Shown: positions 1 through 64,000 of the stretch, one piece after another
Layout: each line of letters begins with the position of its first letter
How positions within the stretch are numbered: the first letter of the stretch is position 1
From: Hirudinaria manillensis
Taxonomy: Eukaryota > Annelida > Clitellata > Hirudinida > Hirudinidae
Assembly: GCA_034509925.1 (NCBI GenBank)
Contig: CM067533.1
Coordinates: forward strand, 9,462,156-9,526,155
Length of the DNA stretch: 64,000 bases
Reading direction: 5' to 3'
Translations under genes and position numbers: made by a program
The notes under the pieces: model-generated
What the model was told of the DNA's origin: nothing
The model's input: the letters and a program-made list of their open reading frames with translations, nothing else
The model's database searches: none

Positions 1-359
1 ATAATTATTATTCATATTATTCAAAATTATTATTATTAATTATTAATATTATTTAATATTATTAATAATATTTAAAAAAAAAAGAATTGATTTTTTTTTG
101 GAATAAATTTGAGAAGAAATTATGCGAATTGTCGTTCACAATAATTTCCCTCTCCCGTTGCGTCCAAATGGAGCGAGTCATGAATATTCATAAGTAATAA
201 TGAAGTAATTTATTATTGGCCATCTAAGTGGATTGATGGACAAAACGAGTGAGACTAATTAGCATAAAATATTCAAAATTATAATGAGCTTGATTTCTAT
301 TGCTTGGTATTGTTTGAATTTTAAACAGTCAATTATTTCAATTATAATAATATTATTTA

Positions 360-408
<49 letters not shown>

Positions 409-976
409 ATATAATAATTTTAATTTTAGAATATATTTCCAATTTATTGTTGTCATATTATTTTTATTTATTCCGCCTTTTTAGCAGTTTTTTTTTATTC
501 CCGGTTGTACTTCCATGACTTTCAAATGCGACAACGCCCCTTCCGTGTTGGCGATCCGACAACATCCGACAACATCCGACAGCGTTCGACAACTTCCGAT
601 AACTTCCGACAACTTCGAACAACAACAACAACAGCAACAATAGTCACCAACCAAACCTGTTTTTTTCCCTCCCTGCGTGGGGTTTTGTTGATTAAATTCG
701 AGGGGATATTTCATCGTCGAGATCATCATCGTCATCTTCATCATCACTGTCGTCATCGTCGTCGTCATCGTCATCATCACTGCACATCGTCATCGTCGTC
801 ATCATCGTTGTGATTGGAATGCTTCAATTTCTTGAGACATTCAAATATTTCTTTTCCTGGAAGAACAAAATACTTTTTAATGTTGTTGTCATTCAACTCC
901 TCCTCCTCCTCCTCCTCCTCCTCTTTATCATCGTCGTCATCATCATCACCACCATCATCATCATCATCATCATCAG
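1..976. other. Left-edge non-coding region with microsatellites
   Basis: AT-rich DNA with an ATT trinucleotide run at about 361-405, a CAA/CCGACAACATC-like low-complexity stretch at about 558-640 and TCC/ATC repeats at 720-976. The ATC run ends in the acceptor AG at 975-976 that opens the first recognised exon. No signal-peptide exon for the downstream lectin receptor could be found here. An open frame with poly-Ser codons runs from about 814 into that exon, but I read it as repeat-derived intron. Confidence 0.5.
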
Positions 977-1553
977 GTACCATCGAGATCTGCAACATGG
1001 AGACGTTGAACATCACGTGTTCGAACGACGACGTTATCCTCATGCAGTCCGCCAGGTACGGCAGGATGGAGGTCGGCAGGTGCGTCAAGGGCGGCTACGG
1101 TCACGTGGGCTGCTCCTCGAACGTCATTGGCTACTTGGACGGCAGGTGCTCCGGCAGACGGATTTGTCAGTTCCAGGTGATGAGCGGTTGTTTTGAATGT
1201 GGCATCTCAAGTGTTGTGGTTACTTATTATTGTTACTCTATTATTATTATTACATTTATTATAGTGATTATTATATAATTATTATTTTATGTAATTATAG
1301 TAATTATTATATAATTATTTTATGTAATAATTATTATGCGGTCATAATAATCTTAATAATGCGAAAATTAAAATAAAACAATATTAATATACATCTAAAC
1401 TTAGATTAAAATAATTTTATTATTATTTTTCTTATTATTCACTCAATTCAATCCAGGTACCAGATAGAATCCTCTACGATCTCCAACCTTGTCCCGTTGA
1501 CTTCACCTCTTACCTTGAGTTGACCTACTCTTGCATTACAGGTGAGTCATCCA

Positions 1554-1651
<98 letters not shown>

Positions 1652-1659
1652 CATTATTA

Positions 1660-1705
<46 letters not shown>

Positions 1706-3529
1706 TACACGTGACGTAGTATAGCAGATGTTACAGGTAAGTTTGAGGTGCGATAAACTTCGATGAACAGGTGCCAGAGATGAAAAGTTATTTTTTTTTT
1801 GTCTTTGTTTTTGCGTGTTAATTGCCGGCTCAGTTAATTTACGGCATCGGAACAGGTATGTCTTACCTTAGAATGGTACCTGAATTGAAGTCACCAGGTA
1901 ACTTGCTTTACGTCTTGAGGCACGAATTTATGGCCATGAATTTATTTCTTAATTTTTAATTTAATTTAATTTATTTATTTATTTATTTTTGTTGTTGTTG
2001 AGATCTTGAAAGATCAGCGCCGAAGAATTGTTGGTTGAGCGCCAAAAGCATTCGTCTGCAAATAAACTCGTACGCATTGCAGGCCAAACGGCGCTACATC
2101 AATCGAAGGGCGTCGTTGTCGTCATCGTCGTCGTCGTCGTCACTATCGTCATGACCGACATCGTTACCATCACCATTATCGTCATCGTCATCATCATCAT
2201 CGTCATCGTCGTCATCATCAGCAAGACCATGCTAGTTCTGGAACGCCCGTCCCTCGTGTGCATTAAAACATTTAAAACGTAATTCTCCTTCACCTCCAGT
2301 TCTCAGACCGAACATGTGCTACAACAACAACAACAACATCAACATCCACAACAACAACAACAACAACAAGGACCACCAGCACAACAACGACTACAAAACG
2401 AACATCGGAAACGACCATTTCGTACGCAACCCTACGAGGATTACGGGTCTTTTGTCTGGGTTCATCGGCTTTGTCGGTCACTCGTCGGAAGGTCGCGGGA
2501 CCCCAAGATCGGGACATCGACAACAACGGCAACAATCGTCCCAACAACAGCAACAACTACAACTGCCGCAACTGCCGCAGCAGCAGCAACAACAGCGACT
2601 ACACAAGCGTCACCAGCAGGCGGCCAATTATTCGTCAAAAATAATTGACACGCGTCCTTCTGACGTCGTCGAACGGACTAAGGACACCGTCGCCGCTAAT
2701 AACGGAACACCCGTCGCTGCATTATTGAAGGAATTTCACAAGAGGCGCGAAACACGCTCGCCAGAAGACAACGACGCGAGACAGCGACAGGCCAACAGTA
2801 GCAACAAAAACAACGACAGCGATGGAGTCGACAACAACAGTAACAACAACAACTCGACGCTCGGCAACAACGGGTTAGAATGCCCTGTGACCTTGGAGGT
2901 CATGCGGGGTCAAAAGGTCAACCTGACCCTGATAACCTTCGTGTCCTTCGGCGACCTTCCGAACGAATTGGAGGCTCCACTGCAGCGTCTCCAGCGCGAC
3001 GAGACGCTGTATCCGGAGATGTGCTATCAGGTGGGTGGTCGTCGTGGTCATCATCATCGTCGTCATCGGACTCATCAGCATAAACAAACGAATGCAAATC
3101 ACCACGACTGCCATCGTCATCGTCGTCGTCGTCGTCATCATCCTTATCACCGTCGGTACAGCCATTATCGGACAATGGAGAAGCTGATGCTGATGACGAT
3201 GATGCTGATGATGATGATGATGATGATGACAATGATGCTGATAAGATGCTGATGCTGATGATGATGCTGATGATGATGACAATGATGCTGATAAGATGCC
3301 GATGGCGATGATGTTTTCAGAAAACGAACAAACGGATCTGAAAACGAACGTCAAGACGTTAGGAAGCTTGGCTTGCACGGCACGCGTGCACCCCCGGGAA
3401 TTGCGCTATACAAATCACTGAGCGTCTCTGGGGCACCGAACAAATGGGCCTCACCCACTCTCCCTCATCACCGTTGTCATTAGCGACCCTCGTTACCTTT
3501 ATCTAGGAGTCGTCATCATCATCCATGCC

Positions 3530-3563
<34 letters not shown>

Positions 3564-6545
3564 GAAGCAGCAGCAGCAGTAGCATCATCAGCAACATCAT
3601 CGTCGGCACCATAACAACCATCATCATTACCATAGTCATTATCACCATCATCGTCATCAACACCACAATCGTTTCCATCTTCGTAATCCTCCTCCTCTTT
3701 TTCCTCATCATCTGCGTCATCAATGGCGTCGCTTAAATCAACCCCGTCGGGCATTTTGTTGCCATCGAAGTCGTCTCCATGGCGACGCGTTTTGGTCGCA
3801 CCTGTCCACCCGATCGCGTGATCCCCGGCTGATGTCATGTTCAGCATCAGTTTACAATTGCGAGGTCGTAATTCAAAACATGGATGCATTATCATTATCA
3901 TTATCATCCTCATCATAGTCATCATCACCGTCGTCGTCACCATCATAGACATCATCACCGTCGTCGTCATCTTTATCATTATCACCGTCATCGTTATCAT
4001 CGCCGCTATCGTCACCACAACTGCTTTCATAGGCCACCTGTTTACCTGTTGTAATTATGATCCTGTCGCCATCTTAGCACTTCGTCGGATCCAATCGTAA
4101 TCAACGTGCAAGTAGACGACCTCATAAGGAAAATTTATGTGACGCGCAGTGTCTACGACGATGATGATGACGACGACGACGAAAACCATAGGGGGAGTCT
4201 TATTGAAAATTCAAGTCGGAAATGATGACGGATGGATGGGTGGGTGGAAGGGTGAGCGGATGGGTGTGGGTTGGCGCTGACCCGATAGAACGAGGACACG
4301 GGATGACGTGACGATGATGACGACGATGACGATGATGATGATCGATAACCATGGCAATTAGAGTTGACGAAATGGATGTGACAGTGATGGTGGTCCTGAA
4401 GACGACGACTGCGCTGTCGGCATCAGTGCTGCAGCCGCTGAAGATGATGACGACGACGATGGTGATGATTGATGTCGTCGTCGTCGAAGTTGTTGTTGTT
4501 GTTGTTATTGTTGGGATTTTGATGGCGCTCCGGCAGAAAATTGGTTCCATTTTACAATTTACCGCTGACGCCGCCTTCATTACCACCATTATCATCATCG
4601 TCATCATCATCATCATTGTCATCGTCATCGTCATCGTCCTCGTCGTCGTCATCATCATCATCATCAACATCATCATCATAATCACCATTGTCAACCTCAT
4701 CTACTTCGTTTTGACAAGAGTCTCCCTGTGATTATCCTCATCAATCACAATAAGATTATCCCATCACGGGCGTCATCATCATCATCATCATCTTCTTCTT
4801 CTTCTTCTTCGAGATCATCATCATCAACATCGTGTTGCTATATACGGCCATAGGTCGCAATGGTGCGTGACGGCAACTCTAGCTGGAGGGGCGTGACTTT
4901 ATGCTCCAGTGACCTTCGCACGAGACATGTGATCATGACCTCAACCAATCAACTCCATCTAGTCCTCAGAGGTGACCCAGTTCGGCAAGAAATTAGGGCT
5001 GTCATCTTCGAGTTCAAAGGTCAGTCTAGATTAATATTGATAGTATTACTGATTGATCGGATCGATCGATCATAATCGGGGCCTTAAGATTGAAATAATA
5101 ATTAGCCCTAATTATTACTATGAATATATTATTTCTATATGTCAATTATAGGTAATAGATATCATTTTTTTAAGTGAATAATAACAATCATTATTTAAAC
5201 ATATTAACATAATTACAGTAAATAAATATTATTATTATTATTATTATTATTATAACTGTTAATGTTATAATTAAATAATTAATGAAAGAGTTATTAATAT
5301 TAATATTATCATTAGTACTAATAAGTTTTTTCAACATGTGATCATTAACTGATCGATCGTGCAGTCTTAGGTTGTCCTAAACTGGAGTCCCTGGATACGC
5401 TGAAGCAACCCCATCACGTGATTTACGAAGGTCAAGAGGTCGTCACGGTTCATTGCAACAGCTCCGCCCAGAAGTGGAAATACACGTGCGACGGAAACGC
5501 CTGGATTGGGCGCCATGGAAGTTGCTTGTCATCCGAGACCTCCCAGGAAGGTCCATTTCATTAATTGGCCAACATATTAACTAATTGATTTATTATCTAT
5601 TTATTATATTTATATTTAAATAAGATTAATTAACTGGTTTATTAATTTTTCCAGAAATCTAAATATAAAGAAAAAATTAAATCGTTTACTCATACCTTTT
5701 TATTAAGGCCTTATTCCGTAGTTGTAAATGCCTAGGGCAGCTCACTAAATAGTTCGTGATTTTTAACCAATAGTTAACTTAATTATTAATTAATAACGAT
5801 TTACTAAATAGCTTCCCCAACCTCCTCCTCGTCCAATCAGAAGAGCCAGGGGGAAGAGGTCATCTCCTTTGGCCTGCTATTCGCTGTTTCGATAGGAGTG
5901 GGCGTTGGTTTCGTCGTGGGAGGGATTCTACTCTTCCTGGCCACCAAATACTTCAAAAGGTAAGGCGGGTCCAATACCCAGCCAATGAGATAATCATCAT
6001 CATCATCAGGGGGCTTAAGATCGTAATCATTCGCCAGATTGAGCCAAGCTAAGAACGGAGGATACACGCAGCCTGACAAACAGTTCGTTTGCATGGGGCA
6101 CCAGGTCAAAGCCCAGATGATTCGAGCCAATGAAAGCTCGGGCTCCAGCTCGGCTCGGCCAAACACGCTCTCCTATTGGTCTTCCCTTGAGTCTCAGTAC
6201 ACGCCCACCATGAGAAGCTGCGAATCGGAAGGCGTCAGAGAACTGATGTGCTCTCTTCCGATGAGCGTTCGCGGCCAGCTTCATTGGTCAACATCTCACA
6301 AGGGCTCCGTCCCGGCCGTACCCGGCGACATGATTGGCTGCCATCCTCCGAGGGGGAGGGGCTGCCCGGGAGTCACGTGTCCTGAGTGCAAGCAGGATCT
6401 CGTCTGCGTGACGACGTGTCTTGACTCTCAGCTGCTAGCGTCTTCCGGCGATTCGGAGCGACAGTCGCCGGCGGTCAGAGCGGCGTCGGAGCGCGACTGC
6501 AGAAACGCTTTCGTTCAGCCCGACGCCATGACAAACAAGTGTTGA
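977..6545 (+). CDS. SUEL lectin-CUB-Sushi single-pass membrane protein (5' partial)
   Basis: Probable cell-surface receptor or adhesion protein of the secretory pathway. Exons 977-1176, 1457-1541, 2300-3030, 4854-5019, 5365-5550, 5812-5959 and 6038-6545 join in frame at every junction and give 673 visible residues. In order: a galactose-binding SUEL/RBL lectin domain (visible residues 5-94, with SARYGR and a C-terminal YLELTYSC), an Asn-rich and otherwise low-complexity linker (95-285), a CUB domain (286-393, starting LECPVTLEVMRG), a Sushi/CCP domain (394-450, four Cys, YTCDGNAW), one hydrophobic span (about 470-495, GVGVGFVVGGILLFLA) and a cytoplasmic tail with scattered Cys residues ending NKC-stop. 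The first exon carrying the signal peptide is missing, lying off the left edge or in an exon I could not see. The donor at 5551 is weak (gtccat), but the frame demands it. I cannot name an orthologue; the domain calls are firm, the ligand is unknown. Confidence 0.85.
1552..1705. repeat. (TTA)n microsatellite
   Basis: About 150 bp of almost uninterrupted TTA/ATT trinucleotide repeat, beginning just after the donor at 1542 in the second visible intron of the lectin receptor gene. Confidence 0.95.
2314..2380 (+). repeat. Coding (CAA)n/(AAC)n tract
   Basis: An in-exon AAC/CAA repeat. In the receptor frame it encodes an Asn-rich stretch; one frame over it would encode poly-Gln and open for 110 codons. 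The Asn frame is the one that continues into the CUB domain. Confidence 0.85.
3031..4853 (+). repeat. 1.8-kb intron dense in GAT/GAC/ATC repeats
   Basis: Intron splitting the CUB domain. It is filled with diverged GAT, GAC and complementary ATC/GTC trinucleotide runs (for example about 3184-3310, 3520-3680, 3890-4010, 4310-4345, 4575-4690 and 4770-4830). The long overlapping open frames here are Ser/Asp/His/Met/Ile repeat translations, not genes. Confidence 0.85.
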
Positions 6546-6675
6546 CGTCGCGTTTAGGACCGTCGTTTCTACAGGCGTATGAAAAAGTGTGATCCGTTCC
6601 GCTTGAGTTCCGTTCTGATCGTATTCATTCGTTTCATTCCAAACAGTCCTTGAAAGAGGCTGGACTCAGCTCTCT

Positions 6676-6709
6676 AATAAAAATCATTTGCAGATATTTT
6701 CCTAATAAA
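6676..6709 (+). terminator. Poly(A) signals of the lectin receptor gene
   Basis: Two AATAAA hexamers (6676-6681 and 6704-6709) lie 130-165 bp after the stop codon at 6543-6545. The next gene is convergent, with its stop codon at 7213. Confidence 0.6.
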
Positions 6710-7212
6710 ATCTCGGCACTTTGTCATTGCATATCCTACTCTGTTGGGAATCAGGAAAAATAAAGGCACCATTTTTTTGGAATGAATGAATGAGAATGAA
6801 AGAAAGGAAACAATAAGTTTGGCTCCTGCAATAGAGTAGCTTAAAATCTCCCTCATTCCCTGCCTATCCCTTCTTCCTACATTACTCTGTCGTTCTTCAG
6901 ACTACACCCCCATGCAAGTCAGGCTTGAGTGATTAAGTTAGAGATCAAAACGAAATGAATTATTGAAACAGTTAATTAACATTTATGAACAAATTATTAA
7001 ACGCAAAAAAAAACAGGTGCCAAATTCAACATATGGAAATACAATGCGAGATGAAGAGCGATTACTTTAAAGCAACAACATCACAACGACCGAAAACTCT
7101 CAGATTCCAATGCTAGTTGTACATTCACCCACCAACTCATTCATTCCTTCAGTCAATCAGTAAATGAATGAATGAATCAATCAATCAATGAATCAATCCA
7201 TCCATCCATCCA

Positions 7213-7576
7213 TCAATCCATATCCTGGTCGTCATTGTCTCCGCCTCCGCTCAAGTCCTGTGGCAGAATGTCAGAATCTTCCGCTATTTCTCCATCCTCG
7301 AGCCCAACATCTCCCCTGCCAAAGGCGTCCCAGATGATGCTGTTGCTGTTGTTGTTGTTCCTGCCGTGGCTCGGACTGTCGGTGTTGGGTTCGTCGTTAG
7401 AGTCGCTCTCAGAGATTTCGAGCTCCTGTTGCAGGGCGCTGAGTACGTCCGAATCTGGAGGAACGAAGGAAAGGAAGTGGAATGAAATGATGGTGAAACT
7501 ACAAGGAGTGTTGATAGTAACTTGTTGTTACTATTGCTGGTATATACCATGTGATCAGGTAAAGATTTTTCAGTTT

Positions 7577-7618
<42 letters not shown>

Positions 7619-10600
7619 CTATTGAGTGATTGTTTTTAATTCAAACCAAATGGATCCGACAAACAAAATTCAAAAATACCGATCTGCTCAGATTTTTCAG
7701 AGAAAAAGAATTTCCAAACCTGTTTTGCTCCTTCCGAAGCCAGAAAACGGGTTGGGGTCGATTCGGAATTCCGACCTTTCGAGTTCATCTGCGTAGTCGT
7801 CATCCTCCTGGAAGTAGAAACAATCCCAGAATAAGTAAAACCCACAATCATCATCATCACTACTACCACCAACATTGTATCACCATCATCATCATCACAA
7901 GTACTCTACCTGATTCCTCCCGCCGTACGCCTCGCTCATGAGGCTGCTCTCGTCCCCGATGGTGAACTTCGGAGCCCTCGATGACTCGTCGTTGTCGCCC
8001 GTCACGACGCTGTCGGTCTCCACGGCGTCGAACGCCGCCTCCCTGATGGCCGCGATGTTCTGCTCGAGCATCAGCAGCGTCTGGTCCTGCTCCTCCAGGG
8101 CCTCCGTGCAGACGTCCAGGATCCTGTTGGCCGTGCCGGTCAGGAGGCTGTTGGGTCCGTTGTACGTCCGGCAGTTGGAGACGAGAAGGCAGACGTCCTT
8201 GAGGAAGTCCTCGCGGCTGAAGTAGCGATGCTCCGAGGCCTTTCGGTGCATCGTGGACAGGTCGATGGGGTTCTCGACGGTCGTGTAGTAGTCCTTGTAC
8301 TGCTTCTTGTTGACGGGGGCGTGGAAGGGCACGGAGCCCTCCACGGTCTTCAGTCTGTCCTCGATGATGCTGGTCAGGATGTAGGAGAAGGAGACCATGT
8401 CGTCGTCGTCCAAGAGCGGATTGATGGCCTTCTCCAGCTTCATCAGCTTATCCTCCTTCTCTGCTATCCTGCCGAGACAGTGTTCGAACATTTGCCGTGC
8501 TGAGGCCGTCAGCGGACTGGCGGCGCCGTTGTACAGCTCGCAGTTTCGCACGATCTGGTTGACGTCCTTCAAGAAGTCCTCCCTCGACTGGTACTTCCGA
8601 CTCCTCAGGTTCTCGCGGATCGTCTGCAGGCAGGTCGGCTTCTTGACGACGTCGTAATAGTCCGAGACCAACTTCGCGTTGACCGGAAATAGAAACTGGA
8701 CGGAGCACGGCAGCTCCCTCATCTCGTTCAGGATGTCCTCGAAGATGGTCGACAGGGTGACCACGGGGTCGGCTCTTCTCCTGTTGAAAAGCTTCTTCGG
8801 CTTCTTCAGGTACTCGTCCTGCAGAGACAGAGAGCTCAGCTTTCGCTTCTTCTCCTCCTTGGAGACCTTCGGGAATTTCAGGACGAGCGACTTCTTCTTG
8901 ATGTCTTCGGCGTGCTTGATGAGCTGTTTCGAGAGAGTGACCTTCGTACCCTCGATGTTGATGAGAGCCTCGTCCTTCAGGTCCGTCTTTTCCAGCTCCT
9001 CCTGCTGCTCCTCCGACAGGGCCACGTTCCCGACGGCTCCGGACGGGGCGGACGACTTGGAGAACTTGGGGCACTCGCGGTTCGTCCTCATGTGCCCCGT
9101 CTGGCCGCAGGCGCCGCACCTGAGCTTGTTGGGCTTGAGCGGCTTCGACGACTTCGACTTCTTCTTGACGTCCGCGACGTTTCCGTCCTCCATCCTCTTG
9201 ATCCTCCTCAGCTGCTCCTGGAGCCTCTTCTTCTCCCTCTTCATCTCCTCCTTCTGCTGGTCATCCAGAACGGAGAACTGCTGCAGGTAGGACTTGTCCT
9301 TCGACTCCTTGATCCTGATGTAGCGATCGACGACGTTAGGCTTCTTGACGATCTCGACCCTCGTGTATTCGCGTCCGTCCTCGCCCCTGAACTTCCGGGT
9401 TATCTTCAACTTCCGGTTCGCGCCGCCGGCGTTGGCGGATCCGGAGACGCCGTCCTTCTTGTCCTTCTTCTGCTTTCCGTCCGCTCCGCTCTTCATGATC
9501 TTGTTCAGCTCCCTCCTTTCTGCCTCCTCCTTTTCCAGGCTCAGCTGGGAAGTCGTCTTCTTGCTGGAGAGCATGTTCTCGATGTTCTTGCCCATCTCCT
9601 CGAGGTCCGACTCTTCCGCCGAACTCCATTCCTCGTCCGAGGAGAGGACCTCGTCTGAGGCCAATATCTTGTTCTGGAGGTCAAAGATCCTCTGGCACTC
9701 CTCTTTGTACCTCTCGTGGTACTCGGCCATCGAGAACCTGTTGCCCCTGGCGAACTTGCAGATTCCGCTACCTGCGAGCGAAAGTTCGGATGATGGACGG
9801 AAGGAATGGAAAAAAAAAAGTGGTGCTGCTTTGGTGTGACGGAGGAATGATAAGGTGATAATGGTTGTGAGTGTGAAGGATAATATTAATATAAAGGTCG
9901 ATATGGCAATGAGTTATGATGATATGATAGTATTTTAAGTTGTTACATTATATTTCATATTTATTATTATTAATAATAATTTTAAAATTAATATTATTAT
10001 TATTATTTGTATATACACAAGAGATGACCAATTACAATGCTTACCATCCTGGGAGGACTTTGCCTGCTCGGTGGACCGCGTCCTAATCTGGTCGATGACC
10101 TCCCACCTCCCCAGTTTGTTGACCGTGGCCTCGTCGACCCCCAACTTCCTGAGGAGGAGTTTTGCCTTCTTGAGCGGCAGTCTCCTCAGGTCGGCGTCAG
10201 TGCCCATCACGGACCTTTTCATGGCGTTCTGACCCGATTGGTCGTCCTTCAGATGCGCATGAACGGGTTTTAAAATTAGTTAAAGTGTTCATATATTATT
10301 AAATATGTAAAGAGTGGAAAAACTAAATTATGGCTTAACAAAAATAATAGGAAATATGTTTTATATATGAAATATTCATTCCATGGCAAATTATGAAGGC
10401 GCTATTACAGCTCCTATTAAATTATTTAAATTATTAATATTATTAATATTAAACCTCCTATGGTCATTTACAAGTCAAAAAGATTTTCAATGGAACAGAA
10501 ATAATACAATAATAATATATTATGTAGAACATTAATAATAAATACATAGAAATAATATAATAATAATATATGTATATAGAAATAATAAATTAATAATTTA

Positions 10601-12182
10601 TTCATCCACAAAAAACAACCCGAATACCTTTCCCGGCTGAGGCTTGTTTGGTATCTTAACGTACGAGAATCCCTCACCGCATCCTGTTGGGTCCGCGAAT
10701 CCGTTCAGTTGAAGGAGGCACTTGCCCTTCATGGCCGAGATGTAGGCGGCTGTCGTCTGCCACGGTGCTGCCTTGGGCTGGTTAAATTATTATTAATTAT
10801 TATATAACATTATTAATACTATAATAAATCATATTAAATTATTATTATGCGAAAAACAACCTCGTCGTCCATCTTGGACGTCTCTTCGTTGTCTTCCTCG
10901 GCCGCCATCAGGGACTTGTCAGGATAACCTGCATCCTGGTTGGATTGAGGGAGGGAAAATAAAAGGATCGAGAGGTGCAAAAATACGATAAGAATCGCAT
11001 TCATCCACCCTTCCATCCACCCATCCATCCATCCATCCATCCACCCATCCATCCATCCATCCATCCATCCACCCACCCATCCATCCATCCATCCATCCAC
11101 CCACCCATCCATCCATCCATCCATCCATCCATCCATCCATCCATCCATCCATCCATCCATCCATCCATCCATCAATCAATCCATCCAACAACATCGACAT
11201 CATCAAACTAACATTGAGTCTCTGCCTGGCAGCCTGCATGCTGTAATAAGCACAGCACTGCTCAGGACTGACCATCTCCCTCAGTTCCTCCTCGCTGGGG
11301 AGTCTGGCATTGTGCTTCAAGACCCACCAGTTCGAGTCGATGCCTGATAACGATGATGATGATGATGATGATGTTAATGTTCATAACTATGACAATGCAA
11401 GTCATCATTCAATTCTCTGATGACATTCTGTCATACAGAAGATGATGCTGATGATGATGAAAGTGATTATCACAGTCGTTAGACAAATTAGAATGATCAT
11501 TTTTGGATGTCCACAAAGAATCATGCATTTCCAGGTATTATCAGAAGACAATGATGACAATGACTATGATGATGATGATGACTACGACGATGACAACCAC
11601 AACAATTATGACGATGACTACGACGATGACAACCACGACAATGATGACGATGACTACGATGATGACAACCACAACAATGATGACGATGACTACGAGGATG
11701 ACGACCAAGACCACCCACCCGTCCTCTTGAAGTCGGCACAGAGCTTGAGCCTCTTGCGGACGCTGCTCTCCGATTGGTAGGGAAAGGCCTTCCTAACTTC
11801 TTCCATTTTGATCCTCCTCGGACTGTCGTGACTCATCCAGAACAGGCGGTAGATGAACAGCTGGAGTGACGGTGGAGAATTATTGTCGTTATAATTATAA
11901 TAATAATTATTATTATTACTATTATTACATAATAAAATCATTTATTATAAATATTAGTGTTAATCGATAATATTAGCTAGGTAATGTTAACTGCTAAAAC
12001 CTTCAAAACTATGTGATCTGTCTCGAACGATGACCCAACGACTGGGATATAAACGTGATAAATAAGCTGATAACATAATAATACCATTAAAATAACCCGC
12101 AATGTTGTGCGTCATCAGTTATCATCAATTAATCAATCAATCAATCGATTGTTTAATTAATCTCAACAACCTGGATTTATCC

Positions 12183-12222
<40 letters not shown>

Positions 12223-14856
12223 GTTATTGTTATGGAGACCTGGAGAAAGTCTCTCTGAAAAGTGTTGGCCTTCTTGGATCCCGGACAGGGTACCTCCATC
12301 AGGGGACATTCCTGACCGACGGCAAAGAGCCCGTCGACCTCCCTGATGTAGTAACTGCAAGGAATAATTAGTTAATTGATTAACTAATAAACCGAGGACT
12401 AATTAATAATCAGTAGTTAAGTAATAATAACTGAAGTAATAATAACTGTTGGTGACAAAAAAATTATAATAAATAAAAATTAAATACAAAAAATATACAT
12501 ATAAATATATAATTAATAATAATAATAATATAAAAAATATATAATTAATAATAATTAATAAACGAATAATGCAAAACAGGCAGATGCCAACTTGTTCCTG
12601 TTCCTGATGATGAGAAAGTCGGTCGATGGATTCTTGTGGGAGTAGATCGGAGCCCTGAACATGTTATTCTCGAAGGCCTGGAGACTCTGCCCGGGTTGCA
12701 GGGAGCCGAGGAAGGGAGAGGTGTGGGCGTAGGCCAACTCCCCGTAGGTGAATTTGGGGGGATCGGACTCGTAGTTGCCCGGCTTCTGGATGGTAGAAAA
12801 TTATTTATCGGTTAACGATTAGTTAATCGATCGAGATGGCCAAAGTATGGCAAAGAAAAATAAAAAGTTAAAGTTTAGAACGAGACAATTGGAAACACAA
12901 GGGCAACCACAACAACAACAACAACAACGAGACCAACCCTCTTGTAGTAGTTCTTGATCTTGGTCGCCATGCCGATCTGGTTGAGAAGGGGTGGGTACTG
13001 CTCCGAGTACTCGGCCAGGACGATCTCCCCGTCCCTACCCGTGAGGTCCTCTGGGGTCCTCATGAAGAAGATGTCTCCGCCCCCAGCAGCCAATCGTTCT
13101 TGCTCTCTTAGCTGCCAGAACGAGTTGGGAGGGATTATGTTAATTGGATGATTGCAATTATTCGTGAATATGCATGAAGTTAATTGAACGTGGACTGTAA
13201 TCGCTTAAGTAACTTAGGTGAACCAATAAACTAACCTATCGAAATAAAGTAAACAGTAAACCAAAAGTGCTAATTTGCATAAATACCGATGCAAATAAAT
13301 TTGTTTTCAAATAGATTAGGTAGTTTTTAGAAAAAAACTTTGCTGAAATCAAGCTGCATCCATCTGTCCATCCATCCATCCATCCATCCATCATCATCAT
13401 CACCAATCAACTCCAGCATCGGCATCAACCAACCTTTTCCTTCCTCCTGATGTACTTGACCAGAGGCAGTACCGGGTGGGGACCCGGGGAGACCATGGCC
13501 CCCCTGCTGTACTTCTTGAGGTGGGGCCTGTGGAAGTTCCTCAGCTTTGGCAGGGTCAGGTGGCAGGGGAAGAAGGGCTGCATCAGTTCCAGCGCCGGAG
13601 TTGAGTGCTGTCAAATAATTTCAATTAATTAACCATAAAATGTAAATAAATAAATATATATATAAATATGTATCATCCATCATAATTATAGGAACAGCAG
13701 CAACATAAGCAGTCTAATTTTAATAATTTTAATATATATTATAATTCATCCAAATTCATCTCTGATTCTAGAGTTGGGGGTATCATGGTCACCCGGCTGC
13801 ACCGACCAGTATCATCGACACCCCGAGGTTTCTCCCGAGGGCACTGTCCGTGGTGAGTTTGGGGTTGTAGTATTCATCATTGGACATGTTATAATGATGC
13901 TTCTGCTGCATCTCCGTCTCTTCCTGTTCGTTGGATTTTTTTAAATTTAAATTTAAACGTTTTAATTTTTAAATTAAAAAAAAAATTAATTTTAGGAAGT
14001 AAAAGATATAAAATTATGCAGGGTTAATTATGCCTACGGAAAGAAATTATTGCAGTTATTAATAAGCCAAAGTGACGAACATCCAGTTAAATTAATCCAC
14101 ATAATGTTTAATATAATTCATATTATATCAAAACTCATCATAATATATTATTATTATAATCATAATTATATCAAATAATTTTTCTTTAAACTTTTTTTAT
14201 TTATTTAATAAAATATTTAATTTAATTTTATTTGAATTTCTCAGGGTTTCAAGCTCCCTAAAGAGTCACAACAAAAAGGGTCAGGCACAACAAAGCACCC
14301 TTACCTGTGTTTCATCGTCATCTTTAATTTTCTGGGGAGCGGACTTTGACTTTTTCAGCTCCTGTATACAACAAAAATCGAAAGGGACTGTTAGTGACGG
14401 TGCCATCGTTCCGAACCGGAAACTCCCGGTCGAGCCCGAAGGTCCGGAGTTCGAATCCCACCTTTTCCTTCTTGGCGCCCGCGCTTTCCTGCTGTTGTTG
14501 CTGCTGCAACTGGAGCAGCTGCTGTTTCTCTTGGTTGGCGATGTCGCTCTCGTCCGGGATCCTCAGGATCAGGTTCTCGTCGTTCTTGTCCAGGGTGAGG
14601 ACCCGCGGCTCGGGAATGGCGTCCACTTCCTAGAAAGAAGTCGAGGGTGCATTTTGTTTTTTTTTTTTATCAGATCGTGTGAATTGTGAGACTTGTAGGT
14701 AAATAGGTAATGATATTTGTGACGACTGGCATTGTGAAGAGTCCATTTTTGGGGTGAGAGGTCAATGAGTTCAAGTGCCCCCTCGAGGGTTATTAGGTGA
14801 ACATGCGATTTAAGAAAGCATTTTGAAAAGTACCACCAAGGAAAGGGCCCATTAAA

Positions 14857-14887
<31 letters not shown>

Positions 14888-14924
14888 TCATTACTATTAT
14901 TTAATTAGTATAGTTTTTGTTGAA

Positions 14925-14956
<32 letters not shown>

Positions 14957-17900
14957 CTGCAGAATAATCCTTAAAGCCAAAGAAGGTTTCTAACTTGTGC
15001 ATCCCATATTATATCATTGATCCACTTCCCAGTGGAGAGTTCGTAGTTCACCGTGGGTAGGATGCTGTAGCGACGATTTATGGTCACCTCTGGGTGGTCT
15101 ACAAAGTTGGGCACAGGATACTATTATTATTATTATTATTATTATTATCATTATTATTATTATCATTATTGTTATTATTATTATTATTATCATTATTATT
15201 ATTATAACTTTGGGTGGGTTCCGGGCGAGTTACAATTTACATAAGTTATGATTTAATGCAAACGTAACTTAAATTGGTTAAATAAAAGCCAGTTAATACA
15301 ATGTAATGGTTATTATAACTAATAATTGATTAATAAATGATCTCATTATCCGATAGCATTTAGGCACTAAGTAATCTGCACTCACACTTCTCCATGTACT
15401 CCTTGAAGGAGCGAGTGGTTGCCGTGGGGATCCACCCGCATATGGGTATCTTCCTCCCCAACTCCTCCATCACCTGGGCTTTCACGTCCTCTCCGTTCCT
15501 GATGACGTCGTCTTCCCAGTGATATTGGGAAATCATCAGGTGCGCCTCGTCCGGGATTTCCACTTTCGCTTTCTCTGCGCATGTCATTAAGGACTTTATA
15601 GCACAAGCATAATAACAAATGGTATATGATTAACATTTTAACAAATTAACTTTTTATTTATTTTTTTATTATGCATAATTATATTATTCAACGTGATTCA
15701 TCATTTGGCAAGATTTTTTTTTTAATCCATAACAAAGCCATCAAAAAATCCCTCCATAAAAGCGGTGCAAAACTATTTTCAGAAGTCGAGAAAAACCAAC
15801 TTGTCGGAGGAACGTCGGGTTCGTTGCTCGACCTCTCGGTCGCGTCCCTCTTCACGGAGGCGGAGGAAAGCTCCCCGGAGACGACCGACGGCTGCTGGGT
15901 TGCGGCCTCGTCCGCATTGACCTGGAAAAAGAGAGACGAGGGAAGATCACGTGGATGAATCTGTGAATTTCAAAAAGGATGGAGACGATAAGGTGCTAAG
16001 GTGATGATAGTGATGTTGGTGGTGGTGATGGTAGTCCACCACGGTGCTGATTGGAAGAATAATGTTATAATATTATATATTATATTATAGAATAATGTTA
16101 TAATATATACGAATACCTCAGCCACCGTTTCTCTCAGCTTGAAGCCGTGGTTTGCATAGGAGAACCCCTTTCCGTCCTCGGCGACCCCTAGTCCATCGTA
16201 CCACATTCTGGACGGACCATGACGCCAGATGGACGCATCGTGAACTTCCTGTGACCCCTCCTCTGGGGTCGTGCCCTGTGTCATGTCCTCTTGCATGAGC
16301 AGCTCCTGGGAGGGATAGAATGTAAAAAAAGAAAATAACAGACGATCACGTTTCAATTACAGGTGTCCATTAAAATACAATCAGACAGACAGACATCAAT
16401 CGTGACAATCTCAAAAAATTGTGACATGGTCCCATAATTTATGCCTGAAGTATTTTCAAATGCACGTTTTATCAAAATATTTCACAAATAAACACGAATT
16501 CCATGCATTTGGCAACCAACCGATTCATCCTGCTCAATCTCGTCAGATGTAGGGGACCTGGCCCGAGTCCACAGTCCCCTCTTATCGTCCTCGGGGTGGC
16601 CGGTCTCCCTCCGGGAGTCTTGAGGTCTTTCCTCCTGGGCCTTTTTCTTTTTCTTCTTCTTCCAGATGTTCGGATGGTGGGCTGGAGGAATCATCTTGTT
16701 GAATCTCAGGACCTGAAAGAGTGTTGTTGTTGTTATTGTTGGTGTTGTTGTTGTGGCCATTTTAATGGAACCTCGACAAAATTTTTTTATATTTTGCCAA
16801 TAAAGGTGTTGAAATTAAAGCACAACAAAAAAATAACAATTATAATAATAATAATAATAATAACAAATAATTTAATATAATAATAAATAATTTACTCCCC
16901 AGAATAATTTCAACATTTAAATATTTTATAATCAACAGTTCAACTTCAATCGATAATCCCTACCCCTTGCTTGAACTCCGGGAAGAAGCATCTGACGTCT
17001 ATGTTCATGAACGCGGCGGGTATGACCGAAGCCAGGGGGGTTTGCATCATGGGCTTGTTGGGGACCATGGCTTGCCCCAGGGACTGCTCCCTCGGTGCCC
17101 CCTGAGATTCGGCGGTCGTTCTAGGCTCCTCTTCCTCGTCATAGTTGTCGTCGTCGTCATCAGGCTTGATGGTTCCGTTCGTCCGGGCTGCAGTGGAGGC
17201 TTTCCAGGTCTCGACGGATCCGATCTCCTGACTCTCATCCACCTCCAGGGTCTCATTGATATCAAAGAAGTCCTCTGCTCCTGCATTCATTCATTTTGAG
17301 GTTTGTTTGTTTTTTTTTTATATATTGATTTTAATCAGTTTACGTTTTGCAGAATGTTGGTAATAATTGTTTTAAAAATGTATTAATGCTTGTAAATTGT
17401 ATGTTATGATTTTTAATGTGGTAAGTGCACTCGACTTAATTATCCAGCAGGTTGACATTCAATGTTTCAGGCTGATAAAGGACAATAAATTGCTTACCAT
17501 CAGTTTTGTCATCAGCATCTTCATCTTCTTTTGCACTGCCTTCTTCATCGTCATAGTCCTCATCTTTTTCTTCTGCAATCTCCTTCACCATTCCCTCTCC
17601 GCAGAGAGTCGCAAGATTCCCGATGCGATTTCTACATTCCTAGGTGTTGTTGTGTGTGTAAAATTAGGTTGCAATCCATTTAGAAGCTAACTTGTTTGAT
17701 AAAAATTTGTCTTGTTAGTTTGTCGCGTTCAGCATCATCACAGCCGTAAATAATCCGTGTCATAACACATAAGAATGTGTCAATCAAAACGCAACAGAGG
17801 CATTTAAGAAGTTTAATGTTAAAATAATTCAAGAGTGCCAAGTAATTGTTTCAATAAGAAACCTTCCTTTTAGGAAGCACTGAAATGAGTAGAATGTAAA

Positions 17901-18148
17901 GAACGTCAGTGCTTTTTAACTTTTGTCCACAAATAAAAAGAATGCAAATTTGCAAACATTCAAACTCTCCTAACTCAGACTTAGGCGTTTTTAATGTTAT
18001 TTGTTATTATGAAACACAGCTCGGTTCGTATTACCTCGTCCAGAAAGTCATCTTCGAGGTGCCCTGATTCGTTGATGTTGCCAAACAAAAATCCAGTCAA
18101 AATTGCATTTTGGTCAACATCCACTTCTTCGCAATCGCTTGCATTCAT
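7213..18148 (-). CDS. TAF1: TFIID subunit 1 (TAF1), canonical copy
   Basis: Scaffold subunit of the general transcription factor TFIID in the nucleus. Exons in transcript order: 18148-18035, 17639-17498, 17280-16964, 16712-16521, 16305-16117, 15921-15801, 15574-15386, 15098-14995, 14629-14462, 14361-14305, 13923-13807, 13607-13434, 13111-12938, 12785-12592, 12354-12240, 11860-11719, 11343-11213, 10935-10861, 10777-10628, 10246-10045, 9771-7910, 7807-7720, 7454-7213. All phases agree and give 1752 residues, near the size of vertebrate TAF1. Seen: TAND-like [16 protein letters not shown] (about 19-34); the DUF3591 core with [41 protein letters not shown] and [12 protein letters not shown]; a winged helix ([20 protein letters not shown], about 790-836); a CCHC knuckle ([16 protein letters not shown], about 1241-1256); bromodomain 1 (about 1357-1455, YNG Asn near 1437) and bromodomain 2 (about 1480-1580, YNG Asn near 1560); an acidic tail. 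The start is the ATG just before the TAND. The exon spanning the zinc knuckle and bromodomains is a single 1862-bp block. Confidence 0.96.
7577..7618. repeat. (TCAA)n microsatellite
   Basis: About ten tandem TCAA units in the last intron of TAF1. Related ATCA/CATC units follow the stop codon at about 7165-7220. Confidence 0.9.
8096..8404 (-). other. TAF1 bromodomain 2
   Basis: Within the 1862-bp exon. It shows the ZA-loop NPIDLSTM, the preceding [10 protein letters not shown], and the acetyl-lysine-binding Asn in [10 protein letters not shown]. Confidence 0.9.
8471..8770 (-). other. TAF1 bromodomain 1
   Basis: Within the 1862-bp exon. It shows [16 protein letters not shown] and the binding Asn in [10 protein letters not shown]. 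The usual PMDL-type ZA-loop motif reads PTCL here. Confidence 0.88.
9065..9118 (-). other. TAF1 zinc knuckle
   Basis: [16 protein letters not shown] matches the CX2CX4HX5C-type knuckle of metazoan TAF1, which is linked to promoter DNA binding. It has no counterpart in the neighbouring paralog. Confidence 0.9.
11008..11193. repeat. (CCAT)n microsatellite
   Basis: About 180 bp of CCAT/CACC tetranucleotide repeat in a TAF1 intron (10936-11212). Its open frames (Met-Asp-Gly-Trp or His-Pro-Ser-Ile repeats) are artefacts of the repeat. Confidence 0.95.
12186..12225. repeat. (TTA)n microsatellite
   Basis: TTA repeat in a TAF1 intron, immediately beyond the donor of the exon ending at 12240. Similar ATT/AAT runs occur at about 14858-14886, 14928-14955 and 15121-15205. 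Confidence 0.9.
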
Positions 18149-18759
18149 CTTGTTTTGTACAATTACGTTTTTAAGTGTGTCGGAAAGACATCAGTTCAAT
18201 TATCCAGCATTGTTTTCAAATACTTCGGCATAAAACCAAACAAATACAAAGATATTTCTCGAGGCTAATTTTTAGTATTGTACATGTTGGTTCGATATAA
18301 AAATATTTTTACAAAAATATTGTATGTATTTTAAATATTCAAAAAGATTAAATATAATCTTGGAAATAATTAAAAGTCCACTTCCACAGGTGTTATAGCA
18401 ACGTAAGCTGCGTAACGGAAGTCCAGCCCGCCCCCACCATCTTGAAATCAACCCAAACTAAGCCCTCCCTACACAAATTTGGAACCGTACCAACACCAAC
18501 TAACAATGGCTTATTATTTTATTATCAGCAAATTAAGAAACAACCGTTAGGAGCACCAGTTAACAAATAAAAACAAAGCCAACAAGGCTACAACTCAGGT
18601 TCTCACGGAAACACCTAAATGGAATGCCATGATGGAAGATTGCTCTCATGGAAAACAAGAATAACGACACCCTTGAAAGCATACTGGACACTTTGGGGAT
18701 CACCAAAATTTCGAGAAAACAAAACTATGTACAAAACACTGCTACTCGTCTTCCTGAAC
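18149..18759 (-). promoter_or_regulatory. 611-bp spacer between the tandem TAF1 genes
   Basis: Lies between the stop of the upstream TAF1-like gene and the start of canonical TAF1, both on the minus strand. It must hold the 3' end of one gene and any promoter of the other. A minus-strand AATAAA (plus-strand tttatt, 18518-18523) sits 237 bp beyond the paralog stop, which leaves about 370 bp for the canonical promoter and 5' UTR. I recognise no TATA box. Confidence 0.5.
18518..18523 (-). terminator. Candidate poly(A) signal of the TAF1-like gene
   Basis: AATAAA on the minus strand, 237 bp after the paralog stop codon (18760-18762). Confidence 0.4.
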
Positions 18760-19910
18760 TCATGCTTTAGCTGCTCTGGCCTTTTCGTTCTTGAGTCTCT
18801 GGTATCTCATCCTGTCTCTCTCCCTGCAATGATGCAATGGTGATCAATGATGCTATAGGATAATTTTTACTATTCCAACATAAAATTATTTATCTGATAC
18901 TTTTTTTGCACCAATGACAACTAATGTGACCATTTCTCATCAAAATATTGATGCTCATGCCATTATCATTTTTGACAATATTAGTCAACAATATCAATGG
19001 AATATCATGTTTACAACTGTAAATGATAACACGTACCTCTTTTTCTCCCTCTTCAATCGTTCCCTTTCCTCAGGAGTCAAATGTGAATTAATCCTAATTT
19101 AAAAAAAAACAACAATAATATTTCAATACTGAATATTTCCTAATTTTAAAATTAATAACTAATAAATTACACTAATAAATTGTCACCAGTAAACTAATTT
19201 TAACTAATAAACTGTCAACAACGACAACAATGAATTGAAAGAACAATAAACTGACTGTTGCTTCCTTGACTTGAAGTCGTTCATCTTTGCAGGCTGCTGT
19301 CTGACGACGCCCTTCTTCGGCTCCGACTTCCTGATCCTCTCCTTCTCCCTGAGGTAGCGTCGGATCAGTTCGGGGTTCGTGATCACTTCGTCCCTGTGGA
19401 CGTAATTCCCGGAATGGTGGTCTCTAAAGGTTCTCGTGATGGTTAACATCGTTATCTGAAGAAGAGGAAGGAAATGTCGCTTTGAAATTGGTTTCGGTTT
19501 CGTTTGTTTTTGTCTTTCTTTGTTTTGGTCTTTCTTTGTTTTGTTTAGATAGGTTTAGTTTCTATAATTAAAAAAAAAGTCACTCACTCTTTTCGTAGGC
19601 TTCAGAGACTGAGGTTTCTTTTTGGAACTGCTCAGTTCATCTCCCTGTGTGAACATCCACGAGATTATAATAGTTTAACAAAAATGGCATAATAATATTA
19701 TCGACAATCCAACAATGGCAGATTCATTATCATTATCATGAATAATTATCATAAGCGAATAATATGAATAATAATGATAGGTGGTCTGTCATACCAAGAG
19801 GTCCCTCTCAATCATCTTTGCCATTTCCTCCACAAGCCTGGCCTCAATCATTGACTCATCTTGACATTCCAAGAAGCTAAAATGGAGTCAAAAAAATTGA
19901 AAATTAAAAC

Positions 19911-19958
<48 letters not shown>

Positions 19959-20603
19959 TCCTCATAATTAACCAATTATTACAATAGAAACGAACCTGTT
20001 CTGATTGTCGAATGCTTGCTGACACCTCTCCATGTATTTGTTCTTATGCTCAGACAAAACAGAAGTGGCTTGTCTGGCAAACTTGAGGTAAGGCGTACAC
20101 AAGTCCGTCCTCTCCGTGCATATTTCTCTGATCTTCTTGATCTTCTCAAACCTTGGCAATGCTTTAATCTGGCGTCGATGAATGAATAATCGTTAACCAA
20201 AGTCATTAACTAGTGTGCCAATCACTGACGACCTAATTTTGACCAATCGCCATCTCTCAAAAGAGGTCAAACCATTTTTAAAATAATAAAAGCCCGTCCC
20301 TACCTCGCTCATCGGAACTCCCAAATCCTGAAGAACTTTTATGGAATCCTGTTCAGAAAGTCTCCTAAAGTCGGCATCTGTGTTGTACAACTTGCTCTTG
20401 TTGACATTCTCTACAGCATCCTGGATTATTTACATATATTTAATATTAAATAATAAAATCCAAACAAATCATAGTAATAAAGAAGATGCTGTAATATATC
20501 ATTAATAAAAATAATAGAACCACAACTGCAAAAATATTATAATAATAACTCTTTTAATAATAATAATAATATTTTGTGATTTTATAAAGTGCTCTATTTT
20601 TCC

Positions 20604-20642
<39 letters not shown>

Positions 20643-22376
20643 AAGTTACCAGAGAAATTACAACTCAATAGAGATCAATACACAATCAAAGTTAAAGGAT
20701 AAAAGGGTGATAAGAATCAAGTGCAAACCTTTTTGGCTATCGGCTTGCAGGGCACTTTGATGTAGGAGTATCCGACCCCGCAGTCCGTGGGGTCCGTGGA
20801 CTCGTAGGCATCCAAAAGGCACTTGTTCTCCATGGCCATTTTGTAGGCGTTTGTCGTGGACCAGGGGGCTGCTTTGAGCTGCCGATAGGAATTAGCAATA
20901 TAAATTTAACCGATTATTAACTAACTGAGGTTGTCCTCATGCATATGCAAATGACCGACATTCCATAAATTATAATATTATAATAAATAGTAACTGACAG
21001 CATCTTCAGTCTCATTTTCTATGACATCAGCTTCATCATCTTCTCCCTCTTCGTGCTCCTTCATGTGGTACCCTTCATCCTGTTGGTGATGATTATGATT
21101 ATATTATGATTATGAATTCAAGCTGGATGGTACTTGGCCCAATTCCAAATGAAAACAATTAAAATTAATAACATGTATATCAAACAATAATAACACACAA
21201 ATCAATAATCAAATATATTTAGAAAACAATACATAAATGGGTTAAATAATATGATAAAGGACATAATAAAGGTATAAATAAAGTAAAATAAAGGTAATAT
21301 AATTTTTAAAAAAATATGGTTCACCCTCAATCTCAACTCAGCACTCCTCATGCTTTTATAGGCACAGTAGAGTTCAGGGGTCAGGTCAAGGTTCAATTCC
21401 CTCTCTTCTGGAAGTTTGACACCCCTTTTGACGGCCCATTTGTTATTGTCTGAGTTGAATGACAGTAATAAAGGTCAAAGTCAATAAAAACATTTTAACT
21501 TAATATGTAAATATATGCATAATAATTATTATAATAATATATATTATTATTATATATAATACTGTAATACTATATAGTATTATTATATACATATTATATG
21601 TAATGGATGTAAGTAATGCATATGCACGAAAGTGAACATTCAAATCGACACTCACTTCCAACCCTGTCGAACTCCGACCAATGGCTCAACCTCCTCCTGA
21701 GGTACACCTCGGACTGGAAGGGAAAGGCCCTCCTCAGGTCTTCCATCTTCAAACTCCTCGGGTTGTCCCTGCTCTTCCAGAAGAGCCGGCAGATGTACAG
21801 CTGAATGGGGAAAAGCAAAAATCGACGAATGTTATTTAATCAAATATTAAAATCCTTAGCGAGTAACTTGTAATACTAATAATATCGATTGACAATGTAA
21901 ACAATGAGTAATCTTCATACTAACATCTACATAGTCTCGGAGGATGTTGTGAGCCAATTTACAGTAAGGTTTCGGAACCTCCATCAGCGGACACTGCTGG
22001 CCAACGGCAAAAAGTGCATCTACTGTTCGAATGTAGAAACTGGAAAAGCAATGTTAACAGGTCAGATATAACTTATTTACAGCTTAGCGAATTCAAACTT
22101 TGAAGACCAATCGTTATCGTAGACGCGATACGGCAATCGGCAAAATCGTTCGATACCTTTCGTTAGAGTATATGACGAGAAAGTCGCTCCTTTCCATGAC
22201 GTGCTCGAAGATGGGGGCCCTGTACATGCGGTTCTCTATGGCGGTCAGGTGCTGGTTGGGCACGAGGTGACCGAAGAAAAGTCGTTCGTTCCCAGAAGTA
22301 GCAACGTTTGTTCCAAACTTTGGTTCTGGTGGTTTTGCTTTGCTTTCCTGAAAACAGGTCATGCATAAGTAATTTG

Positions 22377-22408
<32 letters not shown>

Positions 22409-25400
22409 ATAAGAGTACATATAGAGTAGAATTGTTATATACAAAAATATATATATATATATATATATATAAGAGTACATATAGAGTAGAATTGTTATAT
22501 ACAAAAAGTCAACCAAAATGTCAACCTCTAGGTAGTAGGTGCACATTTCTGATGCCATGCCCAATTGGTTCATGAAGGGAGGGTAGTCCTCGCTGAACTC
22601 CAATAGGATGAGGTCTCCGTCCTTTCCAGTCAGGTCCCTGATCCTCTTCATGTGCTGGTATTCCCCGATGGATTCTTCCATCTTTCGTTGCTGGAAGAGA
22701 AAGAAAAAGATGGCGTCGTTAGAGATGATCAAAGTAATATTAATAATAATTGTTATTATTATGATGACCAACAGATATAAATGGGTATCAGAATTATTAT
22801 TAATTATACAAATTACTAATATTATCATCACTAATGATGACACTTTAGCTATCAATCCACTTTATAGCCAATGCTATTAAACACTGCCAAATGATTCCAC
22901 ATCGACTTACTTTGTTGGCAAACTCCATGTGCGGACCCAACGGAAAGACTTTCTCAAGTTCTCCCTCCCCCGCCACGGACAGCCGGGGCCTGTGGAAGTT
23001 CCGCAGGTGCTCCTCTTTGCCGAACATCGGCGGAAAGATGACCTGCGACATTTCGTCGACGGGCGTCGAGTGGCAGAAGCCGAGTTCGGCCGAGAAGCTG
23101 AGCCCGAGGTCGGGTCTGTAGTGATCGTCGCAGTTCAATTGAGGTGCCTAAACAAGGTGTTTACAATCAATATCAATAATTTGGTTACATTGACTCACCT
23201 ATGGGAATGACTAATAAATTATCGAATAAATAATAATAATAATAATAATAACCATAACCATGTGATTAAAAATCATTGTAGCATCAGTATCCATCAGTAT
23301 AACATTAGGCCATCTACCAAATCTATTTATTACCTTAGTTGTCTTCATTGCTTCTTCATCCTCTCTGAGGTAATAAAAGAGCGTTTCGTCAACAGTCACC
23401 GGTTTTGGAATTCCAGACTCGATCAGATCCTAGGTGGTAGCACGTGCAAATGTGTCAGAACAGTGTTTTATGGTCGCAAATACAAAATCCATCTTTGCTT
23501 TTGGGCGATCATTAACACATCAAAGGTTGTTGTATATTATTAAGTTATATATTATTAAAAGTTAACCTCAATAGTTAACTTAATATGATCTTTCATAGCA
23601 ACTTTTGAAAAATGCATATAAAGAGACAATCTTCATTCAATCCTCACCTTGTCATCCCAAACAATGTCGTTGATCCAGTCCCCTCTGTACAACTTGACGT
23701 TGAAGTGTTTGTAGCGATCGTAATGGTACGTCCCTTCGGGGGCCGCCGGCCCCAAGCCCTTGGCCGTGACGAGGTACGGGGCCGAGGTGTCCGGCCTCGA
23801 CTCGATCTTATAATCGTCTGTTGAGGGAAGGTTAATGAATGAATGAGGTGGTTTGGAAAGGGTTCATTGGTGTTGTTAGTGGAAATTGGAATTCATTTTG
23901 AATGGCAAATCGTGAATAAATTAAAACGAAAATGCCAGAGATAATAACCAATTATCATTCAATATTGATTAAATCGATATTATTAATGAAATAACCATAA
24001 CAACAATAAAAATAATCGTGATAACTGCTAATGTTAACAAATGCCAATGCAAATATTTCAAAATCTACACTAACTCTGCCTAAGCTCCGTCAGCAGGTAT
24101 CTTCCCTCGGGCATCTTGTGGCGGTCGTCCGCACTCAGGTGCTCCATCAGATCCGTCACGACTTCCTGCTTTTCTCCATCGAAGTTGAAGACGAGACCTT
24201 CTATTCCATTCGTTCGAGTGATTGTTTTCAGACGCTCTGGAATGGATTGAAAAGAAAGAAATCTGTTATTAATCTAACATTTATTTAACTATATTTATGG
24301 AAAATGTTTTTTGAAAATTCTCCATGAAAAACAAACAAACAAACAAAATCAATTTAATCAAATTGTCATCAATGTTTAACTGACAAATTAGTTGATAATA
24401 AATAATTTAGAAGATAATTATTTATATTTGTTGACATTCAGCTGCCATACACTCACTGGAATAAGGCATGAGGCCGATGTCAAAGTCTCCGTCGTGTGCT
24501 CTCTTCTTCGTGAAGTCGTGATCAAAACTATACTGCAAATCTTTGACGGCCTTGTCGATTTTATCCGAACTGATCTCTTGCTTCTGATCGAATAAAAATA
24601 TTTTTATTTTCATATGAATTCCTTGTTTATAATTTATTGTTAAAATTACAAGAAGATATCCAGAAAAAATTTTAGAGATTGGTTTAGGATTTGTTATGAA
24701 GTGCCGCACGAAACTTACAATGTCTGACAGCCATCGGTATGAAAACATGTTTGCACTTTTGGGCAAACCGACCCTGTCGTACCAAAATCTGGAAGGACCA
24801 TCTCTGTCAATGATATGAAGTCCATTCAAACCTGGAATCACTGAACCCTGTTGTTGATCAAGTTTATTAAAATCTTTAACAGGTTAAATATGGAAAAGAA
24901 ATAAACGTTAACAATCACCGATAAGTCATCTTCAATTTCCTCAGGTTCTGCTTGCCTGGGTTCTTCATAGCAGTTGATGCCTTTGGCTGGGGTTTTTTTG
25001 GATTTTTTCTCCAAACGTTTGAAATAATCTCTTTCCCATGAGTGTTTGGGAGGGAAGAGATTGTTAAACCTCAGTGTCTGAAAGGTTTCAATGGGTTGGT
25101 TATGTTTTGTGCTGCTATCAGTTTAAGATATCCATGTTTAACTTTACTTTGTCCGGTTCAAAATCAGGGAACCATTGCTGCAATGTATCCAATGGAACTT
25201 GTGGCACATTTTCGAATGCAGCTTCATGGTCGTCGCATGGCTGACAGAACTCTACCAATTGTTGTTCTAAATCCTGTATATCTGCTTGATCGATTTCTCC
25301 GTCATTTTCAGAATCAGAATCTAAATCCAGATCAAGATCTCGAAGTCGTTTCGAGTCAGGTTCGGTCTCCTGTTGACAAGCTTCAATCGAATTGCTCACG

Positions 25401-25635
25401 AGATCTTGCAAGCACGACTCCTCGTCTTCGCTGTCACCGAACAGTGACTCTTGGTCGAAATAATCCACGTCGTCTAAACATTCGAAAATAATAATCAATC
25501 TTACGACTAAATAGGTTTACCTTTCCGATTATTTGAAACAAAAAACAAGCGAAACCAACTCGTGTGTTCGACTTGCACTTCGCCATCATCTTCATTCAGG
25601 AAGTTTGAAGTGTTTATTTCTAGTAGGTTCATCAT
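18760..25635 (-). CDS. TAF1-like paralog without zinc knuckle or bromodomains
   Basis: A second TAF1-family gene, head-to-tail upstream of canonical TAF1. Exons: 25635-25560, 25473-25148, 25077-24919, 24847-24719, 24583-24457, 24236-24075, 23817-23648, 23429-23334, 23147-22911, 22690-22526, 22347-22157, 22039-21925, 21800-21656, 21449-21325, 21079-20999, 20878-20729, 20420-20304, 20168-19996, 19876-19795, 19644-19588, 19455-19256, 19093-19037, 18823-18760. Every junction keeps frame with GT-AG signals, giving 1067 residues and no internal stop, so this is not an obvious pseudogene. Seen: acidic N-terminus, [74 protein letters not shown], a winged helix (LYICRLFWKSRDNPRSLKME, about 652-699), NTDADFRRLSEQ, then a charged helical tail (ERERLKREKKR) ending AKA-stop. 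Missing: the TAND FLFGNIN motif, zinc knuckle, both bromodomains and acidic tail. It could be a tissue-specific TFIID subunit; function is inferred only. Confidence 0.93.
19915..19956. repeat. (AAT)n microsatellite
   Basis: AAT trinucleotide run in an intron of the TAF1-like gene. A similar ATT run lies at about 20608-20641. Confidence 0.9.
22381..22506. repeat. 60-bp tandem duplication with AT core
   Basis: Two near-identical 60-bp units (22381-22440 and 22441-22500), each an AT dinucleotide run followed by a unique 36-bp segment starting aagagtacatatagag. They sit in the intron between the TAF1-like exons at 22690-22526 and 22347-22157. Confidence 0.9.
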
Positions 25636-27578
25636 TTGCAATGTTCAGGGCAATCTTATTTGATTTTTTGTGTATTTGCAATTTGAAGATGAGTTTTTAG
25701 GTTTCATGAGAAATCTCTCGATAAAAAATTTATTGCCTGAAAGACACACGATATAACCGACTTAATAAACATTTTAAAAATTTGTTTGTAAATAAATCAA
25801 TAAAGTCAATCACGCGGTTAATCTTCTACGAAGCGCACAACTCACAAACATCGATAGAGAATCAACTATTCTGCACTAAGTCACTGGCGGCTACTTGTAG
25901 CCTATCCTCCCAATAGTACCAACATATGAAACCATTTATAGTGCACTGACCTGGGGTTAAACTACGGGCAAGCGACCCGAGCCTCCACATTACGTAACCA
26001 CTTTTCACCCGACTGACTAAGACGAACGACCAGTGTTTGTTATATCACGGAATTACACTTAAACCCCGCAATAAAAATAATGCGGTAAATGTGATGTTAC
26101 CGATATGGGCGATAATTTCACTTCTTGCTAGGGGAATTGCGTGGTTTTCAAGCATGGGATGTTTATTTAATGGACAATTACCCAATTTACGAAAGACCCG
26201 CCCTTCAAAATTTGTATTTTGTTCCGAAATAGAAAATTTAAACCGTTTAAAAATTTGACGAAATTTTCAATATTTAGGAATTCGATGACATTAAAAGATT
26301 ATGAACATGAAAATAAGTAAATTCTTTAAATATTTAGCGAAACAAAATTTTGCTGCAAATACACTCATCTTAAATATTTATTAAAAGTACATTTCACCAT
26401 TACTTTTCAAGAATTTTAAATTTCCGGCGGGAATAATGACAACTTGAATTTAGACTGTGGTCTCGACTTGTTGCATAACGTAAGATCAAATCTTTTCCTT
26501 GTTAACGAATATCTAATTTATAAATTGATGAATGTGCAATATTATATCGTAATATCCGAAGAAAGTCAAAGAAAGTTAAATGGATTGTTACGATGTGTTA
26601 GATTTGAAAAACAATGTCAAACAGTCAGCTGTGACGGATAATGGAATCAATTTCGTTAGGCAAAAGTCCTCAATTAATCTTAAAGAAATTAGATTATGAC
26701 ATTTTAAATATTCGTAGTTATATCTGTCCAAACTTTTTCTAAAGTTATTAAAGCCTTCATAAACTTTATTGCCACTATTAGTTACTTTATTTCTTTAATA
26801 ACGTTGAACTGCACATTCTTTAATCAACTTAGAAGTAATACGTTTGAGAAATGGGTTTAAAACCTTCTTGACCACATTTAAAAAGTTTATTTGTACTAAG
26901 ATGTGATTCTAACGTTACAAGAACATTTAAAAAATCACGAAGTAAACTATAAAAACTGACCGTGGAAGGAGGTAATGATTGCAAATAGACTAACTTTTCC
27001 ATGCGGTTCAAGTAGTGGAAAAAACTGAAGCAAGAGGTCCATTAACACCTGGACGTGGGCGGTCGAGCGTGGTTGGGCGTTCCGGATCGCCACGGATTGA
27101 GATTCAAATGGAGTGACCGTGTCTTATTGATTTTCCAATGTTGGCATGCAGTTCAGACACATGTAATACGAATGCTGGCGGTGATTGAAATGGTGATTAC
27201 GACGACGACGACGACGATGATGATGATGGCTGTGATAATTACGGAGCTGGGAAAGTGATAATGACTGCAATGAAAGTTCCCGTCTTTGGAGTTTGAAAAT
27301 TATTGACGAATTTAAGAAATAAAAACCAATATTTGATTTATAAGTTTTAGTATTTGATTATAAAAGACAAAATATTTTTATTAAATGTAAGTGGTGCTTT
27401 AAAACCATTTTTAAGAAGTCCAGAGTTGATATTTATACATTATTTATTAAATGGAATTTAAATATAATTAATTAAATAAATATGAAAGTCTCAGAGGTAC
27501 AAACAGTTTGATCAACCACAACATTCTAGGATAGGTTCAATTCCAGGCTTGGAAATCATAAATCCACTTTGTGAGAGT

Positions 27579-27611
<33 letters not shown>

Positions 27612-29259
27612 CAACCGAGTGGTACCAACCGAAAACCCTGACGGCCATCCGAGGACAAAGGGTTAACTGAAAGTTCATAGTTCATAGTTCATAGTGTCAG
27701 CATAGCATTGTATGCCCCTCATTTGAATACTAATCACTTGTTGGGGGAACTAATAATGGTGTCCATTGGAAAGGTTGAGATGTCAGGTTGATCTGAGAAT
27801 CAATCAATAGCGGTCGATATAAGGGTTGGAGTTAATGAAGTTAATGGGATGATGATTGATTTAAAGGAGGTCTTTTTTTTTATAAATATTTTAATTTATT
27901 TCATATTTCTGGTCATATTTCTGGTTAAGAAATAACGATAATAAAATAAATAAATGTCTGATTATATTTTTTCTAAATATTAATACACGATTTGTTTGGT
28001 GGAAAGACTTCTCTAGAAATAAAATTATATTAAAAACTCAAATGTCCCTTATCATAACCAGTCAGAAATTTGGCATTGGTCTTTCAAAAATGGCTTAAAT
28101 CAATCTTTTTGGCCAAAATACCAACAAAGTAAATCAAAGGTTTGCAAAGTCGGTTTAAAGTTAAGTGGACACTTAATTAACAGATCGATCAAAGAGCATC
28201 TTTGGACGTCGATAGCATCTCGTGGGATTTGAAATTAGAGATTTGATGTTGCTAAATACCTCTCCCTGATGGGGTTTGCCTGAAAAGCAAAATTGCTGTC
28301 ATTGAATTCTGAAGTGTCGTGAAAGATTGCCACCAGAATCACAGTGGTGCAGTACTTTGTGGCACAAATTAATTGTGAAAATTAAAAATATTGTCAACCA
28401 CTTTTGTTCCGATTTATTTTTTTAAGATCTTTTATTTGTTTATTATCTTTATTTTAATTGCGATCGGTCCTGTTCAATTGATAGACTGTCAACCAATGTT
28501 TCAATTTATTCAATCACTAGCAAATCAATCGTCTCAATGAGAACCTAGAATACATTTTCAGCATTAAAACTGCAAATTGATACAAAGATTGTTTTCCTTC
28601 AATTAAGTATTTGCACCTCCACTGTAAAGACATTCCGCAAGTCTATTTATTGTTCAGGCAATGAGGTCTCTAATTAGTGGTGTTGATTTGTCCAACGACC
28701 CTATTCGTTGATCTCCTGTGGGACAACACTGCTAATTCAGAGATTGTTGCTGTTGTTTTCGATGTCGTTTGAGATTGGAAAAGATTTGAACCTCTAATGA
28801 TTCGTTTGGACATATCTGTGGACTGTAAGCTTAGCTTTAAAATAATCACCAATCAAGTCTTTTGTATTTAAGCGTATTTCTTAGAGAAATCGTGAAATTT
28901 TCGAGCGACAATTTTAAAAGTTAAATTTGTCCGTAATTTCCCGTTTCGAAAGTGCTTTGAATGGAGTGCGTGTTCTGCCAATTTTCTAAAATCAAAAGAA
29001 CAGAAACCCGCTTAAAACATGAAGAATAAAAAAACTGAACAATCTTGAAGCGACAATTGAAGAAATTAAAAGTGCCTCCTAGAAACTCTACTTGAATTTC
29101 TCGGATGTTGGATGCTCTTCATCTTGCTTGCAGGAGTAATGAGTCTTTCTGTGGCTCGTTTAGAGAACGTAAGGACGGAAAAGTTGGATTTAAAACGAAC
29201 TTAATAATAACTTAATTGCTGTTCTTTCAAAATATAAAAAAAATCCTTTCAACTTTACT
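25636..29259. other. Intergenic region, TAF1-like gene to gcm 3' end
   Basis: AT-rich, with no exon I can support. It holds the 5' flank of the TAF1-like gene (from 25636) and the 3' flank of gcm. Small repeats are a GAC/GAT run at about 27198-27228, an ATC run at about 27585-27610 and three copies of ttcatag near 27673. A minus-strand AATAAA (28646-28651) about 610 bp past the gcm stop is a possible poly(A) signal. Short open frames here have no domain features. Confidence 0.5.
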
Positions 29260-32062
29260 TTAGAAATAAGTACTACTTTCGCTTTTAGTCCTCGTTAAAC
29301 TGGATTCGAGGCTGTCAAATTGCTGAGAGGGTCCCACGAACAGGTACGGATGGTGGCTCGCACTTGCGACCCTTTGATCTGGAATTTCGTAGGAGTCTAA
29401 GACGCTTAAAGACTGAGACTGACTTGGGGTCACTGAGGACAGATTACACTGGGCTTTGAAGGCAGGGATCTGAGACCCTAGCGTGACATACTCAGGGGAC
29501 GTACCTGGATTAGTTTCGTAGGCGTTGAAAGCTGAGTAGCCAGGGGAACAAGTGGATCTGAACGTGGAATTGTAATCGATCGAATGAGACCAAACTCGAG
29601 ACCAGTCCGTCGTGGCTTCGGTAGCGAGGGTGAAGCTCGAGCAAGCAGACGATGGCATGGAGAAGTTCATCTGATGGTATCGATGCTGGTAGTCGTAGGC
29701 CGATTGGTTACTATGCGGTCGTCGCTGCTGGTAGCCGTGGTCGCCGAAGTAGTTGCTGTAGTCGCTCGACGACTGGAGCTTGTGGTGATCGGCATTGTAG
29801 AAGTCGCTGTAGGCGTACGACGGATGAGCCATGTTCTTGTCTGCCGACGATGTTTTTCTTTCTTGCATCACTTCCGACTTGTTTGCGTACAAAATGTCCG
29901 AAGACGAAATGGGGCCTCCTTGATGCTGCTGATCGAAGTAGTTTTGTTCGACATCTTTGTAGTAGGCCGGCTCTTTGGAGCGAGTCGGAATTTCGGGAAG
30001 ACGGGCAGAGAAGTAGGGGTACGCTGGTCTCCGGGGGACCGGAAAGGATGTACCACTGCAGACTGGATTCATCGGAGACTGAAAATACTGTGCCGCCCTT
30101 TCTATTGAATGGTCGTTTCTCTTTGGTGGGAATTCGCCAAGTCCGCTCCCTTTAGAAGACGTAGAAGGTCAATAATGTTTAAACAATCTAAATGTTTATT
30201 ATAATCTTCCTTTAAATTAATTAAAGATTGGAAATACTATTAAAAATATTCCTGATAACGTCTAGAATTGGTTGCTACTCAAGGCGTAAACGTGTATTTT
30301 TGTGGCGTATATTTTCTTAACGTTTTTTATTTCTTCAGAGTTTCATAATTTGTTTGTGAGTGAGTGAGGAGGGGGGAGGGTGGAGCATTTCTATAAATAG
30401 AAAATAGACTGACCAATCAGGACGTTCCCACAGTCTATGGTAGTCGACGATACTTCCGTTGTTTCGGCGTTCGACCTCCGAACTTTTTTCGTTTTCACTT
30501 TTCTGTCACTCCACTTGAATAAAATTAATTTAATTTAATTCAAATTAGCATAATTTATTACATAACCGTTTTTTTTAAACTGAAATGATAATAATAAACA
30601 TTATAATGAAAGTAGTATGGTCTATCGAAGGCCTACCTGCTTTTCATTGGTCTGTCGCCTTTTTCTTGAAGTCACCTCTTCGTCGTCGTCGTCGTCATTT
30701 TTCTCTTCCATGCTTTTGGATTTTATCTTCTTTTTCCCCATGGAGCTAGACTTTGGATCGGGTCGTGGGTGGTCGTGAACTCCTTTGCACTGGAAGTAAA
30801 CAACTCCGCCCACCGTTCGCCAGACGTGGGTCACCGGTTTTCCACCGTGACCGGTGCACTTCACCTGAACAAGTACCCCCTCGCATCCAGGTGTTGGACA
30901 CGGTTGACCTGAAGGAATTAAAGGGAATTGTTAAAGTGATTGATTGATTGCTTGATTGATCGATTCTCGGCCAAACAAGACATGCCAACCTTTCTGCTTG
31001 CTTCTCGCCTTGTCGCAAATGAAGGGCCTGACGTGAACTATAGGCGACTCGCTGCACGAGCCGCCATTACCACCGCAGCTTCCACTACCACCGCTACTAC
31101 TACCACTGCCACTGTGTTGTAGTTCCAACTTAGACGACGACGACGACGATGAAAGATGGTTGGAATCGACTCTGTCCTTCTGTCCCTTCGTTCCTATGCA
31201 GTTAATGGAACATAACATGACCCCAAGACAGGACTTTTTGAGTCGAGTCGAGTCGTGGTTGTTGGTGTTTCTCATCGCCCAACCGCTCTGATGGGCAGAC
31301 GCCTCCTGGTGTGCGGAGTCGTAGACCAGTTGCTGGTAACCGTTGGGCCACGGCTGGAACTTGTCCAGTTTGTTGGGCTGGAAAAGACATTTGCATGAGA
31401 ACTGGAATTGTGGTTGAATTTGGTGCTGCTATTGTTGTTGTTAATGTAGATTGATCTCGTTATGGTTAATATTATTGTTATTATTAATAAATAATTGTTA
31501 TTATTATTATTATTATTGGTAGTCGTTGTTGTAGTGCCGTTGTTTTTGTAATAACATAAATTATAATTTGTAATATTTTCGCAGAAATTATGCCGACGAC
31601 TTGAATTAAAATATATAAAATGGAATAATAAATTAATACAATAAGTAAGCGATCCTTTTTAATGTAAAAATATTTATAATTTAATCATAATTAACATTTT
31701 ATTTAATAAAATATTTTATTATTTGCACCAATAATCACCATGGGCAAAATGTCGTCCTTTATGTGCCAGTTACTGACGATGTCGTTGTAGCAGCCGCCGA
31801 GACGCTCTTGTCGCTGCTGTGGCAGCGACAGCTGGTGGTACTGGTTCGACGTGTGATCGCCGATGGGCGCTTTGTTGCCGCCAGGGAAGCAGTAAAAGTT
31901 GCTGCTGTCAGTCGGAGCGGAGAAGTTGATGAGAGTTTTCGAGATGGAATTTGAGATGAAGTTGACTTCTGTGAAAGTTTGTTGGTCGTTGTTGTTGTTG
32001 TTGTGGTGTTGTTGGTGTTGTTGTTGTTGGTGGTGGTGGTAGCCGGTCGTATCGCTTTCCAT
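29260..32062 (-). CDS. gcm: Glial-cells-missing (GCM) family transcription factor
   Basis: Zinc-containing GCM-domain DNA-binding protein that acts in the nucleus. Exons 32062-31739, 31377-30990, 30908-30637, 30502-30414 and about 30145-29260 give 652 residues. The N-terminus is His/Gln/Asn-rich. The GCM domain begins near residue 97 (NWHIKDDILPM) and includes FQPWPNGYQQLVYDSAHQ, GWAMRNTNNHD, LKKSCLGVMLC, RPFICDKAR, CTGHGGKPVTHVWR and CKGVHDHPRPDP. A KRRQ/KKK basic stretch and an acidic run follow. The C-terminal exon is Tyr/Ser-rich, as expected of an activation region. Two uncertainties: the last acceptor must be the AG at 30146-30147, not the one 4 bp upstream, to hold frame; and an AG at 32075-32076 just before the ATG implies an upstream 5' UTR exon, or possibly extra in-frame coding. 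About 50 residues of Ser/Gly sequence interrupt the GCM domain (31039-31194). Confidence 0.93.
31039..31194 (-). other. Ser/Gly-rich insertion inside the GCM domain
   Basis: About 52 in-frame codons (residues 170-221) rich in Ser and Gly lie between CSINCI and VRPFICDKAR. In known GCM proteins these blocks are separated by only about ten residues. No GT-AG pair that would remove it cleanly was seen. Confidence 0.75.
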
Positions 32063-32541
32063 GCTTCGGTGATTCTGTGGAGGGAAGAATGAAGAACATA
32101 ATAATGTAACTTGATGAGGATATGTACGGATGAAAAAATCTCGAATTGTTCGGTGCCATTGTTTGTGGAGCCATTCGCATTTATTTCTAATTAAGCTAAA
32201 TTGGAATTATGTATAAATTTTCATAAAATAAGAACCAAAAACGTAAAAAAATGAAAACATTTTCACATCATTTTTTCCTAAAATAATAAGATGAAAATTT
32301 AAAACAAATTCCAAATCACTCACCAGATTAACCGACCAGAAAATGTTCAACACTTGCAAAACTCTTAGAAATCGTTAACGATCCTTAACGACCTAGAGCA
32401 ACTATCACTGTGATCATTGCCATCATCATAGTCATCATCATCATCATCATCGTCGTCGTCGTCAACTTTCAACCTTCGTCGACTTGGCTCAGATAAACAC
32501 ACGCTCCCCTAAAACAACTAATTGCCCTGACAATTGACCTG

Positions 32542-32551
32542 CTATTTATAG
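32542..32551 (-). promoter_or_regulatory. TATA box upstream of gcm
   Basis: CTATAAATAG on the minus strand, 480 bp upstream of the gcm ATG. This fits a TSS near 32515 and a 5' UTR intron ending at 32075. Confidence 0.55.
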
Positions 32552-32555
32552 TCCG

Positions 32556-32650
32556 CAGGTGAACCAACCAATCCCCTGGACATTGGCGACGTGGATTGGG
32601 AGCACCTGCTGGAAAAACTGGACCCGGAGGACGGCCCACCTGTTCAGGTG
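32556..32650. promoter_or_regulatory. Cluster of four CAGGTG/CACCTG E-boxes upstream of gcm
   Basis: Copies at 32556-32561, 32603-32608, 32637-32642 and 32645-32650, all within 100 bp upstream of the putative gcm TATA box. CAGGTG is bound by Snail/ZEB zinc fingers and by bHLH dimers; which factor would act here is unknown. Confidence 0.45.
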
Positions 32651-33225
32651 TCGACCAATGGTCTGCGGAGTTGAAGCAGAAAGGCGTTCTTATTGGTCGG
32701 TTTTGGGAACTCTTTGAATTCTCATTCCGAAAGAAAATGGCCTTTTCTAGTGTTTTTTAAGAAAATTAATTAATTTGTTTTATTAATTAATTTAATTATT
32801 TATTGTTAATATAAGTGGATTTTTATTTAAAAAACGATAGATGGACTTTGTCTTTGAGTCCTTTATTCTGGAAGTAATAAGATGAATCGATGGATTGAAG
32901 AGTAATGAGGGGAACCTTGATTTTGGTCTGGTTTGAATTTCACTTTCACTTTCTTTGACGAGGGTTCTGACTTGTTCCACTTGGGTACGAAGGATGAAAG
33001 AGATGCTGGCAGAACTTATTCATGGAAATAATTAGTAGTAGTTGTTTTTTGTTTTTTTGGACGGGTTTGGTAATAAAGTGATATTCGTTATTATAATTAA
33101 CAACGAGATTGACTTTTAGTGACGATCAAATTGCCCTTACAAAGGTCCCTGTGGACTGCTGAAGATTTTGGGATTCAGGATTGTTTTGTGACATGGTTAC
33201 AGAGATAGATGGTCTGAGTCGTTTG

Positions 33226-33310
33226 TAATGGTTGTAATGTAGTGTAGTGTAACGTAATGTAACTTAATGTAACTTAATGTAACGTAATGTAACTTAATGT
33301 AACTTACGTA
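33226..33310. repeat. Decamer minisatellite (taatgtaact type)
   Basis: About eight imperfect copies of a 10-bp taatgtaac(t/g) unit in AT-rich intergenic DNA. Confidence 0.85.
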
Positions 33311-34709
33311 TGTAACCAATTTAAACTGCAACAGATGATGTTGTTTTTATTGACCATCATTTCTTATGCTCCTTTCCTCTCAAAAGGACAAGCAGGATTT
33401 TGAATCAAAACGATTAAGTCCACTTTTAGACGAAAAAAAAGATTATTTTTTACTCCAGCGAAACTTAGGGAAAAATGGAACAAGAAGAAAAGAAAAACAG
33501 GCAGTTGAAAGGTCATTGAAGGAGACAACGAATCCGCTATTATCGCGTCCGCCTCTTTCCGTACGACCGAAGTTACGGTTGATTGAGCAACTTTTCACGG
33601 ATGATTGGTCAGCGAAAGAGTGGGATGGCTTGGACGCGTGGCTGATCCATGACACTCTGGGAAATCGACATTCCAACGACTATGAGAAAGAACTGATCTT
33701 AATTGAGATAATTGTTGATTTATTCGTTAATTTATAATTTAATGTAAAATATGCTATCATATATTTATAATATAATATTTGGAATTTATTAAATAACAAA
33801 TCAATTTAAATATTTAGCATGAATTGTTGGTATAAATAAATATAAAAAAAAAAAATTGAACCGATAAATGAGAGATAAAGTCCTCCAAAACATATCTTTA
33901 CAACCCATCAATTCTTGCTGGTTATGTATACCAATTGGTTAAATTTTAATTTATTAAATTCTAATATATTATATTAAAACGGCCATCATTTAAGCCATCC
34001 TCGTAACTTTCACCGCTATTGGGGCACGTCAGCGTCAGTCGTCATAGGCGTCATTATCGTCACCATGGTGACCATGGGTTCACCCCGGGTGACTTTGGTG
34101 ATGTATTGGTCCGGTGGCACGGGCACTCGACGGTTTGAAGAATGACGGACGCACTCCGTGGGAATGAAGGAATGGGAATATTTGTCGAGTTAATAACGCT
34201 TCGTTGTCCGCCATTATTATTGTCGTCATCGTCGTCACTTCCGCTATTCTGACCTACCCGCCCAATCACCCACTCACTCACTTTCTACTCTCCTCTTTGT
34301 GATTGAATGAGTGGGCGGATGAGTTTGGAATCAGGGGGAATTTCAAAGGAAACCATTGTGTTGTGTCAAATTGTTTTCAAAAAAAAAATTTTCAATTTAT
34401 TCTTATTTTTTTCCACTTACGTGAACTTTGTTTTCGTTCACATTATTCTCGATCGACAAAGCCGCATCAATATTAGAAAATAAAACAGCATTATTACTCT
34501 TATTAATTTACTATTAGAGTCCATTACTCGGCCAAAATAAAAATCATTTTCTGCGTATTATTGAATTTTATAATCCATTCCATTACGATTTCGTCGTAAA
34601 TCTTTTTTTTTTTAATTGTTTTTATTGTCATGGAAAGTCAAAGTCTCTGCAAAAGTTCACAGTTCAAAACGTGTCCGAACGTTTCTCACGGGTTGCCCTG
34701 CACTTTGGA

Positions 34710-34725
34710 ATGCGGGTTGCGGGTC
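34710..34725 (+). promoter_or_regulatory. Candidate GCM binding sites
   Basis: ATGCGGGT at 34710-34717 is the consensus GCM octamer. A second, imperfect copy (TGCGGGTC) follows directly. It lies about 2.65 kb upstream of the gcm ATG. A single octamer can occur by chance. Confidence 0.35.
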
Positions 34726-34851
34726 TCGTAGGGTCGTCAGATTTGCCCTCATAAGCCTCAAAATGGGGTCAACGCGCGTGCGCGTCCGGGCGAAGTCATT
34801 TCCGGAATTCCGGCGCACGCGACTGCAACGGCGTCCGAGATAACTAAGCGA

Positions 34852-34859
34852 TGACGTCA
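34852..34859. promoter_or_regulatory. Palindromic CRE (TGACGTCA)
   Basis: Perfect CRE palindrome at the edge of a GC-rich, CpG-containing patch in otherwise AT-rich DNA. It could be an enhancer or promoter element. Confidence 0.35.
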
Positions 34860-35604
34860 GCTTTTGATTGATTGATGGATGGATGGATGGATGGATGGAT
34901 TGACTGATGGTTTTGTGAAGAAATTTAATTGATGGTATGGTGGATTTTGTTTCTAGGAAAAGATTTTTTTTATTAATTTAACCATTTAAGTTTTAAATGT
35001 TAATTTAAGTAATAAGGTCTTTAGACATTATTTTGACCATCGTATTGTTTGAATTAATTTTTGTTTTTATGTTTCGAGTCGCATCTTTTGCAATCAATTA
35101 TATTATGAAATATTTTTAAATGGCATTTTCTTGATAATTTTAATTTACAGAAAAAAAAAATAAATACAAAAGGTAAATAATTAATTCGTCACTCTGTTGA
35201 TTCTTAATTTTAGACTGATCTAAATTCTGATTGGTTGAATTTTTAGAATTGATTCGAACTGTTGTCTGCTTTTGTTCACTCTCGTTGCAAATACATTTGA
35301 GTTTTATTTGAATGTGTACAAAAAAATATATTTTGTAAATTAATTTAAGTTTTCCCTCGTTTTCAGAATTTAATCTTTCGTTCCTGGCAAATTTGGATTT
35401 CTCTAAGGATATTTTATTTGTGATCGTGAGATGGCGATATTCTTGGTTTTTGGATTATAATGTTCGATAGGTGGCTCTAAGATTTATTCATGTTTAGTAG
35501 GTTACTTGATATCCTGGAAATTATAACTGTAATTTATCATCTATACGCCTTTTCGAGTGATTACTAAATATACGCAAGCATTATCATAACTTAGAAGGAC
35601 ATAT

Positions 35605-35628
35605 TAACCCTAACCCTAACCCTAACCC
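35605..35628. repeat. Interstitial telomere-type (TAACCC)4
   Basis: Four perfect TAACCC units (TTAGGG on the minus strand) in intergenic DNA. TTAGGG is the telomere repeat of most non-arthropod animals. Confidence 0.9.
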
Positions 35629-36110
35629 CTTTGTATTAAAAGTTTAACAGTCCTGTGATTATTGATTACCAATGGCGTTTATTCTCCGACAATAAAGATA
35701 GGTGAGTATAGTCTCACAAACACATCATAGTTGTGCAATGGAGCACGCAATAAACAAAGCTTCATTATTATGGTGCATTGGATCGTTCACATAGTCGATA
35801 AAAACGAGAATATGCAGAATAAAAGGTCACATCGTAACAAATATGGCGGACATATGGCGGAAATAACATTTCAATTAACTTGCTGCTGATTTTAGACATT
35901 CGTTACAAATTAAGAGTATTTTTAAAAAGATTTAATAACTTGGCATTTGCTCCGCACAGCTTGAATCCATTGGCCGACTGTAACACCACCCGGACTAGAA
36001 TCCTTCTTATTGCCGATAAATAAATAAATAAAAAAATAAATAAATTAATTAATATTGATGAATACCAATTGAATATTGATGAGGTTAAATAGGATACTAT
36101 CAGCACAACA

Positions 36111-38092
36111 TCATAAAATGGTTAACTTCAACTTCAGCTCGTCTGGTGGAAGAGTCAATTCTTCCAGTTCGGTATCATTTAATCGCTCCAGTAGAGAATT
36201 CCAGAGCATGGCAAAGTGGTCCAAATTTCTAGCATGGACCACGTGATAGGTCAAAGGTTGCGAGATGTTTTTGTACATCACGGTGGCATTGAGCGATTCC
36301 AGTGTGGTCTCTCCTTTGATGTCTACGTACCTGATGTTCTTGACTGACCCTGGCAGGAGACCGGTCACGTAGACGTCGTCAACCCAGAGAAACGGAGTAG
36401 TCTAGGAAGGTGAATTAGGTACGGAACGTCTTAGATTAATGCTAATTAGTACTATTGATTCGTGTCTACTTCCTAAACAACTTAGTTTTGTTTTAATTCT
36501 TACTACTGAGTCATGTCTTTGGTGCTACTACCTAAACTATCAAGCTGCCTAATTTGCAAACCACTCTCGATTTGAAATCACGTACAAGGTTTTATATCCT
36601 TTTAAACAAGTTTAAAGGTATTTTGATAACAAATTTGTTTAAATCAGACTATGTAGGACTATGTAGAGGCAATTGCTTATACCTACCTTTACGGCATTAC
36701 ATAGTCTTTTGACTAGAGGCATGGTGATGAAGTATATCAATCCTGCACAATACTTTGGGTAGTAGGCCATTCCTGGTAAATCCATTTTGCTGACGCACCA
36801 TTTAAGACAATTTTTCTTGTCTCTCAGGATTGGCATGGTTTTGGAGTCGTACACGTGGCAGATGATCGACCTGGCAGACGATTTGAGGATCGGACCGAGA
36901 GTTTTGGGAGTGTTCCTGAGTACGAGAGGCAGTTGTACGTCTCCAGTTTTCTCGTCGTCTTCGTCTTTGTCTGTAGCTGGATCGAAGTCTGAGTGGCGTA
37001 TGAGGTACTTTTTGACGTGGAATATGTTCACGAAGGTGTCATCGTCTGCCTTCATTACGATCGGCACGTGGCTGCAGTACGTTGAGAGCCATCTGAAATT
37101 GTTTCGAAAATTTTTAGAATGGAAATCTGTCACTTCGTTTCAACGGGTTGGCTCTAATGTTCTCGCTAACGAGATATGGAGTATTAGAAATGAATTTAAG
37201 AATTTAATTTCTAAAATTGAATAATAATAATAATAATAATAATAACAATAATAATAATAATAATAATCGTAATAATGAATCGTTAAGGAATAAGGCTTAA
37301 GGTAATAGTGAAAAATAAATGAATTTCTAAAGTAAATAAATTTATAATGCAGTTTATTAATGCAACTTTTCTACCGGACACAAACGAAGGATTGCCTAAC
37401 CTCAGAGCAAATACGCCCTTATAACTGAGATTCTTATACGTATCCATAAAGTCTCCTTGGAGGATATCGCCGTACAAGGCAAACTCCAAATCGAGTCTCT
37501 GCTGATTCGATTTCACATCATTCTTTCCTACGACAAAAAGTATTCTCATGTTGTAATCTTTAAACAGTCTAGGAAATCCCCAAGTCTTCCTAATGGCCTG
37601 CCTATGCTGAAAATTCATGACCGAGGTATGGACGTAAAAGATCCAATGGATTTTCTCTGAGGACGGTTTCGTAGCTTTATCGTCCAACGGTACCCAGCCT
37701 GATTTCGGGACGAACGAACCGTGGTGTTTGGAACCGATGGGATCGTCTGAGTTCGGACTTCTATCGAAAGGCGAATGGTAAGCCGTGGTGAAGCAGTAGT
37801 CGGGGTTATGCATGAGTGGCTCGACTGCCAGTAACGCCGCCTGGCGACCTTCGAGGTACTTCAACTCCTCGAAGACGTGCTCCAAGTCGCCCTGATCCAC
37901 GCTCATCTTCATTTCCACTCGTGTCTTTCGGACTTCTAGAGACGTCTCGTCGACGATGAAATCAATCGATCGAAGACGGGACGCTACCTCTGATGACGAT
38001 TTCTCGAAATTTTGTCTCGAAACTTCAATGACTGTATACAGAGGAATGATGGCTGCCACCAGGCACAGGAATATTCTTAGGTTTAGCTTCAT
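36111..38092 (-). CDS. Beta-1,3-galactosyltransferase-like GT31 enzyme
   Basis: Golgi type II membrane glycosyltransferase that probably transfers Gal or GlcNAc in a beta-1,3 linkage to glycan acceptors. Three exons, 38092-37401, 37092-36687 and 36401-36111, join in frame to 462 residues. A short cytoplasmic start (MKLNLR) precedes a hydrophobic anchor (about 7-23), then a stem. GT31 motifs follow: RQAIRKTWG, GDILQGDFMDTYKNLSYK, RWLSTYC, the metal-binding KADDDTFVN (Asp 247-249) and WVDDVYVTGLLPG (about 372-384, the EDVY(V/L)G motif). Possible N-glycosylation sites are NLS, NAT and NIS. The middle exon carries an acidic insertion (DKDEDDEK) between the DDD and the later motifs. Exact acceptor specificity and B3GALT/B3GNT subfamily cannot be told from sequence alone. 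Confidence 0.92.
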
Positions 38093-41000
38093 TCTGGTTG
38101 CTTTCTGATAGCAGGTAGAAATAATCTATTTAAATCAAACCTTTTGTTTTTAATTTATAATTTAAACGAATTTAGAATTTCTGAAGACAAGCAAAAAAAC
38201 AATGAAAATGATTTCCGGTTTCTAGTTGTAAGAGACACAGAGCAAGTAAGCGTTAAAATTTTGTTGCAAAGAAATAATAAAAAGGTCCGATAAATCATTG
38301 TAGCAGTTCGTTTCGATCGTAAGAAAAAGTTTTGAAGTTACTGGAGATATTGAACCGTGTTTGAAAGCCACCATTGAAATGATATCGATTGTCTATAATG
38401 AAGTGAATCACTAACTTGTTCATTCAGTACCTCCAAAGCCCATCCCAAAAACTCCACATGGGCAAATATAAATACAGATCTTGCTGAGAAGAAGAAGAAG
38501 AATAAATAATAGAAATAATTTCAGAAATAATCGGAACCATTTAGAAACAAGAACTCTATGACTTCATGCCATGACGATAATCACCCGAAGAGCATTGAGG
38601 ACTAAGTAGGTTTGTTTAACAGCTTAGGATCTTATTTGCCTCGCCTATTAACTCTCGCACAGGTTTTAGCACAGGTTTTAGCACAGGTAAGCAACGAAAT
38701 GCTTCGTGCCTAAACTGCTTCAATAACATGCCTTTAAAGTCTACAGAAGCGTGTGCTTGTGTTATACTCTGACTAATCATGACTTAGAACAATGGAGGTA
38801 TTGTTGGTGGATTGTGCGCGTTATCGAGTAATGACACGGATGGAGATTTATTGATGTTTATGTCAATCATTTATCACCGCTCAGGTCCTTGGGATGGGCG
38901 ACCTGGGTGAATCGATTCACATCTCCAGTTGCTGGTGAAATTATTAAATAAATATTATATTTTTAATTATAATTTCAAATTTATATTTTCTCTTTTTTTC
39001 TATCTGTATATTCTTCGCATGATGTTTATGCGAGTGGTCGTTTGTTTGGAATTTGTTTGATACAATATTATTTTATTATGTATTATCACATTATATATTA
39101 CATTGTATTATTATTATTATTATAATAATAATTAATATTATAACTTATTATGGTTGTGTCTCAGCAGAATGAATGTCTTTTCTAACTTGCATCACTCATC
39201 CGTGACGTAGTGATTTTTTAGTTTTTCCATTTTGATCGCAAGATGGCAGACCAAATTATTTTCGTTTTATATTTTAAATCTTTCAAGCTAGCTTTTCTGA
39301 GAACGTCTTCATTTTTTTTTTATTTTTAAAATTCAATTCAAATTCAATTCAAATTTAATTTAAAGTCTCGTTGTTGACAAAAAGCTGATCGCTGCGAATC
39401 TGAAATTAACATCCACGTGTTTTCCTCTTCATCAAAATTTGTTTGAGACAAAAGCTTCTGATAATCTTGCGTCAAACATAAGGTTGCTATAAATAATTAT
39501 TTAACTAAAAATCTCTCGCGATACCAAGAAACTCTCCCCTAAAATCTTTAAAGACAGTTGGGTGTACGTAGTTTGTAGTTTGGGTCAATAAACAATTTTT
39601 TTTTATATTTCAAACGTGTAAAACAATAGACTTTATTGATTTTGTTATCAAGTTTCTCCTCTCATAGATGGTAGCCACTTGCTAACCCAGCAGTTTGTGT
39701 CTGCATTGACCTCGACCTCAAAGGTGAAATCAAATTATAGTTTAAAAACTCTACCAACTATGCAAAGAAAAATAACAGGAAGCTGTTTTGATTCCATTGA
39801 AGCTCTTTTTGATGGCAACATGAAACTCGAATATGGACTCATTTCTAACTTCGCTCATCAGTCGATCGGTTTGCAAATGGAGGAATTCAGGTGCAATTGA
39901 AGTTGAAAAGTGACTTCCCAGTTTCGTCCTTCATTTCGTCCAAGTTCCAACGAGAAGTACTCGGAGTTCTACTCAATTCTTTAGGGGACATAAATTAATT
40001 GCCACTTGATTTTAATTTATTCAACAATAATCTATTATCATTTATTATCCGAATAAACTTGGATTAGAAATTCGAGGTCAGAGATGATATTGAATAGAAG
40101 GCTAGGCTGCGTTTTCATTGAGTGCCTGGTGGAAATTACCTAGAATTGTCTGCTGTTGCCTTGAGGGCCGACAATAATCGAATTGTATGTAACAATAATT
40201 AACGAGTCACAAATCCATGGAAAATACCCTGTAAACAATCTTAGTGATTCTTGGTGAAACTTGAAGATACCTTAATGTTCTAAAAATCGAAGTGTATTTC
40301 ATAAACCAACACTCATGATTTACACTTAAATAGAAGTGGGAATAAATTAATGTGCTTCCTAGGCAATTAGCTCGGCTACGACCACAGGGCCATTAATTAT
40401 CTCCCAAGCGACCAGATAACTCGAGCACATTGGCGGACCATTGTTACATTGAAGCATCAGTTGTTTTTTTTTATCCTAATACGCTGGTCAAAATTTTAAA
40501 GAAAGCCACTTGTTTTTTAAACTTTTCAAATCAAATATTGCGAGCTTAAAGTTACATTCATTACAGTCACAAATGAATGGTAAAATCGTAGAATGAACAG
40601 TTACTGTAAATAATGATCAGAATCACTTCAGAGACCTATTAGCTCTGAGATGTCTTGGCGTGGGACTTTGGCGTCATCAGAATCGTCGAGAAATATTAAT
40701 GGCTCAGAGTGTCATAAATTAATAAACATCAGCGAGGAGAGGAACTCATTTTGAATGAAACCAAGTCGAACAAAATATTTTTTTTCTAGGTGATTTGATC
40801 ATTTAGATTCTGTTACATGTCTATATTCTCATCAAAACAATACAACGAGAATGGAGTCGTACGAGAGCACGGTATGGCTGGTTCTTTCTAGCGATCCGAT
40901 ATTTTATTTACGTTTGATTCAGTTGGTTTCGGTCTATTTTTTTGTTTTTATTTCGAGGTTTCGTATCATCGATGGATTATTTTTACCATCAGGGGCTAGG

Positions 41001-41134
41001 CATTTTCTTGTATTTTGGATTGATTGACTGCCAGACCTGCTAGCGTTACTTGAGATTTAAATGCTGTTTATTTAGCGAAGGAAGGTTCTCGAGAAAGGAA
41101 AGTGATTTTGTCATCGGATAGTTTTTTCTCAAAA
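38093..41134. other. Intergenic region, GT31 5' end to IP3 3-kinase
   Basis: No exon recognised. It serves as the 5' flank of two divergent genes. It contains a three-copy 13-bp repeat (caggttttagcac type) near 38658-38687 and an ATT run near 39108. A 73-codon open frame at 39679-39900 shows no domain. Further 5' exons of the IP3 3-kinase could lie here unseen. Confidence 0.45.
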
Positions 41135-44100
41135 ATGTCCATTGCCTTTCCACCACCTAACTACAGACCGACCCCTCTCAATACTTTGTTGGCGGTGAGA
41201 GCGTTTATTGTTTATTTAATGTTGGGTTATATTTATTGACTGCTTGCTTTTGAATTTACTTTTTGAGTGGCTTAATGTTTGTTAAGTGTTTATCGTTGTT
41301 AAGTTATAGTTAATTAGAAGTGACATTCTGTGACTGAGTTGAGCTAAGCTTATTAATGTGCTACAAATCTTAAATAAAATTATTAAACAAAAACATTTTT
41401 AATTCCTGGATGTTATTAATTTATAAATTCATTTGAAAAACCAACCAAATATTCAGAATGCTTTGGATCTGACTGCCCCTGCCAGTAATGTTCTGCTCAG
41501 AAACAGAAAAAATGCTTGGGTTCAACTTGCCGGCCATCCAGGTAACTGTTATTTGTACTTAATATATCCCTCTGTTTCTTGCTTATTTCCTATTTGTCCT
41601 CCATATGTGGGTTACACATTGTTGACATCTGAAACTGTCAGCGTTCAGATAAAATTACAAGCATCGATACCTTTCAAAGAAATTGTTTTCTTGCTTTGAC
41701 TACTACAGGTCTCATATTTACAAAAATATCATGCTCGGAGTTTGGGATGTGAAACGTTGTTGAACCCCTAACTAAATAATGTAGATAGTTCTATGTCAAT
41801 GTTAATCTTAAGTTCATAACACCAAAATCATTTTAACCAGTATTTAATAAAATAACTTAATTGATCCTTATCGTATATTTTAATAACCCACTTTTGACAT
41901 TGCATGCACTTGAACTGTCCATGTGCCTTCCAGGATTCTTTGCTCCTGCGGGACCCCTCACCATCTGGAAGAGGCAGGCTGGAGAGAAGAACTGCAACGA
42001 ATCCTACGCCTACCGGTCTTTCCTCGAAGATCCTCTGAGAGACTTCGTGCCAAAGTTCTACCGAGAAGTCACTTACAACAAAGAGGGTAGCTGATTGCAG
42101 TGTCGATTATTATTAAATTAAATTATTATTAAATTGTCAGTTATTATTAAATTAATGTTTTATTGTATCTGTGTTGCCAATGCATTTTTAATGATTGCTA
42201 ATGTGATAAACCATTTAGTTACAGATTATAAATAATTTACAAAAATCAAAATAATTATATAAAAAAAAAGGCTATAATGTCACTCATAATTTGGAAAATA
42301 TCAGTAATTGCTACAAAAAATCATTGACTATTATTTACCTGGTTTTTGTTTAATTTCTATAAATAGTTGTTGCCCTATATTTGTTTTACCAACACTTGGC
42401 TGACTCAACTAAGCCCTATGATGACATAAATGGCAAATGTTTGTCCAATGGATTTTCTCTATTTATTGAGGAGGCTGAAAATAGTTCAGAATGAGTAACT
42501 GCAGGAGACATCAAGCACGCAATCAACAAAACAGATTGTCGTCCTAATTGCAAATTGAGTAATGCGAGCTCTTTGTGAAGGCTCAGAGATGTCAGTCGCA
42601 TCATCGTGAATGCGATTGTGCGGAGTTAATTTATGCGTATAATCTCTTACAGCTGTTCTATTTTTTCTTCAGCCTAATGACCCCGTTTTGGCAGTAATCT
42701 GCTTAATCCAAAGTGCAAAAAGCTATTTAAAAAAAGAATTAAGAATTTATTTATAATAAGATTTTGGAAATAGTCTTTCAATAAAGATTTTAAGACATTT
42801 TTTTTTCTTTTCCAGTTTTCATCGAGATAGAAGATCTGTTGCAGAAGTTCAACGATCCAAACATCATGGACATCAAAATGGGTACCAGGTATTTGTTTGC
42901 TGGGTCTTTTGTTTGGCAAAGACTTAATTATCGTGCCATCGAGGATTTATCCTGTAACAATTGTGATAACATTGGCAAACTGTGGCATCAAAAACACATC
43001 TTCAGGACATTCCTAGAAGGAGAGGTGGATAATCCAAAATTGAGGGAAGACCTCTACGACAAAATGGTGAAGATCGATCCTTCGGAACCGACTCCCGAAG
43101 AACAATCCATCAAGGCCGTCACAAAGCTGAGATACATGCAGGTACCCATGGAAATTCTTTGCTTTGTTGTTGTTATTATTATTATTATTGTTGTTGTTGT
43201 TGTTGTGAATGCCACCTTCCAACTTCATCACTGCAATATGAAATTGATATCCTCATAAACGGGATCTTGATCGTAGTTCTTGTTTGTTCTCAGTTTCGGG
43301 AAAACCAAAGCTCCTCGTCAGCACTCGGTTTCAGGATCGAAGCAGTCAAGGTAATGGCTTTATAGCTTTATAAAAGGTTTTGCATTTAGATTACCATCAT
43401 CATGGAATGTCACTAAAGATCAAATGAGCTTTTATTTATTTTGTTTTTTTTTATTTATTATTATTACTTTTGTGGTTAAGTTTTATCATCTTCTTGCTTA
43501 AATCTATTTTGTTTCATTCACACAATAATTTAATTCCCCGCTCATTGCCGTTAAAAGTTGAAAATTCGACCCAATTCCGTTTTAAAAGGTCATGGGAAAA
43601 CATCCGCAAACAGACTGGAAGAAAGTGAAAACGATGGACCAGGTATGCGACGTGCACCTGACGAGATGCAGTTCGAGCGCCTGACGGGCGACGGGCGCAC
43701 TTAGGCCAAGCTAATTAATTACCTTTTGCGTTAACCAGGTGGCTGAAGCCATGTGCAAGTTCTTCAACTTCAACAGGAGCGTCTGCCTCGGAGTCCTGAA
43801 GAGGCTGAAGGATCTGAGGAAGCATCTCGAAGCTTCAAAGTTTTTCAAGACCCACGAGGTTCGTTTGCAGGCTTGATTGGTTTTTGTTCCTTTTCGTTCT
43901 ATTGTTCAATAAATGCAATACTGTTATTAAAAATCATTTTCTGGAAATGTTTTATGCTAGTTTTGGTAATTTTAAGTTGTTGTTAATCTCATTAAGATAT
44001 GTTTTTATATCTTGAATTGTATGTCTTGTAAACTGGTTCATTTCCAATGGTGATTATCTTCAACTCATTAATTGGACGAGAATTGCATTATTTCGATTCC

Positions 44101-44506
44101 AGCGTGTAATGCATTCAAACGAAACAATTCTTTGCAGCTCATCGGCAGCTCCCTTTTGATTCTACACGATGCGGACGAGAACGTAGGAGTTTGGATGATC
44201 GACTTTACCAAGACCCTGCCCATTCCTGCCAACTTCAGGAAGCTGTCTCATCGGCAGCCGTGGCTACCCGGAAACCACGAAGACGGCTACCTGTTCGGCC
44301 TGGACCACCTCATACAAGCAAGTCTATTCATATTTTGCAGGGTCAAAATTCTTAAATGGTGATCTTATGAAAATTGTTCGGAAGCTAATTTGAGTGTTAA
44401 GACAGACAGACCCCTTTTGCATCTTCAGATCCTAAAGGACCTCTGCACCGAGCTGACAGTCCCAGCTTCTCCTCACAGGAACGAGTGCACTTTCGTCCCC
44501 AAATGA
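41135..44506 (+). CDS. Inositol-trisphosphate 3-kinase
   Basis: Cytosolic kinase that phosphorylates Ins(1,4,5)P3 to Ins(1,3,4,5)P4 and so shapes calcium signalling. Exons 41135-41194, 41457-41541, 41934-42086, 42816-42888, 43006-43141, 43294-43350, 43589-43642, 43739-43858, 44138-44317 and 44429-44506 give 331 residues. Family signatures: WVQLAGHPG (40s), the IPK motif NIMDIKMGTR (about 116-125, Asp118/Lys120), AVTKLRYMQ, SSSALGFRIEAVK, IGSSLL and the metal-site IDFTKT (about 267-272), then EDGYLFGLDHLIQILKDL at the C-terminus. WVQLAGH and RYMQ point to IP3 3-kinase rather than IPMK or IP6K. The N-terminus is only about 40 residues, so regulatory or alternative N-terminal exons may lie upstream; the start ATG is a best guess. 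Intron 9 has a GC donor, and intron 4 is frame-neutral. Confidence 0.93.
44318..44428 (+). other. GC-AG intron of the IP3 3-kinase gene
   Basis: Donor gcaagt after CAA and acceptor cttcag. Only this junction gives the conserved HLIQ-ILKDL reading. The nearby GT (gtctat, 4 bp downstream) breaks the frame. Confidence 0.85.
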
Positions 44507-46314
44507 TCTGCACTCCTCAGTCCGATTGTTTAATTTCTCGAGTGATTCCACGAACAGAACAGTCCCGTTTTGGATCAACTGCCATTACCTGTGACCGAAT
44601 TGCTTATTAAGATTCTCGGTTATTTATTCATCGATTTCTATCTGCAACAACCTGAGGTTTCAAACCACGACACCTTTTTCAATGTTAGTTAGGTCGATCC
44701 GTCGCTAACGATGTAACGTCTGCCTATTTATACGAAGATGCTCTCGCGAGTGTGCGCATTTCTAACTCCAGCTACAAGTAGTTGAGATTAAGTGCAAATC
44801 ATGTCTGGTTCTTGACAAGGTGCCTGAGAATGGTTGGTTTCATTGCTTGAAATCATACCATTATTTCTGTTCATGGATTCTAAAAACCTTGCTTGAGGGA
44901 CCGATCGGTCTGCAGATTATCGACGATGTTTTCCGAGTTTTTACTTGTGGATTATTTGAGGCATTCATTCTATTAAATTAAGATTCTTTCAGGTGCTATC
45001 GTGCATCTACGTCGACGAACTTGTTTCGTCGTGGCCTGTTCTTTCAGGGGAAGAAGCGATTTTGTTCCAAGGACTGTTTCCCAGCCTTTTTTGAAGTCAT
45101 TTTCATCTCATTTTTTGCTATTCCATATTTGCGCACGCGTGAATATTTATTTATGTTCCTATGTGTGTATGTATATTCAAAAATTAAGTTGTAATCGATA
45201 GCACGTATGCGTTTATGTATATTTTCGTGCACATCGTTATTTTCTTAAGTCCATGTGAGTTCCCCTTGAGCTAGATCACCGTTGATTATGTTACGATCCA
45301 TTTCGATCAATAAAGTATCTTGATTCTTCGTGTGATCTTGACTAACCTGGATTTCCTTCAATTTCTGAGATTAATCAGTATTAAATGATGCGGAGCTTCT
45401 AATGAACGAAAACCGTGTCGAACCACGTAACACCCACCAAAACAAAGCAGACGACAAATGGTGAGGCCGCGTCTCAGGGTGGGTGGGTTTCTGAAGTATC
45501 TACAAATTACCAACATATTTTACTACTTTCGTCTGAAGGTCATGAATTTGAAAATTGTTTAAAATATAAAAAGTTTAGTTTAGGGAGTCGTACGTGTCAA
45601 GGAATAGTTAGCATAATAAGAGTCAGATGATGTGGTTATAAGTACTAAAAATATTGATGTTACTTTTTATGCTATTTAATGCACAAAACGGATGTATTAA
45701 GTTGGGATAATTGAATTTACAAACATATATTGCGTCTTAGGCTAACCACCCTCCTGTTGTTTATTTTCATTTCTAGCAATGTCCTTTTAATGCTAATCAT
45801 TTGAACGGAGTTTATTTTTGTTAAAGCACGCCGATTAACAGCAAGGTTCGACAATTTAAAAGTTTTAGTAAATAATGTTGGTTTAATTTCTATTTATCAA
45901 ATCGTCATTTAGTGCTGTTTTGTGTGTGAACGATTTGACAATTTTCTGTTGTCGTGCTGGATGTATGGCATCACCATACTGATGCATTTTCTATTTACTT
46001 CACATTAAAAAATTTTACTGATTTTTTTTTACTTATATTATGTTTCCATAACGCATATTGTGACAAGACGTCTGCCAGGTAGAAGTGACGTAGCAATTCG
46101 GCAGCTTATTATTTCAGCATTTGAATACAGTGCCTAGGAAACTTAAAAGTGACAAAAATAAGCTTTTGAAACACCTTATTTACTTCTACCAAACCCATAC
46201 AAATTCCACTAGCAAAATTATTGAGCACCGAGAAATTCCTCATAAAACAACATCCGAATTCAAAATCTTCCGACAGATTTCAAACTCGGAAATCCTCCGA
46301 CACAAACGACAAAT
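44507..46314 (+). other. 3' UTR of IP3 3-kinase and 5' flank of GAPVD1
   Basis: The likely long 3' UTR of the kinase ends at AATAAA (45309-45314), followed by TTCGTGTGATCTTG-like GU-rich sequence. The remainder is AT-rich. A TGACGTAG half-CRE near 46086 lies about 230 bp upstream of the GAPVD1 ATG. Confidence 0.55.
45309..45314 (+). terminator. Poly(A) signal of the IP3 3-kinase gene
   Basis: AATAAA about 800 bp beyond the stop codon, with a GT-rich segment directly after it. Confidence 0.6.
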
Positions 46315-49300
46315 ATGTCGCTCAGCTCAGCAGGTGGAGGAGGCGGAGGAGGAAAGAACAACGTGCTCGAACTGCTCGAGTTGGCCGGACACTTGCGAGA
46401 TGAGAAGCTCTTCATAAGCCAGGAGAAGAAGGCCCTGCACGGACTCTTCACATCTCTGGACGCGAGTTCGAGGGAGGTCCACGGACTCAACTGGATCCTT
46501 CAGCAGCAGAGGTGCGTGGCCGCCGACCTCATCCTCGGCAATCCCAACGTGTCCCCCGAAGTCTGCTTTACAAAGTTGGTCGGCTTTTTATGATGATTAT
46601 GTTGATGATGATGATGATGGTGACAGAATTGTTGAGAGATGTCTTTTTTGAAAATAAATTTTTATTTAAATGAGGTTTTGAAGAAATTAACTTTTTTTGA
46701 AAGACACAAGTGCTTATCTTTATTTTATCTTTATTTTTATCTTTACTTTTATCGATAAACAAAGTTTAAATAAAAAATGTGTGACTGAAAAATTGACCGG
46801 CTTCATAACTTATTTCACTTTCCATTTTTTTTCTGCTTTTATTCTTACATGTTGAACAGGGCATAAAAGGCAGATTAATTTTTAAATGATTAAAAACAAC
46901 TTTCACAATCAATTTCACAATTTGTCGTTAGAATGGTCGACAATTTATTCTTAGCCCCTCGTCTAAACGAGTCATGTCGTCCTCGTGGAGACTTAAAACG
47001 CGCAAATAAACTCGATGTTTTCTTTTTCTCCGACATCCGTGGTCTCAGATTCAACACTCTGGAAGACACGTCGTTCATAGACGGCTACAAACTCCTGACC
47101 CACCACGAGATCAGGGTCGGCAAGTTCATCAAGTGCTTCAGGGAAAGCCCCGAAATGGTGGCGCTCTGTCTCTTCCGGGCCGAGCAGTCGGGCCCCTCCT
47201 GTCTCCAGCAGACCGTGAGGACGGTCGTGCTCCAGCTGTACGGTGGTCTGCTGTTGCCAGAAGACGAGATGCTCCTGGTTTCCGTACTGAAGCATCTTCT
47301 TCGTTTGCAGGTCAGCAGGATTCGTTGGCAATTCCTTGGTTCTCTGCCTGCTTTTGTTGTTGTTGTGTTTTTATTTTGTAAGTTTTTTAAGCACTTGTTT
47401 TACTTTAAATGATAATGGTTGCATAATAATAACAATAATAATAATAACAACATTAATAATAATAATAATTGCATCAATCTTCATTCATAGCTGCTCTTTT
47501 GAATGCCTCCATCAATTCATTCTCTGCCATTATTTTTGCGAAGGTGGCTGTCGGAAAGGTGAAAAGTCCGTTGAAGTTTGTAACCAAGAGACATTCGGCT
47601 TTCGTCCAAGCCTTCAGGTTCCTGACGGAATGCTCGCCATCTTCGAAACCCTACTTGACGGTGGCCTTTCACGACCCGACCGTCGCCCTCCTGGCAGAGG
47701 ATGAGTGGCTCTACGACGTCGAGACTGACAAAGCCCTGAGTAGATTCAGCCGTTCTGAACTTTCCTGGCGTTTCGGGACGCCGGGGACGGAGTCGTTCGA
47801 GCGGAAAGTCGAGGTCTACCGAACGCGCGTCGTGGAGAAGCTGGCGTCGCTGGTGGAGAGGTTTCTCCACGGCCTGGAATTCGGCGCCCCCGTGTTTCCG
47901 AGGGGCATCGCGAAGGTGCTCGAGGCTGCCTACGAATCCTTCGACCTCGCGTCGCAGAAGGGCGAGACTTCTAGCTGCAATTCCGGGACGGATTTCCAGA
48001 GCGCGAGCTCGGCAGACCTCGATGCCGCATTCCAGGAGGAGCGTCCGGCGGAGGGGGAACGAGGGAAGAGAGGAGGGAACGTCGAGGAGAACGGAAGACG
48101 GGAAGATGACGAAGTAGGGTCGAATCGCGAAGCCAAGAGGGCCTGCCTCTACCTGCTGCTCGACATCTTTGCCTGCCCTTCGATCTGCGACCCGGAAGTC
48201 AGGGGCGTCGTATTCGATGTGCCGGTGGGCGACGTGGCCCGTCACAACCTCCTGCAGATCGCCCAGCTGATCCAAGCTCTGGCCATCGCGTCGTTAGGCG
48301 GGGAAGTCGACGTCAAGTACAAGGACTTCTGCGAGAAGTTTGACAAGGCAAGCGTAGATGGCGCTAGGCATAAGTACAATGTATTGACTAAGTAGGTCTT
48401 TGCGCTTTTCTCTTAATCTGTAATCTTGAACGTGCAAAACAAAATGGCCTAAAATGTTCTTTCATTTGTAAGCGTTCGTAAATAATTCTTTCTAGAATTA
48501 TTAAAAAAATTATGATGTTCTAATCAGTAATCCATATTTATCATTATTATTATTGTTATTATTATTATTATTAATTACATTTGTAACTTTTGACCTCTCC
48601 TCTAGGACTGTCTGTCGTTCCTCTTGGACTCGATCATCTGTGGCAAGAACTCGACCGAGGAGACGGCGGACGCTCCGTTGGGTTGCCATGGAAACGATGC
48701 ACTGAACGACCGGCCGCAGAGGTCGTCCATACTCATCTCGCCGAGGGAGTTCGTGGATCTGGTTTGTGCTGTTGCTGATGATGATGATGATGGTGATGAT
48801 GGTGGTGATGCTGATCATGATACTTGTGATTTTGACGACGACGATGACGACGATGATGATGATTATTTCTATTATCCACTTTGGTGCTTAAGAAACTAGA
48901 TCCTGTCACTTGGCTGTGACTATTTTTGAGACTTAAACAATCATTATTGTTTGTTGTCTTTCACTAGTCTTGTCATCATCATCATCATCACCACCATCAC
49001 CATCTTCCAGATGGACGTGGTGCATGCTACAGCATCCTCTCCGGCGCAGTCGGACGATGCGGCGGTAGTCAAGGACCACCAGGGACTCCGTGACCTGGTT
49101 ACCAGTACCAACCTCCCCTCCATGCAGACCATCAGGGCCTGCTGCCAGAAATATCTCGGCGGCCAATCGCAGGAGACCTTCCAGCCCGCTCGGGCGCTCG
49201 TCTCGTCCTATTCCTCTTCTGCCGGTCTCCATTCCGGAAGCGGAAACCGGAAGCAGGACGAGGGCTTCCTTTCCAGGTCGACGGGTACCGTGGTCTCCAG

Positions 49301-52300
49301 GAGTTCCTCGCACGGTCGTCGCAGGTCGAAGACGAACAGCTGCTCGGGCGTCGCGTCGGACGGCGGACACCCGCCGTCGGAGGTGCTCGTCATAGGCCTC
49401 GGGGTCTACTCCGATTGTCCGGGGATGCTGTCCGAGCAGAAGGTGATGATGATGATGATATTGCAGTAATTGTTGTTGCTGGTTGAAAGACCTTCATCCT
49501 CCCTCCTCTATCCGTTCATCTGCAGGTGGTGGAACGCGAGCTGAAGTCTCGCAAGCATAAACTCCAGGTCAACTCGGTGCTCCCCGGAGAGGCAGAGGAC
49601 ATGAAACGTTCAAACGACAACGTCGTTGGAGGTGGTCATCACCACCACCACAACAACAACAGTAACAACAGCCTCCTCGTCAGTGGAAAGAGAACAAGGT
49701 TTTCCCTGTCCCACGACACGGACTCCATAGGTAGTCGTCGTCGTTGTTGTTGTTTTAGCTCATGATTAGATCTACAGGGTAGGTGTGCTTTATTGATTCG
49801 TAACGTTGCCATTGGAAACTTAAATGCCAAGCTTGTCTCTCCTAGCCGGAGAAACTTTGCATGTCATGCATGTTCATCGTCATCATCATCGCAATCATCA
49901 TCGTCGTCGTCGTCATCATCATTATTGCAACAGCGTTCATAAGTGCTTCATCGCTCATCATCCCAAGCAGAAATAAACCTTGCTGGTTTCATTTATGTTC
50001 AACGATTAGTCATCATCATCATCGTCGTCGTCGTCATCACCTCCAGAGCCGAACAACGAGGGCGTCTCGGAGGAGGCCGTCTCGAGCCACTCGACCGACG
50101 ACGACGACGACGAGGACAACAACAACTCGACGGACAACAACTCGAACGACAACCTCTCGGACATGGCCTACTCGGCGAACCTGAGCGGCCGCAACACCCC
50201 CAGCATCGTCAGCGGCAGGGACACTCCGGTCTCGCTCGTTTCCGGCGGAGCGGAGAGCGGCAGGATGGTCGTGGCCGAGGTGGTCGTCGACTCCTCCGCC
50301 GGACAGGCCCAGGGGGGTGCCGGGAGAGTCCACGGTCGCGGAGGAAACCAGGAGGCGTCGGTCGCTCGGGGCGCTGCGGGCGGCGTGGTGTCCGTCGTGG
50401 TCGGGGGTTCTGCCGGTGGTGGAGGAGGAGGAGGTCGGGATTCTCTGAGGAAGAGGGAAGTGAGGAGAGACGACGTGACGGACAAGTTCGGGAAGTTCGA
50501 CATCAAACAGGACATCGAGCAGTGTGAGTTTGGCTCTCGTTGTTTGACTGTGTGCATGTGCATGCTTGCGTGCGTGTGTGTGTTTATGTTTGTGTGTTTG
50601 ATAGTTTGAACAAAGACTTTGATCAAGATTTTGTCTTGTTATGTGTTTCATTTTGTGTGCATTTCATTTGATATTTGTTTTCTTCTTTTATTTTAATTAT
50701 CAACTATCAATTATTATAAGTTATTATAATTATAATAATTTTTATTATAATTATAGTGATTGAAACTTATTATAAATTATTATTATAAGTTATTATAATT
50801 ATAATAATGATTGTTATTGTTATTATTATTGTTATTACCTACTAATACTCCATCACTATTCTTTCCTCTTCCCCCTTGAAGTGATCAGGCAATGATAATC
50901 AATAAAAACAAAAACACATCCAGGTGTTCCAGGATATGTTACCAGGTCTTAATTATGAAATCAGCGCCATTTTAACATCCTATCTCGTCTTGCACAATTA
51001 GACCTCGATGATAACGACGAAGATGATGATGATGATGATGATGATGATGATAACTGTTGCCTATGATAGCACGACATTTAAATGCCACCATCTCGCTCAC
51101 CTGTAGTGGAAGCCAAGTCGACCGTCAGCGACACCTGGAGCACCGACGTGCTGGCCAGCGACTCGGAACCTCCGCCGGAACACAACCACCTGGTGAGACT
51201 GGAAGAGGTGGTGGAGGAAAACATCCTGCCGCACAGGGCTGGGGGTGGCGGAAGCATGGGGGCGGCGCCGAGCGAGACCGGGGTGAGTGTCGGGCAGGCG
51301 ATGGATTCGTCGGGCGGATTTGGTGTTGTTGTTGATGATATGTGTCAGGGAAGGTTTGAAGATTTGAATTTTTTTATCAGACAAATGTCAATAAAGATTT
51401 AAAAATGAGTAGTTAATGGTCATGCAAATGGCTAGCGGTCTTGTTTTGGCCTTGTTTGTGGTAAGAATTAAAATTTAGAAAATAAATAAAATATAATTGT
51501 CCAAAAGGTTCTCTTTTGGATGATCTATGGGTGGAAATGTGTATATGAGTATATATATATATGAATATATGTGCATATGTATATATGAATATATATATAT
51601 ATATGAATATATGAGTATATGTATATATGAATATATGTGCATCTGTTAATGAAATTTTAATATGTGATTCATCCTTTAGGAAAAAATTCTAAATCTCCCT
51701 ATTTGGTAATCAATGCAGATTATTATTGTTATTAACGGACTATTATTAACATTAAAGTTGTTATCATCATCATCATCTTTGTCATCATTGCAATCATCAT
51801 TGCGTAATTGATGTTAATGGAATAATCGTTAAGTTATGTCTCAGCTATTTTTTGCCAAGACACGATGCAACAGCAAAGAATCGACCGACAGATTTATTTA
51901 TAACTCTCTGTTCACATGCGAACAGATCTTATATGTGCAAACACTATGATTAATATCTATGATATATGTAGATAAACAGACATAGATCCTAGATATATAT
52001 ATTATATAATATATTATATATATATTATATATATATATATAAAATAGTATATATTATATAATATATTATATATATATTATATATATATATATATAAAATA
52101 GTATATATATATAGAGTCAAATAAAAGTTGAATTAATTCTGAATTAGGAAGTTATTGTGAGTTATTGAAAAGAGAAATATAAAAGACTCTTACATGGATG
52201 ATAATTATAATAACAATAATTATAATTATAATATTTATTACATTATTATACAGAAAATTGGTCCTATCCTATACTCTTATATATCAGACTTGTATTACAA

Positions 52301-52902
52301 ACATCCAAATCTTCCCCCTTTTTGTCCAAAAATAGATTTCAGAGACGGCCAGCGACGCTTGGAGCACGGACGTCCTCGCCAGTGACACGAGCGAGAGGCA
52401 GGCGGAGAGGCTGCTGGAATTGGACCAGGTGGGTGGATCGATGGAGACGATGACGTTGCCGTGGCAACAACACGTCGTGCAGTACTCGACGACGTACGCG
52501 TACTTGACGTTCGACGTAACGATCGTTTGATGCACCTAATGACCTGTAATGATTGTTAGAATTGTGTGGTCATAATTATAATTATAATTGATATAGTGAC
52601 TTGATAATATTTAATAATGACAATAATGGTCAATAGTTATTATTTTATGTTAATGATCTTATAACATCTTATATCATACTTTTAACTTTTTAATTAATTA
52701 ATTAATTAATTAATCAATCAGGTTAATTGATAAATTTACCCCAAGGATGAAACGTGCAGCCTGTCTGGGAGAAGCACTCTGTCCCTGGCTGGTCTCAGTA
52801 CGGCCACCAACGATTCGGGATTGGAGAAGAGTCATTCAACTGGTAATTATTGCATGCAGGATGATTGCATTCTGTCGTTAATGGTTACCGATCGATTGAT
52901 TA

Positions 52903-52983
<81 letters not shown>

Positions 52984-53675
52984 CTGACTACTTGATTGAT
53001 TGTATTTATTGATCAGAGATGATCTTTTGCCATTTTCATCTTCAATTCTTCTTATTATTATTACTGTTACTTTAATCATCATCATTACCACCATCCTTAT
53101 CATAATGAACACCACAACTACAGCTTCATTGTCCTCCACTTCCAGAAACCCCTACCCATCCTCTCGTAAACAACAACAAGCCACACCACCATCAACAACA
53201 ACAACAGCCCGATCCGCTGACGAGGCAGTCCGCCAACTCGAACGAAGTCTTCGACAACTTCTCCGACTCCTCCCCCCAGAAGGCGGCCTCGGGTTCTTTC
53301 GAGGTTTTCGACCCCCGAGACGGGGAGACCGCGGCGGTCCTCGGACGTTCCCCCTACTTGGCCAAGAACGAGTACAAAGGTGCCCTGTGATGTCCTTGCT
53401 GTTGTTGTTGTTATGATTGTTTATGTAATGAATATTTTTTGTTATTATGAACATTCTTTATTATTATTTTATTATTATTTATTATTATTATGTTATTATT
53501 ATTATTATTATATTTATTATTTTGTTATTGCTATTTTTTTATAATTTCTTATTTCTTCCATCTTCTCTGATGACCAACAGATAAATGCTTGTTACATTCT
53601 CACGAAGCTTCAATAAGCAGATGATGAATCAGATTCTGGTTCCCAGAAGTGGCTTTAGTTGATACAGCTTTACTT

Positions 53676-53717
<42 letters not shown>

Positions 53718-55274
53718 GTTATTATTATTTAAAATTATTATATATGTTATTATTATATATATTATTATTATTATATATATTATAGATTATTATATATAAG
53801 TTAAGCTGTATTATACTATACTATTATTATATTAGTAATTATTATTATTATAGGCAGTATCGTTGTTGTTATTATGCGAAAGTCAAAACAGCAGTCAATC
53901 TTTTTGCAAACAGACTGTGATGTTGACATTGAGATGATCGTTAATGTTAACAAATAAATATGTAAAATTAAACATAAATTTCACAATTGAATATTAAATT
54001 AACTAAATCAAATCAGACATTTTAAATAAAATTTTACCTAAAAATCACAACCTAGGGAGCAACTTCGATGCCCTGACGTCGGCTCGCTCTTCTGCCGAGA
54101 TGGGCGGGGCTTCCCACGACTACCTGCTGCCCAATGAGAACCCTTTCTGCAACGACAACAACAACAGCGGCAGAGCGTTCGACGGGAGTTCGAACCGGTT
54201 CCGCGGTCACGGACGAATGCACGACTTCTCAGAGGCGGAGTCGTCCGACCGGAACCTTTCCAATCCGAAAATAGCGACCAATTACGACGAGGGCTTCGAG
54301 ATGTTCGACCCCTTTGCCCCTGTCGCGGTCAGGTCGCAGGGTCGCGACCTCGTCAAGGGAACGAATTCTTCCTCCGTCGACAACCTGGGTCAGCATCCCT
54401 TGTGAATCATTGTCATATTAAATAATCATCCTCATTAAGATCACTGCTGCCAGTGATAATGATGATGATTATTGTTATTATTATTATCATATCAAAATTA
54501 TAAATATTATCATTATCAAAACCACAATCATTAAATTAATTGCTGCTATTGGTTAATCATAGTCGACTTTGTGGTGAGCCTCATCATCATCATCGTCATC
54601 TCCATCATAAGAAATTGATCGTTATTGCCATCATCATCATCACCACCACCATTGCATTCCTTACAACCATCATCATCACCATCACCACCATCATTATCAT
54701 CATCATCATCATCAGACTCCCTGGTACCTGCCTGCAACAACCTCCTTGCTGCTTCAAGAGCCTCTTCTTCGATGACTCACATCTTCGACGACACTTTGTC
54801 GTCTGCTCCTTCGTCCACCGAATCCCACCCGACCTCACTTCCACAGGCCAGGGTGAGGTGGTGGTGATGATGATGATGATGATGATGATGGTGGTGGTAA
54901 TGGGTTGTAAGGATGGTGATGATGGTGATTATTGATTATTATGCTTATTGTTATTATTATTGTTGTTATTGTAAACAGTTACTTATTATTATTATTATTA
55001 ATTATTATTATTACTAATTATTATTATTAATAATTATAATTATAATTATTATTACTGCCGTTAGGGTGAAGTGAACAGGACGGGAAGGTCGGAGTTGAAG
55101 AAGAAGTCGGGTCTTTTTGGGACGTTCAAGGAGAGGTTGTCCAAAGGTAGGCTGTGATGTGATTTGGTTGTTTATTATTATTATTACTATTATCATTATT
55201 ATTATTATTATTGTTATTATTATTATTATTACTATGTTCAGGACTAAAATCTCCTGGAATAAAATTTATTATTA

Positions 55275-55309
<35 letters not shown>

Positions 55310-56846
55310 GTTGTTGTTTTTGTTATAATTTTCACACGTTATCTGTTAGACGTGCCTGTCTCATCTCATTGACTGCTCAAAGATCGTGCGAATTAGATTG
55401 CAATTAACACAATTAGCATTTCATATCATCGATTATTATTATTATTATAATCAGGACAATGATTAACATTTCTTGTCATTAATTATTATAAAGACGAAAT
55501 AATAATTAATTATTCAACGATAATTAATTATTCATCACATAATTAATTAATCATTACATAATTAATTATTCATTACATAATTAATTATTCATCCGTTCAT
55601 CGCAAGTCAACCAAGCCAACAAACGCAAGACGTCGAGGACTTCAGAAGAAGGTTGGCAACATCAGGTCCACAATCCTGCTGTCCTCATCGACTTCGACGG
55701 AGGTGGTTTTGATGATGATGATGATAATCGACCGAATAATTAATCAGCGAATAATTAATTAGTTCAGTCTTGTTGAATATTAATTAAGTGGTAGACGGAT
55801 TATACTGTTTCCGGCCGGTTCTGATGGCGATGACAGTTGATGGCTCTATCGAATAATAATGAAGCATGAAATAGAAAAACAATGCTGAAAGGAATTCTAA
55901 TAAAATATGTTTTAAAACCAATTCAATTTCATCTTCATTCTCCTCCTCCTCCTCCTCGTCTTCAGATTCATCAGATGCAGTTTGTACCGGCGAAGAGCAA
56001 AAGACCAACAGTAACTGGAAGAATGATATCATCACATCGGGTCTTGCCAAGTTTTTTTCCATTCATTCGTTCGTTCATTCGTTCATTCGTTCATTCATTC
56101 GTTCGTTCGTTCATTCGTTCGTTCGTTCGTTCATTAATCCATCTATTACTATTACCACCATAATCCTCCTCACTATCATTGACATCATAGCTGTAGCTCT
56201 ATCATCAGCATCATCATCATCATCATCATCATCATTGTCGTCAGAAACCATCCTGGCCAAATATCGGAAATCCCCGGTGTGCGAAACTCCTGCCCAGTTC
56301 CCTCAGAGCCCCGACTGTCAGCAACAACAACAACAACAAATTCAACTCCCTCCCGTGGAATCGCTTTCAATCTCCTCCTACACGACCACGCCGCTCTTCC
56401 ATCCGCCCCTGGCCACCACGGCCGGCGATGGCCCGTGGTCGGCCGGTGCCGGCGACGTGCCGGACTCCGCCAAAACGCCAGGAACGTTCCAGGAGTCGGC
56501 CGGACCCGACTCGTTCAACGACGCCAAGAAGAAGCTGAGACTGGTGCTCAGTACGGTTGACTGCTCACAGGTGATGATGATGACGATGATGGTGGTGGTG
56601 ATGATGATGTTGACGATGGTGATAATGATGATGACGACGTTGTTGTTGTTATTGTTGGCGGTGGTGGCAGTGATGATGACGATGATGATGCCAGCAGTGG
56701 TGGTGATGATGATGATGATGATGATGTTTATTTCTGATTCTTGTCTGGCGCTCTGGTTAATTTGGACTTTGGTTAATTTTTAAGATAAGCAGTTAGAAAT
56801 TGAGCTAATTCCGTGAAAGTCACGTGATTAGATTCAAAGTCTTGGG

Positions 56847-56885
<39 letters not shown>

Positions 56886-57902
56886 GTTATTATTATTATG
56901 TTGTTATTATTATTATTATTATGTTGTTATTATTGTTATCATTAATTGTAATTATGTCTTTGCTTCACAATGTTAAATGAATATTTAAATAATTGTTCAT
57001 AATTCGGCCACAGTTCAAGTCCAAGGAAGGAAGGAACCTCTTGGGTCTGCTACCACGACCATCGTCGTCGTCGTCGTCACTGCTCAGGAGACGAGGCCAG
57101 GGGCTGGCAGGGGGCAGGGATCGTCACGGCCGGCCCGAACCGGGCCTCGCCGGGTCCGGCGCTGGCGAGAACGCGGCCGCGAAGGTGCAGCTGATCATGT
57201 TGCTGAAGATGCTGCTGGCAGACTCGCTGGTTTCCGACGACAGGACTTTGGCCACGCAGCTGCACGAAACGATAAGATGCTTGAACTGCTTCGAGTCGCA
57301 CGAGTGAGTCGCGTGTGTCGTTCGGTTGCACGTCGAGATGTTGTCGTTGTTGTTGTGGTTGTTGTTGTTGTTGTTGTTGTGAGGAGTTGTGTAATCTTGT
57401 TGCGGTAGTTGTTTTCTTACTAGGCATTGTTGTTTTTGTTGGTGATAGTGATGATGATGATGGTGATGATGATGATGGCATGGATGACGTAGGACATGAG
57501 TTAACAGTTGGTTAATTAATAAGATCAACTTTTAATCTTTAATAAAAAATAAAACTAATTAATAACTAACTAACCTTTAAAATGGAGGATCTGTGAATGT
57601 GTTTTTATTTTCAATGAATTGAAATTAAAATGCAGGATAAAAAGATTGCTAAAATCTCTGAGAGACGATTACAAGATGAGGTTGTACTACGTTGCGTACC
57701 TGACCAGGTGCAAGAAGTCGGTGCTCGCCTCCGTGGCCTTCTACGAGGGGTTGCTCTGCAGGGTCAAAAGGTCAGGGTTCAATTACTTTTTGTAATCTTT
57801 GAGCTGGTTATACATATATATGACCATTAATGAATTATTATTAGTAGTATTGCTGTTATTATTGTTGTTGTCATTATTATATTATTATTTTTATTATTAT
57901 TA

Positions 57903-57933
<31 letters not shown>

Positions 57934-58287
57934 ATTATTGTTATTTATTATTATTGTTGTTATTATTATTATTATTATATTATTGTTATTTATTATTATT
58001 ATTATATTATTTTTATTTATTATTATAATCATCCGACTCAGAGAAAAGTCCTTGGTGAACAAACACCTGGTGTCGGTGATGACTCGATTCCACCTGGAAA
58101 AGAAGGAAGTTCAGGTGTCGAGGTTCATCTCGGAGTTCCAGAGGCTGCTGCTCTTCGACGAGAAGGTGGGTGGTCCGATGATGACGACGACGATGATGAT
58201 GATGATGATGATGATGACGACGACGATGATGATGGTGATGATGATAATGATGATGATGATGATGATGATGATGACTTGTGATGATGG

Positions 58288-58319
<32 letters not shown>

Positions 58320-59844
58320 GTGGTGGTGATGATGATGATGACTTGTAATGGTTATCCCCATAATTACCCTATCCCCACCACCAACAACATTCACCACACC
58401 TCACACAGTCGGATCTCCTGGACAAGTTCCTGCACGCCCACCACGAGGAGATGAGGAACGACCAGTCGTGGAAAGGTTCGATCGAGATTATGATGATGCT
58501 GCTATGATGGTATTGATAATGATTAGGATGATTTTGATGGCGGTGATGATGGTGATGATAATGATGGCTGTTGCTTGAATAAAGGTCACTCTAAAATGTC
58601 AAAATAAATGAAATTTATGATTAGCTGATCGTTTTGGGTTGTACGTTAATAATGCTCTTTGCTTTGGAGATTTGCTGTGGTGATGATGATTATGGTGGTG
58701 GTGGTGATGATGATGATGATGATGGATTGATAACATCAGCTGCCAACGAGATCCAGCTGGATGAGGCACAGCTGTACATGGAGAGGACCATCATGAGCCA
58801 CATCTACACTCAGGCTTTGTTTCCGAATGGAGACGGTGACATCCTCAGAGATAGGTGGATGTTGTTGTTATTGTTGTTGCTGTTGTTGATGTTGTTAAAG
58901 GCATGAATTGTTGTTTGGTTATTTAAAATTTGATTAATATTAAACGTTTCAACAGTTATGTAAATGAGCAAATTTTTCATCATCATCATCATCATCATTG
59001 TCATCATCATCTAGGAAAATGGAGGACCACATGAGGCAGTTGTCCCGAATCCTGACCCCGGACAGCAAGTACCTGAAGATACTCCCAGTTTATCACAACG
59101 AGTGTCCCTGGCTGGCTGCTCAGAAGGAACTGATGATGATCAATGCCTTTAAGGTGATGATGATGGTGGTGGTGATGATGATGATGATGATGATGATGAC
59201 GACGGTTGATGACAACAGAGTGTTCAATGATCACGTATTAATGAATTATTATTATCATTAGCATTATTATTATTAACATCATCATTGCTATTGTTAACGT
59301 TATTATTATTATAATTATTATTATTATTATTGTTATTATTACTCCTCTACTCCCTCCTTACACATACCTCCAATTAACCTTGACACATCACAACCCTGTA
59401 ATCGAGCAGACGCCAGAAGACAAACTGGAGTGCGTGGTCAGGTGCTGCTCGACCATCATGACTCTCCTCAACCTGGCACTGGCAGGTGGCGGCTCGAGCA
59501 CCGGCCGGTCTTCCGACGGCAGCGGCAAGAGCTCCGGCGACGTCGAGGACGGGGGCGGGTCCAAGGGCAGCGGGGGCGGAGTCCCGGCCGCGGACGACTT
59601 CATGCCGGTGCTGATCTACGTCGTCGTCATGTCGTGCACGCCGAACCTCCTCTCGACGATCCAGTACGTCCGGAGCTACTGCGAGCGGCCCGACGCCGGC
59701 ACGCCCCGCGACGGCAGGGGCGACGGGCCGCTGCCGGCCCCGGAGAGACGACGGAACGTCTTCAACAGCGGAGAGAAGTACTACTGGTGGATGCAGTTCG
59801 TAGCCGCTGTCGAATTCATCAAGACCATGGAGTACTCCGACTGA
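46315..59844 (+). CDS. GAPVD1: GAPVD1/RME-6: RasGAP-like and VPS9 domain protein
   Basis: Endocytic regulator. The VPS9 domain of this family is a Rab5-type GEF acting at clathrin-coated and early endocytic membranes; the N-terminus is RasGAP-like. Exons: 46315-46574, 47049-47310, 47544-48347, 48606-48761, 49011-49442, 49526-49730, 50047-50523, 51107-51282, 52336-52428, 52746-52842, 53146-53379, 54056-54388, 54716-54852, 55065-55146, 55607-55702, 55966-56040, 56245-56570, 57014-57303, 57636-57770, 58042-58165, 58409-58475, 58740-58854, 59015-59153, 59410-59844. All phases fit; 1849 residues. RasGAP-like region about 85-480 (FIDGYKLL, TVAFHDPTVALLAEDE, LLLDIFACPSICDPE); SEVLVIGLG and LSGRNTPS; twin SDTWSTDVLASD and SDAWSTDVLASD motifs (exons 8-9); TILAKYRKSP; VPS9 about 1620-1849 (ALFPNGDGDILRDR, ADDFMPVLIYVVV, LLSTIQYV, YYWWMQFVAAVEFIKTMEYS). 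Spacers are low-complexity and insertions interrupt both catalytic folds. The acceptor at 47542-47543 is chosen by homology. Confidence 0.95.
48348..48605 (+). other. Probable GC-AG intron of GAPVD1
   Basis: Donor gcaagc after FDK-AAG and acceptor ctctag. It gives KFDKDCLSFLLDSIICG, the same spacing as remembered vertebrate GAPVD1. A GT donor 6 bp downstream (gtagat) also keeps frame and would add Ala-Ser, so the two cannot be separated without transcripts. Confidence 0.6.
51998..52112. repeat. AT-rich tandem duplication (about 58 bp unit)
   Basis: Two copies of a TA-rich unit, each ending in taaaatagtatat, in the intron before GAPVD1 exon 9. A further TATA/TGAATA repeat lies at about 51540-51645. 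Confidence 0.85.
52903..52983. repeat. (TTGA)n microsatellite
   Basis: About 20 tandem TTGA units in the GAPVD1 intron between exons 10 and 11. On the minus strand this reads as a meaningless Ile-Asn-Gln-Ser repeat. Confidence 0.95.
56060..56135. repeat. (TTCR)n microsatellite
   Basis: Alternating TTCG and TTCA tetranucleotides in a GAPVD1 intron (56041-56244), followed by an ATC run that ends at the acceptor. Confidence 0.9.
57840..58025. repeat. (TTA)n microsatellite
   Basis: Imperfect TTA/TTG repeat filling most of GAPVD1 intron 57771-58041. Similar ATT arrays are at about 53460-53520, 53680-53725, 55175-55315 and 56848-56905. Confidence 0.9.
58185..58350. repeat. (GAT)n microsatellite
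   Basis: GAT/GAC/GGT repeat in the first part of GAPVD1 intron 58166-58408. The poly-Asp or poly-His frames it generates are not genes. Confidence 0.95.
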
Positions 59845-61482
59845 AGACGAAGAGGAGGAGGAGTACGAAGAGGAAGAATATGAAGGTGAAGAGGAGGAGT
59901 ACGATGAGGAATAGGTTGTTGCCGTCGGAAACGAACGACAAAGATCAATTCACCATGCTTTTACTCGATGAGATTCTCGAATTAATTTTCAAATCTAAAA
60001 AAAAAATAGAATAAAAATACTCGATTCCTTTAAATACCTTCCTTCGTGCGTGGCATTTTTTTCCTGTGTGCATGCGTGCGTGTGCATGTGTGTGCTTGTG
60101 TGGGTGCGTTTATATCTATGGACATTTCGAGGAGAGGCAGGCTGGGTTGTTGATCCTGTGCAGTTGGATTCCATGCGTAACAATCTAGACTCAAGTTCAA
60201 CCCCAAACCCCTCCTCCATACTTTATTTTTTTAGGCACTGAATTTCTATTGATGATCTTCTTTTCTGTGGTGTTGTTGAGCTTGCAAGTTGTGGTGGTTA
60301 TTTTCTTGATTTTTGGAGGAATTTAAATTTAATTCACTTAAATTCAAATTTAAAACTTTAAGACGTACGGCCAACATTTGGCAAAGTGGATTATTTTTTT
60401 GGTCGATTGGAAATTATAATTTGTTTAAATATTGGCGGAACTTTATAATCCTTCTTCTTCCGCTTAAATTTCATCCGACATTTTTGTTTTCGTGGAAAAA
60501 TCCCAGTTAGGCCATTCTATTTTTGGAGCCGTAGAGTCAAACATTCCTCGATCGCTTCCTGGCGCTCGCGACGTTCTGCTTTGCTTTAGGTCGCCCGCAG
60601 AAATTCTGGAGCAAAGTTCGTTCGGTTTTTCCAGGTCTCCAGAGTATGTTTTTCTGTGAGGTCTGTTATTGTTGTCTGGACACTATGTACGTTAACGGAG
60701 GTCACAGACTTGCCTCTTACTATGCCTGATGTAATATCCAAAAGCTGCTTTTCCAGTATTATTACGATTGCTTCAATTGCATTTCTTGCGTCGTTATTAA
60801 GACTAGATTTGGTAACGATCTAATATAATTATAGTTTTCTCACTAACATGTGTTGGCACTTTGTTGTTGTTGTTGTGTTTATCAACATATTTGTCGTCGG
60901 AGCGTGGTAGGCCAGACTAACAAGTCGCTCGAGATCTTCATTTAGAAAAATGTTTGTTTATTTCGCACCGGATTTCTTTTTTCTCAATTTTCTCTCTTAT
61001 GTGTATGAACCGTTACGCATGTATCCTTTACAAACACACACACACATATATATATATATACATATATATATTCGAATGAATTCGGAGAGTTCAAAAAGAT
61101 GTGAATTCAGCTCAAACGGCCTTTTTTGTAGGGAGTTAGGGGTTGAAAGACTGGGGATTGGCTGGGTACTTGATTTGAATTTATGGGTCTGGGTGTGGTG
61201 TAGCCCACCGTTATTTAACGTTCTGGAGGTCGTCTGTGCTTTAAGTATGGTGGTGGGTTTCTATGACTGATGTAACTGTCGTGCCTAAAACAAAAAATAT
61301 AAATTGCTGGTCAGCATAGCTGTTTTAATTGCGTCTGTGTTTATTTTAATTAAAATCAGTTATCTATAAATGTAAATATAATGCTTAAAAATACCGTCCA
61401 TCCCTACTTTCGTGTTTAATGACAAAAGTTGAAAGATCGCTCGGCCACATTTTATCACATTAGGCTTACATAATTTTAAATC
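59845..61482. other. GAPVD1 3' UTR and PNPT1 upstream region
   Basis: A purine-rich GAA/GAG stretch follows the stop, then AATAAA at 60010-60015 and a GT-rich TGTG/GCGTG element at about 60066-60110. The rest is AT-rich, with no exon recognised, and leads to the PNPT1 start. Confidence 0.55.
60010..60015 (+). terminator. Poly(A) signal of GAPVD1
   Basis: AATAAA 166 bp after the stop, with a strong GT-rich downstream element at about 60066-60110. Confidence 0.7.
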
Positions 61483-64000
61483 ATGTTTTCCCAGAGACGA
61501 ATTTTACACACAATAAAATTATTTAAAGATGCGAAACGATGGCAGACCAGATCAACTCAGATACCGATTGGAGACAGGTTATTCAAGGACTTTTAGATTG
61601 TGTGATATTTTTACTTGTCTTGGCTAAAGCATGATTTATGCTACTAAAATGTTTATTTAAGAGAAATTGATATTACTTTCCTTAAAATGCAATGTTCCTG
61701 CTTGTGATTCCTCTGCAAATTGTGCCCTGCTCATACTTTTCGTATTTTAACAGTGTTATGGAGATAGTTACTGGAGATATGGCCCAGTTTGCTGATGGTT
61801 CAGCAACAGTGACAGTGAGTACAAAACTGCTTTCTAAACTCAATGCAATTAATTGAAAGTGAAATAATTGCCAATTTTTCAAAATTAGATTGGTGACACT
61901 GAAGTGTTGGGGACTGTAGTTGGAAAAGATGAGCAATCTTCCTCTTCGTTCCTGCCTTTAACTGTTAGTAAAATGCTGTTTAAGCTTAACAGCATTTGTA
62001 GTTGTTATGTAATATTTACTTTTAAACTAAACTTTTAAATTTACTGCAAAGGTTGATTTCACTCAAGCCTTCTCGACGGCCGGCATCGACATCCTATCAG
62101 CCAGGATGATCGGTAGGACGAAAAAAATTCCAAAACAATTTCCAAATGTTTAAATTATCAGCGAAATGATGCAACCTCATCAAAAGCTGACAACTGCTTG
62201 GAAATTCATGAACTATTTTGTATTCATTTCATTGGGCATCTCTTTCACAGACCGATCCATCCGTCCGATGTTCTCGAAGGAGTATCGTTGCGAGACGCAG
62301 GTCGTCTGCAGCGTCGTCTCGAGGGACAAGTCACGAGATCCCGTCGTGGCCAGCATCAATGCAGGTGGGAAAAGATTGTCAAACTTTAAATGTTTAATTA
62401 ACAAAGCAATAACAAATGGGTGCTCGTAAATCGTTAACGTAACTAATAACTAATGTCGTGATGCGAGGATTAGAGAACTTAACTATTATTACTTAACTAT
62501 TATTATTTAACTATTATTACTTAACTATTATTATTTAACTATTATTACTTAACTATTTACAGCATCTGCTGCCCTGTCATTGTCCAATGTGCCTTGGAAT
62601 GGCCCAGTGGGTGAGTACTTGTCATCATCATCATCATCACCACCATCATTACTGTTATCAATGTCATCATTCCGTTTATCACGTATGTTGACCGTCAATA
62701 CAGGTGCAGTCCAGGTGGGTCTGATTGGAAATGATGTTGTCATCAATCCAACGAAGGAGATGCTGGAGGCAAGTCAACTGAACATGATTATTTCTGCAAC
62801 TGAAGAAAATAAGATTGGTGAGTGATTGTGATGATGATGATGAATGTGATTATGATGTTGATTATGATTATGATTGGGTCAGCAATGTTGAGGGTGAACA
62901 TGACTTGAAAGATCTTCCGCACTAGTGATAATGAAAATGGCGATAATAATGATAATATCCATCCATCTTTGTAGATCTACAGTTATTTATTTATTTATTC
63001 TGATGAAATTTAAACTAAAAATGCCATTAATACAAAGCTAACAAAACAAACAAACAAATAAACGGACAAAAACATGGGAATAGATAGTTAAATAAATAAA
63101 ATCAAAAACCTAACGGTCCCCCTGACAACATCCAATTGCATTTTTCAATCCCCAGTGATGATTGACGGGGCTGCCAACATCGTCCCCGTGCCATTGGTCG
63201 AACAGGCGATCCAAGAGGGCGTGGTAGGAGCACAGAAGATCGTCTCCGCCATCAGAGACTTTGCCTCTGAGTTCGGGAAGGTCAAGAAGGATGTTCCTCT
63301 GTTGGGGTCTTTGAGTGACGAGTTGAAGCAGAAGATCGATGAGTCGGTATCGTGTTGTATCGTATTGCATTGTATCGTATCGTATTTCATTGTATATCAT
63401 TATATCATGTTGTATCTTATTGCATTGTATTGTATCATATTGTATATCATTATATCGTGTTGTATCTTATTGCATTATTCTGTCTTGATGTTGTAGTCGT
63501 TGGTACTGCATTGATTATATTATTTAATTTTAATTAATGCATTTATTATTATATTAATATTACAGTTATTATTTTATTATTGTTATTGATAATTTATTAT
63601 TATGTTAATATTACGGCCATTATTATTATTACTTTATTGTTATTAATATTTCATTATTATGTTTTTGTTGTTAACCAGAATGGTTTCAGCAGAGATTGAA
63701 GATTATTATAAAAATCTCTTCCATGACAAGGTAAGAAAACTGCTTTCACTATTATTATTAACTATTATTATTATTATTAACTCACCAATACAGTTGGTGA
63801 TTGCTTTTAATATTTTTTCATTGGCAGATTACCAGAGACAAGACCAGACAAGCACACAAGCTGAAAGTGATCACTGCACTCAAAGGTAAGTCGTAGAAGT
63901 TCTATGAAATATGAGCAGACAGAGGATATTTTGTCTTGATATTTAACAATTATTATAATAACATGTTTTGTAATAAAATATTTTATAACATTGTGCTCAT
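61483..64000 (+). CDS. PNPT1: Mitochondrial polynucleotide phosphorylase (3' partial)
   Basis: Phosphorolytic 3'-5' exoribonuclease of mitochondria. Exons 61483-61577, 61754-61814, 61889-61963, 62052-62112, 62251-62364, 62563-62610, 62704-62817, 63156-63342, 63679-63730 and 63828-63885 join in frame for 288 residues; the rest is beyond the right edge. Exon 1 encodes a basic, Asp/Glu-poor start (MFSQRRILHTIKLFKDAKRW) typical of a matrix-targeting presequence. The first RNase PH domain follows: GDMAQFADGSATV, IGDTEVLGTVV, DRSIRPMFSKEYRCETQVVC, ALSLSNVPWNGPVGAVQVG, INPTKEM, then VMIDGAANIV. The last two exons enter the all-helical linker. The donor at 63343 (gtcggt) was preferred over gtatcg 4 bp on because only it keeps frame into DEMVSAEIEDYYKNLFHDK. 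The stretch between VDF and ILSARMIDRSIRP lacks the usual GRIP..RRE loop. Confidence 0.92.
62473..62560 (+). repeat. 14-bp minisatellite abutting a PNPT1 3' splice site
   Basis: Six tandem copies of ttaactattattac/t run directly into the acceptor AG at 62561-62562 of the PNPWNGPVG-type exon. Confidence 0.9.
63347..63478 (+). repeat. TGTATCGTAT-type repeat at an intron start
   Basis: Imperfect pentamer/decamer repeat (tgtat, cgtat, tgcat units) beginning a few bases after the PNPT1 donor at 63343. Confidence 0.85.

Follow-up and report, generated by a model that had tools for sequence, protein, structure and literature searches.

The window, the whole 64,000-nucleotide stretch of Hirudinaria manillensis DNA analysed here, encodes two complete TAF1-family genes, A and B, which lie head to tail on the minus strand and each end in their own stop (Table 1), as had been proposed in an earlier note on this DNA. 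Gene A is an intact TAF1 copy with the 23 in-frame exons that the note described, as it has an open frame, GT-AG borders at every intron and its own stop, while the count of 1067 codons given there has to be raised to 1080 plus TGA owing to slightly different splice choices. Gene B is a canonical TAF1, and the start of its bromodomain exon at 9771 was borne out. The gap between the two genes measures about 0.6 kb.

Table 1. Genes, exons and other features of the TAF1 tandem, in window coordinates
Feature	Position	Strand	Content
Gene A	25635-18760	minus	TAF1 paralogue; 23 exons, 22/22 introns GT-AG, 1080 codons + TGA, no in-frame stop
A exon 1	25521-25635	minus	start codon; no TAND1-like sequence; placed by reading frame and splice signals, least secure exon of the gene
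A exon 2	25148-25473	minus	acidic region, final residues PDFEPDK
A exon 3	24919-25077	minus	TLRFNNLFPPK, opposite the human TAF1 Lys249 motif in the alignment with B and human
A exon 4	24719-24847	minus	GPSRFWYD segment, within the TAF1 region binding TAF6 (human 300-550)
A exon 5	24583-24457	minus	diverged
A exon 6	24236-24075	minus	diverged; with exon 5 spans 24075-24583
A exon 7	23648-23817	minus	GDWINDIVWDDK, opposite human GRWEDNIIWDAQ in the alignment
A exon 8	23334-23429	minus	exon model
A exons 9-18	19996-23147	minus	DUF3591 (residues 453-879), ts13-site glycine, KFAR
A exons 9-13 singly	23147-22911, 22690-22526, 22347-22157, 22039-21925, 21800-21656	minus	exon model
A exons 14-18 singly	21449-21325, 21079-20999, 20878-20729, 20420-20304, 20168-19996	minus	exon model
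A exons 19-23	18760-19876	minus	tail homologous to the pre-knuckle TAF1 segment, then TGA
A exons 19-23 singly	19876-19795, 19644-19588, 19455-19256, 19093-19037, 18823-18760	minus	exon model
AATAAA	18518-18523	minus	past the stop of A, ahead of the start of B
Gene B	18148-7213	minus	complete canonical TAF1; 23 exons, 1752 codons
B exons 1-2	17498-18148 (18148-18035, 17639-17498)	minus	TAND1, PF09247 2e-17
B exons 3-20	10045-17280	minus	includes DUF3591, 3.6e-146
B exon 21	7910-9771	minus	single 1862-bp exon: KFAR region, zinc knuckle, both bromodomains; GC3 0.90
Zinc knuckle zf-CCHC_6	9044-9127	minus	only in B; Pfam 3.8e-6
Tandem bromodomain region	8030-8779	minus	only in B; two stretches, Pfam 8.1e-43
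B exons 22 and 23	7213-7807 (7807-7720, 7454-7213)	minus	acidic C-terminal tail and stop

Domain content and truncation of gene A

Human TAF1 is the best PDB match of gene A (4.6e-115). In a Pfam scan at E<=1, which also covered the first 1022 residues of B, DUF3591 was the sole match in A (PF12157, 321.5 bits, 1e-95), and the TBP-binding domain TAND1 (PF09247) was found in those B residues at 2e-17, with no match in A. The WYD and NFHRP motifs are kept in A together with DUF3591, as previously stated, and the region named DADLRRL is likewise present, although its letters read DADFRRL. When TAND1, the knuckle and the bromodomains of B were used as tblastn queries against the entire window, with filters and composition correction off, B alone was hit below 1e-4; the next matches lie far from A at 3817-3677 for the knuckle (3.4e-4, 32% identity) and 4725-4624 for the acidic part of TAND1 (4.7e-4), and the next bromodomain match has an E of 1.9. 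A scan of the window for LFGN-type motifs yielded no second TAND1, a genome search yielded no second zinc knuckle, and bromodomains elsewhere in the genome comprise nine short weak matches of 30-41% identity. The absence of the zinc knuckle and both bromodomains from A is thus confirmed; however, the loss is not limited to acetyl-lysine reading, as the earlier note had it, since TAND1, overlooked there, is also missing.

The TAF11/13-type motif, the WYD segment and the WINDIVWD segment of A can be aligned with B and human. The first of these corresponds to the Lys249 motif, positioned by counting along the human chain, which is a proposed binder of TAF11-TAF13 (PMC10442232). In the TAF6-binding region, two segments of A align and the HWEDD one does not, as the human motif HWEDDIIW (HWEDDVIR in B) is not recognisable by alignment in the diverged exons 5-6. 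That this second TAF6-binding stretch is unrecognisable is an observation against a variant TFIID. Gene A retains the glycine of the ts13 site (G716; PMC5854669), located by counting along the 1893-residue human chain.

From KFAR onward, the tail of A is identical to B at 56 of 160 residues and to human TAF1 at 53 of 155, and its homology to the human protein ends at residue 1240/1241 of the 1872-residue chain (phmmer). The tail is a normal TAF1 segment, so the idea of a new charged helical tail replacing the lost part is ruled out: homology with both B and human extends as far as residue 1240, where gene A is truncated, not refitted. In human TAF1, all mapped crosslinks to other TFIID subunits are described as falling within the N-terminal half of the protein, with the last of the assembly domains having emerged once translation reaches about residue 1240 (both PMC10442232). 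As judged by alignment, the end of A appears to coincide about with the end of this published assembly half, near residue 1240.

Ancestry and constraint

DUF3591 identity is 42% between A and B, 42% between A and human TAF1, and 68% between B and human. The fourfold sites compared between A and B (n=79) differ at 0.696, against 0.716 expected at saturation, whereas the values for the first and second codon positions are 0.42 and 0.39. With silent sites saturated, dN/dS between A and B is not measurable (pS 0.67 and pN 0.40 are not used as a ratio), and the attachment point of the duplication on the path from B to human was used for dating. In a three-sequence tree (A, B and human) this point falls near the middle of the path, so that the duplication looks ancient, a rough dating with one outside TAF1 (human) and similar rates assumed in B and human; at each true fraction of 0.05, 0.15 and 0.25, 0 of 60 simulated cases reached the observed fraction. 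A recent tandem duplicate was rejected on the saturated silent sites, the mid-path attachment and this power check.

Of the 22 introns of A, 9 match an intron of B exactly in both alignment column and phase, and 12 lie within four columns of one (21 of the 22 B introns were used). Chance is excluded, as the averages over 2000 random placements were 0.12 (maximum 3) and 1.03 (maximum 5), respectively. DUF3591 matches in this genome are confined to genes A and B, and no relative is encoded in the prokaryote contigs (99 pattern-matching stretches) or viral contigs (37) searched, as expected of a eukaryotic gene.

Over 463 codons, the comparison of A with B contains 0 stops at 42% amino-acid identity, whereas a simple neutral simulation of equal total divergence gave a mean of 17.4 stops (minimum 6, 500 runs) and 25% identity. 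Judged from its sequence, gene A is not a decaying pseudogene, as it retains 170 of the 317 residues common to B and human despite saturation of the silent sites.

Comparison with other TAF1 genes and TAF paralogues

Gene A shares with canonical metazoan TAF1 (human and B) the DUF3591 core, the segment order and the WYD and FHRP motifs, and has introns in common with B, but these canonical proteins have TAND1, the zinc knuckle, the bromodomains and the acidic tail, and only 42% DUF3591 identity to A. Yeast Taf1, considered together with Bdf1/Bdf2, is described as a scaffold subunit without bromodomains (PMC1199594), a feature shared by A. Nevertheless, a yeast-type Taf1 keeps TAND, which in yeast is reported to matter for the binding of TBP (PMC4949998), and the knuckle alignment of PMC5854669 includes fungi, whereas A possesses neither TAND1 nor the knuckle and occurs alongside a complete TAF1. 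In Arabidopsis, TAF1b/HAF2 is likewise presented as a second TAF1 whose N-terminal TBP-binding portion is missing, but the portion of PMC4949998 dealing with TAF1b does not mention a C-terminal loss, while A, from another lineage, is without knuckle and bromodomains. Primate TAF1L, which is described as expressed in spermatocytes, is also a second TAF1; however, it is described as an intronless locus that is about 95% like TAF1 and contains the 38 canonical exons (PMC11423858), while A is old and truncated and, with 22 introns and 42% DUF3591 identity, is no retrogene of this type.

The testis TAFs of Drosophila comprise Cannonball (TAF5), No hitter (TAF4), Meiosis I arrest (TAF6), Spermatocyte arrest (TAF8) and Ryan express (TAF12), as listed in PMC4200853. 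As in this genome, several TFIID subunits are duplicated, with TAF4, TAF6 and TAF8 in both sets. In contrast, the Drosophila set as given in that part of the paper includes no paralogue of TAF1 or TAF7, and this genome has one locus each for TAF5 and TAF12 as lower bounds.

Partner subunits and a candidate variant TFIID

Genome searches identified two loci for TAF4, two for TAF7, two for TAF8_C, three tandem loci for TAF6_C, one each for TAF5, TAF9, TAF11 and TAF12, and 45 matches to the TBP profile. Second copies are thus present for TAF1, TAF4, TAF6, TAF7 and TAF8 among the nine TAF families searched, plus TBP. These counts are lower bounds, as a fourth histone-fold match (C9), which by eye reads as TAF6L, was not listed by the TAF6_C search, and no TAF5L was found in the genome with the TAF5 profile. 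Ten ORFs from the multi-copy TAF/TBP loci are open and each fits its own Pfam family, so several TFIID subunits have intact second copies, a feature of a paralogue-based (tTAF-like) variant TFIID, although retrogenes may just be abundant in this genome. The four of nine TAF families with one locus (TAF5, TAF9, TAF11 and TAF12) are an observation against a variant TFIID.

We lean, if only slightly, towards gene A being an old, constrained assembly-half TAF1 paralogue that most likely serves as the scaffold of a variant TFIID, probably with duplicated partners; the idea of a variant TFIID, which the earlier note put forward, holds up, and the multi-copy TAF4, TAF6, TAF7, TAF8 and TBP-family genes add support. 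The predicted protein would bring the TAF11/TAF13-type motif, two recognisable pieces of the TAF6-binding region and the DUF3591 core, which binds TAF7, plus the following segment, and would contribute no TAND1, zinc knuckle, bromodomains or acidic tail. Such a complex would still be nucleated via TAF6 and TAF7, but would lack TBP capture by TAND, recognition of acetylated histones and DNA contact by the knuckle. Removal of TAND from human TAF1 is reported to abolish co-translational TBP recruitment (PMC10442232), and TFIID is reported still to form in TBP-depleted mouse ES cells (PMC10174690). Gene A would probably work with some of the duplicated TAF4, TAF6, TAF7, TAF8 and TBP-family partners, and may be active in a restricted tissue, e.g. 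the germ line.

The truncated TAF1 may instead act as a competitor, binding TAF6 and TAF7 and lowering or tuning canonical TFIID by occupying assembly intermediates while neither delivering TBP nor reading chromatin; we regard this as unlikely. The domain content of A fits this equally, and PMC10442232 presents TAF1 as the factor that limits assembly, but multi-copy TAF4, TAF6, TAF7 and TAF8 better fit a dedicated complex than a lone inhibitor. It is quite improbable that A no longer belongs to TFIID and functions in a different complex by way of a TAF7-type interaction: its diverged TAF6-binding region and lack of TAND1 agree with this, but an alignment can still be made for the TAF11/13-type motif and for the WYD and WINDIVWD segments. 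An equally small chance is given to A and B forming one transcription unit, in which exons 1-16 of A are spliced to exon 20 of B, or to others, to give alternative N-termini; this join would be in frame, as the end of A exon 16 and the start of B exon 20 are both in phase 0, and the genes lie only about 0.6 kb apart, but A ends in a separate stop followed by an AATAAA, B starts from a separate ATG and carries a TAND1 exon, and exons 17-23 of A are homologous to the corresponding region of B. A decaying pseudogene or recent duplicate on its way out, despite the long branch of A (1.46, against 0.23 for B) and its several missing domains, is barely credible and was ruled out by the absence of any stop from its 23 intact exons, by constraint in the face of saturated silent sites and by a mid-path attachment that none of the cases simulated at true fractions of 0.05, 0.15 and 0.25 reached.

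To return to the variant TFIID, a fuller version, tentative and rather doubtful as a whole, would be a second TFIID whose scaffold is a TAF1 reduced to assembly, with dedicated TAF4, TAF6, TAF7 and TAF8 paralogues and expanded TBP/TRF2-like genes, with neither TAND-held TBP nor acetyl reading. If true, it would be a case in which nature has uncoupled the assembly of TFIID from the handling of TBP and the reading of chromatin. Since TAF1 is essential, it is hard to test why in animals a single protein combines the scaffold with TBP control, DNA contact and acetyl-lysine reading; an assembly-half paralogue beside a full copy would make it possible to test directly for which TFIID functions the additional parts are required, and would indicate that duplication and specialisation are possible even for the largest TFIID subunit.

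Two of the three tandem TAF6 copies score higher against human TAF6 than human TAF6L in the PDB (262.9 vs 64.3 and 133 vs 45.8 bits), and in 47 of 60 bootstraps all three cluster separately from human TAF6. The two TAF7 copies are identical at 48 of 71 aligned residues (68%), much closer to each other than A is to B, so the duplicated partners do not have to form a single set of the same great age.

Gene structure and domain content

Gene A, the TAF1 paralogue, and gene B, the canonical full TAF1 adjoining it, are arranged head to tail, both on the minus strand, and their gene models largely agree with the earlier note, which had described two such genes, the upstream one with 23 in-frame exons. 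All 22 introns of A are bounded by GT...AG and all its exons share one frame. The scan that found the AATAAA between the genes detected neither AATAAA nor ATTAAA at 7215-6700, directly past the stop of B. A GATG-type minisatellite (10970-11180) lies within an intron of B.

The sole Pfam match of A (limit E<=1) is the TAF7-binding core DUF3591 (PF12157; 1e-95; residues 453-879), which covers almost the whole profile (positions 30-441 of 444) and retains the glycine at the ts13 site. Under the same limit, residues 1-1022 of B match DUF3591 (3.6e-146) and TAND1, the TBP-binding N-terminal part (PF09247; 2e-17). In the large exon of B, Pfam places a zinc knuckle (3.8e-6) together with two bromodomain stretches (8.1e-43). 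When the whole window was searched by tblastn with filters off for second copies of TAND1, knuckle and bromodomains, only B itself fell below 1e-4; the best other matches (knuckle query, 3.4e-4 at 3817-3677; acidic part of the TAND1 query, 4.7e-4 at 4725-4624) are not near A. Both searches thus bear out the previously claimed absence of the knuckle and both bromodomains from A, and TAND1, which the earlier note did not mention, is likewise missing. Genome-wide, all 11 DUF3591 matches at E<=0.001 lie inside A and B, and the knuckle-bromodomain region of B has no second copy, as the 9 short matches besides B (30-41% identity) are those expected from other bromodomain proteins.

The tail of A had been regarded as a new replacement, a view that does not hold, since it aligns with B and human TAF1 as far as the helix preceding the knuckle. 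From the KFAR motif onward, it is identical to B at 56 of 160 residues and to human at 53 of 155, the human match stopping at residue 1240 in the chain of 1872 residues, which corresponds to residue 1261 in that of 1893. The knuckle cysteines lie at 1285-1300 (PMC5854669), which suggests that A ends about 24 residues before the knuckle if that numbering follows the longer chain, as its G716 fits by our own count.

Features of the window and partner loci in the genome of the same animal (G000; C, contigs; L, stretches)
Feature	Location	Strand	Description
Gene A, TAF1 family	25635-18760	minus	23 exons, 1080 codons; frame closes with TGA
Gene B, TAF1 family	18148-7213	minus	23 exons, 1752 codons
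AATAAA	18518-18523		between stop of A and start of B
GCM	30934-31428	minus	Pfam neighbour
Galactosyltransferase	36642-38125	minus	Pfam neighbour
Inositol polyphosphate kinase	42794-43255	plus	Pfam neighbour
RasGAP	47469-48392	plus	Pfam neighbour
VPS9	59245-59841	plus	Pfam neighbour
SUEL-lectin-like exon	814-1278	plus	under curated Pfam cut-off
Three TAF6 paralogues in tandem	L023/L024, C5:891-901 kb		each with histone-fold and HEAT frames
Two single-frame TBPs in tandem	L029:2730-3530 and 4295-5113 (C8:2.725-2.728 Mb)		56-57% mutual identity
Tandem array of 14 TBP-family ORFs	G000:C2:12753116-12766256		~180 codons each, spacing ~970 bp

Common origin, age and constraint

A and B are of common origin. 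Compared with 21 of the 22 B introns, 9 of the 22 A introns match exactly in column and phase and 12 lie within 4 columns, against averages of 0.12 (at most 3) and 1.03 (at most 5) in 2000 random placements. Introns 1, 3 and 17-22 of A are more than 8 columns from the nearest B intron, and introns 18-22 map within one 1862-bp exon of B. This single exon (9771-7910; GC3 0.90) encodes the KFAR-knuckle-bromodomain part of B, and A has five introns in the common portion; the difference may reflect introns lost from B, a partial replacement of B by cDNA, or introns gained by A.

Identity over DUF3591 is 42.3% between A and B (196/463), 41.6% between A and human (193/464) and 67.8% between B and human (324/478), and of the 145 ungapped sites that differ between B and human, A shares the B residue at 25, the human residue at 23 and neither residue at 97. 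In a three-sequence LG+G4 tree (616 columns; branches A 1.46, B 0.23, human 0.27), the attachment of A leaves 0.454 of the B-human path on the B side (median of 200 bootstraps; 2.5-97.5% range 0.29-0.61). Simulations that kept the A branch at this length reached the observed fraction in 0 of 60 runs at each of the true values 0.05, 0.15 and 0.25, in 5 of 60 at 0.35 and in 29 of 60 at 0.454. The duplication may thus be almost as ancient as the divergence between vertebrates and this lineage, provided that B and human rates are similar, a date kept rough by the single outside sequence and the very long A branch.

Fourfold sites of A and B are close to saturation (0.696 of 79 differ; 0.716 expected), with 0.42 and 0.39 differing at codon positions 1 and 2; pS is 0.67 and pN 0.40, values from which a dN/dS ratio is not reliable. 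A simple uniform neutral simulation from B to the same total divergence gave a mean of 17.4 stops (minimum 6, 500 runs) and 25% amino acid identity over 463 codons, as against no stops and 42% in A, which retains 170 of the 317 residues common to B and human.

Assembly motifs and known systems

Human TAF1 is described as having three anchor points, at which TBP and TAF11-TAF13 are bound by TAND with a Lys249 motif, TAF6 by motifs modelled within residues 300-550, and TAF7 by DUF3591 with RAPiD; its mapped crosslinks are all placed in the N-terminal half, the last assembly domain being out once translation reaches about 1240 (PMC10442232). A lacks TAND. Its Lys249 motif region (FPDFEPDKTLRFNNLFPPK) is alignable, and so are GPSRFWYD and GDWINDIVWDD; the alignment shows no recognisable counterpart of the segment surrounding HWEDD. 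The WYD and WINDIVWD segments are provisionally placed in the TAF6-binding region, solely on their position.

On the simplest account, A would scaffold a TFIID-like complex nucleated on TAF6 and TAF7. Such a complex should miss the usual TBP capture, as TAND1 is missing, and should depend less on chromatin acetylation, as the knuckle and bromodomains are missing. TAND removal in human is reported to abolish co-translational TBP recruitment (PMC10442232), and TFIID reportedly still assembles in TBP-depleted mouse ES cells (PMC10174690). The main rival is that A acts as a competitor instead of a builder.

Arabidopsis TAF1b is described as lacking the TBP-binding N-terminus (PMC4949998) and yeast Taf1 as lacking bromodomains (PMC1199594), as in A, whereas primate TAF1L is an intronless near-copy of TAF1 (PMC11423858) and the testis TAFs of flies are homologous to TAF4, 5, 6, 8 and 12 (PMC4200853). 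As far as these sources describe, none of the four shows the two losses together next to a complete TAF1. No TAF1 duplicate or TFIID expansion like A was found among the open-licence papers listed, judged by title and abstract start, a coverage that makes this weak evidence of novelty.

Partner genes in the genome

Nine TAF families (TAF1, TAF4 to TAF9, TAF11 and TAF12), the TAF histone fold and TBP were searched in 148.4 Mb on 23 contigs. At least two loci each were found for TAF1, TAF4, TAF7 and TAF8, at least three in tandem for TAF6, and at least one each for TAF5, TAF9, TAF11 and TAF12; the counts are lower bounds because TAF6L on C9, recognised by eye, was missed by the TAF6_C search. 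One TAF7 (281 codons) and one TAF4 (607 codons) occupy single open frames and are apparently intronless, the other copy of each being split across several frames; the two TAF8 frames have 269 and 204 codons. Pfam recognises all ten of the partner ORFs submitted to it: one each as TAF7 and TAF4, two as TAF8, and three each as TAF6 and TBP. Judged by copy-copy identity over aligned residues, TAF6 (38-45%, HEAT open frames) and TAF8 (35%) show a divergence similar to that between A and B, TAF4 (42-54% in three short blocks) a roughly similar one, and TAF7 (68% over 71 residues) a clearly smaller one.

With these extra partner genes, a dedicated A complex is plausible. The duplicates may instead belong to a general retrogene surplus of the genome, the counts covering TFIID subunits and the TBP family only.

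The TBP profile has 45 genomic matches, among them the two single-frame TBPs on C8 and the array of 14 ORFs on C2; TBP exons distributed across several frames are also present on C1 and C9. The ORFs of the C2 array are putatively TRF2-like by our reading of their sequences, and eight full-length copies in L030, part of this array, open with a common start. Matches at C1:7377391 and C15:106227 have identical score and profile range, and may stem from a haplotype left uncollapsed or from recent copying.
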